Below, piece by piece: positions 1 through 64,000 of a DNA stretch of 64,000 nucleotides. A program made the translations under genes and the position numbers. How positions within the stretch are numbered: position 1 is the first letter of the stretch; every line of letters begins with the position of its first letter. This stretch comes from Mumia sp. Pv4-285 (GTDB lineage Bacteria > Actinomycetota > Actinomycetes > Propionibacteriales > Nocardioidaceae). The stretch is from the NCBI RefSeq assembly GCF_041320275.1, contig NZ_CP162023.1, positions 2,914,001 through 2,978,000 of the forward strand, given 5' to 3'. The notes below the pieces were generated by a model, which was not told the DNA's origin, did not search any database, and worked only from the letters and a program-made list of their open reading frames with translations.

Positions 1-1128
1 GTCGAGCAGCTCGAAGACCCGCTCTGCCGAGGCCACGCCGGACTGCAGCAGGTTGATCATCGACGCCACCTGCGTCAGCGGCTGGGTGAACTGACGGGAG
101 TACTGGATGAAGGCCTGCACGTCGCCCACCGAGATCGCACCGGAACCGACGCGGACAGCGCCGATGACCGCCACAGCGACGTAGTTGACGTTCGAGACGA
201 ACATCATCACGGGCTGGATGATGCCGGAGACGAACTGCGCGCGGAACCCTGCGTCGTAGACCTTCGTGTTGGCGGCGTCGAAGTCGGCGCGTGCCTTCTC
301 CTGGCGGCCGAAGACCTTGACGACCTCGTGCGCGGTGAAGTTCTCCTCGATGTGGCCGTTGAGCTGGCCGGTCGCCGCCCACTGCGCGACGAACTGCGGC
401 TGGGAGCGCTTGGCCACCGCGCTCGTGATGAGCACGGCGATGGGGATCGTGATCAGCGCGACGAGTGTCAGCAGCGGCGAGATCGTCACCATCATCACCA
501 GGACGCCGATCACGGTGAGCAGCGACACCAGCAGCTGGCTGATCGTCTGCTGCAGCGACTGCGCGATGTTGTCGAGGTCGTTCGTGACCCGCGACAGGAT
601 CTCGCCACGCGAGCGCGAGTCGAAGTACGCCAGCGGGAGACGCCCGATCTTGTCCTCGACCTCGCTGCGCAGGTCCGCGACCGTCCGCTGGACCAGACGA
701 GTCGTCAGGATGCCCTGCAGCCACATGAACAGCGACGAGAGGACGTACAGCGCGAGGACTCCGATGAGCACCCATCCGAGCGCGCCGTAGTCGATGCCCT
801 GCCCCGGTTGCAGGTCCATCGCGGCGACCATGTCGGCGACACGGTCGTCGCCCTGGGCGCGCAGGCCGGCCACTGCCTCCGCCTTGGACTCCCCAGGCGG
901 CAGCTGGCTCGCGATGTAGCCCTCGAAGACGATGTCCGTCGCGTGACCGAGGATCCGCGGACCGATGACGCTGAGGGCGACGCCGATGACGGCGAGCACC
1001 AGGATCGCCGCCGTGCTCGTCCGGTCACGCACGAGCGTGCCGACCAGACGGCGTACGGACGCCTTGAACGACTTCGCCCGCTGAGGCGCCGCCATGCCCA
1101 TCATCGGGCCGGGGCCACGGCCGCTCAT
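1..1128 (-). CDS. ABC exporter half-transporter, membrane domain (partial)
   Basis: This is the N-terminal part of an ABC-type multidrug exporter subunit; the rest lies beyond the left edge. After a Gly/Met/Pro-rich start, the roughly 375 visible residues form a type-1 exporter membrane domain with several hydrophobic helices. A coupling-helix-like stretch (DSRSRGEILSRVTNDLDNI) is typical of MsbA/LmrA-type exporters. The ATPase domain would lie off the window. Its ATG overlaps the stop codon of the upstream ABC gene (ATGA at 1125-1128). The two are therefore co-transcribed and probably form a heterodimer, as such pairs commonly do. The substrate cannot be told from sequence. Confidence 0.9.
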   Translation of the reverse strand, partial: MSGRGPGPMMGMAAPQRAKSFKASVRRLVGTLVRDRTSTAAILVLAVIGVALSVIGPRILGHATDIVFEGYIASQLPPGESKAEAVAGLRAQGDDRVADMVAAMDLQPGQGIDYGALGWVLIGVLALYVLSSLFMWLQGILTTRLVQRTVADLRSEVEDKIGRLPLAYFDSRSRGEILSRVTNDLDNIAQSLQQTISQLLVSLLTVIGVLVMMVTISPLLTLVALITIPIAVLITSAVAKRSQPQFVAQWAATGQLNGHIEENFTAHEVVKVFGRQEKARADFDAANTKVYDAGFRAQFVSGIIQPVMMFVSNVNYVAVAVIGAVRVGSGAISVGDVQAFIQYSRQFTQPLTQVASMINLLQSGVASAERVFELLD

Positions 1129-2858
1129 GCCGCCTCCTGCTCGGTCAGCTGAGACAGTACGATCTCGCGGTACGTCCCGCACGTGTCCATCAATTCGGAG
1201 TGCGTGCCCGTCCCGACGACGCGGCCCTCGTCGAGGACCACGATGCGGTCGGCGTCGCGGATCGTGCTGACGCGCTGCGCGACCACGATCACGGCGGCAT
1301 CGGCGGTGACCGGACGGAGCGCACGTCGCAACGCCACGTCGGTGGCGAAGTCGAGCGCCGAGAACGAGTCGTCGAAGAGGTAGACGAGCGGTCGGTTCAC
1401 GATCGCCCGCGCGATGGCGAGGCGCTGCCGCTGCCCGCCGGAGACGTTCGTGCCACCCTGGGCGATCGGCGCGTCGAGGCCCTCGGTCATCGCCTCGACG
1501 AAGTCGCGCGCCTGCGCGATCTCGAGCGCGTCCCACAGCTGCTCGTCGGTGGCGTCCGGATCACCCATCCGCAGGTTCGACGCGACCGTGCCGGAGAACA
1601 GGAACGCCTTCTGCGGCACCAGCCCCATCGCGGCCCAGACCTGCGGAAGAGCTCGGTCCCGGACGTCGACGCCGTCGATGAGGACCTGTCCGGCAGTGGC
1701 GTCGAAGAGCCGCGGAATGAGGTTGAGAAGGGTCGACTTGCCGCTGCCGGTCGAACCGATGATCGCCGTGGTCTCCCCCGGTCTCGCGATCAGGTCGACG
1801 TCGCAGAGGACCGGCTCCTCGGCGTCGGGATAGCTGAACGACACACCGACGAGGTCGACGCGCCCCTCCCGCACCGCGCCGGCGTCGGCATCGGGTGCGG
1901 TCAGCACGCTCGGCTCGACCTCGAGGACCTCCTGGATGCGCTCCGCCGACACCTCCGCACGCGGCAGCATCACGAACATGAAGGTCGCCATCATCACCGA
2001 CATGAGGATCTGGACCAGGTAGGTCAGGTACGCCGTGAGGGTGCCCACCTCGAGCGTGCCGTCGCCGACCCGGTGCCCGCCGAACCAGAGCACGGCGACG
2101 CTGGAGGCGTTCATGACGAGCATGACGGTCGGGAACATGAGGGCCATCCACTGGCCCGCCTTGATCGCGACGTCGCGGTACTCGTGGTTGGCGACCTCGA
2201 AGCGGTCGCGCTCGAAGCCGCCCTTGACGAACGCGCGGATGACCTGGATGCCCATGATCTGCTCACGCAGGATGCGGTTGATGGCGTCGATCTTGTCCTG
2301 CATCTGGCGGAAGTACGGCCGCATGCGGGAGATGATGAAGCCCACCGAGACCGCCAGCAGCGGGATCACGACGGCGATCAGCCAGGACAGCCCCACGTCC
2401 TGCCGCAGGGCCATCACGATGCCGCCGACGCACATGATCGGCGCGGCGACCAGGATCACGAAGACCATGAACGCGATCAGCTGGATCTGCTGGACGTCGT
2501 TGGTGCTGCGGGTGATGAGCGTCGGCGGGCCGAACCGCGTGACCTCTGCTGCGGCGAAGGTCTCCACCTTGGCGAAGACCGCGGCGCGCAGGTCGCGCCC
2601 GAACGCCATCGACGTACGGGCTCCGTAGTAGACGGCGATGATCGAGCACACAGCCTGCAGGCAGGTCACGAGCAGCATGACGCCGCCGATGCGGAGGATG
2701 TAGTCGGTATCCCCGTTGACGATGCCTTCGTCGATGATGTCGGCGTTCAGGCCGGGAAGGTAGAGGGTGGCCAGCGTGGAGATCAGCTGGAAGACGATGA
2801 CGACCGCGATCGCACCTCGGTAGGGGCGCAGGTAGGTCCGCGCGAGGGTCCAGAGCAC
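1125..2858 (-). CDS. ABC exporter, fused permease/ATPase
   Basis: This 577-residue half-transporter has an N-terminal six-helix membrane domain (about residues 10-310) and a C-terminal ATPase domain (about 335-570). The ATPase carries Walker A (GSTGSGKST), the signature NVSGGQRQR and Walker B (VYLFDD). The aspartate after Walker B replaces the usual catalytic glutamate (FDDSFSALD), a change often seen in one partner of a heterodimeric exporter, where that site is degenerate. This agrees with pairing to the overlapping downstream gene. The start is a GTG and no strong ribosome site is visible. A role in drug or lipid export is general family knowledge; the substrate is unknown. Confidence 0.9.
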   Translation of the reverse strand: MLWTLARTYLRPYRGAIAVVIVFQLISTLATLYLPGLNADIIDEGIVNGDTDYILRIGGVMLLVTCLQAVCSIIAVYYGARTSMAFGRDLRAAVFAKVETFAAAEVTRFGPPTLITRSTNDVQQIQLIAFMVFVILVAAPIMCVGGIVMALRQDVGLSWLIAVVIPLLAVSVGFIISRMRPYFRQMQDKIDAINRILREQIMGIQVIRAFVKGGFERDRFEVANHEYRDVAIKAGQWMALMFPTVMLVMNASSVAVLWFGGHRVGDGTLEVGTLTAYLTYLVQILMSVMMATFMFVMLPRAEVSAERIQEVLEVEPSVLTAPDADAGAVREGRVDLVGVSFSYPDAEEPVLCDVDLIARPGETTAIIGSTGSGKSTLLNLIPRLFDATAGQVLIDGVDVRDRALPQVWAAMGLVPQKAFLFSGTVASNLRMGDPDATDEQLWDALEIAQARDFVEAMTEGLDAPIAQGGTNVSGGQRQRLAIARAIVNRPLVYLFDDSFSALDFATDVALRRALRPVTADAAVIVVAQRVSTIRDADRIVVLDEGRVVGTGTHSELMDTCGTYREIVLSQLTEQEAA

Positions 2859-2933
2859 GGGACGACGTTACCTGCGGGGTGGTTGCCCATGACACTCATT
2901 TCGGACCCGTACGCCGAGGGCGAACGCCGGCAG

Positions 2934-4328
2934 TCAGATCACGAGGTGCATGAGCAGCACGAACACGAGGCCCGAGACCGACAGCACCGTCTCCATCAGC
3001 GACCAGGACTTGATGGTCTGGCCGACCGACATGCCGAAGTACTCCTTGATCAGCCAGAACCCGGCGTCGTTGACGTGGGAGAAGAACACCGAGCCCGCGC
3101 CGATCGCGAGGACGAGCAGCGAGATCTCTCCCTGGGCCATCCCCTCGGTGAGCGGCACCATGATGCCGGCCGCGGTGATCGTCGCGACGGTCGCCGAGCC
3201 GGTCGCGAGGCGGATCAGCACGGCGACGAGCCAGGCGACGAGGACGACCGAGACGCCCGAGTCGGTGACGAAGTCGGCGATCACCTCGCCGATGCCGGTG
3301 TCGATCAGCACCTGCTTGAAACCGCCGCCCGCGCCGACGATCAGGACGATGCCGGCGATCGGCGGGAGCGACGCGCCGATGCTCGCGCTCAGCTCGTCGC
3401 GTCCCATGCCCGACCCGACTCCGAGGGTGAACATCGCGACGATGACCGCGAGGAGCAGGGCGACGAGGGGCTCGCCGACGAAGTCCATGAACGCGTACGA
3501 CAGGCCGTCCTCGTCGAGGACCAGGTCGGCGACGGCCTTCGCCATCATGAGCACGACCGGCAGCAGCACCGTCGCGAGCGTGATGCCGAAGGACGGCCGA
3601 CGTCCCTCGGTGTCACGTGAGGTCTCGAACTGGGCGGCGTCGGCGTGGACGTCGACCCACTTCGAGGCGAACCTCGTGAAGAGCGGGCCGGCGACCACGA
3701 TCGTCGGGATCGCGACGATGATGCCGAGACCCAGCGTGATGCCGACGTCGGCGCTCAGGACGTCGATCGCCGCCAGCGGGCCCGGGTGGGGCGGGACGAA
3801 GCCGTGCATCGCCGACAGTCCGGCGAGCGTCGGGAGCCCGACCGCGATCAGGGACAGTCCGCTGCGCTTGGCGACCAGGTAGATCACGGGCATCAGGAGC
3901 ACGAGGCCGATCTCGAAGAACATCGGCAGGCCGATGATCGCGCCGATCGCCGCCATCGCCCAGGGAAGCATCCGGGTGCTGGACTTCCCGACGATCGTGT
4001 CGACGATCTGGTCCGCACCACCGGAGTCCGCGAGCAGCTTGCCGAACATCGCACCGAGGGCGATGAGGACGCCGACACCGGCCACGGTGGTGCCGACACC
4101 GGCGGTGAAGCTCTCGAGGGTGTCCTTCATCGGCATCGTCGCGACCACGCCGACCGCGAGCGAGCCGAGGGTGAGCGCGAGGAACGGGTGGACCTTCAGC
4201 CAGACGATGAGCACGACGATCAACGCGATGCCGACGAGGGCGGCGGTGATCAGCTGGGCGGTCCCGGCAGCCGGGGTGATCGCGTCCTGCGTGCCGAGGA
4301 GTCCGAAGAGTCCGCTCGGGTCGGTCAT
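2934..4328 (-). CDS. gntP: Gluconate:H+ symporter, GntP family
   Basis: This 464-residue, very hydrophobic protein has the length of GntP-family permeases, with about 12-14 predicted membrane segments. The family motif region around GLPMFFEIGLVLLMPV and the stretch GFVPPHPGPLAAI are recognisable. It should import gluconate or a related sugar acid at the cytoplasmic membrane. Its ATG overlaps the stop codon of the gluconokinase gene by 4 bp (4325-4328), so uptake and phosphorylation are translationally coupled. GntP members also transport other hydroxy acids, but the kinase neighbour favours gluconate. The module has no obvious link to the catabolic clusters that follow. Confidence 0.92.
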   Translation of the reverse strand: MTDPSGLFGLLGTQDAITPAAGTAQLITAALVGIALIVVLIVWLKVHPFLALTLGSLAVGVVATMPMKDTLESFTAGVGTTVAGVGVLIALGAMFGKLLADSGGADQIVDTIVGKSSTRMLPWAMAAIGAIIGLPMFFEIGLVLLMPVIYLVAKRSGLSLIAVGLPTLAGLSAMHGFVPPHPGPLAAIDVLSADVGITLGLGIIVAIPTIVVAGPLFTRFASKWVDVHADAAQFETSRDTEGRRPSFGITLATVLLPVVLMMAKAVADLVLDEDGLSYAFMDFVGEPLVALLLAVIVAMFTLGVGSGMGRDELSASIGASLPPIAGIVLIVGAGGGFKQVLIDTGIGEVIADFVTDSGVSVVLVAWLVAVLIRLATGSATVATITAAGIMVPLTEGMAQGEISLLVLAIGAGSVFFSHVNDAGFWLIKEYFGMSVGQTIKSWSLMETVLSVSGLVFVLLMHLVI

Positions 4329-4855
4329 CGGGGTCCTTCCTGCTCGTCCACGACCTCCGTGCGCGCGAGGAACTCGTCGACGATCTCGGCCGGGGTGGGC
4401 GTGATGTCGAGGAGCTCACCGTTCTCGTCCGGCTCGAGCTGCTCGAGCGTCTCCTCCTGCGACTGCAGGAGCGAGACAGGCATGAAGTGGTCGCGGTGCT
4501 CCATCCGCTGGCGGATGAGGTCGTGGTCCCCTGCGAGGTGGAGGAACGTCGTGCGCGGGGCCGCGGAGACGAGGACGTCGCGGTAGACCCGGCGCAGCGC
4601 CGAGCAGCTCACCACTCCCCCGGACTCGTCGTGCGCGTGGAGCCACGCACCGATGGACTCCAGCCAGGGCCAGCGGTCGTCGTCGGTCAACGGGGTCCCG
4701 GCGGACATCTTGGCAATGTTGGCCTCGGAGTGGAACGCGTCGCCGTCCTCGTACGGGATGTCGTACCGGTCGGCGAGCTCGTGCCCGATCTCGGACTTCC
4801 CGACGCCCGAGATCCCCATGACCACCACCAGCGGCGGCAGTGTCAGTCGGCTCAT
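4325..4855 (-). CDS. gntK: Gluconokinase
   Basis: This 176-residue kinase phosphorylates D-gluconate to 6-phosphogluconate using ATP. Near the N-terminus is a P-loop, GISGVGKSEIG, which differs slightly from the usual GVSGSGKS. Family signatures follow: DGDAFHSEANIAKMSAGTPL, then DDRWPWL and a CSALRRVYRD-like segment. I chose ATG 4855 because GGAGG lies 8 nt upstream. A GTG at 4864 overlaps that Shine-Dalgarno sequence and is unlikely. It is the first gene of a two-gene operon with gntP. No regulator gene for it is visible in the window. Confidence 0.93.
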   Translation of the reverse strand: MSRLTLPPLVVVMGISGVGKSEIGHELADRYDIPYEDGDAFHSEANIAKMSAGTPLTDDDRWPWLESIGAWLHAHDESGGVVSCSALRRVYRDVLVSAAPRTTFLHLAGDHDLIRQRMEHRDHFMPVSLLQSQEETLEQLEPDENGELLDITPTPAEIVDEFLARTEVVDEQEGPR

Positions 4856-4958
4856 GCCACGCACCTCCCTCCCGAGAGGGTGGCACGACCCGCGGCGGCG
4901 CGCCGATCACTGCCGAAGCCGGCTTGCCGGATCCCCTATCGTCATCCGAGAAATGCAG

Positions 4959-4986
4959 ATATCGTATATTTTCATATCCGATATCC
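4959..4986 (+). promoter_or_regulatory. AT-rich operator-like site before the cupin operon
   Basis: ATATCGTATATT (4959-4970) is followed by ATATCCGATAT (4974-4984, inverted ATATC/GATAT halves), 31 nt before the GTG at 5001. The same 12-mer, inverted, lies before the solute-binding protein gene (34669-34680), and a one-mismatch copy lies before the flavin reductase fusion (55064-55075). It stands out sharply in GC-rich DNA. A GntR/FCD operator overlapping the -10 region is my inference. Confidence 0.6.
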
Positions 4987-5000
4987 ATCGAGGAGGAACA

Positions 5001-6313
<1,313 letters not shown>

Positions 6314-6317
<4 letters not shown>

Positions 6318-7054
6318 GCGAGACCCTCGCTGCCGTCGAGGCGGTCCACGGCTTCAACGGCTACAGCGTCGCGATCCTGCTGCACATCCTCCTGTTCGCG
6401 TACTGGCTCGGCGGCGACCTCGGCGTCTTCTACTCCAGCCGCTTCATCCTGCGCGACGACCTGGCGCCGCAGACCCGGGCGACGGCGCTGAAGATCATGC
6501 ACGGCGTCGATCTGGCACCCCGCATCTGCCTCGTCCTGTTCCTGCCGAGCGGGATCACGCTGATGGCGTGGGGCCCGCTCGGAGACCAGTTCTTCGTCAA
6601 CGGGGCGCTGCTCGCGCTCGTCTGGGTGGCGTCGCTGATCTGGCTCGCGATCGCGGTGTACGACTACTTCCACGGCACGGCGACACGGTTCGGCCACACC
6701 ATCGCCCGGCTCGACCTGGTCGTCCGCTACGGGCTCGGAGCGAGCCTGCTGGCGATCGGCGCCTACACGATGGTCGTCGCCGAGCCGTTCGGGGTCGACA
6801 CCAACCCGAAGTGGCTCGGCGCGAAGCTCGCGGCGTACGCCCTCTGCATCCTCTCCGGAGTCCTCATCCGCTGGAAGCTGCGGTCGTTCGGGCCCGCGTT
6901 CGGCCGGTTGATGGCGACCGGCTCGACCCCGGAGGTCGAGCGTGACCTGCGCACCTCGCTGCGCGGTTGCGAGCCGTACGTCTTCGCGATCTGGGGCTTC
7001 GTCCTGCTTGCCGCCGTCCTCGGCGTGATCAAGCCCGGCTCTACAGCGTTCTGA
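6314..7054 (+). CDS. Integral membrane protein, unknown function
   Basis: This 246-residue protein has about six hydrophobic segments. The first carries HILLFAYWLGGDLGVFY, a His-x(n)-W-x-GG pattern like that of CopD- or DUF2269-type membrane proteins, some of which bind heme or metal. Further histidines flank the helices (MHGVDLAPR, YFHGTATRFGHTIARLD). The GTG start at 6314 overlaps the cupin stop codon (GTGA), so the two are translationally coupled. A redox, transport or metal-delivery role alongside the cupin is possible but unproven. I do not recognise a precise family. Confidence 0.75.
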
Positions 7055-7080
7055 ATCCACACAGCCTGAGAAGGAGAGAG

Positions 7081-7605
7081 ATGACCCAGAAGCTCGGGTG
7101 GACCGGCCGGTTCTTCGAGGACTTCGAGATCGGCGACGTCTACCAGCACCCGCTCGGGCGCACGGTCTCCGAGTCCGACAACACGTGGTTCTCGTTGCTG
7201 ACGATGAACACCAACCAGATGCACTTCAACACCGAGTACGCCAAGAAGTCGGAGTTCGAGAAGCCGCTGGTCGTCTCGACCCTGACGGTGGCGATCGCGG
7301 TGGGCCAGAGCGTCACCGACATCACCCAGAACGCGTTCGCGAACCTGGGCTGGGACGAGATCCGCATGACGCACCCGGTGTTCGCGGGCGACACGCTGTT
7401 CAGCGAGTCGCTGGTGCTGGAGAAGCGGGAGTCGGGCAGCCGCCCGCACGCCGGCATCGTCACCGTCCGCACCCGGACCCTCAACCAGGACGGCGACGAG
7501 GTCTGCTCGTTCAAGCGGACGTTCTACGTCTACCGTCGGGGCGCCGAGCAGGTCGAGGGGACGTTCCCGACCGGCAAGCGCCCGCTGACCGCTGAAGGCG
7601 CGTGA
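7081..7605 (+). CDS. MaoC-family (hotdog) enoyl-CoA hydratase
   Basis: This 174-residue hotdog protein resembles MaoC dehydratases of the mesaconyl-CoA hydratase type. The segment FEDFEIGDVYQHPLGRTVSESDN is typical, as is MNTNQMHFNTEYA in the position of the usual hydratase Asp/His motif. I chose ATG 7081 because AGAAGGAGAGAG lies immediately upstream; the frame extends further 5' but lacks hydratase similarity there. It would hydrate a branched unsaturated acyl-CoA. It starts 26 bp after the membrane protein gene and ends overlapping the LLM oxidoreductase (GTGA). It fits with the CoA transferase two genes on. Confidence 0.88.
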   Translation: MTQKLGWTGRFFEDFEIGDVYQHPLGRTVSESDNTWFSLLTMNTNQMHFNTEYAKKSEFEKPLVVSTLTVAIAVGQSVTDITQNAFANLGWDEIRMTHPVFAGDTLFSESLVLEKRESGSRPHAGIVTVRTRTLNQDGDEVCSFKRTFYVYRRGAEQVEGTFPTGKRPLTAEGA

Positions 7606-8642
7606 CGGCGGTGCGCATCACGTACGCGCCGTGGGGCGAGACGCTCGCGGAGCTCGCCGACGCCGCACGCCGTGCGGAGGCCGCCGGCGCCGAGGTGCTG
7701 TGGGTTCCCGAGCTGCACCGCAGCGCCACGGTGAGCGCGGCCGCGCTGATCGGCGCGACGTCGACCGCGCAGGTCGGCACCGCCATCGCGCTCGCGTTCA
7801 CGCGGAGCCCGATGGTCACCGCGCTCGAGGCGCTCGACCTCGACGAGATGTCGGACGGACGCTTCGTGCTCGGCCTCGGCACTGGCGTCCAGCGACTCAA
7901 CGAGGACTGGCACAACGCCCGCTGGGGCAAGCCGGTGGGTCATTTCCGCGAGACCGTGCGCAACGTGCGGCTCTTCTGGGAGAGGTCCACGACCGGCGAG
8001 ACGATCGAGGTCGAGGGCGAGTTCGAGCCGATGCGCATCCGCGGGTACGAGCGGCCGTACGCTCCCCCGCGCCGCGACATCCCCGTCTACGTCGCCGCGA
8101 TGGGACCGGCGATGACCCGTCTGGCAGGGCGGATCGGTGACGGCTGGATCAGCCACGAGCTCTGCTCGCCCACCTATCTGGAGAAGCAGATCCTGCCCGA
8201 GCTGCAGGCTGGCATCGAGGCCGCGGGTCGCCGTCGTGACGACGTGGAGGTCGTCGTGTCGGCGTGCTGCTCGGTCGCGGACGACGCGTCGACCGCGACG
8301 CGACGTGTGGCAGGCACCGTCGGCTTCTACGCCAGCGTGCGGACGTACGCCGAGTTCTTCGCCTTCCACGGGCTGGCGGACCAGCAGCAGCGGGTGATCG
8401 ACGCGTTCCGCGAGGGACGTGGCGCCGACTACCTCGCCGGGTCGGTCGACGCGGAGATGGTCGACGCGCTCACCCTCAACGGTGACCGCGCCCGCGTCGC
8501 CACGCAGCTCGCGGCGTACGAGGGGCTCGCCGACGCCGTCAAGCTCAGCCCGCCCACCCACGGCATCTCGGCGGTCGAGACCCGTGCCGCCCAGGACGAG
8601 ATCATCACGCTCATCGCCGAGCTCACCGGAGGCACCGCATGA
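7602..8642 (+). CDS. LLM-class flavin/F420-dependent oxidoreductase
   Basis: This 346-residue protein belongs to the luciferase-like (LLM) TIM-barrel family. Visible signatures are SPMVTALEALDLDEMSDGRFVLGLGTG, the segment PVYVAAMGPAMTRLAGRIGDGWI (here split across two matches) and an N-terminal EAAGAEVLWVPE. Actinobacterial members commonly use F420 and reduce or oxidise C=C, C=N or alcohol groups. The GTG start at 7602 overlaps the MaoC stop codon and its stop overlaps the CoA transferase ATG. It is a candidate redox enzyme of the long operon, but the substrate cannot be inferred. FMN use is the alternative. Confidence 0.87.
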   Translation: MTAVRITYAPWGETLAELADAARRAEAAGAEVLWVPELHRSATVSAAALIGATSTAQVGTAIALAFTRSPMVTALEALDLDEMSDGRFVLGLGTGVQRLNEDWHNARWGKPVGHFRETVRNVRLFWERSTTGETIEVEGEFEPMRIRGYERPYAPPRRDIPVYVAAMGPAMTRLAGRIGDGWISHELCSPTYLEKQILPELQAGIEAAGRRRDDVEVVVSACCSVADDASTATRRVAGTVGFYASVRTYAEFFAFHGLADQQQRVIDAFREGRGADYLAGSVDAEMVDALTLNGDRARVATQLAAYEGLADAVKLSPPTHGISAVETRAAQDEIITLIAELTGGTA

Positions 8643-9859
8643 AGCCGCTCGAGGACGTCCGCATCATCGCCGTCGAGCAGTACGGCGCCGGCCCGTTCGG
8701 CAGCGTCCACCTCGCGGACCTCGGAGCCGAGGTCATCAAGATCGAGGACCCGCGGGTCGGCGGCGACGTCGGCCGCTACGTGCCGCCGTACTCCGAGGAC
8801 GAGGACTCGCTCTTCTTCGAGACCTTCAACCGCAACAAGCGGAGCCTGTCGCTCGACCTCACCTCTCCCGAGGGTCGGGCGGTCTTCGAGGACCTGGTGA
8901 CCCGCTCGGACGTCGTCTACTCGAACCTGCGCGGCGACGTGCCGAAGAAGATCGGCATCACCTACGACGACCTCAAGCACCTCAACCCGGCGATCGTGTG
9001 CTGCTCGCTCACCGGGTTCGGCATGACGGGTCCACGCCAGAAGGAGCCCGGCTACGACTACATCCTGCAGGGACTCGCCGGGTGGATGGACCTGACCGGC
9101 GAGCCCGACGGCCCTCCCACCAAGTCCGGGCTCTCCCTGGTGGACTTCTCCGGTGGGTACGTCGCCGCGATCTCGCTGCTCGCAGGGCTGCACGCCGCCC
9201 GCCGCGACGGGATCGGCATGGACTGCGACGTCAGCCTGTACGACACCGCGCTCTCGATGCTGACCTACCCCGCGACCTGGCACCTCAACGCCGGGTTCAC
9301 CCCCGAGCGCACGCGTCATTCCGCGCACCCCTCGCTGGTGCCGTTCCAGGCGTTCGAGGCCTCCGACGGCTGGCTCGTGGTCGGCTGCGCCAAGGAGAAG
9401 TTCTGGGCACGGCTCGCGGTCGTGGTCGGCCACCCGGAGTGGGCCGAGCAGGAGTCCCCGTACGCCACCTTCTCGGGGCGCCAGCAGGGCAGCGCGGACC
9501 TCCTCGCGCAGCTCGAGGAGATCTTCCTCCAGCGCACGGTCGACGACTGGCTGTCCGTGCTCTACCCCGCGTCGATCCCCTGCGGACCGATCAACGACGT
9601 GCCGCAGGCCCTGCGCGAGGAGCACACGCTCGCCCGCAACCTCGTCGTCGAGACCGAGCACCCCCGTTACGGGACGGTCCGCCAGGTGGCGTCGCCCGTA
9701 CGAGTGGGTGCCGAGACCCCGACGTACCGCCGCGCACCGCGCCGCAACGAGGACTTCGACCACGTGGTCCGCGACATCATCGGGTACGACGACGCGGAGG
9801 TCGCGAAGCTGCGTGCGGCCGGCGCGTTCGGCGCCCCGGCGGAGCCGACGGAGGAGTGA
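8639..9859 (+). CDS. Family III CoA transferase (CaiB/BaiF)
   Basis: This 406-residue protein transfers CoA between carboxylic acids through an aspartyl-CoA thioester intermediate. It has the N-terminal family signature (VEQYGAGPFGSVHLADLGAEVIKIEDP) and NRNKRSLSLDL. The segment GYDYILQGLAGWMDLTGEPDG precedes the catalytic region, where DFSGGYVAAI contains the expected aspartate. ATG 8639 overlaps the preceding stop codon by 4 bp. It probably activates a dicarboxylate for the adjacent MaoC hydratase. Two more family members occur in the window (17167-18432 and 62938-64000), which suggests several different acids need activation. Confidence 0.93.
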   Translation: MKPLEDVRIIAVEQYGAGPFGSVHLADLGAEVIKIEDPRVGGDVGRYVPPYSEDEDSLFFETFNRNKRSLSLDLTSPEGRAVFEDLVTRSDVVYSNLRGDVPKKIGITYDDLKHLNPAIVCCSLTGFGMTGPRQKEPGYDYILQGLAGWMDLTGEPDGPPTKSGLSLVDFSGGYVAAISLLAGLHAARRDGIGMDCDVSLYDTALSMLTYPATWHLNAGFTPERTRHSAHPSLVPFQAFEASDGWLVVGCAKEKFWARLAVVVGHPEWAEQESPYATFSGRQQGSADLLAQLEEIFLQRTVDDWLSVLYPASIPCGPINDVPQALREEHTLARNLVVETEHPRYGTVRQVASPVRVGAETPTYRRAPRRNEDFDHVVRDIIGYDDAEVAKLRAAGAFGAPAEPTEE

Positions 9860-9863
9860 CCCG

Positions 9864-11249
9864 ATGATCGCGTCCGAGCTCGCCGCGTGGGCGACCGGTG
9901 ACCTCCTGGTCCCCGTGCCGGTCGACGACGCCGCGCGTCGTCATCTGCTCGACGGCATCGGCACCGCAGTCGCCGCAGCGCGTCTCCACGCCGCCGCGCC
10001 CGCCGTCGCCGTCGCGACAGGCCTCGGCGGTCCTGCCGAGTCCACGATCGTCGGCACCGATACTCGGGTCGGTGCCGCCGCGGCCGCGCTGGCCACCGGC
10101 ACGCTCGTGCACGCCCTCGACTTCGACGACACGCATGCCGGCGGTCTGGTGCACGCGACCGCCGTGGTGCTGCCGGCGGCGTTCGCGGTCGGCGAGCAGA
10201 CGCGGGCGAACGGCCGTGAGGTCCTCACCGCCGCGGTGGTCGGGTACGAGGTGGCGTGCCGGGTGGCTGCCGCGGCCCCGCACGCGTTCCACCGCGGGGG
10301 CCTCCACGCGACGATGGTGGCCGGCGTGTTCTCGTCGGCCGCGGTCGCGTCGCGGCTGATGGGACTCGACGCAGCGACGACGGCGCACGCACTCGGCATC
10401 GCCGGGAGCCAGGCCGGCGGGCTGCTCGCCTTCCTCGGCACCGGTGCCAGCACCAAGCAGCTCCACCCCGGTTTCGCCTCGCACGCGGGGATCCTCGCCG
10501 CGCGGCTCGCCGCCGCGGGCGCGACCGGTCCGGTCACCGTGTTCGACGGACCGCACGGTGTGTACGACGCACTGGCCACCGGACCGGTCGACCCCGCCGC
10601 GATCCTCACCGGGCTCGGCAAGGTCTGGGAGACGGAGGCCATCGGGATCAAGCCGTGGCCGACGTGCCAGCTCGCTCACGCGACGATGGCTGCCGCTCAG
10701 GACGCCCTCGCGCGCTCCGGTGCCGACCCGTCCGACGTCGTCGGCGTCCATGCGCAGGTCCACCCCGACTCCGCGTCGGTGGTGTGTGCGACCGATCGGG
10801 ACCTGTCGCGGCCGGTCAGCCCGTACGCCGCGAAGTTCTCGCTGCCCTGGAGCGTCGCGGCGATGGTCCTCGACGGACGGGTCGGCACCGACACGTACGA
10901 CGAGCGCGCCCTCGCGCGCCCGGACGTGACTGAGCTCGCCGCTGCAGTCTCCTGGGACGTGCTCACCGGCCCGCAGGGCGCGGCCGCCGACGCAGCAGGC
11001 GACGTCGAGCTCGTCCTGCGCGACGGCACCCGGCTCCGCGGGCACGTCGACCGCAGCCCCGGCGGCGGGTCCTCCCCGCTGTCGAAGGATGCCCTGCTGG
11101 CCAAGTTGGCCGGCAACGTCGGCCCGCTCGCCGCCCCGCTCGCCGACGCCGTCGAGTCGCTCGCGTCGGCGCCGGACCTGGACGCCTTGCTCACCCTCGC
11201 CGCTCGTGCGGCGTCGACCGACCTGATCCCCTCGGAGGCACACGCATGA
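9864..11249 (+). CDS. MmgE/PrpD family protein (1 of 2)
   Basis: This 461-residue protein belongs to the 2-methylcitrate dehydratase / cis-aconitate decarboxylase family. The hallmark ALATGTLVHALDFDDTHAGG and the segment GGLHATMVAGVFSSAAVASRLMGLD are visible, followed by IKPWPTCQLAHATM. Members dehydrate, isomerise or decarboxylate tricarboxylates and alkyl-substituted dicarboxylates. I chose ATG 9864, 4 nt after the CoA transferase stop codon. It overlaps the RidA gene by 4 bp. Next to CoA transferase and hydratase genes, it probably acts on an alkylated C4-C6 di- or tricarboxylate. A second copy lies at 19289-20749. Confidence 0.9.
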   Translation: MIASELAAWATGDLLVPVPVDDAARRHLLDGIGTAVAAARLHAAAPAVAVATGLGGPAESTIVGTDTRVGAAAAALATGTLVHALDFDDTHAGGLVHATAVVLPAAFAVGEQTRANGREVLTAAVVGYEVACRVAAAAPHAFHRGGLHATMVAGVFSSAAVASRLMGLDAATTAHALGIAGSQAGGLLAFLGTGASTKQLHPGFASHAGILAARLAAAGATGPVTVFDGPHGVYDALATGPVDPAAILTGLGKVWETEAIGIKPWPTCQLAHATMAAAQDALARSGADPSDVVGVHAQVHPDSASVVCATDRDLSRPVSPYAAKFSLPWSVAAMVLDGRVGTDTYDERALARPDVTELAAAVSWDVLTGPQGAAADAAGDVELVLRDGTRLRGHVDRSPGGGSSPLSKDALLAKLAGNVGPLAAPLADAVESLASAPDLDALLTLAARAASTDLIPSEAHA

Positions 11250-12472
11250 CCACGACCGCGATCGCACCGGCCGCGTTCACCTGGTTCCCGTACGACGGCT
11301 TCACCTTCTGCCTCGGCCTGACCGAGTCGGGACACGTGTGGACGTCCGGACACACCGCCGCCGCGCTGGACGAGGCGGTCGGCAAGATGACGGTGTCCGG
11401 CTCGATGGCCGAGCAGGCGCGTACGGCGTACCGCAAGGTCCTCACGATCGTCGAGGGTGCTGGCCTGTCGCTGACCGACGTCACCCACGTCACCGAGAAC
11501 GTCACGATCGCCGGGCTCGCCTCGTACGACGAGGCACTGGCGGTGCGCCGCGAGGTCTTCGGCGACCACGAGCCGGCGGTGACGACGGTCGTCGTCGAGC
11601 GCCTCGTACGGTCTGCCGCCCTCCTCGAGGTCGAGCTGAAGGCGTCGGCGGGCGGCGGCACGATGCTGCTGGCGAGCGAGGCACGACGTGCGGGCGAGTG
11701 GACCGCCTCCCCGGTGGTCGAGGGGCACGACGGCACCGTCCACCTGCCGACGATGGTGCCGATCGACGCGAGCGGCGAGATCGTCGCGCCGGGAGACTTC
11801 GTCGGTCAGTACCGCTACTGCCTGGAGCAGGCCGACGCGCTGCTGCGGAAGGCGGGGATGTCGATCGACGCTGCCGTGACGACGTTCGACTACTCGACGC
11901 CCGGCACGCGCGAGGTCTACCGCAAGACCCATCGGGTCCGTAAGGAGCTGCTCGGCGGCGCTGGCGTCTACCCCGGTGCCGGCGGCATCCTGATGAGCCG
12001 CCTCCACCACCCGGAGCAGCTCGTCGCGATCGACGTGACCGCCTCCCGGCACCCGCTCGAGCTGGTCAACCCCGGCTGGTCGCGCTACGACACGCTGACC
12101 TACGCGCCCGGCGTGAAGGCGGGGCGCACGTTGTTCATGTCGGGGTTCGCCGCGCTCGACATGGAGACCCAGGAGGCGCTCCACCCCGGCGACCTCAGAG
12201 CACAGGCAGAGGTGACGTACGAGGCCATCCTCCACCTGCTGACCTACGCCGGGCTCGGGCCGGAGCACCTCCTCAGCACGATCGAGTTCTGCGTGGCGAG
12301 CGAGCTTCCTCACTACGGGGTCGTCCACGAGGTGCGCGAGCGGCTGCTGAGCGCGCCGTGGCCGGCGTCGACCGGCGCGATGTGCGCCGACCTGCTGCGG
12401 CCGGAGTTCCTGCTCGAGGTCTTCCCCACCGCGCTCTATCCCCTCGATCAGCACAGCCCCGAGGAGGCATGA
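11246..12472 (+). CDS. Three-domain RidA (YjgF) fusion protein
   Basis: This 408-residue protein is about three times the usual RidA length of about 130. I see three RidA-like units. The first is at about 1-135 (VWTSGHTAA...VTHVTENVTIAG...FGDHEPAVTTVVVERL). The second is at about 140-275 (YRYCLEQADALLRKAGMSI...). The third is at about 275-400 (LFMSGFAALD...LGPEHLLSTIEFC). RidA proteins hydrolyse reactive enamines/imines to ketones and ammonia; some members have other roles in amine or aromatic catabolism. One chain could supply a whole trimer with three unlike sites. It overlaps PrpD by 4 bp. An imine-producing step is implied but not identified. Confidence 0.82.
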   Translation: MTTTAIAPAAFTWFPYDGFTFCLGLTESGHVWTSGHTAAALDEAVGKMTVSGSMAEQARTAYRKVLTIVEGAGLSLTDVTHVTENVTIAGLASYDEALAVRREVFGDHEPAVTTVVVERLVRSAALLEVELKASAGGGTMLLASEARRAGEWTASPVVEGHDGTVHLPTMVPIDASGEIVAPGDFVGQYRYCLEQADALLRKAGMSIDAAVTTFDYSTPGTREVYRKTHRVRKELLGGAGVYPGAGGILMSRLHHPEQLVAIDVTASRHPLELVNPGWSRYDTLTYAPGVKAGRTLFMSGFAALDMETQEALHPGDLRAQAEVTYEAILHLLTYAGLGPEHLLSTIEFCVASELPHYGVVHEVRERLLSAPWPASTGAMCADLLRPEFLLEVFPTALYPLDQHSPEEA

Positions 12473-12473
12473 C

Positions 12474-12974
12474 GTGGGACTGCTGACCGACGAGGTCCGT
12501 GCCCTGGTGGGCACGCAGCGCGTCTACACCGCACCAGAGGCGATGGGTGCCGCCGCCGGACGCTACTTCGCCCTCGCGACCGGCGACGACAACCCCCTCT
12601 ACACCGATGCCGCGTTCGCACGTGAGCACGGCCTGGCCGGGGTGACTCTGCCGCCGACACTGGTCTGCGAGACGAACCAGTACGCGGGGCTGCCTGCGGA
12701 CGCCGAGGGCTATGCCGGACACACCTGGGGACTGCACCTTCCCGGGACGCGGCAGGTGCGTGGCGGCAACCGGTACGAGTTCGCGCGCCGGATCCGCCCG
12801 GACGACGTCGTGACCGCCACCTGGGAGATCACCAGCGCGACCGAGAAGACGAACCGCTCTGGCGCCGACATGCTGGTGGTCGGGTCCACGGCGACCTACA
12901 CCAACCAGCACGGCGAGCTGCTGGCCGAGAACACCGAGACGATCATCTTCGTCGCGCTGGAGGGTGCAGCATGA
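12474..12974 (+). CDS. MaoC-like N-terminal (FAS1-type) dehydratase domain protein
   Basis: This 166-residue hotdog protein resembles the non-catalytic or N-terminal half of actinobacterial two-subunit MaoC hydratases. It has FALATGDDNPLYTD and a GLAGVTLPPTLVCETNQY segment. The start is GTG 12474 with GAGGAGG upstream, just after the RidA stop codon. It overlaps the next MaoC gene by 4 bp. Such pairs usually form a heteromeric enoyl-CoA hydratase, as in steroid side-chain degradation. The downstream thiolase, DUF35 protein and acyl-CoA dehydrogenase support a beta-oxidation-like job on an acyl-CoA intermediate. Confidence 0.85.
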   Translation: MGLLTDEVRALVGTQRVYTAPEAMGAAAGRYFALATGDDNPLYTDAAFAREHGLAGVTLPPTLVCETNQYAGLPADAEGYAGHTWGLHLPGTRQVRGGNRYEFARRIRPDDVVTATWEITSATEKTNRSGADMLVVGSTATYTNQHGELLAENTETIIFVALEGAA

Positions 12975-13417
12975 CCTCGCAGACCGCTCCCCCGGCCGTC
13001 GGCGACATAGTGGCGCGGCTGGAGCGGACGATCACCCTGACGGACATGGTCGCCTACGCCGGCGCGACCTGGGACTGGCACCAGCTCCACTACGACACCG
13101 CCTATGCGGCAGCGAAGGGCCTGCCGGGTCCGATCGTGGACGGGCAGGTCTTCGGCGCGTACCTGGTCGAGATGCTGCAGGACTGGCTCGGCCCGGACTG
13201 CTTCGTCCAGACCCTCGACTTCTCCTTCCGCAACCTCGTCTTCGCCGGCGAGACGGTCCGCTGCACAGGGGAGGTGACGGCCGTCGACGACGACGCGGTC
13301 GAGGTGGCGCTGGCCGTCACGATCGTGGGCGTCGACGGTGCCGACGACCGGTTCGCCGTCAAGCCCGCCACAGCACGGGTCCTGCTCGGCACCGCAGACG
13401 GGGGCTCGCGCCCGTGA
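12971..13417 (+). CDS. MaoC-family hydratase subunit
   Basis: This 148-residue hotdog-fold protein carries a MaoC hydratase-like motif: AYAGATWDWHQLHYDTAYA includes the D-x-x-x-x-H arrangement expected for catalysis. GLPGPIVDGQVFGAYLVEML follows. It is probably the catalytic partner of the overlapping upstream gene in a two-chain enoyl-CoA hydratase. ATG 12971 overlaps the preceding stop codon, and its own stop overlaps the thiolase GTG. The substrate is likely the CoA ester handled by the thiolase and dehydrogenase in the same operon. Confidence 0.85.
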   Translation: MTSQTAPPAVGDIVARLERTITLTDMVAYAGATWDWHQLHYDTAYAAAKGLPGPIVDGQVFGAYLVEMLQDWLGPDCFVQTLDFSFRNLVFAGETVRCTGEVTAVDDDAVEVALAVTIVGVDGADDRFAVKPATARVLLGTADGGSRP

Positions 13418-14562
13418 GCACCGGCGTCGCGATCGTCGGGGCAGCCGAGTGCGACCTCGGTGTCACCGGGCTGTCGATCCTGGGCCTCCAGACCCAGGCG
13501 GTGAGCCGCGCCCTGGCCGACGCCGGACTCACGCTCGCCGATGTCGACGGGATCGCCACCACCGGCGTGTCGCGGTTCTCTGCGACGCAGCTGGCCGACT
13601 ACTTCGGGATCGTCCCCACGTGGACGGACTCGACGTTCGCCGGCGGGTCGGCGTTCGAGATGTTCGTCGCCCGCGCCGCCCAGGCCATCGAGGCCGGGCA
13701 GTGCACGACGGTGGTGATCTCCTTCGCGTCCAACCAGCGCTCAGCACGCTCGCGCAAGCTCGGTGGCGTCCACGACCCCTGGATCCCCGAGGCACAGTTC
13801 GAGGAGCCGTACGACCCGCTCTACCCGTTGTCGTACTACGCGATGGCGGCACGCTCGTACCTGCACCGCTACGGCGGCACCCGCGAGCAGCTCGCAGAGA
13901 TCGCGGTCGCCGCCCGCGAGTGGGCCCTGCTGAACCCGAAGGCGTTCCGTCACGGCAAAGGCTCTTTGAGCGTCGACGACGTCGTCGGGTCGACGATGAT
14001 CTCGAGCCCGTTGACCGCGGCCGACTGCTGCCTGGTCACCGACGGCGGCGGAGCCGTCGTGCTCACCTCGCTCGAACGCGCCCGTCATCTGCCGAACAAA
14101 CCGGTGCAGGTCCTCGGCTACGGCGAACGCACCACCAACACCTCGTTCACCGCCGTCGACGACCTCACCAGTCCGGGCGCGGTCGGCTCCGGCGCCGACG
14201 CGTTCGCGCGCGCCGGCATCTCCCCCGCCGACGTCGATGTCCTGGAGGTCTACGACTCCTTCACGATCACGGCAGCGCTCAACGTCGAGGCGCTCGGGTT
14301 CTGCGGCCCGGGCGAGGTGTTCGACTACATCGCCGACGGCCGGATCCGCCCGGGCGGCGCACTGCCCCTCAACACCAGCGGCGGTGGTCTCTCGTACTGC
14401 CATCCCGGCCAGCTCGGCGTCCTGCTGCTGGTCGAGGCGGTCCGTCAGCTGCGCGGCGAGTGCGGACAGCGCCAGGTCCCCGACGCACAGATCGCCGTCG
14501 CCCACGGCACCGGCGGCATCCTCTCCACCCACGCCACCGTCGTCCTGGGAGTCGACCGATGA
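13414..14562 (+). CDS. SCP-x-like thiolase / lipid-transfer family protein
   Basis: This 382-residue protein has the thiolase fold of the SCP-x (sterol carrier-like) subfamily. It has the C-terminal segments PLNTSGGGLSYCHPGQLG and a closing HGTGGILS, plus the DVLEVYDSFTITAALNVEALGF core. At the usual nucleophile position near residue 80 the sequence is STFAGGSAF, with no cysteine. I chose GTG 13414, overlapping the MaoC stop codon, because similarity starts there. These proteins form complexes with DUF35 proteins; in steroid degradation such pairs act as retro-aldolases on side-chain acyl-CoAs. A C-C lyase role is therefore more likely than classical thiolysis. Confidence 0.87.
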   Translation: MSTGVAIVGAAECDLGVTGLSILGLQTQAVSRALADAGLTLADVDGIATTGVSRFSATQLADYFGIVPTWTDSTFAGGSAFEMFVARAAQAIEAGQCTTVVISFASNQRSARSRKLGGVHDPWIPEAQFEEPYDPLYPLSYYAMAARSYLHRYGGTREQLAEIAVAAREWALLNPKAFRHGKGSLSVDDVVGSTMISSPLTAADCCLVTDGGGAVVLTSLERARHLPNKPVQVLGYGERTTNTSFTAVDDLTSPGAVGSGADAFARAGISPADVDVLEVYDSFTITAALNVEALGFCGPGEVFDYIADGRIRPGGALPLNTSGGGLSYCHPGQLGVLLLVEAVRQLRGECGQRQVPDAQIAVAHGTGGILSTHATVVLGVDR

Positions 14563-14999
14563 GCATCGACCGCCCTGGCTGGGTGTCCGGCGACGTGCCG
14601 CCCGCCGACGAGGTGACCGCCCCGTACTGGGACGCCACCCGCGAGCACCGCCTCACGGTGCAGGAGTGCACGGCCTGCGGCCACCGGCAGCACCCGCCGC
14701 GTGCTGTCTGCACCGGCTGCTCGTCGACGACCACGCTCATCCAGCCCGATGTCGCCGGCACCGGCATCGTCGACACGTTCACGGTGGTCCACCGGCCGCC
14801 GCGTGCCGACCTCGACGCACCGTACGCCGTGGCACGCGTCCGTCTCGGCGAAGGCCCGATCGTGCTGACCCGCCTCGAGGGGCGCGCCGACCCTGAGTCC
14901 TGGTCGATCGGCGACCGCGTCGAGGTCGTCTGGACCGACCTGCCCGACGGACGGGCACTCCCCTGCTTCCGCCCCAACGACCCGACCGAGGAGTCCTGA
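14559..14999 (+). CDS. DUF35 zinc-ribbon/OB-fold partner of the thiolase
   Basis: This 146-residue protein has an N-terminal zinc ribbon with Cys37, Cys40, Cys51 and Cys54 (CTACGH...CTGC), followed by an OB-fold (GTGIVDTFTVVHRPP...). DUF35 proteins bind acyl-CoA and partner SCP-x-like thiolases in hydratase or aldolase complexes. ATG 14559 overlaps the thiolase stop codon (ATGA), and the stop shares one base with the next ATG (TGATG). The immediate pairing strongly supports a shared complex. Confidence 0.92.
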   Translation: MSIDRPGWVSGDVPPADEVTAPYWDATREHRLTVQECTACGHRQHPPRAVCTGCSSTTTLIQPDVAGTGIVDTFTVVHRPPRADLDAPYAVARVRLGEGPIVLTRLEGRADPESWSIGDRVEVVWTDLPDGRALPCFRPNDPTEES

Positions 15000-16162
15000 T
15001 GAAGTTCGAGCTCGACGAGGACCAGCGCGAGTTCAAGGCGCTGCTCCGGCAGTTCGTCGACAACGAGATCGTCCCGGTCGCGCGCGACTGGGAGCAGGCG
15101 GGCCGCTACCCGACCGAGATCGTCGCGGGCATGGCCGACATGGGACTGTTCGGCATCACGGTGCCCGAGGAGTACGGCGGCCTCGACCTCGACCCGGTCT
15201 CCTTCGCACTGGTCTTCGAGGAGATCGCCCGCGGCTGGATGGGCATCGCGGGCATCCTCGGCAGCCACTCGCTGGCGTGCCGCCTGATCGCGATGCACGC
15301 CACGGCGGAGCAGAAGCAGAAGTACCTCCCCGACCTCGCCACCGGCACGCGTCGCAGCGGCATCGGCCTGACCGAGCCCGACGCCGGCACCGACCTGCAG
15401 GGCATCCGCACGACCGCTCGCCGCGACGGTGACCACTACGTCGTGAACGGCGCCAAGATGTGGATCACGAACGCCCGCTACGCCGACCCGCTCCCGGTGC
15501 TGGTCAAGACGGACCCCACGGCCTCCCCGGCCCACAAGGGCATGAGCGTGCTGCTCATCGAGGCGGACACCCCCGGCTTCACTGTCACCAAGGACATCCC
15601 GAAGCTCGGCTACAAGGGCACCGAGTCCTGCGAGATCCTCCTCGAGGACGTCCGCGTCCCGGTCAGCCAGCTGGTGGGCGGTGTCGAGGGTCGCGGGATG
15701 CAGCAGGTGCTGTCCGCCCTCGAGTGGGGTCGCGTCAACATCGCCGCCCGCTCCGTCGGGATCGCCCAGCGTGCCCACGACGAAGCCCTCGCCTACGCCC
15801 AGCAGCGCAAAGCGTTCGGCAAACCCATCGCCGACTTCCAAGCCATCCAGCTCAAGCTCGGCGAGCTCGGCACCCAGGTCCAGGCCGCGCGCCTGATGGC
15901 GTACTGGGCCGCCGACGCCGTCCGCACCGGACGCGCCGACGGAGCCACGGGCATGGCCAAGATCTTCTGCTCCGAGGTCGCGCTCCAGGCCGCCATCGAC
16001 GCGATGAAGGTCCACGGCGGCTACGGCTACTCCACCGAGTTCGAGGTCGAGCGCCTCTACCGCGACGCCATCCTCATGAGCATCGGCGAAGGCACCAACG
16101 ACATCCTCCGCACCGTCGTCGCCAAGTCGCTCGTCTCGGGCGAGACGGTGATCGGGCGGTGA
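14999..16162 (+). CDS. Acyl-CoA dehydrogenase
   Basis: This 387-residue flavoprotein shows the full acyl-CoA dehydrogenase pattern. It has GLFGITVPEEYGGL, the FAD-binding GIGLTEPDAGTDLQGI and KMWITNA. The C-terminal portion has VHGGYGYSTEFEVERLYRD with the expected catalytic acid region, and ends with IGEGTNDILRTVVAKSL. It oxidises an acyl-CoA at C2-C3 and passes electrons to ETF. It is the last gene of the 5001-16162 operon and converges on the CitE-like gene with an 11-bp gap. It probably produces the enoyl-CoA used by the upstream MaoC pair. Confidence 0.94.
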   Translation: MKFELDEDQREFKALLRQFVDNEIVPVARDWEQAGRYPTEIVAGMADMGLFGITVPEEYGGLDLDPVSFALVFEEIARGWMGIAGILGSHSLACRLIAMHATAEQKQKYLPDLATGTRRSGIGLTEPDAGTDLQGIRTTARRDGDHYVVNGAKMWITNARYADPLPVLVKTDPTASPAHKGMSVLLIEADTPGFTVTKDIPKLGYKGTESCEILLEDVRVPVSQLVGGVEGRGMQQVLSALEWGRVNIAARSVGIAQRAHDEALAYAQQRKAFGKPIADFQAIQLKLGELGTQVQAARLMAYWAADAVRTGRADGATGMAKIFCSEVALQAAIDAMKVHGGYGYSTEFEVERLYRDAILMSIGEGTNDILRTVVAKSLVSGETVIGR

Positions 16163-16173
16163 GCCCGGGCGCC

Positions 16174-17031
16174 TCAGCGCGCCAGGGCGAGCACGGCACG
16201 GGCGCGGCGTACGACCGCTTCGTCGACCATGCGCCCGTCGGGTCCGATGATCACACCGGACCCGGCGGCGACGGCGTCGTCGAAGACGGTGACGAGCGCC
16301 CTCGCACTCTCGACCGCCTCGGCGCTCGGCGTGAAGACCTCGTTGGCGACGGCGACCTGCGCCGGGTGGATGCAGGCCCGTCCGACGTATCCGCGCCGCG
16401 CCAGGGCACGGGTGCCTTCCGCGAACCGGTCGAGGTCACTGAAGTCCGTCGAGACTGGCGCCACCGGTGCGCTGATCCCGGTGGCTGCGCTGACCAGTAC
16501 GACCTGGGTGCGGATCGTCGCCCAGTCCGAGTCGTCGGTGCCGTCACCGAACCCGAGGTCGGCGGCCAGGTCGGCCTCCCCGACCTGCAGGCGTACGACG
16601 CGCGGGGCGCCGGCGATCGCCCGGGCGTCGAGCAGGGACGCCGCCGACTCGAGCAGCGGGACCACGCCGACGGAGCCGGCAGCGAGACCCTCCCGTGCCT
16701 CGGCCTTGCCGAGCGCGGCGTCGATCGCCTCGATCTCCGCACGGGTCTCGGTCTTCGCGACCATCACGCCGGCGAGACCGGGGACGACGACGGAGTCGAC
16801 GTCGGTCACTCCGAGCGGACCCGCATTCACCCTGACCCACACCTCGACGCCCGCGGTGTCACCGCCGAGCGCTCGCAGCCACGCGGCGACGCCGGCGCGG
16901 GCCGACTCCTTGGCAGGCCACGGCACGGCGTCCTCGAGGTCGACGATCACGCCGTCCGCACCGCGGTCCAGGACCTTGGCGAGCTTGTCCGGGGCGTTGC
17001 CGGGGACGTAGAGGTACGAGCGAGCGATCAC
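16174..17031 (-). CDS. HpcH/HpaI (CitE-like) CoA-ester lyase
   Basis: This 285-residue TIM-barrel protein resembles the citrate lyase beta subunit and malyl-/citramalyl-CoA lyases. It shows RSYLYVPGNAPDKLAKVLDRGADGVIVDLEDAVP with the metal-binding acidic residues, a central PLLESAASLLDA, and the C-terminal GRACIHPAQVAVANEVF typical of CitE-like lyases. I chose GTG 17031 (VIARSYLYVPG); a further 16 in-frame codons upstream run into the putative IclR site. It probably cleaves a beta-hydroxyacyl-CoA such as a citramalyl- or malyl-CoA. It is divergent from a CoA transferase gene and may share its regulation. Confidence 0.87.
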   Translation of the reverse strand: MIARSYLYVPGNAPDKLAKVLDRGADGVIVDLEDAVPWPAKESARAGVAAWLRALGGDTAGVEVWVRVNAGPLGVTDVDSVVVPGLAGVMVAKTETRAEIEAIDAALGKAEAREGLAAGSVGVVPLLESAASLLDARAIAGAPRVVRLQVGEADLAADLGFGDGTDDSDWATIRTQVVLVSAATGISAPVAPVSTDFSDLDRFAEGTRALARRGYVGRACIHPAQVAVANEVFTPSAEAVESARALVTVFDDAVAAGSGVIIGPDGRMVDEAVVRRARAVLALAR

Positions 17032-17063
17032 AGGGCGACTCCGCGGCTTGGACGTGCACAAAG

Positions 17064-17080
17064 TGGAACAGCGTTTCACT
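17064..17080. promoter_or_regulatory. IclR-like operator in divergent region (site A)
   Basis: TGGAACAGCGTTTCACT is an imperfect inverted repeat (TGGAAC/GTTTCA) 33 bp before the CitE-like start. GTGGAACAG recurs exactly at 39941-39949, and the shape matches TGGAATGGCGTTTCGC at 17163. IclR proteins bind short palindromes of this kind. Control by the IclR gene at 22224 is inferred. Confidence 0.5.
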
Positions 17081-17162
17081 GCACGCTAACCGCGCCTTCC
17101 CTCCCCCGTCAACGCGACACGGCACCACGCGTTGACCGTCGGGAGACTCGCGCCTACGATTC

Positions 17163-17179
17163 TGGAATGGCGTTTCGCA
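17163..17179. promoter_or_regulatory. IclR-like operator overlapping CoA transferase start (site B)
   Basis: TGGAATGGCGTTTCGCA (17164-17180) matches site A at most positions and overlaps the ATG at 17167. If the gene really starts at the second ATG (17182), the site sits just before the start. The two sites straddle the divergent promoters of the lyase and CoA transferase. Confidence 0.45.
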
Positions 17180-18432
17180 CAATGGAACACGACTCCTCGA
17201 GTCCTCCTCCTGATCCCCAGCACGCGCCGTCGCCGCTGAGCGACGGCCCCCTCACCGGCGTACGCGTCATCGACGCGTCCACGATCCTCGCGGGGCCGCT
17301 CTGCTGCCAGATCCTCGGAGACTTCGGCGCCGAGGTGATCAAGATCGAGCACCCCACCGCCGGCGACAGCATGCGCGGCCACGGCGAGAGCAAGGACGGC
17401 ACGCCGCTGTGGTGGAAGGAGATCGCCCGCAACAAGCAGACGATCGGACTCAGCCTCTCGGCGCCCGAGGGAGCCGAGGTCTTCGCCCGGCTCGTCGCGA
17501 CCGCCGACGTGGTCGTCGAGAACTTCCGCCCCGGCACCCTCGAGCGTTGGGGTCTGTCCCCCGAGCGCCTGCAGGAGATCAACCCCGGCCTCGTCCTCGT
17601 CCGCATCACCGGCTTCGGCCAGCGGGGCCCGTACGCGTCCCGCGCCGGGTTCGGCACCCTCGCGGAGGCGATGAGCGGCTTCGCCCACCTCACCGGCCAG
17701 CCCGACGGGCCCCCGACCCTGCCGGCCTTCGGCCTCGCCGACTCGATCTGCGGCATCGCCGCCTCCTCGGCCGTGTCGATGGCCCTCCTCGCGCGCGAGC
17801 ACAACGGCGGTCAGGGACAGGTCGTCGACATGAGCCTGCTCGAGCCCATCATGGCCGCCGTCGGACCGGGCCCGACCGTCTACCAGCAGCTCGGCACCGT
17901 CGGCACCCGCCACGGCAACCGGTCGCACAACAACGCGCCCCGCAACACGTACGAGACCTCGGACGGGCACTGGGTCGCCATCTCCACCAGCGCACAGGCG
18001 ATCGCCGAGCGCGTCATGCACCTCGTCGGGCACCCCGAGGTGATCGACGAGCCCTGGTTCGCCGCCGGCCACAGCCGAGCGCTCCACGCCGACCTCCTCG
18101 ACGGCTACGTCGGCGGATGGATCGGCGAGCGCACCCGCGACCAGGTCGTCTCGGCGTTCACCGACGCCGGTGCCGCCGTCGCGCCCGTCTACTCGGCGAA
18201 GGACCTCGTCGATGACCCGCACGTGCGCGAGACCGGGATGCTCGTCGAGGTCGATGACCCCGACCTCGGCCCCGTACTGCAGCACAACGTGATGTGGAGG
18301 ATGTCGCAGACCCCCGGCCGGATCCGGTTCACCGGCCGCGACCTCGGCTCGGACACCGATGCCCTGCTCGCCGACCTCGGCGTCGACCCCGACACCCTTC
18401 ACGACCTCCGCACCCGCAACGTCGTCCGCTGA
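17167..18432 (+). CDS. Family III CoA transferase (CaiB/BaiF), second copy
   Basis: This 421-residue protein has all the CaiB/BaiF landmarks: GVRVIDASTILAGPLCCQILGDFGAEVIKIEHP, RNKQTIGLSL, VVVENFRPGTLERWGL and an AFGLADSICGIAA region holding the catalytic aspartate. It activates a carboxylic acid by CoA transfer. The start could be ATG 17167 or ATG 17182; neither has a strong ribosome site. It heads an operon with a cyclase-family hydrolase, PrpD and a cyclic amidohydrolase, and is divergent from the CitE-like lyase. That layout suggests it activates a dicarboxylate that is later cleaved by the lyase. Confidence 0.92.
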   Translation: MAFRTMEHDSSSPPPDPQHAPSPLSDGPLTGVRVIDASTILAGPLCCQILGDFGAEVIKIEHPTAGDSMRGHGESKDGTPLWWKEIARNKQTIGLSLSAPEGAEVFARLVATADVVVENFRPGTLERWGLSPERLQEINPGLVLVRITGFGQRGPYASRAGFGTLAEAMSGFAHLTGQPDGPPTLPAFGLADSICGIAASSAVSMALLAREHNGGQGQVVDMSLLEPIMAAVGPGPTVYQQLGTVGTRHGNRSHNNAPRNTYETSDGHWVAISTSAQAIAERVMHLVGHPEVIDEPWFAAGHSRALHADLLDGYVGGWIGERTRDQVVSAFTDAGAAVAPVYSAKDLVDDPHVRETGMLVEVDDPDLGPVLQHNVMWRMSQTPGRIRFTGRDLGSDTDALLADLGVDPDTLHDLRTRNVVR

Positions 18433-18447
18433 CCAGATCGAGGACCC

Positions 18448-19296
18448 ATGACTACCGTTCCTCCCACCACCGCCGCACCGTCGCCGCTGCTCGACGCCGT
18501 GCGCGCCGGCGTCCGCGTCGTGGACCTCGGCCGCCCGCTCACGGTCGGCATGCCGCAGTCCCCGAACCACCCCGCGTACTGGCACTCGCTCCCCCGCCGC
18601 CACGGCGACACGGTGCGCGTCGACGGCGGGTCCGCCGCGAACGACATGATCACGATGGGCACCCACGTCGGGACCCACATCGACGCGCTGGCGCACGTCT
18701 CCCACGACGGCAAGCTGTACGGCGGCCTCGACGTCGCCGACGCGCTCGAGGGCGGCCGGTACGCCCGGCTCGGCGCGCACACGATCGCGCCGATGGTGCG
18801 CCCGGGCGTCCTCCTCGACGTCCCCTCCGCGCTGGGCGTGGGCCGGCTCGACCCGGGGTACGAGATCACGGTCGCCGACCTCGAGCTGACCGTGGCGCGA
18901 CAGGGCAGCAAGATCGGTGACGGTGACGTGGTCCTCGTCCGCAGCGGCTGGGGCCAGCACTTCGACGACGGCGCCAAGGAGCTGTACGTCGGCCACGACT
19001 CGGGCGTCCCCGGCATCGGAGCGGCCGGAGCCCAGTGGCTCGCCGACCGGGGCGTCCACGCGACCGGCGCGGACACCATCGCCTTCGAGTGCCTTCCCCC
19101 GGGCGCCGGTCATGCGACTCTGCCGGCACACCGCGTGCTGCTCGTCGAGAACGGCATCTACATCATCGAGGCGATGGACCTCGAGGAGCTGGCCGTCGCC
19201 GGCATCCACGCGTTCGTCTTCGTCCTCTCGCCGCTTCCCTTCTTCGGAGCCACCGGGTCTCCCGTGCGCCCGCTGGCGGTGGTCGCCGGTGAGTGA
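18448..19296 (+). CDS. Cyclase-family metal hydrolase (kynurenine formamidase/isatin hydrolase-like)
   Basis: This 282-residue protein carries the family metal motif MGTHVGTHIDALAHVS (H-x-G-T-H-x-D-x-x-x-H), with an SHDGKLYGG segment after it. The family includes arylformamidases and isatin hydrolase, which hydrolyse amide bonds including ring lactams. The stop overlaps the following PrpD gene. Its neighbours, a CoA transferase and a cyclic amidohydrolase, make a lactam- or imide-opening role attractive, but the substrate is not shown by sequence. A lactonase is the other option. Confidence 0.88.
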   Translation: MTTVPPTTAAPSPLLDAVRAGVRVVDLGRPLTVGMPQSPNHPAYWHSLPRRHGDTVRVDGGSAANDMITMGTHVGTHIDALAHVSHDGKLYGGLDVADALEGGRYARLGAHTIAPMVRPGVLLDVPSALGVGRLDPGYEITVADLELTVARQGSKIGDGDVVLVRSGWGQHFDDGAKELYVGHDSGVPGIGAAGAQWLADRGVHATGADTIAFECLPPGAGHATLPAHRVLLVENGIYIIEAMDLEELAVAGIHAFVFVLSPLPFFGATGSPVRPLAVVAGE

Positions 19297-20749
19297 CGCA
19301 CCCGCGCCGGACACCCTCGGCGCCCAGCTCGCGCGGTTCGCGGTCGACGTGGCGCGCGACGGCGTACCGGACGACGTCGCCGCCAGCACCCGTCAGCGGG
19401 TCCTCGACGTCCTGGGCCTGTGCGTCGCCTCCCACCGCCTGGAGACCAGCGCCGCGATCATCGACCACGTCCTCGACCAGGGCGGGCACGAGCAGGCCAC
19501 CATCGTCGGGGTGCCGCAGCGCGTCACCGCGGCACAGGCCGCCCTCGTCAACGGCGTCCTGGCGCACTCCCTCGACTACGACGACACGCACCTGCCCTCC
19601 GTCCTGCACCCCAGCGCCAGCGTGGTGCCGGCCGCTCTCGCCGCGGCCGAGCACGCCGGTGCCGACGGCGCGCTCACCGTGCGCGCGATCGCGGTCGGCC
19701 TCGAGGTCGCCGTACGCCTGGGCATGGCCGGCTACGACCAGGAGCTCGGCAACTCGGTGTTCTTCGAGCACGGGCAGCACGCCACGTCGATCACCGGTGC
19801 CATGGGCAGTGCGGTCGCGGCGTCGATCATCTACGGCGCAGACGAGAAAGGCGTCCTGGACGCTCTCGGCCTGACCGCGTCGATGGCCTCCGGCATCATC
19901 GAGGCGAACCGGACCGGCGGCACGGTCAAGCGCCTGCACTGCGGGCTCGCCGCCCAGGCGGGAGTCACCGCCGCGCAGCTCGCACGCCGAGGCTTCACCG
20001 GCCCCCCGACCGTGCTCGAGGGCCGGTTCGGCTTCTTCGAGGCGTGGCTGCACGGACGGTTCTTCCCGGAGGCGGTCACCGACGGCCTCGGCAAGGAGTG
20101 GGCGGTCCCCGGGATCTTCTTCAAGCCGTACCCGGCGAACCACTTCACCCACACGTCGATCGACGCCGGGCTGGCTCTGCGCGCCCGCGGCATCAGGGCC
20201 GAGGACGTCGCGTCGATCACGATCGGAGCGCCCACCGCCGTCATCCGTACGATCGGTGCGCCGCTGGAGACGAAGCGCGCCCCGCAGACCGGCTACCAGG
20301 CCCAGTTCAGCGGACCGTACGCCGTCGTGGCCGGCCTGCTCGGGGGCGGCGGGCTCGGGGTCGGGCTCGACGACTTCACCGACGAGCTGGCTCAGGAGCC
20401 ACGCCGCCGCGCGTTGATGGCGATCGTCGACGTCGTCCCCGACGAGCGCTGCGACGCGATCTATCCACACCAGTTCCCGGCGGTCGTGACGCTCACGACG
20501 ACCTCCGGCGACGTCCTGGTGGAGGAGGTCTTCACCAACCGTGGCGGCCCGCAGCGTCCGCTGTCCGACGAGGAGCTCGCCTGCAAGTTCCGCGACAACG
20601 TCGCCGGGAGGATCTCACCCGACGTCGCCGACAGCGTCCGACGCGACGTCCTCGGCCTCGATGGCGCCACGGACGTCGCGACACTCATGGCGCGACTCAC
20701 CCACTTCCAGAGCACCCCCGCCACACCGACCGAGGAGGAGTCCGCATGA
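19289..20749 (+). CDS. MmgE/PrpD family protein (2 of 2)
   Basis: This 486-residue protein shows the same landmarks as the copy at 9864. It has ALVNGVLAHSLDYDDTHLPS, then a long middle domain with NRTGGTVKRLHCGLAAQAG and FFKPYPANHFTHTSIDA, and a C-terminal DEELACKFRDNVAG. Members dehydrate or isomerise methylcitrate, cis-aconitate and similar alkylated acids. The GTG start (19289) overlaps the cyclase gene by 8 bp and the stop overlaps the amidohydrolase ATG. The two PrpD copies differ clearly in sequence, so they probably act on different substrates or steps. Confidence 0.9.
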   Translation: MSDAPAPDTLGAQLARFAVDVARDGVPDDVAASTRQRVLDVLGLCVASHRLETSAAIIDHVLDQGGHEQATIVGVPQRVTAAQAALVNGVLAHSLDYDDTHLPSVLHPSASVVPAALAAAEHAGADGALTVRAIAVGLEVAVRLGMAGYDQELGNSVFFEHGQHATSITGAMGSAVAASIIYGADEKGVLDALGLTASMASGIIEANRTGGTVKRLHCGLAAQAGVTAAQLARRGFTGPPTVLEGRFGFFEAWLHGRFFPEAVTDGLGKEWAVPGIFFKPYPANHFTHTSIDAGLALRARGIRAEDVASITIGAPTAVIRTIGAPLETKRAPQTGYQAQFSGPYAVVAGLLGGGGLGVGLDDFTDELAQEPRRRALMAIVDVVPDERCDAIYPHQFPAVVTLTTTSGDVLVEEVFTNRGGPQRPLSDEELACKFRDNVAGRISPDVADSVRRDVLGLDGATDVATLMARLTHFQSTPATPTEEESA

Positions 20750-22212
20750 GCGACCTCGACCTGATCATCAAGAACGCCGACGTCATGGTGAGCGGCGCGA
20801 CGGATCCGCGTACGCTCGACATCGGGATCCGCGACGGCAAGATCGCCGTCCTCGCACCTGACCTCCCGGTCGAGCCCGGGGTCGACCTCGTCGACGCCGC
20901 GGGGCGTACGGCGTTCCCCGGCGTCGTCGACGCGCACCAGCACTGGGGCATCTACAACCCGCTCCCGGAGGACACCGCGACCGAGAGCCGGGCCTGCGCC
21001 CAGGGCGGCGTGACGACGGCGCTCAACTACATGCGTACGGGGCAGTACTACCTCAACAAGGGCGGCTCGTACGCCGACTTCTTCCCGGAGGTTCTCGCCG
21101 CCACCGAAGGCCGGTCGATCGTCGACTACGCGTTCCACCTCGCGCCCATGTCGAAGGGCCACATCGACGAGATCCCGGCTCTCGTCAAGGAGCACGGCGT
21201 CACGTCGTTCAAGATCTTCATGTTCTACGGGAGCCATGGCCTCCACGGGCGCTCCGAGGACCAGCGCGCGTTCCTCATGACGCCGGAGGGCGAGCGCTAC
21301 GACCTGGCGCACTTCGAGTTCGTGATGCGCGGCGTGCAGGCGGCCCGCGAGCAGTACCCCGACATGGCCGACCAGATCTCGCTGTCGCTGCACTGCGAGA
21401 CCGCCGAGATCATGAGTGCGTACACGAAGCTCGTCGAGGAGGACGGGTCGTTGTCGGGCCTTCCCGCCTACAGCGCGTCGCGCCCGCCGCACTCGGAGGG
21501 TCTGGCGGTCACCATCGCGTCGTACCTCGCGCACGAGACGGGCCTGCCGACGATCAACCTGCTGCACCTCACCTCGCGCAAGGCCGTCGACGCGGCGGTG
21601 CGGATGGCGGAGGCCTTCCCGCACGTCGACTTCCGCCGCGAGGTCACCGTCGGTCACCTGCTCGCGGACTGCGACACCGCCCACGGCATCGGCGGCAAGG
21701 TCAACCCGCCGCTGAGGCCCCGGGAGGACGTCGAGGCGCTGTGGGAGCACGTCCTCGCCGGAAACATCGACTGGGTGGTGAGCGACCACGCGTGCTGCCG
21801 CGACGAGCAGAAGTTCGGCGAGGACCGCGACGACGTGTTCCTGGCGAAGTCCGGTTTCGGCGGTGCGGAGTACCTCCTGGCCGGGATGATCACCGAGGGC
21901 CGCAAGCGCGGGCTCGGCCTCGACCGCATCGCGCGCCTGACGGCCACGAACCCCGCTGAGCGTTACGGCCTCGGAGCGACCAAGGGTGCGATCCGGGTCG
22001 GCGCCGACGCCGACATCGCACTGGTCGACATGGGTCACACGTGGACGGTGCGGGCCGAGGACTCCGAGTCGACCCAGGAGTACACGCCCTTCGAGGGTGC
22101 CGAGCTCACCGCGAAGGTGACCGACACGTTCGTCCGCGGACGCCAGGTCCTCACCGACGGCGTGATCACCGCGACGAGCGGCGGGCGCTACCTCGCACGG
22201 CCGAGCGCCTGA
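20746..22212 (+). CDS. Cyclic amidohydrolase (dihydropyrimidinase/hydantoinase family)
   Basis: This 488-residue TIM-barrel amidohydrolase has a metal centre like that of dihydropyrimidinases. The first ligands lie in VDAHQHWG, the likely carboxylated lysine in TSFKIFMFYGSHG, then histidines in SLHCETAE and LLHLTS, and the catalytic aspartate in VSDHACC. Such enzymes open cyclic amides and imides (hydantoins, dihydrouracil, maleimide, succinimide). GAGGAGG precedes ATG 20746. It is last in its operon and converges on the IclR gene with an 11-bp gap. In this context a substituted maleimide or lactam is my preferred substrate; allantoin- or hydantoin-type compounds are the alternative. Confidence 0.9.
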   Translation: MSDLDLIIKNADVMVSGATDPRTLDIGIRDGKIAVLAPDLPVEPGVDLVDAAGRTAFPGVVDAHQHWGIYNPLPEDTATESRACAQGGVTTALNYMRTGQYYLNKGGSYADFFPEVLAATEGRSIVDYAFHLAPMSKGHIDEIPALVKEHGVTSFKIFMFYGSHGLHGRSEDQRAFLMTPEGERYDLAHFEFVMRGVQAAREQYPDMADQISLSLHCETAEIMSAYTKLVEEDGSLSGLPAYSASRPPHSEGLAVTIASYLAHETGLPTINLLHLTSRKAVDAAVRMAEAFPHVDFRREVTVGHLLADCDTAHGIGGKVNPPLRPREDVEALWEHVLAGNIDWVVSDHACCRDEQKFGEDRDDVFLAKSGFGGAEYLLAGMITEGRKRGLGLDRIARLTATNPAERYGLGATKGAIRVGADADIALVDMGHTWTVRAEDSESTQEYTPFEGAELTAKVTDTFVRGRQVLTDGVITATSGGRYLARPSA

Positions 22213-22223
22213 TCGTGCCTCGG

Positions 22224-23030
22224 TCAGCCGGCCCAGCCGAAGCGGCGGGAGAGGACGCCCGCCGTCTCGAGCAGCGCCTCGCGGCACGCGTCGACCTCGC
22301 GCTCGAAGCGCTCGGCAGGACCGCACACGCTGAGAACGGCGACCGGGCGTCCGTCGCTGCCCCGCACAGGGGCGGCGACGGACGCCGCTCCGTCCATCCG
22401 CTCGCCGTGCGAGTGTGCCCAACCCTGGCGACGAACCTCGGCGAGGTCTGCGCGGAGGGCCTCGGCGTCGACGACCGTGCTGGCCGTGACGGCGTCGAGC
22501 GGCGTCTCCTCGAGGTAGGCGTTGACCTCCTCGTCGGGCAGGAATGCCAGGAAGGCCCGCGACGAGGCGCCCGCGTGCAGGGGGTAGGGCTCGCCGATGG
22601 TGACCGACATGATGACCTCGCGGTCGGGCGTGACCTGGTCGACGTAGATCCGGCTGTGGTCGCCGAGGAGCACCGACAGCGTCGCGGTCTCGTCGGTGCG
22701 CTCGGACAGGTCCTCGAGGAAGGGTCGGCCGACGCGGCGGACGTCGATGCGGTCGAGGTACGTGAGGCCGAGCCGCATGGCGGCGACGCCGAGCGAGTAG
22801 CGCCGCGAGCGCTCGTCGAGGTCGACCAGCCCGCGGCTGCGCAGCGACGCGAGGACGCGGTGGACGGCGGCCTTGGACAGGTCGAGGGCGTCGGCGATCT
22901 CCGTGACCCCGAGGTCCGGACCAGGACGGTCGGCGAAGAGCAGCAGGATGTCCGCCGCGCGCTCGACCGTCGCGATCGTGGCGCTGCTGCTCGTGGCGCC
23001 GTTGTCCGACGTCTTGGTCCTCGGCGGCAT
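22224..23030 (-). CDS. IclR family transcriptional regulator
   Basis: This 268-residue protein has an N-terminal winged helix (about residues 20-95: VERAADILLLF...VTEIADALDLSKAAVHRVLASLRSRGLV) and a C-terminal IclR effector domain (YVDQVTPDREVIM...). It is divergent from an acyl-CoA ligase. A perfect palindrome CGGAACA-C-TGTTCCG (23196-23210) lies between the two starts and is the likely operator. Similar sequences occur at 17064, 17163, 39941 and 39961. It may sense an aromatic or dicarboxylate intermediate, as family members do. The N-terminal SSSATI stretch is not conserved in the family. Confidence 0.93.
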   Translation of the reverse strand: MPPRTKTSDNGATSSSATIATVERAADILLLFADRPGPDLGVTEIADALDLSKAAVHRVLASLRSRGLVDLDERSRRYSLGVAAMRLGLTYLDRIDVRRVGRPFLEDLSERTDETATLSVLLGDHSRIYVDQVTPDREVIMSVTIGEPYPLHAGASSRAFLAFLPDEEVNAYLEETPLDAVTASTVVDAEALRADLAEVRRQGWAHSHGERMDGAASVAAPVRGSDGRPVAVLSVCGPAERFEREVDACREALLETAGVLSRRFGWAG

Positions 23031-23195
23031 CAGGCGGCTCCTTGTGCATCGAACGGGTCGGGAGGCCCCGACCCGGGCGGATCTGTTCTCTCACGAAGTC
23101 TGCAGCAGTTGCAAGGCGCATGCGGCTTGACCTGCCGGGACGACGTCGAGCTCGCTCGCACCACATCAGTTTCGTGGACGCGAGCCTACCTATCG

Positions 23196-23210
23196 CGGAA
23201 CACTGTTCCG
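23196..23210. promoter_or_regulatory. Palindromic IclR-type operator (site C)
   Basis: CGGAACACTGTTCCG is a perfect 7-1-7 inverted repeat between the IclR gene and the ligase. GCGGAACACTGT (23195-23206) recurs exactly at 39961-39972. Position and symmetry make it the best operator candidate for autoregulation of the IclR gene and control of the ligase. Confidence 0.65.
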
Positions 23211-23254
23211 AAACGGCCCTCCTTCAAAAACTGCCCACGTACGAGGTGCTCACC

Positions 23255-24805
23255 GTGACACTGACAGCTTTCGGCGCTTCCCTGAACATCGCCAACGGCG
23301 TCCGCGAGTTCGCTCGCGCCACCCCCGACGCGACCGCCGTCCTCGACGGCAACCGCTCCCTGACCTACCGCGACCTCGGCGAGCGTGCCGCCCGCTGGGC
23401 GAACGCGCTCATCGATCTCGAGCTCGGCGATGCCGTGCACGTCGCCGTCTGCGTCGGAAACCGACTCGAGCACCCCGAGATCGCCTGCGGCATCGCGATG
23501 GCAGCGATGACGATGATCCCCGTGAACCCTCGCTACACCCCGGGCGAGGCGCGGTTCATCCTCGAGCACGCCGAGGCGCGCGCGGTCGTCGTGGACGGCG
23601 CACTGATCGACCTCGTGAGCGAGGCCGCCGCCGACCTCGGCATCGCGGTCGTCGCCATCGACGGAGCGGACGGAGCGATCGACGCAGTGCCCGTTCTCGA
23701 CTACGAGGGTGCACTCGCCGCCGCGTCGCCGGTGGCACCGGAGCGGACCGTCGACGAGTCGGACCCGTTCTGCATCGCCTACACGTCTGGGACGACCGGT
23801 CAGCCGAAGGGCGTGATGATCAGTCACCGGTCCCGGACGCTGACCTTCTACCAGTCGGCAGCCGAGTGGGGCCTGGGCCACGGCCGCGTCTCGCTCGCCG
23901 TCGCTCCGATGTACCACGGGGCGGGCTTCGCCTTCGGCTACGCGCCGGTCTTCACCGGCGGCACGGTCGTCATGCTCCCGAAGTGGTCCCCCGAGGAGAT
24001 GCTGGACCTCGTGGAGCGCCACAGCGTCCAGTCGGTGTTCCTGGTGCCGGCGCACGCCCAGATGCTGCGCGCGCTGGGCGCCGACGCGATCGCGGCCCGC
24101 GACCTGAGCACCCTCGACACCCTCTACTTCAACGCTGCGGCGCTGCCCTGGGAGCTCAAGCAGTGGGTGATGGAGACCTTCCCCGGGGTCGCCGTGCACG
24201 AGCTGTACGGCTCCACGGAGAGCGGGATCATCACGAACCTCCGACCGGTCGACATGGCTCGCAAGCCCGGCTCGGTCGGCCAGCCGTGGTACATGACGGA
24301 GATCCGCGTCGTCGCCGCCGACGGCACGGTCGTCGGGAACGGCGGGACCGGCGAGCTGTTCAGCCGGTCGCCGTACCTCATGCGCGGCTACTTCAAGAAC
24401 CCGGAGGCCACGGCCTCCTGCACCACCGAGGACGGGTTCGTCACCTGCGGCGACCTCGTGCGCCTCGACGACGAGGGCTACGTGCACATCGTCGGGCGCG
24501 TGAGCGACATGATCGTCTCCGGCGGCATCAACGTGTACCCGCGCGAGATCGAGGACGTCCTCGTCACGCATCCCGACGTCGTCGATGCCTGCGTCCTCGG
24601 AGCGACGTCGGAGCAGTGGGGCGAGGAGGTCGCGGCCGTCCTGGTGCTGCGTGCGGGCGTCGAGCTCGACGTCGCCTCCCTCGAGGCGTACTGCCGTACC
24701 AGGCTGGCCGGGTTCAAGGTGCCGCGACGCTGGTCGGCGATCGAGGTGCTCCCCCGCAACGCCGCCGGGAAGGTCGTCAAGCGGGACGTGCCAGTACCTG
24801 CATGA
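23255..24805 (+). CDS. Acyl-CoA ligase (class I adenylate-forming)
   Basis: This 516-residue enzyme has the AMP-binding P-loop YTSGTTGQPKG at about residues 176-186, ELYGSTESG, the YVHIVGRVSDMIVSGGINVYP hinge region and a C-terminal NAAGKVVKRD lysine motif. It makes acyl-CoA from a carboxylic acid, ATP and CoA. I chose GTG 23255 because GAGG lies at 23243-23246; the open frame extends 5' across the IclR operator but has no family similarity there. Its 3' end overlaps the convergent hydrolase gene by 29 bp. IclR control and the presence of CoA-dependent enzymes place it in the same catabolic network. Confidence 0.92.
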   Translation: MTLTAFGASLNIANGVREFARATPDATAVLDGNRSLTYRDLGERAARWANALIDLELGDAVHVAVCVGNRLEHPEIACGIAMAAMTMIPVNPRYTPGEARFILEHAEARAVVVDGALIDLVSEAAADLGIAVVAIDGADGAIDAVPVLDYEGALAAASPVAPERTVDESDPFCIAYTSGTTGQPKGVMISHRSRTLTFYQSAAEWGLGHGRVSLAVAPMYHGAGFAFGYAPVFTGGTVVMLPKWSPEEMLDLVERHSVQSVFLVPAHAQMLRALGADAIAARDLSTLDTLYFNAAALPWELKQWVMETFPGVAVHELYGSTESGIITNLRPVDMARKPGSVGQPWYMTEIRVVAADGTVVGNGGTGELFSRSPYLMRGYFKNPEATASCTTEDGFVTCGDLVRLDDEGYVHIVGRVSDMIVSGGINVYPREIEDVLVTHPDVVDACVLGATSEQWGEEVAAVLVLRAGVELDVASLEAYCRTRLAGFKVPRRWSAIEVLPRNAAGKVVKRDVPVPA

Positions 24806-25466
24806 GCGAGCGCGCGACGAGCGCGGGAGCCGTGAGCGGGGCGTCGTGACCGGCGTCGATCAGCGCGTACGGCGTCCCGCGCTCGTCGAGGCGTGAGCGG
24901 GTCGTCTCGGACGGGTAGCCGGCAGGCGTGCCACTGCAGAAGACGTACGCCACCGGGACGTCGGAGGCCGGACCCGGCCGCGGGTCCAACGACGGCGCGA
25001 ACGGGGTCGGGGTCAGGCGGGTCGCGATCCAGGCGGCCGTCTCGGCATCGAGGTCGCCGTCGGCGGCCGGCGGCCGGGCCGGAATCAGCGTGTCTCGCGG
25101 CGGCAGGCCCGTCGCGCCGGGCGTCAGGTCGACCGCCCGCTCCCCCACGTCGGGGACGGCGCCGTCGACGAAGACCAGGTGCCTGAGCCGGTCCGGAACC
25201 GCGTCGGCGACCGCCCGGGCGACGACGGCGCCCTGGCTGTGGCCGACGAGCACCACGTCGTCGAGGTCCTCGACCTCCAGCAGTCCGACGATCTCGTCGA
25301 CCCACGACGACAACCCCTGCACGCTCGCGACCCCTGACGCGCGCTCACCCGCGCCGGAGAGGCTCGGCGCGTAGACGTCGTGGCCGGCCGCGACGAGAAG
25401 CGGCCGCACCCGGCGCCACGACCACCCTCCGCGGAATGCTCCGTGGACGAGCACGAACGTGGTCAC
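24777..25466 (-). CDS. Alpha/beta hydrolase
   Basis: This 229-residue hydrolase has an oxyanion-hole segment FVLVHGAFRGGWSW, the nucleophile elbow VGHSQGAVVA and a terminal DAGHDAPLTAP with the likely catalytic histidine. It resembles small salicylate-esterase/hydroxynitrile-lyase-type actinobacterial hydrolases. The GTG start at 25466 overlaps the stop codon of the upstream small gene (GTGA). Sequence before that start has no family similarity. It may hydrolyse an ester or a C-C bond of a pathway intermediate. Its 3' end overlaps the acyl-CoA ligase on the other strand. Confidence 0.88.
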   Translation of the reverse strand: MTTFVLVHGAFRGGWSWRRVRPLLVAAGHDVYAPSLSGAGERASGVASVQGLSSWVDEIVGLLEVEDLDDVVLVGHSQGAVVARAVADAVPDRLRHLVFVDGAVPDVGERAVDLTPGATGLPPRDTLIPARPPAADGDLDAETAAWIATRLTPTPFAPSLDPRPGPASDVPVAYVFCSGTPAGYPSETTRSRLDERGTPYALIDAGHDAPLTAPALVARSLMQVLARPA

Positions 25467-25780
25467 CGGGGGTCCGGCTCGTCGATGACGACCTCCATGA
25501 ACTCCCGCGGATAGGAGTCGTACGGCTGCAGGTGCTCGTACATCGCCACGAGGTGGTCCCCGTAGTCGGGCGCCTGCGTACAGGCGTCGTAGTCCTCCAC
25601 GCTGTCGAAGAAGCGGAGGTGCGTGAAGTGGGTCCTGTCCTCGACGCCACGGATCAGTCGCCGTCCGCGGAACCCGGAGTGGTCGCGGAAGAGGACTCCG
25701 AACTTCTCCGAGAGCGCGATGTAGGCATCGGCGTGCTCCTCTCCCGGCTTGGTCCATGCCTGGCTCACGACGACGATCAT
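25463..25780 (-). CDS. Small ferredoxin-fold protein (ABM-like)
   Basis: This 105-residue protein has the pattern of dimeric ferredoxin-like proteins: an N-terminal strand MIVVVSQAW, a helix EHADAYIALSEKFG, FRGRRLIRG, and THFTHLRFFDSVEDYDAC. The antibiotic-biosynthesis-monooxygenase and EthD-like superfamily has this look and includes heme-degrading IsdG enzymes, but I cannot assign a subfamily. ATG 25780 has GGAGG 6 nt upstream. It is divergent from the RCCR-like gene at 25833, with a shared AT-rich site between them, and is coupled to a hydrolase. If the tetrapyrrole idea holds, it deserves testing as a pigment-binding or oxygenating protein. Confidence 0.72.
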   Translation of the reverse strand: MIVVVSQAWTKPGEEHADAYIALSEKFGVLFRDHSGFRGRRLIRGVEDRTHFTHLRFFDSVEDYDACTQAPDYGDHLVAMYEHLQPYDSYPREFMEVVIDEPDPR

Positions 25781-25797
25781 GCAATCCTCCAGAGGTC

Positions 25798-25826
25798 TCG
25801 ACTCATAGATCATATATCTTTACACT
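25798..25826 (+). promoter_or_regulatory. Promoter with AT-rich operator; probable leaderless start
   Basis: TCGACT (25798-25803) and TACACT (25821-25826) form a 17-bp-spaced promoter whose start point would fall at or next to ATG 25833, giving a leaderless mRNA. ATAGATCATATAT (25805-25817) fills the spacer and recurs, inverted, at 47235-47247 before a homologous gene. A repressor bound there would block the promoter. Confidence 0.5.
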
Positions 25827-25832
25827 TCTGTC

Positions 25833-26654
25833 ATGACAAGCAGCAGCTCGCAGACCAAGACCATCCCTGAGTTCCTGGCCGAAGCCCCCGACGTCGACGT
25901 TCGCGAGCTCTGGCAGGCGTTCTGGGACATCCTCACCGCCGCCAAGGAGCGCATCACGGAGGTGCTCGACGTCGTGCCGCACGCCAGCAGTGCGGACCTT
26001 GAGGCGTGGAGCACCCCGGACGGCTCGTACGAGGGCTCCCTCAACACCTACGCCGGCGACCCCGACAACGGCGCCGAGTGGCTCGTCCACTCGTGGATCG
26101 GCAACCGCAGCGCCTCGATCCTCGACATGAACCTCCAGGTGTGGCTCGGCCCGCACATCGACGTACCGCACCTCGTGATCGTGTTCGGCACCATCCCCAA
26201 CATCTTCCACTTCAGCGATCTCGTGGCGCGCCGCGACATCACGACCGACATCGCGTACCTCGACAAGTACTACGAGCCCGAGAACTCCTCCTGGCTCTCG
26301 CTGCGCAGCGACGACCGCTTCACCTGGTCCGTCAGCCACGGCACCTACATGCGCGCCTTCCTCTCGCCGGTGGGCAACTCCTACGTCGCCGCCAGCTCCG
26401 ACGCCGACATCGTGGACACCCTCCGCAAGGCCGTGGAGGAGCGCGTGGAGACGTGGCTCTCGTGGGTCCAGAACGCAACCCCCGTGCCGCCGGAGGAGCG
26501 CGCCGAGCTCCGCAAGCGCGACCACCTCCTGCGCACGTACGGCTACACCCTCGACCCCATGAACGAGCTGTCGAAGAAGTTCCTCGGCGCCGAGCGGGTC
26601 GAGGACCTCGTCGCGGTCCGCGCCGGACTGGGGCAGATGCGCGGTGACGCATGA
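25833..26654 (+). CDS. RCCR/bilin-reductase-like protein (1 of 3)
   Basis: This 273-residue protein is clearly related to the protein at 46356-47183. Shared blocks are VHSWIGN (85-91), LQVWLGPHIDVPHL (101-114), DKYYEPENSSW (144-154) and SHGTYMRAFLSP (168-179). The order, and a later ERAELRKRDHLLR, resemble plant red chlorophyll catabolite reductase as I remember it. That protein belongs to the ferredoxin-dependent bilin reductase superfamily, which reduces open-chain tetrapyrroles. There is no ribosome site, so it is likely translated leaderless. It overlaps the NAD-binding gene downstream. The family call is tentative; without it this would be a conserved hypothetical protein. Confidence 0.6.
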   Translation: MTSSSSQTKTIPEFLAEAPDVDVRELWQAFWDILTAAKERITEVLDVVPHASSADLEAWSTPDGSYEGSLNTYAGDPDNGAEWLVHSWIGNRSASILDMNLQVWLGPHIDVPHLVIVFGTIPNIFHFSDLVARRDITTDIAYLDKYYEPENSSWLSLRSDDRFTWSVSHGTYMRAFLSPVGNSYVAASSDADIVDTLRKAVEERVETWLSWVQNATPVPPEERAELRKRDHLLRTYGYTLDPMNELSKKFLGAERVEDLVAVRAGLGQMRGDA

Positions 26655-27514
26655 GGGTGCTCGTGATCGGTGCCGGCCTCGTCGGCACAGCCGCCGCGGC
26701 GACGCTGCGCGATCGCGGGCACCACGTCACGGGCACCACGACCACCCCGGCGAAGGTGGACGGCCTGAGCACCCTCTTCGACGAGGTGGTCGTGCTCCGC
26801 GGAGCTGATCGCGAGGCCGTCCACGCACACGTCTCCGAGGCCGACGCCGTCGTCGTGACGGCCGGGCCCTCGGCCGCACGCGCGATGACGCCCGAGGACC
26901 GCGCCGCGACGTACCACGAGATCCTCGTCGCGACGGCCGAGAGCGTGACGTCGGCCCCCGGCTCACCGCACCTGGTCGCACTCTCCTCACTCTCGGTCTA
27001 CGGTGACGCGAGCGACCATCTCGACGCGGTCACCGAGGACTCTCCGGTGACGACGTCGAGCGATCCGAGCCCGAGCCGCTTCCTCGCGATGGAGGCGACC
27101 TATCTGGACGCCGCCGGCGACCGTGCGACGGTGTTCCGCTGCGGCGACATCTTCGGTGCAGACGATCCGCCGATCGAGACGAAGGTCGCGATGGCCCACC
27201 AGTACCTCGGCGGCTCGGTCCCGTTCGGGGCCGACGCGCTCTTCTACCGGCTGTCGGTCGACGACGCCGCCGACGCCATCGTGCATGCCGTCGAGAACCG
27301 CACCGTGGGTCTCTTCAACCTCACCCACCCCGAGCTGCCACCCCGCAACGGCGAGATCTTCGACGTGATCGGCGCCAGTCAGGGCCTGCCCGGCCTGACC
27401 TACCGTGGCGAGATCGCCGCACCGTCCGCACCGATCTCGGTGGCGCGGCTCGCCGACACCGGGTTCGTCGCACGGCGGTCGTACGTCGCTCACCCCCTGC
27501 TCGAGCAGGTCTGA
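26651..27514 (+). CDS. NAD(P)-binding epimerase/dehydratase-type reductase
   Basis: This 287-residue Rossmann protein begins MRVLVIGAGLVGTAAAATL, a good dinucleotide-binding G-x-G-x-x-G. It continues with LVALSSLSVYGDASDHLD, in the position of the extended-SDR SS-x-x-VYG segment, but the YxxxK motif is not obvious. It overlaps the RCCR-like gene by 4 bp and so is co-translated. It may reduce the carbonyl product of its partner or supply a related redox step; the substrate is unknown. A terminator-like hairpin follows at 27545. Confidence 0.8.
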   Translation: MRVLVIGAGLVGTAAAATLRDRGHHVTGTTTTPAKVDGLSTLFDEVVVLRGADREAVHAHVSEADAVVVTAGPSAARAMTPEDRAATYHEILVATAESVTSAPGSPHLVALSSLSVYGDASDHLDAVTEDSPVTTSSDPSPSRFLAMEATYLDAAGDRATVFRCGDIFGADDPPIETKVAMAHQYLGGSVPFGADALFYRLSVDDAADAIVHAVENRTVGLFNLTHPELPPRNGEIFDVIGASQGLPGLTYRGEIAAPSAPISVARLADTGFVARRSYVAHPLLEQV

Positions 27515-27544
27515 GCACTCACTCGCGCACCTGACGACACGTTG

Positions 27545-27568
27545 CCCCGACGGGAGGTCCCGTCGGGG
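27545..27568. terminator. Bidirectional terminator hairpin
   Basis: CCCCGACGGGA (27545-27555) pairs perfectly with TCCCGTCGGGG (27558-27568). It lies between the convergent ends of the NAD-binding gene (27514) and the LPKTGG protein gene (27680). There is no clear U-tract, which is usual for actinobacterial terminators. The rest of the 165-bp gap shows nothing else I recognise. Confidence 0.75.
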
Positions 27569-27679
27569 CTTCGTCATGTCGTCACGTCGTCAAGCGGGAG
27601 CAGGTGCACAGAGGCGGACTCCCTGACGTTGACAGGTACGCAGGGAGCCCGCCGTTCGTGGGGCGTCGGTGGCCGAGGA

Positions 27680-28915
27680 TCAGCCGCCCGACACCGTTCG
27701 TCGACGCGCGGGTACGAGCACGAGGCCCGCGGCGCCCATCATCAGCAGGGCGCTCGCCACCAGCGCGATCACGGGAAGCGCGTCGGTGCCACCGGTCTTC
27801 GGCAGCTGCTCGCCGCCGGTGTCACCGCCACCACCACCGCCACCGCCGGGCGGATCGTCTCCGTCCTCGGGAGCCTCGTCACCGACGACGAGCTTCGAGA
27901 GCTCTCCGTCACCGGTGCACTCCGCTCCGATCCCTGCGGACGGGAAGTCGAACGTGAAAGACTTGCCCGACACGTCGAGCTCGTCACCGCTCGCCTTCAC
28001 GGAGCCCGTGAGCGTCGGGACCTTGACCTCGGCCTTCGCCGCCGCGTCGACCGTGCTGGTCGCCTTGAGCGTCGTCGCCGTACCCCCGACCGTGAGACCG
28101 AGGGTGAAGTCCATCGAGCCGTTGATCGGGACGGGAGACATGCCGGGCAGATCGCTCATCGTCGCCTGCAGCGCGACCGGGTCGCCGTCCTTCGCGCGGT
28201 AGCCGGACACCGACATCTCCGCCGGATACTCGAACTTCGAGCCGAGGCTCAGGGTGCACGCGAAGTTCACCGTGCCCGTGGCCGGTTCGCCTTCCTTCGA
28301 GGTGGGTGCCGGAGTCGTAGGAACGGCGGTCGTCGGAGCGGTCGTCGGCGGCGCAGTCGTCGGAGCGGTCGTCGGCGGTGGCGTCTCGTCGCCCACGGTG
28401 AGTGTCGAGAGCGCGAGGTCGGCCGGGCAGTCGGCCCGCAGTGTCAGGATCGGGAAGTTGAAGGTGAACTTCTTGACCTTGATCTCGAGGTCCGACGCGT
28501 CTGAATCGATCTCTCCCGTCATGGTCGGAACGGGGACCGGCGCGTTCGCGGCGGCCGTCGGCTTTCCCCCGCCGGTGAGGGTGACGGCCGCGCCCTCGAC
28601 CTCGAGGTCGAGGGTCACGTCCATCTGGTAGTTCTGAATCGGCGCCGGTGAGAGACCAGGCATGTCGTTGAGGTCTGCGGTCAGCGTGACGGGGTCGCCC
28701 TCGGCGGCACGGTAGCCCGAGATCTCGACCTCGATCGGGTAGTCGAAGGGCCGGTTCACGAAGCCCGACAGCTGGCACGTGAGCGTCGCCTCCCCGGTCG
28801 CCGGCGTGCCCGCTGCTGCCGACGCCGGCGCGGCGACGACAGCGAGGGACGCCGATGCCAGGAGTGTGGCGCCCACGACGCGTGCGAGAGCGCGGACGCG
28901 CCCGGGCGCCCTCAC
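27680..28915 (-). CDS. Secreted LPKTGG-anchored surface protein, two repeats
   Basis: This 411-residue protein has an Arg-rich signal peptide ending in ASAAA. Two related beta-rich repeats follow (about 45-175 and 215-345), each with a SGYRA(A/K)(D/E)GDPV signature and a PGLSP/PGMSP turn. A Pro/Thr linker (PTTAPTTAP) separates them. A Gly-rich stretch leads to LPKTGG, a hydrophobic helix and a RRR tail, which together form a sortase sorting signal. Its GTG overlaps the upstream surface-protein stop codon. The repeats may bind ligand at the cell surface; no enzyme motif is visible. It is the last gene of the minus-strand run from 38869. Confidence 0.85.
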   Translation of the reverse strand: MRAPGRVRALARVVGATLLASASLAVVAAPASAAAGTPATGEATLTCQLSGFVNRPFDYPIEVEISGYRAAEGDPVTLTADLNDMPGLSPAPIQNYQMDVTLDLEVEGAAVTLTGGGKPTAAANAPVPVPTMTGEIDSDASDLEIKVKKFTFNFPILTLRADCPADLALSTLTVGDETPPPTTAPTTAPPTTAPTTAVPTTPAPTSKEGEPATGTVNFACTLSLGSKFEYPAEMSVSGYRAKDGDPVALQATMSDLPGMSPVPINGSMDFTLGLTVGGTATTLKATSTVDAAAKAEVKVPTLTGSVKASGDELDVSGKSFTFDFPSAGIGAECTGDGELSKLVVGDEAPEDGDDPPGGGGGGGGDTGGEQLPKTGGTDALPVIALVASALLMMGAAGLVLVPARRRTVSGG

Positions 28916-29571
28916 GCGCTCGCTCCGCCGCGGCGTCGTGACGGCATGCCGACCAGCAGTGCGAGGCCCGGGAGCACCAGTGCCGAGGCGGCCAGCAGCA
29001 GCACCGGCAGGCTGTCCATGCCGCCCGTCTTGGGGAGGTCACCGGCCGTGTTCGTCTCCGGCGCGACGGCCTGCGTCGGCTCCGGGGCCGGCGCGGCCTC
29101 GGTGGGAGCCGGGTCAGCGACCGGTGCCGCAGCGCCGAACTCCAGCACGACGTCCACGGTGTTGGCGGAGACCACGGCCGCAGAGTTGTTCGTCGGCAGC
29201 GGTGCCGCACCGATCACGCACTTCTGCTTGGTGCAGTCGACCGAACCGAACTTCTCCTTCATCTTCAGCGTGACGGCCTTGAAGCTGCCGCTGGCGTCCG
29301 CGTTCACGAACGTCGCGCCCGTCGCGGTGTTGCAGTCGGCGGGTCCGGTGTAGCCGGTCTTGCACTGGCCGACGGCGATCGACTTGAGATTGGGAGCAAA
29401 GCCGGTCCCCGAGACGGTGATCGACGCTCCGTCCGTCAGGCCCGAGGTCTTGCTGACATCGATCTTGGGTGCCGCGGACGCCGCAGGCGCACAGATCAGC
29501 ATCACGAGTCCGAGCGCCATGGCACAAGCCAGGGCACGGAGGGCGGACGGTAGCTTCGGGGTCATCTGCAT
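28912..29571 (-). CDS. Small LPKTGG-anchored surface protein
   Basis: This 219-residue secreted protein has a signal peptide (cleavage near ASAAP). A single beta-rich domain has an SGLTDGASITVSGTGFAPNLKSI opening like neocarzinostatin- or Ig-like actinobacterial domains, and four cysteines (GQCKTG, ADCNT, DCTKQKC). It ends with a Pro/Ala/Glu linker, LPKTGG, a membrane helix and RRR. I chose ATG 29571 (GGAG 4 nt upstream); ATG 29565 is the other choice. The neocarzinostatin-like opening makes binding of a small hydrophobic ligand conceivable. It is coupled to the two-repeat protein downstream. Confidence 0.82.
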   Translation of the reverse strand: MQMTPKLPSALRALACAMALGLVMLICAPAASAAPKIDVSKTSGLTDGASITVSGTGFAPNLKSIAVGQCKTGYTGPADCNTATGATFVNADASGSFKAVTLKMKEKFGSVDCTKQKCVIGAAPLPTNNSAAVVSANTVDVVLEFGAAAPVADPAPTEAAPAPEPTQAVAPETNTAGDLPKTGGMDSLPVLLLAASALVLPGLALLVGMPSRRRGGASA

Positions 29572-29629
29572 CGTTCTCCGGGTGCGGTGATGGACGGGCG
29601 GGCGGTGGGCTGGAGTAGTTCGGCGGCTG

Positions 29630-32491
29630 TCATGGCGTCCCCGCGGGCAGCGGCGTGACGGGCGCGAGATGCGAACCGGACCGCTCGATGGCGGCATGGT
29701 CGGAGCCGAGGTAGGAGCTGATGACCTCGGGGTGGCTGCGGACCTCGTCCGGCGTGCCGGAGGCGACGAGGCGTCCGAGGTTCATCGCGACCATCCGGTC
29801 GCACAGCCGACTGAGCAGCGGCAGGTCGTGCTCGATGACGACCATCGCCGTGCCGAGCTCGCGCCGGACGTCGAGCAGCAGGTCACCGAGCGCCTCGCAC
29901 TCGTTCTGGGCGATGCCGGCCGACGGCTCGTCGAGGAGCAGGACCCGCGGCTCCAGGGCGAGCAGGCAGGTGAGCTCCACCACGCGGCGGGTGCCGGTCG
30001 ACAGCTCGGCGATGGTGCGCCCCGCGAACGGCCCCAGACCCATCCGGTCGATGAGCTCGTCGGCGCGGTTCGCCTTGAGCCGGTCCGGGAACGGCGTGCC
30101 CAACGCGGCCACCGCGAGGCGGCTCGGGTGGGTGCGCTCCCCCGCAACCATGACGGTCTCCCGCACGGTCATCGTCGGGAACAACGCCGCGTCCTGGAAG
30201 GAGCGGACGAGACCGGCGGTCGCTCGGTGCTCCGGGGTCGCCTTCGTCATGTCTCGGTCCGCGAAGAAGATGGCGCCGGTGTCCGGTGCTGTGAACCCGG
30301 CGATGATCTCGAACAGGGTCGTCTTGCCGGCGCCGTTCGGTCCGATCACGCCGACGATCTCTCCGGGTCCTACCTCGAGGTCGACGTGGTCCACCGCGAC
30401 GACGCCACCGAAGTGCCGGCTGATGTCGTTCACGACCAGCAGCGGCGTCGCACCCGGGCCGGCTTCGAGGTCTTGGGTGTCGGGCGTGAAGAGCCCGTCG
30501 AGCTGGGCCGAGCGCTGCAGCGGTGAACGCTGCGTGACGTCGGGCTCGGTCCGCACCGCAGCGGGGTCCAGCCCGGCACGAGCGGCCAGCCAGTCGTACC
30601 AGCGGTCGCGCATCCTCATGCCGATCCCGCCCAGGCCGTCAGGCAGCAGGACGACGACGAGGAGCCAGCCGAGGGCCAAGGCCGCCTGGCCGGGGATGCC
30701 CAGGATGACGAGCCCCGGGAGTCCGACGATGATGAGCGCTCCGACGAGCGGACCGATGACCAGGCCGAGCCCGCCCACCACGGTCAGCGCGACGACGTCG
30801 ATGCTCGCGGTCGCCGGGAACGAGTTGACGGTGAGCGTCATCTGGCCGTGGCCGATCACCACACCACCGAGACCGGCAATCGCACCGGAGACGGCGTAGA
30901 GCTGCAGCTTGCGCATCGTCCGAGGAACGGTGAACGCGCGAGCGGCGTCCTCGTTGTCCCGGAGGGCCTGCAGGGATCGGCCGAAGCCGCTGCGCCAGAG
31001 GTTGGCGCACACGAACACACCGAGCGCGAGCATGAGGATCGCGAACAGGTAGTAGTCGCGCGCCAGGTTCATCGGATATCCGAACCAGGTCGGCTTCGCG
31101 GGCGAGATCCCGTCGCCGAGGAAGATGTCGAGCCGCAGGACCCAGGCCGTCGTGGCCAGCGCGAAGGCCAGGGTCGACACAGCGAGCGCCAGCCCCTTGA
31201 GCCGCAGTGCCGGGATGCCGACGAGCGCCGAGACGACCGCAGCCACCGCGACGCCGCCGAGGATGCCCAGGACGAAGTTTCCCGACGAGTTCGCGAGGTG
31301 CGCCGAGACTGCTGCGCCGATCCCGGCGTACGCGAACTGACCGAGCGAGAGCTGACCGGCGACGCCTGTGATGAGTCCGACGCTGAGGCCGACGATCGCG
31401 AAACCCGCGACGCTGGTCAGCACCGAGGCCGTCTCGTTGCTGACGAGGTAGGCGAGAGCGACCGCGACCGTCACCGAGCCGATCACGACCACGGGCGGGG
31501 TGAGACGGATCGCACGCACCGCCTTGTAGGCGGCTGGGACCGGAGGGGAACCGACACGGCGCCAGCCGCCGCGCTCCGTGTCAGCGCGACCGAGGGTCGG
31601 CTGGCGCAGCAGCGCGACGACGATGACGATCCCGATCACCACCGGCACGAGGCCACGCGTGTCGGGGTTGGAGAGAAGGATCTGCTCGAGGACGCCGATC
31701 GCGATCGACGCCCAGAACGCGATGGGGATCGACGTCATGCGGGCGATCACGGCACCGGCGAGGCCCTTGAGGAGCAGGTCCGGGCCGAGCGTCTCGATCG
31801 ACTGGCCCGCCGTGGTCGGGGTTACCAGAATGGCGGACAGCGCCGCGATGCCGCCAGCGATCGCCCAGGCGTACGACGCCATGCGCGGTGCACGGATGCC
31901 CTCGAGCGCGGCAGTGTCCGCAGAGTCGGCCGCCGCGCGGATCGCGAGACCCTGCCGGGTTCGCCGCAGGAACCACGCGAGACCGAGAAGCACGGCCGGG
32001 GCGAGCAGAAGCATCGCGAGGTACGACGGCCCGACCGGGGTCGTGCCGAGCGTGAACGACGGCAGGAACGGGGGCTCGGGGAACGTGAAGCCGCTGACGC
32101 CGTCGCTGTTGACCAGCAGCGCCATGATCAAGATGAACTGGGACAGGCCGAGCGTCGCGATCATGCCGATGAGGCTCGGACGGCCTGCGAGCCGGCGCAC
32201 AACGCCCACCTCGATGCCCCCGGCGAGCAGTGCCGCGACGGCGATCGCGACGGGGAACGCCACGAAGTAGGGGGTGCCCCAGTCGACCACGAGCAGACCG
32301 AGGACAGATGCCCCGAACGCACCGATCGAGCCGTGCGCGAAGTTGACGAACTTGCTCGACCGGTAGACGAGGACGAGGCCGACCGCGAGCATCCCGTACG
32401 TGAGACCGGTGAAGACACCGATGATGAGCCGGTCGATGCCGATCTGGAAGCCCATCACGTCCATCGCCAGGACCGCCTCCGTGGCACTCAT
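29630..32491 (-). CDS. LivH-LivM-LivG fusion: importer permeases plus ATPase
   Basis: This single 953-residue protein joins three normally separate subunits of a branched-chain-amino-acid-type (HAAT) importer. The first permease (LivH-like) is at about 1-290 (GLTYGMLAVGLVLVYRSSKFVNFAHG). The second (LivM-like) is at about 320-620 (GVAGQLSLGQFAYAGIGA). The ATPase (LivG-like) is at about 685-925, with Walker A GPNGAGKTT near 717, signature LSTGTRR and LLLDEPSAG. Its ATG overlaps the livF stop codon by 4 bp. Besides amino acids, HAAT importers take up amides, aromatic acids and urea, so the substrate is open. The solute-binding protein is two genes upstream. Confidence 0.93.
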   Translation of the reverse strand: MSATEAVLAMDVMGFQIGIDRLIIGVFTGLTYGMLAVGLVLVYRSSKFVNFAHGSIGAFGASVLGLLVVDWGTPYFVAFPVAIAVAALLAGGIEVGVVRRLAGRPSLIGMIATLGLSQFILIMALLVNSDGVSGFTFPEPPFLPSFTLGTTPVGPSYLAMLLLAPAVLLGLAWFLRRTRQGLAIRAAADSADTAALEGIRAPRMASYAWAIAGGIAALSAILVTPTTAGQSIETLGPDLLLKGLAGAVIARMTSIPIAFWASIAIGVLEQILLSNPDTRGLVPVVIGIVIVVALLRQPTLGRADTERGGWRRVGSPPVPAAYKAVRAIRLTPPVVVIGSVTVAVALAYLVSNETASVLTSVAGFAIVGLSVGLITGVAGQLSLGQFAYAGIGAAVSAHLANSSGNFVLGILGGVAVAAVVSALVGIPALRLKGLALAVSTLAFALATTAWVLRLDIFLGDGISPAKPTWFGYPMNLARDYYLFAILMLALGVFVCANLWRSGFGRSLQALRDNEDAARAFTVPRTMRKLQLYAVSGAIAGLGGVVIGHGQMTLTVNSFPATASIDVVALTVVGGLGLVIGPLVGALIIVGLPGLVILGIPGQAALALGWLLVVVLLPDGLGGIGMRMRDRWYDWLAARAGLDPAAVRTEPDVTQRSPLQRSAQLDGLFTPDTQDLEAGPGATPLLVVNDISRHFGGVVAVDHVDLEVGPGEIVGVIGPNGAGKTTLFEIIAGFTAPDTGAIFFADRDMTKATPEHRATAGLVRSFQDAALFPTMTVRETVMVAGERTHPSRLAVAALGTPFPDRLKANRADELIDRMGLGPFAGRTIAELSTGTRRVVELTCLLALEPRVLLLDEPSAGIAQNECEALGDLLLDVRRELGTAMVVIEHDLPLLSRLCDRMVAMNLGRLVASGTPDEVRSHPEVISSYLGSDHAAIERSGSHLAPVTPLPAGTP

Positions 32492-33273
32492 GCCGTCACC
32501 GCCGTGGTGTGGCCGCCGAGCATGAGGTCACGCACCCGGTCGGGGTCCGCGGCGAGGTCGCCCGCGGACTCGCAGGCGACGATCTCGCCCTTCTCCATGA
32601 AGTAGGCGCGATCCACGAGCGACAGCGCGACGTTGACGGACTGCTCGACGAGCAGCACCGCCGTACCGCGCTCGTTGAGGCGCCGGACGAGCTCGATCAG
32701 GCCACCGACGACCACCGGCGCGAGACCGAGCGAGAACTCGTCGACGACGAGGACCCGGGGGTCCTGCACGATCGCCTTGGCGAGGGCGAGCATCTGACGT
32801 TCGCCACCGGACAGCGTGGATGCCGGCTGGTCACGCCGGGCGTACAACCGGGGAAACACGGCGAGCGCAGCATCGACGGCCTCCTGTGCCCACACGCGGT
32901 CCTCGATCGTGTAGGCGTGCATGCGCAGGTTCTCGGTGACCGTCAGTGAGCTGAAGGTCGCCTGGCCGACGACCTGCCCGAGCCCGCGGGCGATGCGCTC
33001 GCGGGTCGGGGCCGACGTGACGTCGACGCCGCCCAGGCGGACCACTCCCGCGTCGGGACGCAGCAGCCCGGCGACGACCTTGAGCGTCGTGCTCTTGCCG
33101 ACGCCGTTGGGACCGAGCAGCGCGACCATCTCGCCCTCCTCGACGACCAGGCCGGCGTCGAAGAGCACCTGCACCTGACCGTACGAGCACTGGATGCCCT
33201 CGACCGACAGGGCGGGCGCTCCGGCGCGCGGCGCGAGGATGCCGAGGCCGGCGTCACGACGTCGGGAAATCAA
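32488..33273 (-). CDS. livF: LivF-type ABC ATPase
   Basis: This 261-residue ATPase belongs to the importer. It has Walker A GPNGVGKST, the Q-loop region, signature TLSGGERQMLALAKAI and Walker B VLVVDEFSLGLAP, followed by LLVEQSVNVALSLVDRAYFMEKGEI. I chose TTG 33273 because AGGGAGG precedes it by 5 nt and the conserved domain begins soon after. Longer in-frame starts fall inside the upstream gene. It overlaps the solute-binding protein gene by 20 bp, which suggests tight translational coupling. It would pair with the LivG domain of the fused protein. Confidence 0.9.
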   Translation of the reverse strand: MISRRRDAGLGILAPRAGAPALSVEGIQCSYGQVQVLFDAGLVVEEGEMVALLGPNGVGKSTTLKVVAGLLRPDAGVVRLGGVDVTSAPTRERIARGLGQVVGQATFSSLTVTENLRMHAYTIEDRVWAQEAVDAALAVFPRLYARRDQPASTLSGGERQMLALAKAIVQDPRVLVVDEFSLGLAPVVVGGLIELVRRLNERGTAVLLVEQSVNVALSLVDRAYFMEKGEIVACESAGDLAADPDRVRDLMLGGHTTAVTA

Positions 33274-34636
33274 CGTCGCCTCCCTCGTACACGAAGCAGC
33301 CGCAGGAGTCGTCGAACCTGATGACCCGGTAGGCACCGGAAGCAGCCTGCTTGCCGGGACCGAGGGCACCGGTGAAGCCGGTCGCAGGGACGAAGGCGGA
33401 GCCGAGACTCTCGACCGCCGCACCCCACGCACCGGCGTTGAAGTCGTCGGTCAGCTCGGTCGCACCGGCCTGCAGGAGCAGCGCGGCGTCGCAGTACGGG
33501 AGGGCGACGCGCGCCGCCTCACGCGACTCGAAGCTGATCCCCGCCTCGGAGTAGATGTCGATGCACTTCTTCTCCGCATCGGTGCCTGGGAAGGCCAGCT
33601 GGGCGTCCCCGACCTCCTGCGACGGCGCGAAGCCGACGCCGACCATGCCCTTCAAGATGCTGGCAGGCAGCATGTCGGGGTTGTTCACGAAGAAGGCCGG
33701 GTTGTCGAAGGTCGACACCGCGTATCGCGCCTTGAACTCCTGCGTGGTGGCCTGCGTGGCGAAGATGGACGCCAGTCGTGCGCCGCCGAGGAACATCACA
33801 CGGTCGATCCCGGCGGACCGGAAGGTCACCGCGCCCTGGCCGGTGCCCATGAAGAGGCTGCCCTGGTCGGTCGTGTCGACCCAGGCGACCTCGGGCTTGA
33901 CGCCGGCGTCCTCGAGCAGCGGGATCGCCAGCTCCTCCATGGTCGTGCGGTTGATGGCGTTGTCAGCGGCGACGACGCCGACCTGCTTGCGCCCCTTGAA
34001 GAAGCCCTGCTCCGAGAGCGTCTGGACGTACGCGCGGACGAAGCCGTCGTACGACGGGTAGCTCGCGGACCACAGGTAGGGATAGTGCTTCTTGTACGTC
34101 GCGTCATCCGTCGCGACCAGCGTCGCGTCGAGGACGAGCGTCTTCTCCATCGCGTAGCAGGGGCGCGCGTTGTCCTGGAACTGTCCGGTGAGCACCACCG
34201 CGAACGCCTTGTCGTCCTGCACGACCTGCTTGCACAGCTGTTCCTCGGCGGCCGGTGAGTCCTTCTGGGCGTCGTACAGCCGGAAGACGGCGTCGAGCTT
34301 GCGACCGCCGACACCGCCGTTGGCATTGACCCAGGTCTCGAGGGCCTCGACCTGCTTCTCGGGATCGCCCGCGTTGGCCGTCTTGAATCCCGTGACTCCC
34401 TTGACCGCCTCGAGGTCCACCCCGACGAAGACCACCTTCACGGACTCGTCGGTGACGCCGGGTCCGACGCCGGTCATCGCGACCGCTCCGCCGGATCCAC
34501 CGCCATCGCCGACCACGCTTCCCGGCATCACGCTGCCGCAGCCCGCGAGAGCGAGTGCGAAGACGGCGAGCGCGGCCGTCGCGCGGATCACCAGTGATTG
34601 GTCCGCGAAGCGTTCGAGAGGGCTCAGGTGCCGCAT
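33254..34636 (-). CDS. ABC importer solute-binding lipoprotein (HAAT type)
   Basis: This 460-residue type I periplasmic-binding-protein-fold lipoprotein has a signal peptide with lipobox LAGC (Cys33). Two alpha/beta lobes follow (about 60-200 and 200-430), with VNANGGVGGRKL early on, typical of branched-chain-amino-acid-binding proteins. I chose ATG 34636, preceded by GGAG at 5 nt. The AT-rich site at 34669-34682 lies 33 nt upstream. It is the first gene of the importer operon. The ligand cannot be deduced; the position among surface proteins and catabolic operons suggests a pathway-specific one. Confidence 0.92.
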   Translation of the reverse strand: MRHLSPLERFADQSLVIRATAALAVFALALAGCGSVMPGSVVGDGGGSGGAVAMTGVGPGVTDESVKVVFVGVDLEAVKGVTGFKTANAGDPEKQVEALETWVNANGGVGGRKLDAVFRLYDAQKDSPAAEEQLCKQVVQDDKAFAVVLTGQFQDNARPCYAMEKTLVLDATLVATDDATYKKHYPYLWSASYPSYDGFVRAYVQTLSEQGFFKGRKQVGVVAADNAINRTTMEELAIPLLEDAGVKPEVAWVDTTDQGSLFMGTGQGAVTFRSAGIDRVMFLGGARLASIFATQATTQEFKARYAVSTFDNPAFFVNNPDMLPASILKGMVGVGFAPSQEVGDAQLAFPGTDAEKKCIDIYSEAGISFESREAARVALPYCDAALLLQAGATELTDDFNAGAWGAAVESLGSAFVPATGFTGALGPGKQAASGAYRVIRFDDSCGCFVYEGGDVDFPTS

Positions 34637-34668
34637 GCGTTCTCCGTCCCGGGTGGATTGGCGGCTAG

Positions 34669-34682
34669 AATATACGATATTA
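34669..34682 (-). promoter_or_regulatory. AT-rich operator before the importer operon
   Basis: On the minus strand the core reads ATATCGTATATT, identical to 4959-4970. It lies 33 nt before the solute-binding protein ATG, and its TATATT could serve as the -10 element. It also overlaps the TAA stop codon of the upstream gene. Repression at the -10 element is inferred from position. Confidence 0.6.
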
Positions 34683-35996
34683 GGAGTGCTGGGAAGATCG
34701 TTTGTCCCGCCGATCCAGCCAGGTGTCGACGGCATCGACGTCGACCACCGAGTCAGCGACGGCACTGGTTGACGCCCCTGCTCCTCCGTCGGCGCCGGCG
34801 TGGTCGGCCACCACGCCGGGGTGACGGCGCTGCAGCCAGGCGTCGAGCGCCGCCAGATCGATCACCGACGCGCCGCCTGGCTCGGCCGAGCCGCCAGCAG
34901 ACCCGATCGACGTCCCGAGGGCGACACCGGCGGCCAGCGCCGCGGGATCGTGGAGCAGGGTCTCCAGGTCGCGCTGCTCGAGCCGACCGTCGAGCCTCTT
35001 GATGAGGCCGGATCGTCCGACGGCCTTCGGGCTGACGAGGAACCCTCCGAGCGCGTCGACGTACACGACGTCGGGCAGCGGGTAGGGAGAGCTGGTGAGT
35101 GCTGCCTTCGACTGCGCGTCGAGGGCCGGACGTGCCTTGATCACGTCGCGGCGGTGCTTGATCGCCCAGGCGAGCAGCAGGACCATCAGCAGGTTGATCG
35201 CGACGAGGCCCCACGGGTACGCGCCCCAGGTGGTCTGGAAGAGCGCGCCGGTCTCGCCCTCGCCGATCGATCCGACGACGTGGTACGTGCCGAAGGCCGC
35301 GAACGGCAGCTCGATCTTGGACTCGATCGTCGCGCTCTGCAACGGCTCGACCGTGATGTCGCGCTTGAGGACGACGTCGGGCTTCTGGAGGTCGGACTTC
35401 CCGACGCCGAGCGCGATCTCGGGGTTGTACGCCGCAGCCGTGCCTCGGTTCTCGACCTCGACGACAAGGCGGCGGGCCGGTGCGAAGCCGAAGAACCCGG
35501 CGAGGCCGCCGCTGCCCTCGAGGTGGGCGTTGGTCACGACCAGGTCGGCCGCCGGGAGCACGGCGGCGGGCGGGGTGCCGACCGCGTGCCCGGTGACGAC
35601 GAACGGGGCGTCGACCGCGAGCGCGGGCCCGGTGTACGAGGCGACCCGCACGACGCAGGGGCACGGTCGAGGCGGGTTGCCCACCACGAGGTCGATGTCG
35701 AGCTGGCCGTCGACGTTGGTCACGGCGAGCGCGGCGGCACTCTGGTCGCACGCGGCCGATCCGCCGATGGCGAGGTCTCCGCAGACGAGTGCCTGCACCT
35801 GGGTGAGTGGCGGCCAGCCCTCGCCCTTGACCTGGACGTTGGCGCCCGACCTGCCCTCGCCGGGCGTGACCGTGGCCGTCAGGCCCGTGCCGGCAGGGGC
35901 GGTGTCGTCAGCCGTCGCCGAGGACCATGCCCCCACGTAGGCGCCGAGCAGCGCGACGAGAGCGAGGACGACAGCGGCTCGCTTGCCCGCCCTCAC
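34680..35996 (-). CDS. Membrane-anchored secreted protein next to WxLIP-like gene
   Basis: This 438-residue protein has an N-terminal signal segment (about 1-30) and a beta-rich extracytoplasmic part with cysteine pairs (ALVCGDL, ACDQS, PCPCVVRV). A single membrane helix at about 265-290 (WGLVAINLLMVLLLAWAI) is followed by a cytoplasmic tail rich in Ala, Asp and Gly. The tail contains two similar LDAWLQRRH / VDTWLDRRD motifs. I chose GTG 35996, overlapping the upstream stop codon (GTGA). I do not recognise the family. It probably works with the WxLIP-like protein at the cell surface, perhaps linking it to the cytoplasm. Confidence 0.75.
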   Translation of the reverse strand: MRAGKRAAVVLALVALLGAYVGAWSSATADDTAPAGTGLTATVTPGEGRSGANVQVKGEGWPPLTQVQALVCGDLAIGGSAACDQSAAALAVTNVDGQLDIDLVVGNPPRPCPCVVRVASYTGPALAVDAPFVVTGHAVGTPPAAVLPAADLVVTNAHLEGSGGLAGFFGFAPARRLVVEVENRGTAAAYNPEIALGVGKSDLQKPDVVLKRDITVEPLQSATIESKIELPFAAFGTYHVVGSIGEGETGALFQTTWGAYPWGLVAINLLMVLLLAWAIKHRRDVIKARPALDAQSKAALTSSPYPLPDVVYVDALGGFLVSPKAVGRSGLIKRLDGRLEQRDLETLLHDPAALAAGVALGTSIGSAGGSAEPGGASVIDLAALDAWLQRRHPGVVADHAGADGGAGASTSAVADSVVDVDAVDTWLDRRDKRSSQHS

Positions 35997-37015
35997 CGGC
36001 CGGCCGCGATCGTGAGCTTCGGAGCGGTCGCGACCGCGGCGAACGCCTTGCGTCGGGCAGCACGGCGCCGCAGCCACCACCACACTCCCCCGATGACGAG
36101 AGCGAGCAGCATCGCCGTCACGAGCCAGGGCACGACCCAGACGGTCGTCGACTCCGAGTGCTTGGTGCCCTCGGGGGTCGCCATGGTGACCTTCGCGGTG
36201 ACCCGGTCGACGGCACCGACGCCCTCGACCTTCTCGCGAAGCTTCACCGTCGCCCCCGGCAGCAGGTCGACGATCTGACCGGTCTCGACCGACGACAGCT
36301 CACGCCCGAACAGGCCCGTGAGAGTGATGGCGGCGCTCGGCGAGAGGCGGAGGTTGCCGGTGTTCTTGACGGTGTACGAGACCGTGCCCTTGCCGGCACC
36401 GGACCACGGGAAGACCCCTCGGTCGTGCTCGAGCTGGACGTCGGTCACCTTCAGGGCGGGCATCGTCGGCCCTGCGACCCGCAGGTAGAGGCGCGAGGCG
36501 ACCGCGCGCTGGATGCCGACGTCGATGCCGCCGGACTCGGTGGTGGCCTCGACCGCGCCGTTCAGAGCGACGAGTCCGCCGACGTGGTCGCCGGGAGTCG
36601 CGTTCGCAGGGATCTGGATCGTGATCGGTACGTCGACCTGGGTCCGGCCGACGACCTTCACGGTCTGGACGGGAACCTTGATCCACGCGCCGACGTCGGT
36701 CTGCGGCTGGTCGAGAGGGCGCAGCGCGAAGAACCCGCCCCGCTCGGTGTTGTAGCCGTCTGCTCCGTAGATCGAGAAGGTCAGCGGCTTCTTGGTGAAG
36801 TTCCGGATGCGGACCTTGTCCGTCAGCGTGGTCCCGGGCGCGCCCTCGAGGACGAAGTAGCTGCGCGGGGTCGGCGAGGACGAGTCGGCGGGAGTAGGGG
36901 TGACCGACCAGGCGCCGTTGTCGGCGGCATGCGCAGGCGACGGCAGCAGGGCCGTCGCCGAAGTCAGCATGAGAAGGGCGATGAGAGATCGCGCGAGGCG
37001 CGTCGCGAGGGTCAT
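35993..37015 (-). CDS. WxL-interacting-protein-like (DUF916-type) membrane protein
   Basis: This 340-residue protein has a signal peptide (to about residue 30), two beta-sandwich domains and a C-terminal helix at about 300-320 (VVPWLVTAMLLALVIGGVWWWL) with a basic tail. The opening AWSVTPTPADSSSPTPRSYFVLEGAPGT resembles DUF916, the N-terminal domain of WxL-interacting proteins. The GDHVGGLVAL segment and later VSYTVKNTGN also fit. In Gram-positive bacteria these hold WxL proteins on peptidoglycan. ATG 37015 has GGGAG upstream. The WxL-like gene lies upstream on the same strand, separated by a hairpin. Confidence 0.8.
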   Translation of the reverse strand: MTLATRLARSLIALLMLTSATALLPSPAHAADNGAWSVTPTPADSSSPTPRSYFVLEGAPGTTLTDKVRIRNFTKKPLTFSIYGADGYNTERGGFFALRPLDQPQTDVGAWIKVPVQTVKVVGRTQVDVPITIQIPANATPGDHVGGLVALNGAVEATTESGGIDVGIQRAVASRLYLRVAGPTMPALKVTDVQLEHDRGVFPWSGAGKGTVSYTVKNTGNLRLSPSAAITLTGLFGRELSSVETGQIVDLLPGATVKLREKVEGVGAVDRVTAKVTMATPEGTKHSESTTVWVVPWLVTAMLLALVIGGVWWWLRRRAARRKAFAAVATAPKLTIAAGR

Positions 37016-37053
37016 CGGAAGCTCCCGGTCGGAGGGGTCGGAACCGCCGGAAC

Positions 37054-37083
37054 GGGTGGACGCCGCTGCTGCGGCGTCCACCC
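37054..37083 (-). terminator. Hairpin between WxL-like and WxLIP-like genes
   Basis: GGGTGGACGCCGC (37054-37066) pairs perfectly with GCGGCGTCCACCC (37071-37083) around a 4-nt loop. It lies downstream of the WxL-like gene (stop at 37142) and 39 bp before the next start (37015). It may be a full terminator, or a partial one that sets a higher level for the WxL-like protein. Confidence 0.7.
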
Positions 37084-37141
37084 GGACCGTTACTGCGGGG
37101 TGTTGCGTGTCATGACAGATGACGTGACGTAGGCCCGAGGC

Positions 37142-38869
37142 TTACGACAGCGTCAGCGTGAGGAGACCGGTGTAGGCACCGGCCGCCTGGCTGGAACCGA
37201 CGGCGAGCGAGAGACCGGCGTCGGCGACGGTGTCGCCACCGCTGGTGCCGTTGGCGCCCAGACCGGCCGTCGAGACCGAGCAGAGCGGCAGATCGGTCGC
37301 CGCATCACCGAACGCGCCCGCTGCGCCAGCGGTGACGGTGTCGTCACTGTTGGCGGCTGCGACACAGCTCGGCGTCCACGAGAGCGAGCTCGACGGGATG
37401 GTGAAGTTGCCACCGGACGGCTTCGCCGGGCCGTTGAGACCCGAGAAGCGACCGACGAGCGACCAACCCAGCGTGCCGCCGCGGTAGTCCTTCACCGTGA
37501 CGTCCTGGAGGTTGCCCGTGGAGGTCTGGTCAGTCCCGTCGAGCTGGATGCCCGACATCGTGACCGCGCCCGCGGCCTTCGACATCTTCAGGTCGCCGGC
37601 GACGACGGTCAGGTCGACCGTCTCGAGCAGCGAGCAGCTCCCGGTCGTCGCGAGGCCGACCTTGGCCGTGCAGGAGTCACCCGAGAAGGTGAACGCCTGC
37701 GAGGCGAAGATGACGACCGGCGGCGGCCCGGCAGCGTGCGTACGGCTCGCGCCGATGAACGCCGTCGCAGGATCGTTCACGGTGAACGACTGCGAGAAGT
37801 TGCCCGCGGAGTCGGCCGTGGCCGTCACTGCGGGATCCGACGTCGCCGGCGGCGGGAACGGAGGACCGCTCTGGGTGCTGCTGACGTTGACGGACTGGTT
37901 GGGATCCCAGTTGGTTCCCGACACGGTCACGATCGTGCCCGCGCCGCCACCGACCACATTGGTCGAGACGGTGGGGTTGCCCAGGATCGTGATCGGGGTC
38001 AGGCTGGTCTCGCCGCCCGAGGTGACCTTCAGCGTGCGTGCGCCCGCGGTCGGCGTGGCGGGCACGGGGAGAGTGCCAGTGCCAGTGCCGGCAGCGGAGA
38101 TGGTGACGGACGACGAACCTGCATCACAGCTGTTGCCGCTGGTGTCGCAGAGCTCGGCCGTGCCGGTACCGGCACCCGCGAAGTTGGAGACGCCGAAGCT
38201 GACGACGTCGTTCTTGCGGGCGGAGGTGTTCACCACCTGGTTGCTGATGCCCGAGATGGTCGCCGTGGGGCCGACGGCAGAGAAGTTGGCGCTGACGTTG
38301 GTGTCGACCGGCGTCGTGGCCGGGTTGACACCGTTGGCGACGCCGGTGCTCTGACCGTTGCAGTTCACTCGGGTGAGGAACAGCGGGATGTCGTAGATCA
38401 CCTTGCGGAGCTTCACGGTGGTGCTGCCCGCTGCGGTGATGGTGAACGATCCGGTGATGGTGTCACCGGGGATCACCGCTCCGCCGCCGGCCGAGAAGGC
38501 CTTCGTGACCGCAGGCAGGTTGTTGCCGTTGACCGAGAAGTAGTAGTACGCCGTGCCACTGGCCGGCGGGCCACCGTTCTTCGGTCCCTTGTCGAACACG
38601 AGCGAGAAGTTGCGCGTGCTGCCGACCGTGGTGCCCCCGGTCGTGCTGAGGGTGTAGTCGACGGCGCCCTCACTCCAAGGAGCGAGTGAGGATGACGTGT
38701 TGCTCGCTGGCGTGGTGTCCTCGATGCCGGCTCCACTCGGGGGTGAGTAGACCCAACATCCGCCGGTGGGCGTGACCGCAGATGCGGACCCGGCTCCGAG
38801 GACGACTGCTGTCGTCGCAAGCATGCTGGCACCAGCCAGCAGGGCGACGGCACGGTTCTTCGAAATCAT
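37142..38869 (-). CDS. Secreted WxL-like surface protein
   Basis: This 575-residue secreted protein has a signal peptide (MISKNRAVALLAGASM..., cleavage near GSASA). It is followed by Ser/Thr/Gly-rich Ig-like beta domains (one around TVSGTNWDPNQSVNVSS). The C-terminal domain, about residues 435-575, has DYRGGTLGWSLVGRFSG, LSWTPSC and a final GAYTGLLTLTLS. That closing pattern resembles the WxL surface-attachment domain. There is no LPxTG signal. It is the first gene of the minus-strand surface/import run, and its promoter region holds an AT-rich site shared with the divergent sortase. A ligand-binding or adhesive role at the cell wall is likely; no catalytic motif is seen. Confidence 0.8.
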   Translation of the reverse strand: MISKNRAVALLAGASMLATTAVVLGAGSASAVTPTGGCWVYSPPSGAGIEDTTPASNTSSSLAPWSEGAVDYTLSTTGGTTVGSTRNFSLVFDKGPKNGGPPASGTAYYYFSVNGNNLPAVTKAFSAGGGAVIPGDTITGSFTITAAGSTTVKLRKVIYDIPLFLTRVNCNGQSTGVANGVNPATTPVDTNVSANFSAVGPTATISGISNQVVNTSARKNDVVSFGVSNFAGAGTGTAELCDTSGNSCDAGSSSVTISAAGTGTGTLPVPATPTAGARTLKVTSGGETSLTPITILGNPTVSTNVVGGGAGTIVTVSGTNWDPNQSVNVSSTQSGPPFPPPATSDPAVTATADSAGNFSQSFTVNDPATAFIGASRTHAAGPPPVVIFASQAFTFSGDSCTAKVGLATTGSCSLLETVDLTVVAGDLKMSKAAGAVTMSGIQLDGTDQTSTGNLQDVTVKDYRGGTLGWSLVGRFSGLNGPAKPSGGNFTIPSSSLSWTPSCVAAANSDDTVTAGAAGAFGDAATDLPLCSVSTAGLGANGTSGGDTVADAGLSLAVGSSQAAGAYTGLLTLTLS

Positions 38870-38985
38870 CTACCCGCTCTCCTTCTTCGGGTAGGGGGCC
38901 CCGAGGGACCCGACCTCAAACGCAGTCCTGTCCACTGCATTGCACTCATCGGGAGTACAAGTAGAGATAGGCTGTGCCACACAGC

Positions 38986-39006
38986 CGATATTGTCAATGA
39001 TATATC
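38986..39006. promoter_or_regulatory. AT-rich operator-like site between WxL-like and sortase genes
   Basis: CGATATTGT (38986-38994) followed by a second ATAT half (AATGATATATC, 38996-39006) forms a loose inverted repeat. The same 9-mer appears before the flavin reductase fusion (minus strand near 55070-55078). It is 14 nt upstream of the sortase ATG and 117 nt before the WxL-like start. Confidence 0.5.
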
Positions 39007-39019
39007 CGAGAGGATTTGA

Positions 39020-39691
39020 ATGAACCGGTCCGCCGTGGTAGCGAGAGCGCTTGCGCGTACGACTGCCGAGCTGCTCGTCACCGGCGGTGTCGTCGTCCTG
39101 CTCTTCGCCGCGTACGTGGTCGTCTGGAGCGACGTGCAGACCGCCGCAGCCCAGGTCGAGCTGCGCGAGGACTTCGAGAGCCAGACCCAGTCGGCTGTCA
39201 CCCCGTCCCCCGGCGCCGACGCCACCCCGACGCCCGTGACGGCGCCACCCGGAGACGCGATGGCGGTCATGCGCATCCCTCGGCTCGGTGACGACTGGTC
39301 GTGGGTCGTCGTCGAGGGCGTGTCCGACGAGCAGCTCAACCGCGGCCCCGGGCACTTCCCCGAGACGGCGCTCCCCGGCCAGCTGGGCAACTTCGCCGTC
39401 GCTGGGCACCGCGCGACCCACGGCGAACCGTTCGCGCACCTCGATCGGATGCAGCCGGGCGACGAGATCGTCGTCGGGTCGGTCGGCGTGACGTACACCT
39501 ACGTCGTCGACACGACCGAGATCGTCACCCCCTCGGACGTCGACGTGCTGCTCCCGGTGCCCGGCAAGCCCGACAAGCAGTCGCGCAAGGCGCGCATCAC
39601 GCTCGTGACCTGCAACCCGCGCTGGGGTTCGAGCGAGCGGCTCATCGTCCACGGTCACCTGACCGAGACAGTCATCGGTTCGGAGGTCTGA
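39020..39691 (+). CDS. Class E-like sortase
   Basis: This 223-residue membrane-bound transpeptidase attaches surface proteins to the cell wall. An N-terminal helix (LLVTGGVVVLLFAAYVVVW) precedes a short linker and the sortase barrel. The catalytic residues are visible: His130 in AGHRATHGEPF, Cys198 in TLVTCNPRWG and Arg207 in SSERL. ATG 39020 has GAGAGG 6 nt upstream. Class E enzymes usually prefer LAxTG, while the two surface proteins here carry LPKTGG, so the pairing needs checking. It is divergent from the WxL-like gene and followed by a small membrane protein. Confidence 0.92.
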   Translation: MNRSAVVARALARTTAELLVTGGVVVLLFAAYVVVWSDVQTAAAQVELREDFESQTQSAVTPSPGADATPTPVTAPPGDAMAVMRIPRLGDDWSWVVVEGVSDEQLNRGPGHFPETALPGQLGNFAVAGHRATHGEPFAHLDRMQPGDEIVVGSVGVTYTYVVDTTEIVTPSDVDVLLPVPGKPDKQSRKARITLVTCNPRWGSSERLIVHGHLTETVIGSEV

Positions 39692-39692
39692 C

Positions 39693-39878
39693 GTGTACGC
39701 AGCACTCTGGAGGGTCCTGCCCGGCCCCACCGCCCTGAAGGCGGCGCTGGCCGTCGCCCTCTTCTTGGGGGTCGTCGCCATCTTGTTCCTCGTGGTCTTT
39801 CCCGAGATCGAACCGCTGCTGCCGTTCGACCAGATCACCCTCGAACCCGAACCGACGACGGCGAGCGCAGTCGGCTAG
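39693..39878 (+). CDS. Small membrane protein downstream of sortase
   Basis: This 61-residue protein has one strong membrane helix (ALKAALAVALFLGVVAILFLVVF) and a short acidic C-terminus. GGAGG lies 6 nt before GTG 39693. Small single-helix proteins of this type commonly follow class E sortase genes in actinobacteria; their role is not defined, and a sortase partner is the natural guess. Confidence 0.78.
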   Translation: MYAALWRVLPGPTALKAALAVALFLGVVAILFLVVFPEIEPLLPFDQITLEPEPTTASAVG

Positions 39879-39940
39879 AGCTCGAGGGACGCAACGGCAC
39901 GACATGACGCGTGCTGGGACGTCCCACGAGTACGGGGGTG

Positions 39941-39981
39941 GTGGAACAGTATCTTGTGACGCGGAACACTGTCCTGAGAAA
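39941..39981. promoter_or_regulatory. Two IclR-like half-palindromes (sites D, E) without an obvious target
   Basis: GTGGAACAG (39941-39949) matches site A, and GCGGAACACTGT (39961-39972) matches site C exactly; the two are 20 bp apart, centre to centre. No protein gene starts downstream on either strand: the sortase operon ends at 39878 and the next gene is convergent (40080). They may control a short RNA ending at the hairpin at 40027, or be relics. The rest of the 200-bp gap holds that hairpin only. Confidence 0.4.
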
Positions 39982-40026
39982 TCGGACATAGTTCGCTGTT
40001 CGTAACCTGAGGACGCACCACCGCAA

Positions 40027-40064
40027 CACGAGCCGCCGCCGTCGTCTGCCGGCAGCGGCTCGTG
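40027..40064. terminator. Bidirectional terminator hairpin
   Basis: CACGAGCCGC (40027-40036) pairs perfectly with GCGGCTCGTG (40055-40064). The 18-nt loop contains a second GCCGGC palindrome. It lies between the convergent sortase operon and the 40080-47183 operon. Confidence 0.7.
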
Positions 40065-40079
40065 CGTAGGTCTGCGGGG

Positions 40080-40826
40080 TCAGTGGTCGCGCAGCAGCGA
40101 CCCGAAGCCGTGGACCTTCTCGTCGATGCCGTTGTCGCGCAGCGCCATCCACCAGGTGGCAGCGTTGATCGCGATCACGGGCTTGCCGAGCCACCGCTCC
40201 GCCTCGTCGGCCAGCTCGGTCATGCACAGGTTGGTGCCGCACTGGACGATCGCGTCGACGTCGGGGCCGTCGACCTCGATGATGGCCTCACGCAGCGTCT
40301 GCTCGCTGACATGGGCGATCGCGACCGCGCTCTCGCAGCTGAGCCCCTTGATTTTCTCGACGTCGAAGCCGAGCTCGGTGAAGAACTTGCGGACGTTCTC
40401 GTCGCCGATCGGGGTGTAGGGCGTGACGATGCCGATCTTCTTGGCACCGAAGAGCTGGAGGGCGCGCTCGCACGCCTCTGCCCCGGTGGCGACGCCGAGG
40501 CCGCCGGAGAGGTCCTTGATCTGCTGGACGAACTGACGGTTGCCTTCGACACCGTCCCAGAAGGTCTCGGCACTCATGCCCATGACCATGTAGTCGGGTT
40601 CCATCGTCATGATGCCCTCGACGCAGTCGGCCATCGCGTCGCGGATCTGCACCAGCAGGTTCTGCATGCCCTCGTCGTCGGCGATGCGGCCGTCGCGGAT
40701 CAGGATGCGGCCGTAGTGCGAGGTGACGCCGGGAACCCGCATCATGTCGAACTCGGGCTGGACGATCGTGTTGGTGCTCGGGGCGATCACGCCGAACTTG
40801 CGGCGGTAGCCGAGGCGGTCGGTCAT
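40080..40826 (-). CDS. Maleate isomerase / arylmalonate decarboxylase family protein
   Basis: This 248-residue protein belongs to the Asp/Glu racemase-like superfamily, closest in pattern to maleate cis-trans isomerases. It has GVIAPSTNTIVQPEFDMM at the N-terminus and ATGAEACERALQLFGAKKIGIVTPYTP in the middle. The second catalytic cysteine is in IVQCGTNLCMTELADEAE, followed by PVIAINAATWWMALR. At the first cysteine position (around residue 80) I see MGMSAETFW without Cys. Maleate isomerase converts maleate to fumarate; the missing Cys suggests a different reaction or an altered substrate. Its ATG overlaps the membrane protein stop codon. It ends the operon. Confidence 0.82.
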   Translation of the reverse strand: MTDRLGYRRKFGVIAPSTNTIVQPEFDMMRVPGVTSHYGRILIRDGRIADDEGMQNLLVQIRDAMADCVEGIMTMEPDYMVMGMSAETFWDGVEGNRQFVQQIKDLSGGLGVATGAEACERALQLFGAKKIGIVTPYTPIGDENVRKFFTELGFDVEKIKGLSCESAVAIAHVSEQTLREAIIEVDGPDVDAIVQCGTNLCMTELADEAERWLGKPVIAINAATWWMALRDNGIDEKVHGFGSLLRDH

Positions 40827-41500
40827 GAGAGGGAGGCTCCTTCGGGGACGGAGGGTCGCTCGGCGCGCGGAAGGCGTCCGCGGAGGCGGAGCGCACCGAT
40901 GAGGAAGCAGAGCTGGACGCCGGTGTTCGTGAGCTGCTCCGCCCACTGCAGCGCCTCGGTCTGGTTCGGACGTGCAGCGAGCGGCGGGAGGACGAGCGTG
41001 CCGACGAGGTAGACGATGAAGAGCCAACGGCCGAGCTGGTCGCCGTGGCGCGCGGCGAGAGCCGAGGCCATCGCCCCGACCGCGACCGCCGCGAGGGCGG
41101 CGATCGCCAGCATGGGCGTCAGGTTGCGTGCGGCGCCCGAGATGCAGGCGCCGACGAACGGCACGAGGGCGAACGGCATCCACGAGACGACCTTGCCGAC
41201 GTACACGCTCGCCAGTGCCCACGCGAGTGCGGAGAACCCGATAGCGAGGCAGGGGAACAGCATCTGCTCGAGGAACGGGATCTCGACGCACGGCCCGGCC
41301 ACCAGCAGCTTCCAGACCGCCTTGCCGAGGCCGCCCAGCATGACGACGACGCCGCCGAAGAGCGCACCGACGCGCACGGCAGGCAGTGCCTTGCCCAGCG
41401 CGTTGGCGAGGACGACCAGACCGGTGCCAGCGAGGAGCACGGGGACGAAGTCCTCGAGGGCCAGCGCGAGACCGTACTCGGTGCAGGGATCGATGGCCAT
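40823..41500 (-). CDS. Integral membrane protein, unknown function
   Basis: This 225-residue protein has about six to seven hydrophobic helices with small loops, three early cysteines (PCTEY, GPCVEIP, FPCLAI) and few charges. I recognise no family. The ATG shares one base with the SDR stop codon (TGATG), and the stop overlaps the maleate-isomerase-family ATG. Its position inside an operon with a Rieske oxygenase suggests uptake of a hydrophobic substrate, or electron supply; this is context only. Confidence 0.75.
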   Translation of the reverse strand: MAIDPCTEYGLALALEDFVPVLLAGTGLVVLANALGKALPAVRVGALFGGVVVMLGGLGKAVWKLLVAGPCVEIPFLEQMLFPCLAIGFSALAWALASVYVGKVVSWMPFALVPFVGACISGAARNLTPMLAIAALAAVAVGAMASALAARHGDQLGRWLFIVYLVGTLVLPPLAARPNQTEALQWAEQLTNTGVQLCFLIGALRLRGRLPRAERPSVPEGASLS

Positions 41501-42339
41501 CAGACGACCGCCTTCTCAGGAGTGGGCGCGAAGATGTCGCGCGACCGGAAGCTCGCGGTGAGGAACCGCCCCATCGCCTTCGACCGGGTCAGCCACGCCA
41601 CCTTGGCACCGTGCTTGCGGGCGCCGAGGATCCCGTCGGCCAGCCACGGGGTGACCGTCTCGACCCGGTCACCCAGGATGTTGAAGATCTTGCGGGCACG
41701 CTCGAACGCCTCCGGCTGCCCGTCGTAGTCGTCGAGCAGCAGGTCGGTCGCGACGATGCCCGGAGACAGGAAGCCGATCTTGACGGGCGTCCCCTTCGTC
41801 TCCTTCACCAGTGAGGCCGTCAGATAGCTGACACCGCGCTTGGTCGTGCCGTACGTCGTCATGCCGGGCTGCATCTGACCGCCGGAGCCGAAGCCCTCCA
41901 TGTTCCAGATCCAGCCGCCGCCGGCCTGCGAGCCCATCACGTCGAGCGCGACGGCGCAGCCGTTGACCACGCCCAGCACGTTCGTACGGACCACGGCGTC
42001 GACCACGTCGGCCGGCACCTCGGTCAGCGGGCGACGCGGGGCCGACATGCCGGCGTTGTTGATCCAGACGTCGACCCGGCCGAACCGCGCGATCGCGAGG
42101 TCGCGCAGGGCGACGAGCGAGTCGCGGTCGGTGACGTCGGCGACCTGGCCGGCGACGCTGCCGCCCGGGGCGCTCGCGGAGAGGTCGGCGACCGCCGCCT
42201 CCACGCTCGCGCCCGACCGGCCGCAGACGACGACGCGGCACCCGCGGGCCAGGAGCTCCCGGGCGAGCCCGAGGCCGATCCCCCGGGTCCCTCCGGTCAC
42301 GACGACGACCCTGCCCTCGCTCCCAGGTGGCTCGCTCAC
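41500..42339 (-). CDS. Short-chain dehydrogenase/reductase
   Basis: This 279-residue classical SDR has the cofactor motif TGGTRGIGLGLA, the NNAGMS segment and the catalytic YGTTK (YxxxK). A C-terminal extension ends the protein. Basic residues after the glycine motif (CGRSG) suggest NADP. It oxidises or reduces a ketone/alcohol or C=C. The start overlaps the stop codon of the 42336 gene by 4 bp. In a tetrapyrrole setting it could reduce the formyl or C13-keto group, but this is a guess. Confidence 0.9.
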   Translation of the reverse strand: MSEPPGSEGRVVVVTGGTRGIGLGLARELLARGCRVVVCGRSGASVEAAVADLSASAPGGSVAGQVADVTDRDSLVALRDLAIARFGRVDVWINNAGMSAPRRPLTEVPADVVDAVVRTNVLGVVNGCAVALDVMGSQAGGGWIWNMEGFGSGGQMQPGMTTYGTTKRGVSYLTASLVKETKGTPVKIGFLSPGIVATDLLLDDYDGQPEAFERARKIFNILGDRVETVTPWLADGILGARKHGAKVAWLTRSKAMGRFLTASFRSRDIFAPTPEKAVV

Positions 42340-43334
42340 GCGCTCGGCTCCCAGGTCAGGAGACCGTGCACGAAGTGGGTCGTACGCTCGCCGCTGAGCA
42401 GCTGCCAGACGACGGCGAGATCGCGCGTCTGGGGATCCAGCAGGACCTCGCGTCCCCGGATCTTCTCGACCCCGCGCGCGTCACGGCCCATCAGGTGCTG
42501 CGTGGTGAACAGCGCCCGCCCGTAGGAGATGGCGTTGCCGAAGACGTCGGGACCGTCGTACTGGACGCGGGCGCCGTCGCGGTAGCGCTCGAGCTCGTAC
42601 GACCGCGTCAGGGCGCCGTCCCAGGTGATCGACTGCTTGGCGCGCAGCAACGACAGGGGCTCGTGGTCGATCCGGACCTCGGTCTGGCCGACGGTCGTCT
42701 GAGTCTCGGCATCCTCGACGGAGAGGGTGCCGGTCCAGGCACCGGTCTCCTTGGTCGGCAGGACCTGCGGGATGGAGCCGCGGCGGGTCTCCCCGGCGAT
42801 CCAGTCGTCGACGAACGCCTGCGTCTCCGGGTTGGTCTCGTGGTCGAACGTGCGCTTGTAGACGCCGTTGAAGACCGCGCAGACCGCCCAGCCGTCGTGG
42901 AGCACCGAGGAGTAGACCTGCGTCACGCCGTCCGGCAGCACCTGGTTCCAGGTGCGGAGGTCGGCCTGCCAGCCGGGCGAGTAGTAGTTGGCCTCGACGA
43001 AGTAGCCGTACGGCTGCCCGGTGCCGTAGAAGTCCGGGCCGCAGTAGACGCGGTTCTGGTCGGAGTCGACGATGCCGAAGTCGAAGTTCGCACCGAGCTC
43101 GAAGCGGTTGCGGAGGGGACCGCTGCCCTCGAGGCTGGTGCGCATCCAGTAGCGGGACACCCCGTCCTCGACGACGCTGGCGCGCACGACGTGCTCGTAG
43201 CCGACGTGGTTGCCCTCGGCGTCGAAGAGCGACGGGCGGCCGTGCCACTCCCCCTCGATGCGCTGCTGCCATTCACTCGACGGCACAGCGCTGGTCGTGT
43301 CCTCGCCGGTCTGCGGCTCGGTGGTCGCGGTCAC
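42336..43334 (-). CDS. Beta-rich (lipocalin-like) protein, unknown function
   Basis: This 332-residue protein is rich in aromatic and polar beta strands. It opens with a W-x-G-style segment, WQQRIEGEWHGRPSLFD, and GPDFYGTGQPYGYFVEANYYSPGW lies in the middle. A repeat of similar spacing follows from about residue 195 (GAWTGTLSVEDAETQ). The pattern recalls double lipocalin or DUF3598-type barrels, some of which bind bilins or other pigments. I cannot confirm the family. There is no signal peptide. It overlaps both neighbours by 4 bp, and so is made with the Rieske oxygenase and RCCR-like proteins. A pigment-carrier or lyase role is plausible. Confidence 0.65.
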   Translation of the reverse strand: MTATTEPQTGEDTTSAVPSSEWQQRIEGEWHGRPSLFDAEGNHVGYEHVVRASVVEDGVSRYWMRTSLEGSGPLRNRFELGANFDFGIVDSDQNRVYCGPDFYGTGQPYGYFVEANYYSPGWQADLRTWNQVLPDGVTQVYSSVLHDGWAVCAVFNGVYKRTFDHETNPETQAFVDDWIAGETRRGSIPQVLPTKETGAWTGTLSVEDAETQTTVGQTEVRIDHEPLSLLRAKQSITWDGALTRSYELERYRDGARVQYDGPDVFGNAISYGRALFTTQHLMGRDARGVEKIRGREVLLDPQTRDLAVVWQLLSGERTTHFVHGLLTWEPSA

Positions 43335-44110
43335 TTCTTCACCTCGTTGTCGAGCAGCTGGACACGGACGTCCTCGGCGGCGTCGTCGCCGATCAGGCGG
43401 GCGACCTGCGCCCAGACCTTGTCGACGTCGGGGCTGAAGATGTTGGCTCGGTTGCGGGCGTCACGTGCCGGCAGGTCGGTGTCGGCCACGTCCGCCAGCA
43501 CGGCCTCGGGCACCGGCGAGTCGAGCAGCCCGAACCAGTGCTCGAGGTAGGTCGTGACGGCGGTCTCGATCGACACGAACGCGTCGGCGTCGGCGCGGTG
43601 CACGAGCATCCACGGCGACATGACGGCGTTCTGGCGAGGACCGATCGCGGCCTTGGTCAGGCCCGACCACGTCTCGACCTCCTCGTACGTCTCGGTGAGC
43701 GGGTCGTGCGCCCAGTCGAGGTACGTCAGGTGGGTGCCGAGGTCGGCCCGCGGGATCAGGTCGAGGTGGAAGGCGTACGAGCCCTGGCCCTGGACCGAGT
43801 CGAGCGTGAAGTGCGGGATCGGCAGCCCGTCGCGCGTGAACGCGAAGACCATGTGGCTGTCGAGGCCGATCATCTCCACGGCCAAGCCCACGTAGACGAG
43901 CTTGGCGACGGGCTCCGCGTCGTCGGCCGCGACGAAGACGCGGACCTCGCCGACCGGCGCCGGCGTCATCGGCGAGGTGAGCGTACGGAACGAACCGCCG
44001 TCGTCACCGTTCACCTCGAGCAGACCGCGCTCGGCGACGATGCGCTCCCACGTGCGGTGGCACAGCCCGCTGGGCAGGCTCACGGTGGCTTCGGACTCTG
44101 TCGTGCTCAT
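43331..44110 (-). CDS. RCCR/bilin-reductase-like protein (2 of 3)
   Basis: This 259-residue protein is the most divergent of three related ones. It shares PIPHFTLDSV (97-106) and FHLDLIPRADLGTHLTYLDW (114-133). The D-L-x-P-R-x-D-L run resembles a segment I recall from plant red chlorophyll catabolite reductase. A later WMLVHRADADAF aligns with the serine-proline block of the other copies. I chose ATG 44110, overlapping the Rieske stop codon; earlier in-frame codons lie inside the Rieske gene. Adjacency to the oxygenase suggests it takes the oxygenase product. The family assignment needs a structure or profile search. Confidence 0.6.
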   Translation of the reverse strand: MSTTESEATVSLPSGLCHRTWERIVAERGLLEVNGDDGGSFRTLTSPMTPAPVGEVRVFVAADDAEPVAKLVYVGLAVEMIGLDSHMVFAFTRDGLPIPHFTLDSVQGQGSYAFHLDLIPRADLGTHLTYLDWAHDPLTETYEEVETWSGLTKAAIGPRQNAVMSPWMLVHRADADAFVSIETAVTTYLEHWFGLLDSPVPEAVLADVADTDLPARDARNRANIFSPDVDKVWAQVARLIGDDAAEDVRVQLLDNEVKK

Positions 44111-45330
44111 GCGCGCACGCCCTCCTCGCGGGGTGTGTCGGTGGTGTCGGTGCGGGGGACGTCGCCGCGCTCCTCGCGCTCGGTGCGCTTGCCCAGGAGC
44201 TCCTTGCTGCGGACCTCCTTGAAGTTCCACGCCGAGGCCAGCTCCGGGACTTCCTTGCGGATGGGCGACGGGATCACCCGAGCCTCGACGCGCGCCGGGC
44301 CCTCGCCGACGATCGTGTTGCCCTCGACCGACCAGCCCTTGTCGATGAGCTCCTGGCGGCGACGCCGGTAGAGCACCGCGTTGTAGTCGCTCTTCACGTG
44401 CAGCTCGGCCGACAGGTCGAACGGCAGGAGCTCGGGACGGACGCCGTTGACGACGGCCTCGTCCTCGTACAGCACCTTGAACACGCGGCGCCGAGCATCA
44501 CGGTCGGCCCACTTGCCCTTGAAGAACGTCCGCAGCGCGACGAACTTGACCAGCGTGGTCTCCTCGTCGATCGGGATGTTGACGTCGAAGATCTTCAGCT
44601 CGCCCATCGGCGTCTTGATGTCGAGCAGGATCATGTTGGGCAGCCACCACGTGGTGGAGACCGGCACCTGCGGACGCTTCGTCAGGTCCTTCGTCTTGTT
44701 GGGGTTGAGGAGACCCCAGATGCCCTTGGAGTTCGGCGGGTTGAGCTTCACCGACACCTTGCAGTGCCACGGCGACTCCTCCACCTCGAACTCGGGGACC
44801 TCCGGCTTCTCCTTGTTGCCGAAGACTCCGCCGTGCACGAACGGCGTGTGTGCGACGTCGACGCCGTTCTCGAGGATCCGCTCGTAGTTGGACTTCCACA
44901 GGAAGCTGCCGGTCACGGCGCGGTACTTGTCGGTGTCGTCGATGTCGGACCAGTCGGGGATCGGGATCCGCTCGGACTCGGGGAGGTCACCCATGAAGAT
45001 CCAGATGAAGCGGTACTTCTCCTGGACCGGGTAGGAGTCGATCCGCGCCTTGCGGGGGATTCCCTTGTCGGGGTGCGCGGGGATCTTGCGGACCGAGCCG
45101 TCGGGCTCGTACTCCCAGCCGTGGTAGGGACAGACGATGCAGTCGTCCTTGATCTCGCCGCTGGACAGCGCGGCACCGCGGTGGACGCACAGGTCCGACA
45201 TCGCGACGACCGACTTGTCGCTGTTCTTGCGGTAGATGACGAGCTGCTGTCCGAGCAGCTTCACCTTCTTGGGCTCGCCTACGACGAGGTCCTCGCTGAA
45301 CTCGACGGCGTACCAGAAGTTCTTGAACAT
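44107..45330 (-). CDS. Rieske non-heme iron oxygenase (PaO/VanA-type)
   Basis: This 407-residue oxygenase has the [2Fe-2S] motif Cys48-x-His50...Cys67-x-x-His70 (CVHRG...CPYHGW) and a mononuclear iron motif N155-x-x-D158-x-x-H161-x4-H166 (NGVDVAHTPFVH). The overall pattern fits stand-alone terminal oxygenases such as vanillate demethylase and pheophorbide a oxygenase. There is no reductase or ferredoxin gene in the operon, so electrons must come from elsewhere. The ATG lies 12 bp after the hydrolase stop codon. Flanking RCCR-like genes favour a tetrapyrrole ring-opening role, but O-demethylation or hydroxylation of an aromatic or steroid would give the same motifs. Confidence 0.92.
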   Translation of the reverse strand: MFKNFWYAVEFSEDLVVGEPKKVKLLGQQLVIYRKNSDKSVVAMSDLCVHRGAALSSGEIKDDCIVCPYHGWEYEPDGSVRKIPAHPDKGIPRKARIDSYPVQEKYRFIWIFMGDLPESERIPIPDWSDIDDTDKYRAVTGSFLWKSNYERILENGVDVAHTPFVHGGVFGNKEKPEVPEFEVEESPWHCKVSVKLNPPNSKGIWGLLNPNKTKDLTKRPQVPVSTTWWLPNMILLDIKTPMGELKIFDVNIPIDEETTLVKFVALRTFFKGKWADRDARRRVFKVLYEDEAVVNGVRPELLPFDLSAELHVKSDYNAVLYRRRRQELIDKGWSVEGNTIVGEGPARVEARVIPSPIRKEVPELASAWNFKEVRSKELLGKRTEREERGDVPRTDTTDTPREEGVRA

Positions 45331-45342
45331 CGCGTGGTCTCC

Positions 45343-46359
45343 TCACTCGCGTCGCCGGGCGGCGGCGATCTCGGGGCGGGGCTGCTCAGCGAGCAGCTCC
45401 AAGGCGTCCTTGGCTGCGGCTTCGCCGCGCACGTGCGCGGCGAAGAAGGTGGTGACGGTGGTGGCGAGCGCGTCGCGCTGGGCCTCGGCGTCACCGGTGG
45501 TCGCGCTCTCGAGGAAGCCCCGTGCCGTGCTGGCGTCCTCGGGGTGGGCCGCCAGCATGTGCGTCGCCGCGTCGAGGTGGACCAGCCACGCCTCGGTCGT
45601 CGACGGCACTGCCTGGGCCCAGGTCGCCGTGACCGGGTCGCGGTCGGTGGCGGCCGGGTCCTCGCCGTACCGGACGGCGCTGGCGGCGACGACACCGTCT
45701 GCGGTGCCGGCCAGGAGCATCACCGGCACCTCGACGGGAGCCGGGAGCAGGGTGCTCGGCGGGTGGCCGAGCATCTGCGACGCCATCGTGTGCGCGCCGT
45801 ACGTGGCGACGGCGCGGATCTCGGGGAACCACGCGGGCCGCGCCGACTGGAGCGCGACGGTGCCGCCGGCCGAGTGCCCGAAGAGCGCGACCGCCTCGGT
45901 GTCGACGAGTCCCGCGAGCGGGCCCGTCTCCGCGAGCGCGGCGACGGCTTCCAGGACCGGACGCAGGGCCTGGGTGGTGGGCCGGGACCCGTACGTGTCC
46001 GGGCCGACGGCACCGAGGTCGATGCCGGGAGTGAGCCCGTAGTCGCCCGGACCGTGCTCGCTGGGCGGGAACAGCTCGCCGACCCAGTCGTAGGTGACGG
46101 CGACGAACCCCGCCTCGACCAGGCGCACGGCGAGCCACGCGTAGGCGTCGGCACCGACGTTGATGCCCGACAGCAGCACCGCGACGGGGTACGGACCGCC
46201 GGCGGGGTCGGCCTGGAGGCGACCGCTCATCCGCTCGGCGGTGGTCTGCGCCGGCAGCGCCCGGTAGCGGACCGTCACGTGCGCGGTGTCGTACGGCGCC
46301 TCCGCGCCGGGGACGCGCACGGCGGTGCGTGCTGCACGGACGAGGACAGGGTCGGTCAT
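45343..46359 (-). CDS. Alpha/beta hydrolase, chlorophyllase/DLH-like
   Basis: This 338-residue hydrolase has the nucleophile elbow GHSAGG (Ser163), an acid in LLAGTADG (Asp221) and His267 (DAATHML). The N-terminal portion LLSGINVGADAYAWLAVRLVEAGFVAVTYDW resembles the PAF-acetylhydrolase/chlorophyllase/dienelactone hydrolase superfamily. The nucleophile motif is not diagnostic for chlorophyllase (usually GHSRGG). It overlaps the RCCR-like gene by 4 bp. Removal of phytol or a methyl ester from a chlorophyll derivative would fit the operon, but a general esterase is equally compatible with the sequence alone. Confidence 0.85.
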   Translation of the reverse strand: MTDPVLVRAARTAVRVPGAEAPYDTAHVTVRYRALPAQTTAERMSGRLQADPAGGPYPVAVLLSGINVGADAYAWLAVRLVEAGFVAVTYDWVGELFPPSEHGPGDYGLTPGIDLGAVGPDTYGSRPTTQALRPVLEAVAALAETGPLAGLVDTEAVALFGHSAGGTVALQSARPAWFPEIRAVATYGAHTMASQMLGHPPSTLLPAPVEVPVMLLAGTADGVVAASAVRYGEDPAATDRDPVTATWAQAVPSTTEAWLVHLDAATHMLAAHPEDASTARGFLESATTGDAEAQRDALATTVTTFFAAHVRGEAAAKDALELLAEQPRPEIAAARRRE

Positions 46360-47183
46360 GCTCGGGGGTGCGCCTCGTGCTCGAGCGCCCGCGGGAGCTG
46401 GCGGTCGCCGCCCCAGAGGGCCCGGACGAGACGCTGGGTGGTCGCAGGCCCGAAGTAGCGGTCGCCCATGACGTTCGCCGGATCGCGCTCGGCGATGTTG
46501 CGGCGGATCGCCTCGTCGTCGGCGGCCAGAGCAGCACGGTCGGCGAACGGGACGGCCTCGGCCTCGTCGACCCAGCCGAGCCAGCGGTCGAGGTGCTCCT
46601 CGGCGAGCGTCGTCACGAGCTCGGTCATCTCGTCGGCCGCGGGGGCCATGTAGCAGAACGCGGTCGGCGACAGGCCTGCTCGGACGAACGCCGAACGGCT
46701 GATGAAGGGCTCGAGGAACGCGTTCTCGTTGCGCACCTGCTCCCACTGGGCGTTGACCGGCTCGTAGTAGCGGTCGAACGACTCGGTGTCGGTGACGAGG
46801 TAGCTGCGGGGAACCGAGTCGAGGTAGACCCAGCCCTGCGGGAAGCAGCCCAGCGCCATGCCGAAGTGCGGGACCTTCACCTGCGGGCCGAGCCAGATCG
46901 TCAGGTGCACGTTGCAGAAGCCGGCGGCGGCGTTCTCCATGTGCGAGTGGACCATCCAGTCGATCTCCGGGCCGGCGTAGCCGCGGACGCGGCCCTTGGC
47001 CCCGGTGTCTCCACCGAAGTCTTCGAGGACGTCGGTGGACGGGTCACGCTCGAGCTCGAAGCGGTCGGCGACCTTCTGCTTGAGCCGTTCGACGAGGGCG
47101 AGCCAGGTCGCGAACGTCGCGGTGACGTCCGTCGGTCCCGACTCGTCGAGGTGCTCCTGGACGAACTTCAAGCTCTGGCTCAC
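46356..47183 (-). CDS. RCCR/bilin-reductase-like protein (3 of 3)
   Basis: This 275-residue protein heads the operon. Its blocks are DWMVHSHMEN (75-84), VHLTIWLGPQVKVPHF (92-107), DSVPRSYLVTD (122-132), RYYEPVNAQW (138-147) and SRSAFVRAGLSPTAF (162-176). Their order matches the 25833 protein. It also matches plant red chlorophyll catabolite reductase as I remember it, including the R-x-x-x-SPTA segment. I chose GTG 47183 with GGAG 8 nt upstream; GTG 47201 is possible. The AT-rich site at 47235 lies 52 nt upstream. If the family is right, it would reduce an open-chain tetrapyrrole with electrons from ferredoxin. Confidence 0.62.
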   Translation of the reverse strand: MSQSLKFVQEHLDESGPTDVTATFATWLALVERLKQKVADRFELERDPSTDVLEDFGGDTGAKGRVRGYAGPEIDWMVHSHMENAAAGFCNVHLTIWLGPQVKVPHFGMALGCFPQGWVYLDSVPRSYLVTDTESFDRYYEPVNAQWEQVRNENAFLEPFISRSAFVRAGLSPTAFCYMAPAADEMTELVTTLAEEHLDRWLGWVDEAEAVPFADRAALAADDEAIRRNIAERDPANVMGDRYFGPATTQRLVRALWGGDRQLPRALEHEAHPRA

Positions 47184-47234
47184 GGGGAGGACTCCATTCA
47201 CGGGCGTGCGGTCTGGCTCACAACGATCCAAACT

Positions 47235-47247
47235 ATATATGATCTAT
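47235..47247 (-). promoter_or_regulatory. AT-rich operator before the Rieske/RCCR-like operon
   Basis: On the minus strand this reads ATAGATCATATAT, an exact 13-base match to 25805-25817 before the related RCCR-like gene. The 162-bp gap from the aldehyde dehydrogenase stop codon holds this site, a direct repeat GAATCTTGA (47274 and 47331) and GC-rich sequence with no clear terminator. Confidence 0.55.
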
Positions 47248-47345
47248 AGCGGGTACGACAGGTCTTCCCCCGGAGAATCTTGACCCGCGGCGAGGCCCCG
47301 GGGCGGCAAGGTCCCGAGCCCGTGACCGAATCTTGATCCTGCAGG

Positions 47346-48800
47346 TCAGGAGGGGTACGCCGCGGCGCCGAGCCCCGCACCACCGTCGCGGAACGCCGCC
47401 GGCGCATGCACGACGCAGGTCTGCACGTGCTCGAGCATCCCCTCGTCGCCGTACTCCCTGCCCCAGCCGGAGCGCTTGACGCCACCGAACGGCGCACGGA
47501 GCGAGATGCCGGTGCGGTTGTGCGTGTTGACGAACGTGAAGCCGGCGTCGAGGCGTGTCGACAGCGCGAACGCACGCTCCTCGTCGGCGGACCACACGGA
47601 GGCTCCGAGACCGAGGTCGCCGGCGTTGGCGCGCGCGACGGCGTCGTCGTCGGAGTCGAACGCGAGCACGGGCAGGATCGGCCCGAACTGCTCGGTAGCC
47701 ACCACGGGTGCGTCGTCGGGGACGTCGAGCACCAGGGTCGGCGCGACGAAGTAGCCGCGGTCCAGCGCCGTAGCCGGATCTGCGGTGCCGATGTCGAGCA
47801 CGCGCGCCCCCCGTCCACGGGCGTCCTCAGCGAGCCCACGGACCCGGTCGGCGGACGCGGCACTCACGACCGGCCCCATGGTGACGCCGGGATGCAGAGG
47901 GTCTCCGAGGCGCAGGACGCGGTCGGCTGCCGCGCGCAGCGAGTCGACGACCTCGTCGAGGCGGGTGCGGTGGACGTAGAGGCGCTTGAGCGCCATGCAG
48001 ACCTGGCCGCTGGTGGCGAACGACGCCATCACGAGCCGCTCTGCGACAGCGTCGTCGAGCGCGACGTCCTCGAGGAGGATCGCCGGGTCGTTGCCGCCGA
48101 GCTCCAGGAGCGTCGGCGTGAGCGAGCGCCCGGCGAGGCCGGCGATGGCTCGGCCGGCGACGTCGCCGCCGGTGAACGCCACTCGGTCGACGCCGGGGTG
48201 CCCGACCAGCGCGGTCGCGGTGTCGGCGTCGCCCTGGACCACGTCGACGAGTCCCGCCGGCACCGACTCGGCGACGAGACCGAGAAAGCGTGCGACGGCG
48301 AAGGGCGCGAGCGGGGAGGGCTTGACGACCACGGCGTTGCCGGAGACGAGTGCCGGCCCCACCTTGAGCACCGCAAGGATCACGGGGGCGTTCCACGGCG
48401 TGATCGCGGCGACCACCCCGTACGGACGGTGGCGCAGGAGCAGCCGACCTTGGGCGTCGTCCACCTCCCGGTCGACGAGCAGCGCGGTGGCGCGCTCGGC
48501 GGCCCAGCGCAGCACGGCCACCGCGAACCCCGACTCACCGCGGCAGTCGGTGAGCGGCTTGCCGGTCTCGCGTGCCATCAGCTCGGCGATCGCGTCCAGC
48601 TCCGGCTCGATCCGGTCGGCGGCTGCACGCAGGGCGCCCGCGCGCTCGGCCACCGGAACGGCCGCCCAGGCACGCTGGGCCTGATGAGCACGCTCGACGA
48701 CGGCATCGACCTCGGCGGCGCCGGCGACGGGGCAGGAGCCGACGACCTCGTCGATTCGCGCGGGGTTCTCCCGGCTGATGCCGGTCGCCGTCACGGTCAC
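47346..48800 (-). CDS. Aldehyde dehydrogenase (1 of 2)
   Basis: This 484-residue NAD(P)-dependent aldehyde dehydrogenase has YGVVAAITPWNAPV, FTGG, the catalytic glutamate in LLELGGNDP and the cysteine in SGQVCMA. It ends with APFGGVKRSGWGREYGDEG, typical of betaine- and succinate-semialdehyde-type members. The GTG start at 48800 overlaps the FAD monooxygenase stop codon. It is the last gene of the 55034-47346 operon and would oxidise an aldehyde from monooxygenase or lyase action. Confidence 0.92.
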   Translation of the reverse strand: MTVTATGISRENPARIDEVVGSCPVAGAAEVDAVVERAHQAQRAWAAVPVAERAGALRAAADRIEPELDAIAELMARETGKPLTDCRGESGFAVAVLRWAAERATALLVDREVDDAQGRLLLRHRPYGVVAAITPWNAPVILAVLKVGPALVSGNAVVVKPSPLAPFAVARFLGLVAESVPAGLVDVVQGDADTATALVGHPGVDRVAFTGGDVAGRAIAGLAGRSLTPTLLELGGNDPAILLEDVALDDAVAERLVMASFATSGQVCMALKRLYVHRTRLDEVVDSLRAAADRVLRLGDPLHPGVTMGPVVSAASADRVRGLAEDARGRGARVLDIGTADPATALDRGYFVAPTLVLDVPDDAPVVATEQFGPILPVLAFDSDDDAVARANAGDLGLGASVWSADEERAFALSTRLDAGFTFVNTHNRTGISLRAPFGGVKRSGWGREYGDEGMLEHVQTCVVHAPAAFRDGGAGLGAAAYPS

Positions 48801-49993
48801 GAGCGGGTCCCCGCCCCGGCCTCCAGCGGACGCAGCGAGTCGATCATCGACGTCCGGCGCAGGTACGTCCGCGCCGCGACCGGGTCGGCCGCGAGCGCGC
48901 GGAGCTCGGCGTGGTGCGCGGCCCGGGCCTCCTCGTCGTTCTCGCGCAGCTGCTTCCAGTTGTCGTGCGTCACCGTGCGGACGTACGACAGGGCGACGTC
49001 GCGTCGCGCGGCGAGCACCGTGTCGAGCTCGGCCGTCCCAGCGCGCCCGGCGAGCAGGTCGGCGAGCGCCCGACCGGCGAGGACCGCGTCGTGCAGACCG
49101 CTGTTCATCCCCATCCCGCCGAGCGGGTTGTTGACGTGCGCGGCATCGCCGACGAGCACGACCCGCCCCACGCGGAAGCGGTCGGCGACACGCTGGTGCA
49201 CCCGGTAGAGCGACGCGTGGAGAAGGTCCCACGGACGACCGAGGTCGGCCACGTCGGCGAGCCGCGCCTGGACGCGCTCCGGCGCCGTCTCGACGTCGTC
49301 GGGCGAGTCGGGGTCCGTCGGGAAGAGGATGCGCCAGTGCTCCGGCGTCCGGAGCAGCACGAGCCACTCGTCGGGGTCGTACACGTAGTTGACGTCGGCG
49401 ATCCCGGGCAGCACCGTCGCGAGGTCCTCGTGGGTCGACACCACGAGGAAGCGCTCGGGGTAGGTGATCCCCTCGAACTCCGCACCGATCGACTTGCGGA
49501 CCACGGAGCTCGCGCCGTCCGCGCCGACGACCCAGTCGGCCGTCCACGGGCTGCCGGTCGCAGTGGTGACGCGGACGACGTCGTCGACCTGCTCCACAGC
49601 CGTCACGGGCTGGCCGAAGACGACCTCCACGTCGGCGTACGCCTGGAGGCGCTCAAGCAGGATCGGCGTGAGCTTGCTCTGCTCGCACTGGACGCGGAAC
49701 GGGTACGGGGTGTCGTCCGCCAGCGACCCGAGGTCGAGCTCGGCGATGGGACCGGTCCGGCGGTCGCGGTACTGGAAGCGGGTCGAGACGATCCCGCGCT
49801 CCAGCAGGTCGTCCAGGACGCCGAGCTCGGCCAGCATCTCGAGCGAGGGCGGGTGGTAGGTGCTCGCACGCGACTCCGCGGCGAGGGTCTCCCCCGCCTC
49901 GAGCACGGTGACGGCATGGCCGTCGCGGGCAAGGGTCAGCGCGGTGGTGAGCCCGACGGGGCCCGCACCGGCGACGACGACTCGGGCGCTCAT
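48797..49993 (-). CDS. FAD-dependent aromatic-type monooxygenase
   Basis: This 398-residue class A flavoprotein monooxygenase has the N-terminal VVVAGAGPVGLTTALTLARDG motif, the mid-protein DGASSVVRKSIG and GDAAHVNNPLGGMGMNSGLHDA for FAD and NAD(P)H binding. It resembles 3-hydroxyphenylpropionate and 6-hydroxynicotinate-type hydroxylases. It would hydroxylate an aromatic or heteroaromatic (pyrrole-like) ring. Its ATG overlaps the lyase stop codon by 4 bp. Ring hydroxylation ahead of the aldehyde dehydrogenases is plausible. Confidence 0.92.
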   Translation of the reverse strand: MSARVVVAGAGPVGLTTALTLARDGHAVTVLEAGETLAAESRASTYHPPSLEMLAELGVLDDLLERGIVSTRFQYRDRRTGPIAELDLGSLADDTPYPFRVQCEQSKLTPILLERLQAYADVEVVFGQPVTAVEQVDDVVRVTTATGSPWTADWVVGADGASSVVRKSIGAEFEGITYPERFLVVSTHEDLATVLPGIADVNYVYDPDEWLVLLRTPEHWRILFPTDPDSPDDVETAPERVQARLADVADLGRPWDLLHASLYRVHQRVADRFRVGRVVLVGDAAHVNNPLGGMGMNSGLHDAVLAGRALADLLAGRAGTAELDTVLAARRDVALSYVRTVTHDNWKQLRENDEEARAAHHAELRALAADPVAARTYLRRTSMIDSLRPLEAGAGTRS

Positions 49994-50883
49994 CGTGCGC
50001 TCACCGCCTCTGCATAGCGTTGTTCGAGCGACAGCTGATCGCCGAGGCCGACCAGGTCGGTGAGCTCGTCCCAGCCCATCCGAGGGGTCGAGCCGGCGTG
50101 GCCGTCGCGCATGATCGTGGAGTAGACGTCTCCGACGGCCGCCGCGGCGGCGAGCATCGCGGAGACGGGGTGGATGACGAGCCGGACGCCGAGCGCCGCG
50201 TAGTCGGCGTCGCTCGGGCCGTCGCTCACCGCCCCGCCGGCCTCGGAGCGGTTGGCGAGGAACGGGACGCCGTCGCCGAGGGCGTCGCGCACCCGCGCCA
50301 GCTCGGCGAGGCCGGCTCCTTCGACGAAGACGGCGTCCGCGCCGACCTCGACGAACGCGCGTGCACGCTCGACGACCGAGTCGATGCCCTCGACGGACAG
50401 CGCGTCGGTGCGTGCGACGACCACGAGGTCGGAGCCTGCTTCGACGACGGCGCGAACCCGCGACGCCGCCTCCACCACGTCGACGACGGCCTTGCCGCTC
50501 ATGTGGCCGCACCGCTTGGGTGAGACCTGGTCCTCGAGGTGGAGCCCGGCGATCCCTGCCGCGGCGTAGTCCAGCACCGTACGGCGTGCCTGGAGCGCGT
50601 TGCCGTAGCCGGTGTCGGCGTCGGCCAGCAGCGGCACGCCTCCCAACGACGGCACGACCTGGCGGGCACGGTCGGCGATCTGGCTGCCGTGCACGAAGCC
50701 GAGGTCGGGCAGGCCGAGGCCGACCGCCGACGCGACGGCGCCGGAGAGGCAGGCGGCCTGCGCGCCCGCGCGTACGGCGAGCCGGGCGGTGACGGCGTCG
50801 TAGACACCCGGGAGGTGGACGACGTCGTCACCGGCGAGCAGCGTGCGCAACCTCTGCGTCGGCGACGCCGGTCGTCCCGTCAT
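49990..50883 (-). CDS. PEP mutase/isocitrate lyase superfamily lyase (dimethylmalate lyase-like)
   Basis: This 297-residue TIM-barrel enzyme has the signature Lys123-Arg-Cys-Gly-His127 (PKRCGHMSGK), the metal site LADADTGYG (Asp88, Asp90) and HLEDQ. This matches the 2-methylisocitrate lyase / 2,3-dimethylmalate lyase / oxaloacetate hydrolase group. These cleave alpha-hydroxy dicarboxylates next to the hydroxyl-bearing carbon. 2,3-Dimethylmalate lyase makes propionate and pyruvate in nicotinate catabolism; a dialkylmaleate-derived malate would be an analogous substrate. ATG 50883 overlaps the aldehyde dehydrogenase stop codon. Confidence 0.9.
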   Translation of the reverse strand: MTGRPASPTQRLRTLLAGDDVVHLPGVYDAVTARLAVRAGAQAACLSGAVASAVGLGLPDLGFVHGSQIADRARQVVPSLGGVPLLADADTGYGNALQARRTVLDYAAAGIAGLHLEDQVSPKRCGHMSGKAVVDVVEAASRVRAVVEAGSDLVVVARTDALSVEGIDSVVERARAFVEVGADAVFVEGAGLAELARVRDALGDGVPFLANRSEAGGAVSDGPSDADYAALGVRLVIHPVSAMLAAAAAVGDVYSTIMRDGHAGSTPRMGWDELTDLVGLGDQLSLEQRYAEAVSAR

Positions 50884-52385
50884 CGCCCGTGCAGCGCGAA
50901 GCTGCCCTCGACACCGACGACACGCGCGCCGGTGAAGAAGCGGATCGTCTCCAGCGTGCCCTCGTCGCCCATGCCCGAGATGCCCCACGCCGGGCGCGGT
51001 GTCATCAGGTGGAGGCTCATGATCGACGAGCCGTTGACCTTGACCTCGCCTGCGCGCACGCGGCGCGCGACCGCGAGGGCACGCTCGGTGTCGGTGCCGA
51101 AGACATACCCCTCGAGTCCGTACGGCGTGCCGTTGGCGAGGGCGACCGCCTCGTCGTCGGTGCGGTAGGTGTGGACCGTCGCGACGGGACCGAAGATCTC
51201 GTCGACGGCGAGCTGCGGATCGACGCCCCGGACGAGCGTCGGCGCCAGGAAGGTGCCGTCGCCGTCGGGCAGCGGGGTCGATGCGTACGCCCGTCCGCCG
51301 TCGGCGGCCAGGCGGTCCAGCTCGGCTCGCAGACGTGCGAGGTGGACCGAGTGCACGATCGGGCCCAGGTCGGTCGCCTGGTCGAGCGGGTCGCCCGTGC
51401 GCAGCTCGGCGAGCCGCCCGACGATGCGCTCCAGGACGTCGTCGGCCATGCTCTCCGGCAGCACCAGTCGCCCCAGCGCCCGGCACCACTGACCGTTGAG
51501 GGTGGTCAGCAGGTCGACGGCGGCACGCGCCGCGTCGTCCGCGTCGGCGTCGTCGAGCACCACGAGCGGGTTGTTGCCGCCGAGCTCGAGCTGGAGCGCG
51601 GTGTAGGACATGGCGCACGCCGCGGCGATCGCGGCCCCGCCGACGTGGCCACCGGTGAAGGAGACCGCACGGATCCTCGGGTCGTTCACGAGCGTGCCGC
51701 CGACACCCGGGCCACCCTGCAGGAGCTGGAACACCCCGGGGTGCACACCCGCGTCTGCGAGCACGGAGGCGATGGTCCGGCCGAGCACGGTCGTGGCGTA
51801 CGGCGCGTACTCGCTCGGCTTCAGGATCGTCGGGCACCCGGCGGCGAGCGCGCTGGCGACCTTGTGGGCCGCCATCGGCGCGGGAGCGTTCCACGGGACC
51901 AGGCACAGCGCCGGGCCGAGCGGCAGCCGGTGGACCTCGACGGCATTGCCGGCGGCGCCCTCGACCTCGTCCAGCAGGGCGCCGGAGCGCAGCATCTGGG
52001 CGGCGAGGTGGAACGCGCCGGGCACGATCACGCCGACGACCGCGGTCTGTCGCACCGGGACGCCCGTCGCGAAGGACTCGAGCACGGCGAGCTCGCCGAG
52101 CTGCGGCTCGAGTGCCGCTCCGATCTGGTCGAGGAGATCGGCGCGTGCCTCGGGGTCGAGGCCCGACCAGGTCTCGCCGGCGTGGGCCTCGTCAGCGGCC
52201 GCCAGCGCACGCTCGACCGACGCGGCGTCGCTCGAGGCGGCGGCGGCGAGCGTCTCGCCGCGGAACGGGTCCTCGAGCACGAGGTCGAGCGTCTCGGCGG
52301 GAACCTGTGTCTCCCCCGCCACGATCTGGACGGTCTCCGGCAGCGCCGGGGTCACCGTCAACGCGTCGGTCGAGGTGCTCGTCAT
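50880..52385 (-). CDS. Aldehyde dehydrogenase (2 of 2)
   Basis: This 501-residue aldehyde dehydrogenase differs clearly from the copy at 47346. It has LCLVPWNAPAPMAAHKVASAL, FTGGHVGG, the glutamate in LQLELGGNNP and the cysteine in LNGQWCRALG. An N-terminal extension of about 30 residues precedes the fold. GGAGAAGGC precedes ATG 52385, which overlaps the flavoprotein stop codon by 4 bp. The two dehydrogenases in one operon suggest two aldehyde-forming steps or two substrates. Confidence 0.9.
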   Translation of the reverse strand: MTSTSTDALTVTPALPETVQIVAGETQVPAETLDLVLEDPFRGETLAAAASSDAASVERALAAADEAHAGETWSGLDPEARADLLDQIGAALEPQLGELAVLESFATGVPVRQTAVVGVIVPGAFHLAAQMLRSGALLDEVEGAAGNAVEVHRLPLGPALCLVPWNAPAPMAAHKVASALAAGCPTILKPSEYAPYATTVLGRTIASVLADAGVHPGVFQLLQGGPGVGGTLVNDPRIRAVSFTGGHVGGAAIAAACAMSYTALQLELGGNNPLVVLDDADADDAARAAVDLLTTLNGQWCRALGRLVLPESMADDVLERIVGRLAELRTGDPLDQATDLGPIVHSVHLARLRAELDRLAADGGRAYASTPLPDGDGTFLAPTLVRGVDPQLAVDEIFGPVATVHTYRTDDEAVALANGTPYGLEGYVFGTDTERALAVARRVRAGEVKVNGSSIMSLHLMTPRPAWGISGMGDEGTLETIRFFTGARVVGVEGSFALHGR

Positions 52386-53692
52386 GCCTTCTCCGCCGCT
52401 GCTGCTGCGGCTGCTGCCGCGGCCGGCGTCGTCAGTCCAACCCATGACTCATCATCGACCAGCATCCGAGCGAGGTCGAGCTGCCCCCTCTCGGAGGGGA
52501 ACGCCTGGACGAGACCCATGGCCGTGTCGCGCATCGCGCGCCCGATGACGTTGTCCATCAGGGCGCCCGACGTGCCGCACATCTTCATGGCGATGGTGGC
52601 CACGTCGAACGCGCCGTCGCAGATCGTGCCCTTCGCGAGCTTCCAGCTCTGGACGACCTGCTCCTTCGGGAGGATCGGCACCTCGGCGGCCTCGAGGTCG
52701 GTCTGGCGGCGCAGCCACAGGTGCACGTCGGTCAGGCGCTCCTGCGCTCGCCCGATGAACACCTGGTGCATGGGGCTCGAGGCGATCGGCTTGCCCGTGT
52801 CGGCGAACTTCGCCTTCATCGTCCGCTCGAACGCGTACTCCCAGGCTCCGCGGGCGATGCCCGCGTAGATGGCGGTGATGGCCACCTGGTTGCCGACCCA
52901 CGAGCCGCGCGACATCTGCGTGGCGCGGGCGAATCCGCCGGGCACGACCAGGGCGAGGTCGTCGGGGACGAACGCGCTCTCCATGATCAGACCGTTGTTG
53001 TCGGAGGCGCGCATGCCGAGGCCCTGCCACTGGTGGCGCGGGCGCACGCCCTCCTGGTCGCGGGAGACGAGGAACAGGCTGAGCCCCTCGACCCCGTCGA
53101 TGTCGGCGCGGCGCGCGGTGACGAGGTAGAAGTCGGCGGTGCCGGACAGGCAGCCGAACGACTTCTCGCCGTCGAGCAGCCAGCCACCCTCGGTCCTGGT
53201 CGCCGTGGTCGAGATGAGGACGTTGGCGTTGCTCGCCTTCGCTGACTCGCTCGCGAAGTTCGCGAGGCACTGGTTGTCGCGCCCCATCATGAACAGGACG
53301 CGCTCGGCGAACGTGCGTACCTCGTCGACCTCGTCGTCGGCGTACAGGCCCTCCTCGATCGCTGCCAGCGGCAGGAGTCCTCGCGAGGACGCCGAGCAGT
53401 GGAAGAAGTAGGCGAGGGCGGTCGAGCCGCACACGGTGCCCAGGGCGTAGGTCGTCGCGACGAGGTCGCGCAGACCTCCGCCCAGGCCGCCGAACTCGCG
53501 GGGGACGACCAGACCGAGCAGACCCGCGTCGGCGAGCAGCTTGATGTGGCCCGGGGGGAGCTCGGCGCGCGCGTCGGCGCCGGCGGCGGCGTCACGGATC
53601 GTCGGCAGGATCGACTCGACGCGGGCGGCGCGCTCGCGCTCGTCCGGCGTCAGGTCGGGGAAGAGGTACTCGGCGGTCAGCGTGGCCGACAT
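52382..53692 (-). CDS. Acyl-CoA-dehydrogenase-fold flavoprotein, possible group D monooxygenase
   Basis: This 436-residue flavoprotein has an acyl-CoA dehydrogenase fold: VPREFGGLGGGLRDLVATTYALGTVCGSTA, DGEKSFGCLSGTAD and a GAFDVATIAMKMCGTSGALMDNVIGRAMRD C-terminal region. The catalytic glutamate region typical of the dehydrogenases is not evident. The flavin reductase fusion gene lies 10 bp upstream, so a reduced-flavin-dependent monooxygenase (HpaB/DszC-like group D) is a strong alternative to a dehydrogenase. The C-terminus is a run of nine to ten alanines. It overlaps the aldehyde dehydrogenase by 4 bp. Confidence 0.88.
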   Translation of the reverse strand: MSATLTAEYLFPDLTPDERERAARVESILPTIRDAAAGADARAELPPGHIKLLADAGLLGLVVPREFGGLGGGLRDLVATTYALGTVCGSTALAYFFHCSASSRGLLPLAAIEEGLYADDEVDEVRTFAERVLFMMGRDNQCLANFASESAKASNANVLISTTATRTEGGWLLDGEKSFGCLSGTADFYLVTARRADIDGVEGLSLFLVSRDQEGVRPRHQWQGLGMRASDNNGLIMESAFVPDDLALVVPGGFARATQMSRGSWVGNQVAITAIYAGIARGAWEYAFERTMKAKFADTGKPIASSPMHQVFIGRAQERLTDVHLWLRRQTDLEAAEVPILPKEQVVQSWKLAKGTICDGAFDVATIAMKMCGTSGALMDNVIGRAMRDTAMGLVQAFPSERGQLDLARMLVDDESWVGLTTPAAAAAAAAAAEKA

Positions 53693-53702
53693 GGCGCGGC
53701 TC

Positions 53703-55034
53703 CTACGGTGTGGGCAGTGGGGTTGGCTGGGGTGGCGCCGCCGGTGCGGCGACCCCGTTGGTGCGGAAAGCAGGAATCTCGCCGTTGGCGCCGAGACGCT
53801 CTCGGACCCGGCTGGCGAGCTTGCCGAGCGCGGCGGCGTCGACGGGGGTGTCGACGTCCAACGTGCTCAGGAGGCGTACGAGGTCTTCGGTCGCGACGGC
53901 GCCGTCCAGGCCGCCGAGCGTGGTGTCGAAGTGGTGCACACCGCTCTTGAGCGCGGTGAGCGCCTTGACGAGGCCGAGTCGGTCGTGGTCGTGGAGCCGG
54001 ACGCGCAGCGGCACCGGCCGGGCGATGCCCACGGCGTCCTGCAGGGTGGCCCGCACCTCGAGCGGCGTGGCCGCGCCCCTCGTGTCGTCGAGGCAGATCT
54101 CGGTCGCCCCGGCCTCGATCAAGGTCTCGACGGCCCACAGGAGCGACTCGTGGTCGCCGGCGGTGAACGCGTCGCGCAGGATCACGACGCGTCCCTCGGT
54201 GTCGAGGCTGCCGACGCCCGCGATGACGTCGGCCACGCGTTCGAGGTCGCTGCGGTCACGGGTGTCCGCGCCGAGCTCGACGACCCCGACACCGCGGTCG
54301 ACCGCCTCGCGGGCCTGGTCGGCCGACTTCACGAGCGCGGTGCACTCGCGTGCGTCGGAGAGGATCGACCCGCTCCGGCTCAAGGACGGCGGGGTGAGCG
54401 CCGACCCGGTCGGGAGGGTGAGGTCGAGCACGCGGGTGCGGACACCGGAGGCACGGACCCGTTGCTCGGTCCGCCGGATCCAGTCGCCGCCGGCGCCACG
54501 AGCGCTGAGCGAGCCCACCAGACGGCTGTCGGCGAGCGTCGCGACGTCCGGGAGGACGTCGGCGAACTGGCCCCAGCCGCGGGAGTGGAACAGCAGCGGG
54601 GCCGTACGGCGGGCCGCGTGGCCGGCGAGGACCTCGCCGACGAAGATCGTGTGGTCGCCACCGGGGTGCGCGTGGACGACCCTGCAGTCGAGCCACCCGA
54701 GGCTGGAGTCCAGCAGCGGGGCGCCCGTCTCGGCCGTCGACCAGGTCTCGCCGGCGAACCGGTCGCTCTCTCCGGTCTGGCCGGCGAAGCGCCGGGCCAC
54801 CTCGGCCTGGTCCTTGGCGAGGACGCTGACGCCGAAGAAGCCGCTGGACTCGATCAGCCCGTGGCTGAAGAGCTTGCGGTCCAGGCAGATCGAGATCAGC
54901 GGCGGATCAAGACTGACGCTCGAGAACGAGCTGGCAGTCATCCCATGGCGCCTCCCGTCGACGACGGTCGTCACGACCGTGACCCCGCTGGGCCACTGGG
55001 ACAGCACGTCACGGAACGTCGCTGTTTCGACCAC
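53703..55034 (-). CDS. Flavin reductase fused to HMGL-like TIM-barrel domain
   Basis: This 443-residue protein has two domains. Residues about 1-165 form a flavin reductase-like split barrel (FRDVLSQWPSGVTVVTT...GMTASSFSSVSLDPPLISICLD). Residues about 205-410 resemble the C-terminal half of HMG-CoA-lyase-family barrels, with CLDDTRGAATPLEVRATL, RVRLHDHDRLGLVKALTAL and GGLDGAVATEDLVRLL. The usual N-terminal metal Asp of that family (RDG-like) is not seen. I chose GTG 55034, preceded by AGGAGG. It probably supplies reduced flavin to the flavoprotein next door, with the second domain adding aldolase or lyase activity. I do not know this fusion from other systems. Confidence 0.85.
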   Translation of the reverse strand: MVETATFRDVLSQWPSGVTVVTTVVDGRRHGMTASSFSSVSLDPPLISICLDRKLFSHGLIESSGFFGVSVLAKDQAEVARRFAGQTGESDRFAGETWSTAETGAPLLDSSLGWLDCRVVHAHPGGDHTIFVGEVLAGHAARRTAPLLFHSRGWGQFADVLPDVATLADSRLVGSLSARGAGGDWIRRTEQRVRASGVRTRVLDLTLPTGSALTPPSLSRSGSILSDARECTALVKSADQAREAVDRGVGVVELGADTRDRSDLERVADVIAGVGSLDTEGRVVILRDAFTAGDHESLLWAVETLIEAGATEICLDDTRGAATPLEVRATLQDAVGIARPVPLRVRLHDHDRLGLVKALTALKSGVHHFDTTLGGLDGAVATEDLVRLLSTLDVDTPVDAAALGKLASRVRERLGANGEIPAFRTNGVAAPAAPPQPTPLPTP

Positions 55035-55063
55035 GAGACACCTCCTACCTACCGGTTGGAAAG

Positions 55064-55080
55064 AATATACAATATCGACT
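55064..55080 (-). promoter_or_regulatory. AT-rich operator before the flavin reductase fusion / GntR
   Basis: On the minus strand the site reads ATATTGTATATT, one mismatch from the sites at 4959 and 34669. It lies 30 nt before GTG 55034 in the divergent region shared with the GntR/FCD gene, where an autoregulated operator is expected. Confidence 0.6.
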
Positions 55081-55186
55081 ATGCCATCTGGCAAGGGGAA
55101 ACTCGCTTCTCGTGGCTACCTGCTGTCAGAATCGCGATGATCTACGATTTGACCGGGTACCACTACGCCAGCAGCAGGAGCACACC

Positions 55187-55891
55187 ATGGCCCGACGAGG
55201 GACCAGCCGGACCAGTCGACCGATCGCTCACGTGTCGCTCGTCGACCGCGTCACCAGCGAGCTGAGGGCGTCGATCCTCACCGGTGAGATCCAGCCCGGC
55301 ACGTCCGTCTCGATCGTCGAGCTCTGCGAGCTGTACGACGTGAGCCACATCCCCGTGCGCGAGGCGCTTCGCCGGCTCGAGAGCGAAGGCATCGTCAGCC
55401 TTCGTCCCGGTCGCTCGGCCCTCGTCGCCGCGCTCAGCGCCGACGACCTCACCGACATCTACCGTCTGCGGCGTCTCATCGAGGGCGACCTCGCCGTCCG
55501 TGCGGCGCGTCAGATGACCGACGAGCTCCTCGCAGCGGCCGAGGAGGCGCTCGAGGAGTACGTCGCCATCGAGCGCGAGCCTGCCGCACTCGCGGCGGCG
55601 CACCACCACTTCCACGCCACGCTGCTGGCCGACGTCATGGGCGCGGCCGACAAGAACGTGCTGGACCTGCTGTGGCACTCCGCCGACCGTTACCTGCACA
55701 TCACGATGGCCGACCTCGACCACGCTCCGGAGACCAAGGAGCAGCGCATCGACGAGCACCGCGTGCTCCTCGAGCTGGCGCGCGAACGCAAGGGGCCGGA
55801 GTTCAAGAAGGCCTGGCTCGACCACCTCAACGGCAGCGAGCGTTCGCTGATGGCTGCTCTCGAGCGGCGCGAGGTGTCGGCGAGCGCGTGA
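55187..55891 (+). CDS. GntR family regulator with FCD domain
   Basis: This 234-residue regulator has an N-terminal winged helix (about 15-80: VSLVDRVTSELRASILTGEIQPGTSVSIVEL, then SHIPVREALRRLESEGIV). The C-terminal FCD all-helical sensor domain (about 90-225) has metal-binding-type histidines in AAHHHFHATLL and ADRYLHITMA. ATG 55187 has AGGAG 7 nt upstream. It is divergent from the 47346-55034 operon and is the best candidate to bind the AT-rich sites across the window. FCD proteins respond to carboxylic acids and related metabolites and usually repress. Confidence 0.94.
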   Translation: MARRGTSRTSRPIAHVSLVDRVTSELRASILTGEIQPGTSVSIVELCELYDVSHIPVREALRRLESEGIVSLRPGRSALVAALSADDLTDIYRLRRLIEGDLAVRAARQMTDELLAAAEEALEEYVAIEREPAALAAAHHHFHATLLADVMGAADKNVLDLLWHSADRYLHITMADLDHAPETKEQRIDEHRVLLELARERKGPEFKKAWLDHLNGSERSLMAALERREVSASA

Positions 55892-55930
55892 CGCGCGCCG
55901 GCTGAACGCACGCCGCCGCCCGGCGAGCGC

Positions 55931-56704
55931 CTACGGACGCCTCGACGCGAGCGCTGCCCGCGGGTCGAACCCGAAGGGCAGCTCGAGCCGGTGCTGCGCC
56001 ATCAGCTCGGTGTCGGTCAGCACGTCCACCGTCGTGCCGTCCGCAGCGATCACCCCGTCGGACAGGATCACGGCCCGCTCGCACAGCTGGAGGGCGTACG
56101 GGAGGTCGTGGGTGACCATCAGCAGCGTCACGTCCAGGCCGGCGAGCGTCTCGACGAGCTCGCGGCGCGCCGCGGGGTCCAGGAACGTCGACGGCTCGTC
56201 GAGGACGAGCACCTCGGGCTTCATGGCGAGGACGGTCGCGAGCGCCACCCGACGGCGCTGGCCGAGTGACAGGTGGTGCGGCGGCAGGTCGATGGCGTCG
56301 CGCATGCCCACGAGGTCGAGCGCCCCGACCACGCAGCGTTCGAGCTCCGCGCCCCGCATGCCGTAGTTCGCCGGGCCGAAGGCGACGTCGTCGCGCACGG
56401 TCGCCATGAAGAGCTGGTCGTCCGGGTCCTGGAAGACGATTCCCACCCGACGTCGGATGTCGCGCAGGTGTGCCTTGTCCACGGGCATCCCGGCGACGGT
56501 CACCGTGCCGGCTCCCGCAGACAGGATGCCGTTGAGGTGCAGCGCGAGCGTCGTCTTGCCGGCGCCGTTCGGCCCGAGCAGGGCGACCCGCTCCCCTCGC
56601 TCGACGACGAGGTCGACGCCGTACAGGACCTGCCGCCCGTCGGGATAGGCGTACGCCAGCCGGTCGATCTGCAGCGCGGGCGCGTGGAGCGTCGCGGCAC
56701 TCAT
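55931..56704 (-). CDS. cbiO: Cobalt/nickel transporter ATPase CbiO
   Basis: This 257-residue ECF-type ATPase for cobalt uptake has Walker A GPNGAGKTT, signature LSLGQRRRVALATVLAM, Walker B VLVLDEPST and an ATP-switch VTHDLPYAL. Its ATG overlaps the CbiQ stop codon by 4 bp. It is the last gene of a cbiMNQO operon and converges on the GntR gene with a 39-bp gap. Cobalt supply suggests cobalamin-dependent steps such as methylmalonyl-CoA mutase after propionyl-CoA; nickel is the alternative ion. Confidence 0.93.
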   Translation of the reverse strand: MSAATLHAPALQIDRLAYAYPDGRQVLYGVDLVVERGERVALLGPNGAGKTTLALHLNGILSAGAGTVTVAGMPVDKAHLRDIRRRVGIVFQDPDDQLFMATVRDDVAFGPANYGMRGAELERCVVGALDLVGMRDAIDLPPHHLSLGQRRRVALATVLAMKPEVLVLDEPSTFLDPAARRELVETLAGLDVTLLMVTHDLPYALQLCERAVILSDGVIAADGTTVDVLTDTELMAQHRLELPFGFDPRAALASRRP

Positions 56705-57372
56705 CGCCGACCTTCGCCCTCGTAGCCGCGGGCGAGCATCGCCAGGTGGACCCGCTCGCCCCGGTCGTACGCCCGGACGAACAGCGCCCCCACCGCCCGT
56801 GCCTGGACCCACCACGCCGACAACGAGCGCGACTGGAAGCCCCGCGACTCACGGGCGATGCGCATCCGCCGCATCTCCGCGGCGACGACGTCCAGGTAGC
56901 GGACCATGAACGTGACGATCTGCACCAGCTGCGCGGGGACACGCAGGCGCGCGAGGGCGCCCGGAAGCTGGTGCGGCTCGGTCGTCGCGGCGAGCGTGAG
57001 CGAGGCGACGACGCTGATCGTCCCCTTGACGAGCAGCCCCCAGGCCGCCCAGAGGCCCGCCTCGGACAGCGACAGCCCTGCGACGTCGACGCGGGGTCCG
57101 ACGGCGACGAACGGCATGAGGACCGCGAAGACGACGAACGGGACCTCGACCACCATCCGGCGCGCGATGTAGCCGACAGGCACGTGGGCGACGACGATGA
57201 CGACGACGAGCACGGCGAGGTACGCCGCGAAGGCGGCGACCCACTCGCGAGGCGTCGCGACCACCACGAGCACGAAGCCGACGAGCGCGGCGACCTTGTG
57301 GTGCGCAGCGGCGCGGTGGACGGCGGAGTGAGTGTGGAAGTACAGCGTGTGCCCGTGGCTGTCGTCGGCCAC
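56701..57372 (-). CDS. cbiQ: Cobalt transporter transmembrane protein CbiQ
   Basis: This 223-residue protein has about five membrane helices and the cytoplasmic T-component segments ARESRGF and RGERVHLAMLARGYEG that couple to the ATPase. A His-rich N-terminus (SHGHTLYFHTHSAVHRAAAHH) is unusual and may bind metal. GTG 57372 begins 1 nt after the CbiN stop codon. It overlaps cbiO by 4 bp. The role follows from family and operon context. Confidence 0.88.
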   Translation of the reverse strand: MADDSHGHTLYFHTHSAVHRAAAHHKVAALVGFVLVVVATPREWVAAFAAYLAVLVVVIVVAHVPVGYIARRMVVEVPFVVFAVLMPFVAVGPRVDVAGLSLSEAGLWAAWGLLVKGTISVVASLTLAATTEPHQLPGALARLRVPAQLVQIVTFMVRYLDVVAAEMRRMRIARESRGFQSRSLSAWWVQARAVGALFVRAYDRGERVHLAMLARGYEGEGRR

Positions 57373-57373
57373 G

Positions 57374-57697
57374 TCAGGAACCGGCCGGACGGCGCAGCAG
57401 GCGCCCGATGCCCATCGCGAGGAGGAGCACGACGGCGCACCCGACGAGCCCGGCGAGGCCGCCCGAGAGACGAGCGTCGTCGATGCCGGCGACGGCGTAG
57501 TCGGCGAACGGCCAGCTCGCGAGGGCATGGTCGGTCGCCGAGCCGAGGAAGCCCTGCGTCCCGGCGACGTGCTCGAGGCCGTCGGGGCTCGCCGACGCGT
57601 AGTAGCTCACGAAACCGGCGGTGACCGCCGCGAGCGCGAGCATCACGATGACGAAGGTGCGCGTGGAGACGCGGGTCCGGTGGGTCGACGCGGTCAC
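57374..57697 (-). CDS. cbiN: Cobalt transporter accessory protein CbiN
   Basis: This 107-residue protein has two membrane helices, one near each end (VIVMLALAAVTAGFVSYYA and LAGLVGCAVVLLLAMGIG), with the family motif PDGLEHVA in the extracytoplasmic loop. CbiN activates metal loading of CbiM. It overlaps cbiM by 4 bp. Confidence 0.9.
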   Translation of the reverse strand: MTASTHRTRVSTRTFVIVMLALAAVTAGFVSYYASASPDGLEHVAGTQGFLGSATDHALASWPFADYAVAGIDDARLSGGLAGLVGCAVVLLLAMGIGRLLRRPAGS

Positions 57698-58386
57698 AGG
57701 GGTGCTCCTTCGCGGATCTCCAGCGGCGAGGACGCGACCACGTCGCGAGCGCCGTACACGAGGTCAGGGCGAAGCGCGATCACCGCGCTCACCACGAGTC
57801 CGGTGATGACAGCCTCGCCGAGGCCGATGAGGGAGTGCCACCCGACCATCGCAGCGGTGAGGGTGTCCAGCGGGATCGGAGCCGCACCGCCGACGGCGTA
57901 GAGGCCGACGAACGCGAGCGAGGCCACCGGGACGGAGACGAACGCGCCGAACGCGGCCGCGAGCGGCACGGACGCGAGCCGCTTGGGCAGCACGGCACGT
58001 CCGAGGCGGAACGCGAGCCATCCCGCGCCGACGCCGACGACCGCCATGAGGGTGATGTTGGTGCCGAGCGCGGTGATGCCGCCGTCGGCGAACAGCAGCG
58101 CCTGCACGATCAGGACGACCGACACGCACATCGCGGCGGTCGCCGGACCGACGAGGACCGCCGCCAGTGCTCCGCCGAGCAGGTGCCCGCTGGTGCCGGC
58201 ACCGACCGGGAAGTTCACCATCTGCGCGGCGAAGATGAAGGTCGCGACGAGGCCGGCGAGCGGCGCGGTGCGGTCGTCGGGCTGCTCGTGGCGTGCGCGC
58301 TTCATCGCGTAGGCGAGCGCGCCGACGGCGACCGCGCCGGTGGCCACCGACGTCGGCGCGTCGAGGAATCCGTCAGGGACGTGCAT
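57694..58386 (-). CDS. cbiM: Cobalt transporter substrate-specific component CbiM
   Basis: This 230-residue membrane protein starts with the metal-binding MHVPDGFLD; His2 and the amino terminus coordinate the ion in this family. About seven hydrophobic helices follow. It has LVATFIFAAQMVNFPVGAGTSGHLLGG, a conserved CbiM segment. I chose ATG 58386. Only 26 bp separate it from the nitrilase-like gene, so it is probably co-transcribed and has no room for a cobalamin riboswitch. Confidence 0.93.
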   Translation of the reverse strand: MHVPDGFLDAPTSVATGAVAVGALAYAMKRARHEQPDDRTAPLAGLVATFIFAAQMVNFPVGAGTSGHLLGGALAAVLVGPATAAMCVSVVLIVQALLFADGGITALGTNITLMAVVGVGAGWLAFRLGRAVLPKRLASVPLAAAFGAFVSVPVASLAFVGLYAVGGAAPIPLDTLTAAMVGWHSLIGLGEAVITGLVVSAVIALRPDLVYGARDVVASSPLEIREGAPL

Positions 58387-58412
58387 GGTGTTCCTTTCGT
58401 TCGCTCGGTCTG

Positions 58413-60095
58413 TCAGGCCGAGACGTGCTGCGGGGTCGCCACACGGACGAGTGCGTCGGCGAGGGCCCAGGGGCGCCCGTCGACCACGTCGGTCCCGCGG
58501 CTGACGAAGCGGTTGGTCGCGCATGCGGGTCGGACGGTCGCGAGCGTGACGGTGTCTGTCGCGACGACCGGCTCGGGCCGGCTGATGATCCCCGCGAAGG
58601 GTCCCTCCCACGCGCTCCAGAGCGTGAAGTCGGCCGACAGCGGGATGACGGCGCCCGCGCCCTGCTCGGAGCGCCGGCTCGCGACCACGACGTTGAGCCG
58701 GTTCTCGGCGGCGCGCTCGAGCAGCAGCAGGTCGATGTCGTGCGCACCCGAGACCGTGAACGGCACGGCGACCACGTCGGCGTCCTGCAAGGCGGCGAGG
58801 CGGAAGGTCTCCGGGTAGAGCGCGTCGTCGCCCACGACGACCGCGAGCCTGCCCCAGCCGAGCTCGACGACCACCAGCTCGTCACCGAGCCGTGTCGCCC
58901 AGTCGGCGTGGCGGGCACTGGCGTGCAGCTGAGGCTGGCGGGCGACCTCGCCGTCCGCGTCGAGGACGAGTCCGACGTGCTGGTCGTGGTCGCGAACGGA
59001 GGTGACGGCGACGGCGTCCGTCCCCGAGAGCGCCTCCACGATCTCGTCCGGGGTGAAGCGTGGGTCCGACCCCTCGGCCACTCCCCCGGCCCACGCCGCG
59101 AGCTCGGGGAGCACGACGAGCCGGGCGCCGGCGGTGACGGCGTCGCGGAGCAGGGCGACGACGTCGTCCTCCGGGCCGGGCGTGATGACCGCGGTCACGA
59201 GCTCGGCGGCGCCGGCGGGCGCCGTACGTCCGCGGGGCGCCTCGACGATCGGTGCGTAGAGCTCGGGACGGCGGGCCGCCATCACGTCGGTCCCGTCGGT
59301 ACGGCGCTTGTCGTCGGCCGCGTCGACCTCGATGTCGGCGACGACCACGGCCTCGCCCGTACGAGGGGCACGCGCGACGACGGTGCCGTCGGGGGCGACG
59401 ATCTGGCTCTCGCCCGCACCGTGCAGCTGCTCCACGGGGACGCCGACCGCCTGCGCGACGGCGTCGATGCTGTGCTCGGGGACGAGCGGGCCGACCTTGT
59501 TGGCGGCGACGACCCAGACCCTGTTCTCGGCAGCGCGCACCGGAACGTGCAGGGAGGCCTCGTCGAGGGCGAAGGAGTTGATGCTGTTGAGGAGGATCTG
59601 CGCGCCGTCGACGGCGAGCATCCGTGGCGTCTCGTTGATGACGCCGTCCATGCAGGAGTAGAGCCCCATGCGCCCGAGCGGTGTGTCGACCACGGGCGAC
59701 GCCGAGACCGCAGGGTCGAGATGGTCGCGCTCGCTGCCCATCAGGACCTGCTTGTCGGAGGTGGCGAGGATCGTGCCGTCCGGACCGATGAGGATGTTGC
59801 TGCCGGTCGTCCGGCCGTCCTCCCGCGCGAGCGTGCAGTTCGCCATGAGATGGATGCCGAGCTCGCGGGCCCGGTCGGCGAGCGCCGAGACGAACGGGCC
59901 GTCCAACGTGACCGCCTTGCGGCGGGCGTGGTCGCGGTCGGCGTACCAGGAGACGTGGTTGCCGAACTCCGGGAGGACGACGAGCTGTGCACCCTGCGCC
60001 GCGGCTTCGGCGGTCAGGCGCAGACAGGCGGCGAGATTCTGCTCGACGTCCTCGGACGCGGCGAGCTGGACGGCGGCTACGCGAACAACGGTCAT
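58413..60095 (-). CDS. Tandem nitrilase-fold protein, second domain degenerate
   Basis: This 560-residue protein is about twice the usual nitrilase length. Domain 1 (about 1-270) keeps the catalytic triad: Glu43 (LPEFG), Lys115 (TSDKQVLMG) and Cys148 (GLYSCMDG). Domain 2 (about 290-540) keeps a glutamate (LPELAAW) but shows VVVGDDALYPE where Cys is expected and lacks a clear lysine. So only one half should hydrolyse C-N bonds of amides or nitriles. I chose ATG 60095. It heads the cbiMNQO operon and is divergent from the MFS gene. Release of ammonia from an amide intermediate is its likely contribution. Confidence 0.88.
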   Translation of the reverse strand: MTVVRVAAVQLAASEDVEQNLAACLRLTAEAAAQGAQLVVLPEFGNHVSWYADRDHARRKAVTLDGPFVSALADRARELGIHLMANCTLAREDGRTTGSNILIGPDGTILATSDKQVLMGSERDHLDPAVSASPVVDTPLGRMGLYSCMDGVINETPRMLAVDGAQILLNSINSFALDEASLHVPVRAAENRVWVVAANKVGPLVPEHSIDAVAQAVGVPVEQLHGAGESQIVAPDGTVVARAPRTGEAVVVADIEVDAADDKRRTDGTDVMAARRPELYAPIVEAPRGRTAPAGAAELVTAVITPGPEDDVVALLRDAVTAGARLVVLPELAAWAGGVAEGSDPRFTPDEIVEALSGTDAVAVTSVRDHDQHVGLVLDADGEVARQPQLHASARHADWATRLGDELVVVELGWGRLAVVVGDDALYPETFRLAALQDADVVAVPFTVSGAHDIDLLLLERAAENRLNVVVASRRSEQGAGAVIPLSADFTLWSAWEGPFAGIISRPEPVVATDTVTLATVRPACATNRFVSRGTDVVDGRPWALADALVRVATPQHVSA

Positions 60096-60102
60096 GGGCA
60101 AA

Positions 60103-60134
60103 CCATATATTCTTCTACGATCTTCTCCTAGACT
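60103..60134 (+). promoter_or_regulatory. Promoter with AT-rich site; probable leaderless start
   Basis: CATATATTCTT (60104-60114) resembles the other AT-rich sites. TAGACT (60129-60134) is a good -10 whose start point would fall at or next to ATG 60142. No ribosome site precedes 60142, consistent with a leaderless MFS mRNA. The site also lies 9 bp before the divergent nitrilase start at 60095. Confidence 0.42.
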
Positions 60135-60141
60135 TACCCCA

Positions 60142-61566
60142 ATGTTCCACGACGAGAGGCACGAGCACATGTCGGACTCCCCCGTCGGCGACCGGACGCC
60201 TCGACCCGACGGCGAGCCCGCGACCGCCCCGGCGACGACGTCGCTCGTCGCGTTCGCGGGCCGCGGACCGGTCGAGGTCGACCTCAAGAAGCCGGCACCC
60301 TTCGGGTGGTGGGCCGCCGTCGTGGTGGCGCTCGTCGCCTTCATCGACCGCGTCGAGGTGAACCTCGTCGCCGGTGCGCTCCCGGCCATCCAGGACCACT
60401 TCGGCTTCAGCGACACGTGGGCCGGCGCCATCCCGACCGCGGCGGCGATCGCCGGCGTCGTCCTGCTCCTGCCCGCCGGACGGCTGGCCGACACGGGCCG
60501 TCGTTCGACCATCGTCGGCCTCGTCGTGCTGGCGTGGGCCGTCTGCTCGATCCTGAGCGGGCTCGCCACGACGTTCGCCCTCTTCTTCATCACCCGGATC
60601 ATGCTCGGCGCCGCCGGCCAGCTGTACAACCCTCCGGCGTCCAGCCTGCTCGCCGACTACTACCCCGGCTCGGCACGCGGCAAGGCGTACGGGATGGAGC
60701 GCGCCGGATACTACATCGGCCTCCCGGTCGGCGTCGCGCTCGGCGGCGCGGTCGCCGAGGCGTTCGACTGGCGGTCGGTGTTCTTCCTCATCGCCGTTCC
60801 TGGCCTGCTCATCGCCGTCCTGGCCTTCACGCTCCGCGAGCCCGTACGCGGGATCGGCGACCGGATCGACCGCCTGAAGGCGGGCGGCGTCGCCTCGGAG
60901 GAGCCTCCTGCGGCCGACGGTCCGCGCCAGTCCGTCACCAGCGAGGCACGCGAGCTCCTGCGCATCCCGACCCTCCGCGGCGTCATCATCAGCCTGTCGC
61001 TGCTCTATCTCGGCCTCGGGGGTCTCTTCTACTGGCTCCCGACGCTGCTCCAGCGCACCGAAGACCTGGACGCGGCCGCGGCCTCGGGTCTCGCCGGCGG
61101 CGTGGGTGGCACCGGCATCGTGATCGGCATCATCATCGGCAGCCGTCTCGGCGACCGGTTCCACGGCGTACGCCCCGGCTGGCGCGTGCGAGTCAGCCTC
61201 GGGTTCCTGCTGCTCGGCGCGGTCGCCATCACCGGCGTCGTGCTGCTCCCCGGCCTGGGTGTCCGCCTGACGCTCGTCGCCGTCGCCTGCGTCGGCTTCG
61301 CCGGAGCCATCCCGAACCTGACCGCCGTCTCCGCCGACGTGGTGCCGGCATCACGCCGCGGCATCGGGTTCGCGCTGCTCCAGTTCCTGACGACCCTGGG
61401 GGGAGCCCTCGGTCCCCTGATCATCGGCATCGTCTCGGACACCACCGGGTCGATCAACATCGCGTTCCTCGGGCTCCTGCCGCCGCTGTTCGCGAGCGTG
61501 CTCGTCCTGCGCGCGATCTCCTCGTCCTATGACGAGGACGCGGCCACCGCACTGGCTCGCCACTGA
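60142..61566 (+). CDS. MFS transporter
   Basis: This 474-residue transporter has twelve predicted membrane helices and the family loop motif GRLADTGRRSTIVG after helix 2. The signature ARGKAYGMERAGYYIGLPVG is in the first half. I chose ATG 60142 because the -10 element fits a leaderless start; ATG 60169, with GAGAGG 9 nt upstream, is nearly as good. It resembles anion/aromatic-acid or phthalate-permease-like carriers only loosely, and the substrate is unknown. It is divergent from the nitrilase gene and shares its AT-rich region. Confidence 0.9.
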   Translation: MFHDERHEHMSDSPVGDRTPRPDGEPATAPATTSLVAFAGRGPVEVDLKKPAPFGWWAAVVVALVAFIDRVEVNLVAGALPAIQDHFGFSDTWAGAIPTAAAIAGVVLLLPAGRLADTGRRSTIVGLVVLAWAVCSILSGLATTFALFFITRIMLGAAGQLYNPPASSLLADYYPGSARGKAYGMERAGYYIGLPVGVALGGAVAEAFDWRSVFFLIAVPGLLIAVLAFTLREPVRGIGDRIDRLKAGGVASEEPPAADGPRQSVTSEARELLRIPTLRGVIISLSLLYLGLGGLFYWLPTLLQRTEDLDAAAASGLAGGVGGTGIVIGIIIGSRLGDRFHGVRPGWRVRVSLGFLLLGAVAITGVVLLPGLGVRLTLVAVACVGFAGAIPNLTAVSADVVPASRRGIGFALLQFLTTLGGALGPLIIGIVSDTTGSINIAFLGLLPPLFASVLVLRAISSSYDEDAATALARH

Positions 61567-61568
61567 CC

Positions 61569-61610
61569 CGAGGTGGCCCGGATCCGCGTGCACAGATCCG
61601 GGCCACCTCG
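61569..61610. terminator. Strong bidirectional terminator hairpin
   Basis: CGAGGTGGCCCGGATC (61569-61584) pairs perfectly over 16 bp with GATCCGGGCCACCTCG (61595-61610). It lies just after the MFS stop codon and before the convergent cupin gene (stop at 61707). The remaining gap shows nothing else. Confidence 0.85.
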
Positions 61611-61706
61611 TCCCACCCGTCCACGACGGACGGGAAAAGGAACGACGCCGATGCTCGGCCCCGGGGGGTTACCGGCCGAGCAGCGGCGTCGCGTTCGTGG
61701 GACCGA

Positions 61707-62291
61707 TCAGATCCAGTGGCGCACCACGGCTTCGCCGCCCACCTCGGGCGCAGGCTCGCCGGCCGTGACGTGGGCCCACTGACCCGACGCGAGCCACACG
61801 AGGTCGACGTCGTTGTCGAACGTCCGGCCGGAGACGTCACCGATCACCTCGACGAGGCCGGGAAGCGCATCGCTCGGCTCGCGCCGGAGGTCGGCGCTGA
61901 CCGGGAGGACCGAGATCGCGCCGGCCTCCGCCTCGTCGAGCACGTCCTCGGTCCAGCCACCCGGAGCGCCGGAGAACCACACGAGAGCGCGGGTCTCGCC
62001 CGTCGTCGCCGTGTCGGCGCGGGTCGCGCGCGGCTCGACCACCAGGAGGTGACCGGGCTTGCCGGTCTGGCCGCTCATCGTCAGGGCGCCGGTCAGCACC
62101 AGCATCTCCTCGCCGGCAGGCTGGTAGCCGGTCTTGGACCGGCTCCACCCGGCAGGGAACCGGACCAGCACCGTCCGCGAGTTGCTGCCGGCGACGCTCC
62201 GGAGCATCACCATCTCCGCCGGCACGTCGGCTCCGGCGGGCGAGAAGCTGTTCCAGGACAGCGCGTCGTCGTACAGGTCGGTCACGGTCAC
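61707..62291 (-). CDS. Cupin-domain protein (ChrR/DUF4437-like)
   Basis: This 194-residue protein has a cupin barrel in its first half: RFPAGWSRSKTGYQPAGEEMLVLTGALTMSG. A second, less regular part ends in LVWLASGQWAHVTAGEP. Metal-binding histidines of the first cupin are partly missing (TGYQPAGEE instead of the usual H-x-H). So it may bind a ligand without metal. It overlaps the amidase by 4 bp and is the last gene of its operon. The function is unknown. Confidence 0.78.
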   Translation of the reverse strand: MTVTDLYDDALSWNSFSPAGADVPAEMVMLRSVAGSNSRTVLVRFPAGWSRSKTGYQPAGEEMLVLTGALTMSGQTGKPGHLLVVEPRATRADTATTGETRALVWFSGAPGGWTEDVLDEAEAGAISVLPVSADLRREPSDALPGLVEVIGDVSGRTFDNDVDLVWLASGQWAHVTAGEPAPEVGGEAVVRHWI

Positions 62292-62938
62292 GGGTGAGCT
62301 CCTTCAGCGGGGGTGGTCACGAGGTGGTGCAGGGCGTCGTCGAGGGTGACGACGTCGGCGTACTTGGCATCGAGATCGAAGAGGTTGTGGTCGTGCGTGA
62401 CCGAATCCCGGTCGCCGCAGGCCTCGGCGACGACGATCGGCTTGAATCCGTGCTGCAGCGCGTCGGTGGCCGACGCCCGCACGCACCCGCTCGTGGAGAA
62501 GCCCGTCACGAGGACGGAGTCGACTCCCATGGTGCGCAGCGTCGAGGCGAGGGACGTCCCGAAGAACGCGGACGCGTACTGCTTGGTCACGACCAGCTCA
62601 CCGGGCGCGGGTGCGGGGTCGGACGGGAAGTCACCGCTCGGCGCACCCTCGACGAAGGCGGCCAGCGCGGGCACCTTCGCCCCGAACAGCCCGGCGTCGG
62701 CCATCCCCCGCTGGTAGCGCACGCACGTGAACACCACGGGGTGACCGGCGGCGCGGGCGGCGTCCACGAGCTGAGCCGTCGCCTTCCGGGCGCTCTCGAA
62801 CCGACCGCCGGCGTCACTGAGAGGAGAGTCGGGGTCAAGGTAGGCCTGCACCACGTCGACCACCAGGACGGCCGGGCGAGAGCCGTAGCCGACCTTGCCG
62901 CGGAACCCCGCGGCGTCGTAGTCCGCGTCGCGCGACAT
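62288..62938 (-). CDS. Isochorismatase-family amidase (maleamate/carbamoylsarcosine amidase-like)
   Basis: This 216-residue cysteine hydrolase has the triad Asp28 (VLVVDVVQAY), Lys119 (VVTKQYASAFFGT) and Cys152 (GFSTSGCVRASATDAL). The TSGCVRA context is that of N-carbamoylsarcosine amidase and maleamate amidohydrolase rather than isochorismatase. It releases ammonia from a small amide. The ATG shares one base with the CoA transferase stop codon. A maleamate-type substrate would link the cyclic amidohydrolase at 20746 with the maleate-isomerase-family protein at 40080. This is inference. Confidence 0.88.
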   Translation of the reverse strand: MSRDADYDAAGFRGKVGYGSRPAVLVVDVVQAYLDPDSPLSDAGGRFESARKATAQLVDAARAAGHPVVFTCVRYQRGMADAGLFGAKVPALAAFVEGAPSGDFPSDPAPAPGELVVTKQYASAFFGTSLASTLRTMGVDSVLVTGFSTSGCVRASATDALQHGFKPIVVAEACGDRDSVTHDHNLFDLDAKYADVVTLDDALHHLVTTPAEGAHP

Positions 62939-64000
62939 CAGATCACGCCCGCGCCGGTCAGCTCGGCGATCTCGTCAGCCCCGAGGCCGAGCAGTCCGCC
63001 GTACACCTCGGCGTTGTGCTCACCGAGCTTCGGACCGGTCCAGCGCACCGAGCCCGGCGTGCCCGACAGCCGCGGCACGACGTTGGGCATCGCGAGCGTG
63101 CCGAAGGTCTCGTCAGGCACCCGCACGATGGCCTCGCGGGCCTCGTAGTGCGGGTCCTCGAGCATGTCCTCGGCGCGGTAGATCCGGCCGGCGGGGACGC
63201 CGCCCTCGTGCAGCAGGTCGAGCAGGGTGGCGGCGTCGTGCTTCGCGGTCCAGTCGGCGATCCGGTCGTCGAGCTCCTCCTGGTTGGCGCCACGCGCGCC
63301 GTGGGTGGCGTACGCGGGCAGCTCCTTCCAACCGGGCTCCCCCATCAGGTCGGCCAGCCGGCCGAAGACCGAGTCCTGGTTGGCCGCGATGAGGATCGTG
63401 TGCCCGTCGGCGGTCGGGTAGACGTTGCTGGGAGCCACGTTGGGCAGGATCGGGCCGGTGCGCTCGCGCTGGTAGCCGGCGACGTCCCACTCGGTCACGA
63501 GGCTCTCCGTCATCGCGAGCACGGCCTCGTAGATCGCGCTGTCCACGACCTGCCCCTCACCGGTGCGCTCGCGGTGCAGCAGCGCCGCGAGCGTGCCGAC
63601 CGTGGCGTGCGTGGCGGCGAGCGAGTCACCGATCGAGAGGCCGGTCCGCGACGGCGGACGGTCGGGCTCGCCGGTGATGTAGCGGAGGCCGCCCATCGCC
63701 TCGCCGATGGAGCCGTAGCCGGCCCGCTCGGAGTACGGCCCGGTCTGGCCGTAGCCGCTGACGCGTACGAGGACGATGCCGGGGTTGCGCTCCTTGAGGC
63801 GCTCGTAGCCGAGGTTCCAGCGCTCGAGCGTGCCCGGGCGGAAGTTCTCGACGACGACGTCGGCGTGCTCGACGAGGCGCAGGAAGATCTCCTGGCCGGC
63901 CTCCTCGCGAAGGTTGAGGGTCACCGACCGCTTGTTGCGTGCGACGATCGGCCACCACAGCGAGTGACCGTGCGGCTTCTCGCGCCCCCACTGCCGCATG
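62938..64000 (-). CDS. Family III CoA transferase, third copy (partial)
   Basis: This is the C-terminal 354 or so residues of a CaiB/BaiF CoA transferase; its N-terminus lies beyond the right edge. It has ARNKRSVTLNLR, VVVENFRPGTLERWNLGYERL, a GLSIGDSLAATHATVG region with the catalytic aspartate, and the C-terminal PAGRIYRAEDMLEDPHY. The methionine near position 63999 is internal, because family members have a further 50-70 residues before this point. It is coupled to the amidase gene (TGATG). It probably activates a carboxylic acid released by the amidase. Confidence 0.9.
   Translation of the reverse strand, partial: MRQWGREKPHGHSLWWPIVARNKRSVTLNLREEAGQEIFLRLVEHADVVVENFRPGTLERWNLGYERLKERNPGIVLVRVSGYGQTGPYSERAGYGSIGEAMGGLRYITGEPDRPPSRTGLSIGDSLAATHATVGTLAALLHRERTGEGQVVDSAIYEAVLAMTESLVTEWDVAGYQRERTGPILPNVAPSNVYPTADGHTILIAANQDSVFGRLADLMGEPGWKELPAYATHGARGANQEELDDRIADWTAKHDAATLLDLLHEGGVPAGRIYRAEDMLEDPHYEAREAIVRVPDETFGTLAMPNVVPRLSGTPGSVRWTGPKLGEHNAEVYGGLLGLGADEIAELTGAGVI

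Follow-up and report, generated by a model that had tools for sequence, protein, structure and literature searches.

A conserved gene cluster in Mumia sp. that pairs a Rieske oxygenase with proteins of the red chlorophyll catabolite reductase (RCCR) type suggests an unrecognised bacterial route for the breakdown of chlorophyll- or bile-type pigments. The RCCR/bilin-reductase superfamily has three members in the window, the whole 64,000-nucleotide stretch analysed here (46356, 25833, and 43331, each designated by the lower coordinate of its gene), all within one cluster at about 24.8–64 kb, most of whose genes are present in 19–22 of 22 Nocardioidaceae relatives. A catabolic role for this cluster is well supported and a tetrapyrrole is its likely substrate; on balance, we lean toward reading it as a regulon for the catabolism of a tetrapyrrole from outside the cell, with linear or chlorin-derived pigments such as pheophorbide, phyllobilins, or bilins as the most probable candidates. 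A passage in PMC7318184 puts the chlorophyll made and degraded on a scale of 10^12 kg per year and treats as largely open what happens to its degradation products beyond the plant. If, as we suggest more tentatively, such pigments are mineralised completely, the cluster would supply a microbial sink for chlorophyll catabolites that has so far been missing, built on an oxygenase lineage unlike plant PaO.

Organization of the gene cluster

The initial annotation had described an operon at 40080–47183, and every gene that it named is present there on the minus strand, with RCCR-B starting at the same GTG at 47183, but the unit runs far past these limits. The genes are tightly packed without being fully overlapping, as had been claimed: the seven junctions from 46356 to 40080 comprise four overlaps of 1–4 nt and gaps of 35, 12, and 23 nt, values that depend on the starts used, since a start of 43331 at 44113 turns the 23-nt gap into a 7-nt overlap. 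The predicted SDR is borne out by Pfam, and 40823 is, judged from its sequence, the membrane protein that had been proposed. The features are listed below, with counts out of 22 referring to the relatives and counts out of 80 to loci from a wider genome scan.

16159..23030, strand not assigned: module of CoA-transferase III, PF04199 cyclase, MmgE/PrpD, amidohydrolase, and IclR
24777..25466, minus: second alpha/beta hydrolase (PF12697; 22/22)
25463..25780, minus: small ABM-fold protein resembling monooxygenases, transcribed divergently from RCCR-A (PF03992, 27.9 bits, cut-off 23.1; 22/22)
25806..25817, plus: TAGATCATATAT element in the RCCR-A/ABM divergent promoter
25833..26654, plus: RCCR-A, second RCC_reductase-family protein (PF06405, 59.3 bits; AtRCCR, E = 2.4e-9; 22/22)
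26651..27514, plus: NAD-dependent epimerase/reductase-type protein (PF01370; 22/22)
27680..29571, minus: pair of secreted proteins carrying LPKTG motifs at their C-termini, of which one has a neocarzinostatin fold (PF00960, 63.6 bits; 22/22, 32–71% identity)
29630..34636, minus: Liv-type ABC importer with fused permeases/ATPase, ATPase, and putative binding protein 33254 (the last without a Pfam match)
34667..34680, minus: ATATYGTATATTCT element upstream of 33254 and the transporter genes
39020..39691, plus: sortase (PF04203; 22/22)
40080..40826, minus: Asp/Glu-racemase superfamily protein, arylmalonate decarboxylase/maleate isomerase type (PF17645, 65.9 bits; 2xed, 44 bits)
40823..41500, minus: membrane protein, hydrophobic, without a Pfam match (22/22)
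41500..42339, minus: SDR oxidoreductase (62/80)
42336..43334, minus: DUF3598-like double beta-barrel (Foldseek/VIA on model)
43331..44113, minus, start at 44083 or 44113: RCCR/FDBR-fold protein (AlphaFold2, Foldseek, VIA, hhalign)
44107..45330, minus: Rieske oxygenase of VanA_C type
45343..46320, minus: alpha/beta hydrolase of the PETase/DLH/chlorophyllase neighbourhood, GHSAGG (Pfam)
46356..47183, minus: RCCR-B, RCC_reductase family, 275 aa, GTG start (PF06405, 51.9 bits; AtRCCR, E = 3.3e-6)
47235..47246, minus: TAGATCATATAT element upstream of RCCR-B
47346..55007, minus: lower-pathway operon of ALDH, FAD monooxygenase, PrpB/dimethylmalate-lyase-like protein, ALDH, ACAD-type protein, and flavin reductase-HMGL-like protein (22, 19, 19, 22, 22, and 22 of 22, in this order)
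55062..55075, minus: ATATYGTATATTCT element upstream of the 53703 operon
55232..55891, plus: GntR/FCD regulator (22/22)
58413..60629, minus: carbon-nitrogen hydrolase (PF00795; 22/22; 66/80), its real start probably within the annotated frame
61707..63999, minus: cupin-like protein (below cut-off), isochorismatase-family amidase (CSHase/NicF clade), and CoA-transferase III (21, 20, and 21 of 22, a few weak)

A cobalt-type transporter at 55931–58386 was dropped as a member of the system (CbiQ in 1/22 relatives, PDGLE and CbiM in 2/22); ATPase 55931 reaches 22/22 only via weak (29–37%) matches to other ABC genes, with 89% in relative G064.

Three proteins of the RCCR/FDBR superfamily

RCCR-A (25833) and RCCR-B (46356) both pass the curated PF06405 RCC_reductase cut-off of 24.9 bits, in agreement with the RCCR-like identity proposed for them earlier, and the profile of their family matches AtRCCR at E = 7e-23 (84.5 bits); among 14 control genomes, none has a PF06405 match. 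The Asp at the position of AtRCCR Asp291 and GtPEBB Asp-219 is kept as D234 in 21/21 RCCR-A/B sequences, while the position of AtRCCR Glu154 and GtPEBB Asp-99 carries no acid in any of them (Ala in 19/21, Val or Thr in 2/21). Both Glu154 and Asp291 are residues that we take to be functionally important in AtRCCR.

The third protein, 43331, has no match in Pfam or NCBIfam at E ≤ 0.1. Its AlphaFold2 model (pLDDT 92.8) nevertheless has the RCCR/FDBR fold by Foldseek and VIA, as had been suspected, and not an unrelated one: Arabidopsis RCCR is the top Foldseek match (E = 2.5e-10, TM 0.76), and VIA-align scores RCCR and the bilin reductase GtPEBB about equally (Z = 22.1 and 22.7, respectively), with bilin reductases at Z = 18–22.7 and PcyX at 14.3. 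Profile comparison with the RCCR family by hhalign is weak (50%) with narrow alignments and rises to 98.5% (E = 2.6e-15) with diverse rows; hmmsearch with a narrow 43331 profile did not find RCCR in the PDB. Both FDBR catalytic Asp positions are kept in 43331 as D95 and D221 (numbered from the 44083 start), invariant in 16/16 and 23/23 sequences, and a section of PMC6755814 describes the Asp-99/Asp-219 pair as essential in GtPEBB.

The substrate cannot be read from the fold by itself, because subunits of the Ycf2-FtsHi chloroplast motor complex, which are not tetrapyrrole enzymes, also match 43331 (8xqw_H, Z = 19.0; 8xks_P, Z = 18.8 in VIA). These chains, together with the lack of one catalytic acid in RCCR-A/B, agree with a reading in which the RCCR fold was recruited to another heterocycle (a prodiginine, an alkaloid, or another N-heteroaromatic) within an ordinary aromatic catabolic cluster. 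We consider such a recruitment unlikely, given that tetrapyrroles are the substrates of most same-fold enzymes in the VIA list (RCCR, bilin reductases, coproporphyrinogen oxidase), that 43331 keeps its Asp pair, and that three RCCR-superfamily proteins and a DUF3598-type barrel are kept together across several phyla.

The Rieske oxygenase

The oxygenase had been labeled PaO/VanA-type, and of this description the Rieske and VanA_C domains stand. The PaO type is rejected because the protein lacks the PaO C-terminal domain PF08417, has a VanA_C C-terminus, and is separate from cyanobacterial PaO in our tree. PF08417 is absent from the Mumia sp. genome at E ≤ 10 and from 16 cluster Rieskes at E ≤ 1, all 16 of which contain VanA_C and invariant ligands (C48/H50/C67/H70 and N155-D158-H161-H166). 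In a tree of 17 cluster Rieskes (16 loci and the window, from 72 full-length cluster Rieskes) and references from few families, with 7 of 8 PaO matches (L187 left out) and plant PaO absent, the cluster sequences form one group of their own (support 90/97), outside the reference families included, and the 7 cyanobacterial PaO-family sequences fall apart from all others (100/99). The nearest PDB entries, SxtDIOX/SxtT and NdmA, favor recruitment to a non-tetrapyrrole heterocycle, as does the VanA_C type itself. Identity to the listed plasmid matches is about 29–33%, and no ferredoxin gene occurs among the Pfam-scanned cluster genes.

Hydrolase, barrel, and racemase-type proteins

The supposed chlorophyllase-superfamily enzyme 45343 is an alpha/beta hydrolase, but chlorophyllase was dropped as its family assignment, since it scores 13.3 bits against PF07224, under the cut-off of 26; a PF07224 match at E ≤ 0.01 is seen for 4 of 13 proteins in the hydrolase family, the strongest at 2e-6. 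The “lipocalin-like” 42336 is probably a barrel, its best matches being DUF3598-type double barrels (Foldseek E = 1.3e-8, Z = 16.7) in a model of pLDDT 65 with a better C-terminal half; it has no Pfam match. Its C-terminal barrel also resembles nitrobindin and CpeS lyase and matches the adhesin OpcA (Z = 14.1). We propose 42336 as a candidate tetrapyrrole/bilin carrier. As for 40080, maleate isomerase needs two catalytic cysteines, and in our alignment the first is replaced in 40080 and the second is kept, a pattern with which four homologues agree.

The likeness of 42336 to heme nitrobindin bears on another potential substrate, the cell's own or scavenged heme, which heme oxygenase would convert to biliverdin; the cluster would then degrade this product, either as a source of iron or nitrogen or to render it harmless. 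One heme oxygenase is encoded in the host genome, an ABM-fold protein adjoins RCCR-A, this fold occurring in IsdG/MhuD, and RCCRs are kin to bilin reductases. However, the heme oxygenase gene is some 720 kb away from the cluster, whose importer and carbon-catabolic genes point to a growth substrate from outside. Heme as the source is somewhat unlikely in our view; it overlaps with the external-tetrapyrrole reading that we prefer, and the probabilities that we assign do not sum to 1.

Lower-pathway genes

By sequence, the genes around the cluster look like those for imide/amide hydrolysis, alkyl-dicarboxylate degradation, and Liv-type import. Two of them recall other heterocycles: the NicF/CSHase-type amidase brings to mind pyridine and creatinine pathways, and 52382 is weakly PigA-like (49 bits against a cut-off of 500). 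The 16159–23030 module has close homologues near the cluster in only 4–9 of the 22 Nocardioidaceae relatives, and it also adjoins RCCR-Rieske in locus L161 and partly in L165 and G544.

These genes also speak to whether the cluster might instead build a bilin-like pigment or cofactor. Cyanobacterial FDBRs are biosynthetic, and pre-PcyA clusters exist in heterotrophs, as part of PMC10151467 describes, but the ALDHs, CoA-transferases, lyases, amidases, and importer are of degradation type, and the Pfam scan of cluster genes showed neither heme oxygenase nor globin. We consider biosynthesis very improbable.

Shared promoter elements and distribution

The 12-bp TAGATCATATAT element occurs just twice in the 4.65-Mb genome, once at each RCCR promoter. 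At up to one mismatch, ATATYGTATATTCT also has two genome copies, at the transporter and 53703 promoters; a laxer search (14 nt, 2 mismatches) adds a match inside the 4653 gene at 4959.

Outside Nocardioidaceae, RCCR, the Rieske oxygenase, 43331, and the DUF3598-like barrel recur together. Our genome scan retained 80 of 127 confirmed relatives as loci, mostly Actinomycetota but from several phyla and including many MAGs, with homologues of the Rieske in 73, of 43331 in 73, of the barrel in 72, and of the hydrolase in 67; this set shares at least 9 genomes with the 22 relatives (L185 is G544). The carriers are soil and marine bacteria, and RCCR-B has no match in 72,556 plasmid records. A Mg-dechelatase homologue was found in 0/44 genomes, a result made uninformative by an equally empty control set. 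Among the matches listed in the literature searched, no paper describes an RCCR catabolic cluster from actinobacteria, the closest being PMC10151467, which places Ca. Schekmanbacteria sequences in the RCCR outgroup.

A proposed pathway for tetrapyrrole catabolism

We infer a substrate, an order of reactions, and every catalytic step as follows. Surface-anchored and barrel proteins with the Liv-type importer would capture and take up the pigment, hydrolases would remove its ester groups, and the Rieske oxygenase would open or hydroxylate it. The RCCR-fold proteins could then reduce or hold conjugated bridges, 43331 being the likeliest reductase of the three and RCCR-A/B having altered active sites. 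Flavin monooxygenases may cleave the product to mono-pyrroles, to be oxidised to maleimide-type rings; enzymes of the cyclase, CN-hydrolase, and isochorismatase types would open the imides and amides. The alkyl-maleates or fumarates so formed might enter central metabolism through CoA-transferase, hydratase, and lyase steps.

In favor of a tetrapyrrole we counted the three RCCR/FDBR proteins, the 43331 Asp pair, the barrel, the co-occurrence, and the shared elements, along with the imide/amide hydrolase and dicarboxylate gene content. Against it we counted the non-PaO Rieske, RCCR-A/B without the Asp-99 acid, the matches of 43331 to Ycf2-FtsHi subunits and of the 42336 C-terminal barrel to OpcA, the hydrolase below cut-off, the ferredoxin not found, 40080 without its first cysteine, and the presence of the 16159–23030 module near the cluster in few relatives. 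What survives of the initial annotation is the coupling of RCCR-type proteins, now three, to a Rieske in a catabolic cluster, but not the PaO type. More tentatively, and with rather less confidence than in the regulon itself, we suggest a dispersed bacterial pathway for the complete mineralisation of tetrapyrroles that derive from chlorophyll (or of bilins), in which three RCCR/FDBR-fold proteins and a VanA-type Rieske would process the macrocycle and bilins and feed a maleimide, alkyl-maleate, and acyl-CoA lower pathway. With its named genes, hosts that can be cultured, and two sharply defined promoter elements, the cluster allows microbial tetrapyrrole disposal to be tested; it also supplies bacterial relatives for the study of RCCR and bilin reductase origins.

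Comparison with known systems

Similar enzyme families serve amide opening, dicarboxylate processing, and C-C cleavage in the lower pathway of nicotinate type (NicF, NicE) and in dimethylmalate/methylisocitrate lyase, whereas 40080 lacks one maleate-isomerase cysteine and no pyridine-specific gene was identified. With the DUF3598 proteins BFA1 and Npun_R4044, 42336 may have the double-barrel fold in common, as judged from a middling model, but not a Pfam match. FDBRs (PebA/B, PcyA, HY2, pre-PcyA) share their fold and catalytic Asp pair with 43331, although RCCR-A/B are closer in sequence to RCCR than to FDBR and no adjacent heme oxygenase or BBAG globin is seen here. The VanA, SxtT, and NdmA Rieskes have the same domain architecture, with invariant Rieske and mononuclear iron ligands, yet the cluster Rieskes are a separate group tied to RCCR. 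In the plant PaO/RCCR step, as here, a Rieske is genetically coupled to the RCC_reductase family; the bacterial cluster differs in its VanA_C rather than PaO oxygenase and in RCCR-A/B without the Asp-99/Glu154-type acid, and it adds an extra RCCR-fold protein and sits in a carbon-catabolic cluster.

Gene layout and distribution of the RCCR-Rieske cluster

Gene calling by codon-position GC on the window (G000:C1:2914001-2978000, in a single-contig genome of 4.65 Mb) places a Rieske oxygenase among relatives of RCCR, the reductase of plant chlorophyll breakdown:

46356-47183, minus: RCCR-B
45343, minus: alpha/beta hydrolase
44107, minus: Rieske oxygenase
43331, minus: RCCR-fold protein
42336, minus: putative DUF3598-like barrel
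41500, minus: SDR
40823, minus: membrane protein
40080, minus: decarboxylase/isomerase-family protein
25833, plus: RCCR-A, the second RCCR, 20 kb from RCCR-B

The initial annotation described a fully overlapping operon. Its tight order stands, but with the starts as used only 4 of the 7 junctions from RCCR-B to 40080 overlap (by 1-4 nt), the other 3 being gaps of 12-35 nt.

RCC_reductase (PF06405) matches none of 14 control genomes, 3 of 396 genomes in a phylum sample and 23 of 294 in the organism's own GTDB family (own genome included in both), with exactly two copies in each of the 23, about 18-27 kb apart; the two outsiders in the phylum sample, one of them G544, share the gene order RCCR-Rieske-43331-42336. 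Between 24777 and 63999, most genes recur in 19-22 of the 22 Nocardioidaceae relatives (tblastn, E<=1e-5, 40% coverage), those poorly kept being 34680 (9/22) and 35993 (7/22). A CbiM-PDGLE-CbiQ-CbiO cobalt-type transporter also lies within this span (55931-58386). It was considered as a part of the system and rejected: since CbiQ occurs in 1/22 and CbiM in 2/22 relatives (PDGLE in 2/22, the ATPase by weak paralogue matches only), it is probably an insertion.

A genome scan confirmed 127 relatives, and in the best 80 of these loci (E<=1e-8, 35% coverage), at least 9 of which belong to genomes also among the 22, homologues were found of the Rieske protein (73/80), 43331 (73/80), 42336 (72/80), the hydrolase (67/80), a CN-hydrolase (66/80), the SDR (62/80) and 40080 (45/80). 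These 80 include many MAGs and span Nocardioides, Nocardia, Actinoplanes, Planomonospora, Acidimicrobiia, Anaerolineae, Rhodospirillaceae and a deltaproteobacterium; the closest named relatives among them are Mumia strains L106-L108 (RCCR-B 84-88%, Rieske 84-95% identity). A Rieske homologue was not found in 7/80 loci (L121, L148, L164, L176, L178, L181, L183), with L164 stopping 1.3 kb past RCCR and L178 starting 0.5 kb before it. In L183 the hydrolase sits beside RCCR, together with barrel proteins read as DUF3598-like. L176 and L181 are cyanobacterial, with RCC_reductase relatives outside the Rieske cluster (L176:527-2376, where the same hydrolase family adjoins RCCR, and L181:9962-10765) and 5 and 3 PaO-family matches in the respective genomes. 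At L161:13628-16399 (Acidimicrobiales), a DUF3891 protein adjoins RCCR-Rieske, along with other proteins, of which one shares 27% identity with 42336.

Three co-encoded proteins of the RCCR superfamily

Most known enzymes of the RCCR/bilin-reductase superfamily act on tetrapyrroles. RCCR-A and RCCR-B pass the PF06405 cut-off, and a profile of 21 bacterial RCCR members matches Arabidopsis RCCR (AtRCCR) at 7e-23 over about 230 positions, with bilin reductases ranking below it (GtPEBB 5.8e-9, phytochromobilin synthase 5e-4). 43331 matches nothing in Pfam or NCBIfam, and a narrow 43331 profile found no RCCR in the PDB. Its predicted model (pLDDT 92.8, pTM 0.91) places nine AtRCCR chains on top of 303 Foldseek matches (E<=10); in VIA-align, RCCR scores Z 21.7-22.1, bilin reductases up to 22.7 and coproporphyrinogen oxidases 10.6-16.7, and alignment of 43331 with the RCCR family gives 98.5% (E 2.6e-15). 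By these profile matches and alignments, three members of one superfamily are encoded together, which bears out the RCCR-like proteins of the initial annotation and gives 43331 an RCCR/FDBR fold rather than an unrelated one. The fold is no proof of a tetrapyrrole substrate, because two chains of the chloroplast Ycf2-FtsHi motor complexes (8xqw_H, 8xks_P) share it with 43331 at Z of about 19 (VIA-align).

When the catalytic positions of the bilin reductase GtPEBB, for which the Asp-99/Asp-219 pair is essential (PMC6755814), are transferred by alignment, RCCR-A/B keep Asp at the Asp-219 position (D234) in 21/21 members and have Ala at the Asp-99 position in 19/21. The chemistry of RCCR-A/B is thus probably altered, which disfavours their being RCCRs in the enzymatic sense. 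In 43331 both sites are Asp (D95 and D221; 16/16 diverse and 23/23 close members, by alignment), which makes it the likeliest of the three to be a functioning reductase.

The Rieske oxygenase

An alignment of 16 cluster members shows the ligands of the Rieske centre and of the mononuclear iron to be invariant. The oxygenase had been read as PaO/VanA-type, PaO being the oxygenase of plant chlorophyll breakdown, and the PaO part of that reading fails: the C-terminus is VanA_C in 16/16 and the PaO C-terminus was found in 0/16 (E<=1). In a tree with some long branches, whose PaO rows are all cyanobacterial, the 17 cluster rows form a single group (support 90/97, recovered in 92% of bootstrap trees) that is separate from the PaO (7, support 100/99), KshA-type (3) and HpxD/Ndm-like (5) rows. 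The cluster Rieske is, by coordinates, the sole VanA_C match in the non-cyanobacterial genomes G000 (the window's own), G693, G700 and G720. The closest solved structures are SxtDIOX/SxtT and NdmA, and identity to plasmid proteins among the matches listed is about 29-33%.

Proposed lower pathway, surface module and regulation

Further cluster genes encode an isochorismatase-family amidase (CSHase/NicF clade), the CN-hydrolase, a PrpB/2,3-dimethylmalate-lyase-like protein, ALDHs, FAD and ACAD-type proteins with flavin reductase, and CoA-transferase III. Lactam or imide ring opening and the breakdown of maleates that carry methyl, ethyl or propionate groups, which oxidised pyrroles would be expected to yield, would fit this gene set. 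For plants, hematinic acid and dipyrrolic chlorophyll products are reported in PMC7318184. At 53703-55007, an unusual fusion joins a flavin reductase domain to an HMGL-like domain, matched in 22/22 relatives. Two further modules lie nearby:

16159-23030: neighbouring module with PF04199 cyclase, MmgE/PrpD, amidohydrolase, CoA-transferase, IclR
7081-16162: module on the RCCR-A side with mesaconyl-CoA-hydratase-like protein, MaoC, thiolase, ACAD, luciferase-like protein, CoA-transferase, MmgE/PrpD

For the first, close homologues lie near the cluster in just 4-9 of the 22 relatives; the module adjoins RCCR-Rieske in L161 (51-63% identity) and, minus the amidohydrolase, in L165 and G544, accompanied by hydantoinase/oxoprolinase genes (A and B in G544, B in L165). 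For the second, the hydratase lies on this side in 13/22 relatives and the ACAD (>=83%) in 15/22. Between the RCCR genes lies a surface module (27680-39691) with two LPKTG proteins (one of neocarzinostatin fold), a WxLIP-type protein (7/22 relatives), a secreted protein matching no Pfam family (20/22) and a sortase (22/22); a role in pigment capture is possible.

TAGATCATATAT has exactly 2 sites in the genome, both RCCR promoters (reversed control, 0), and ATCATATA lies upstream of RCCR-A in 20/22 relatives, RCCR-B in 13/22 and the GntR gene in 8/22, a few orthologue starts being uncertain. AATATYGTATATTCT, at <=1 mismatch, has 2 genome sites, upstream of 33254 (a putative binding protein)/transporter and of 53703; when the pattern is relaxed, one more site appears, inside a gene at 4959. 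GAATATAC lies upstream of 53703 in 22/22 relatives. These shared elements suggest a common wiring of the operons for uptake, RCCR-Rieske and the lower pathway, for which the GntR/FCD gene 55232 would be the natural candidate regulator.

Comparison with the plant PaO/RCCR pair

A catabolic regulon is well supported, and the superfamily, the catalytic residues and the barrel make a substrate of tetrapyrrole type likely. Such a substrate may derive from chlorophyll or from heme; a heme oxygenase is encoded in the host genome, about 720 kb from the cluster. Compared with the plant pair, the Rieske protein here lacks the PaO domain and falls outside the PaO clade, and, unlike plant RCCR, bacterial RCCR-A/B lack the Asp-99-type acid. 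Because both of these defining features were tested and are absent, the cluster is classed as one that "works like" the plant PaO/RCCR pair rather than as a member of it.
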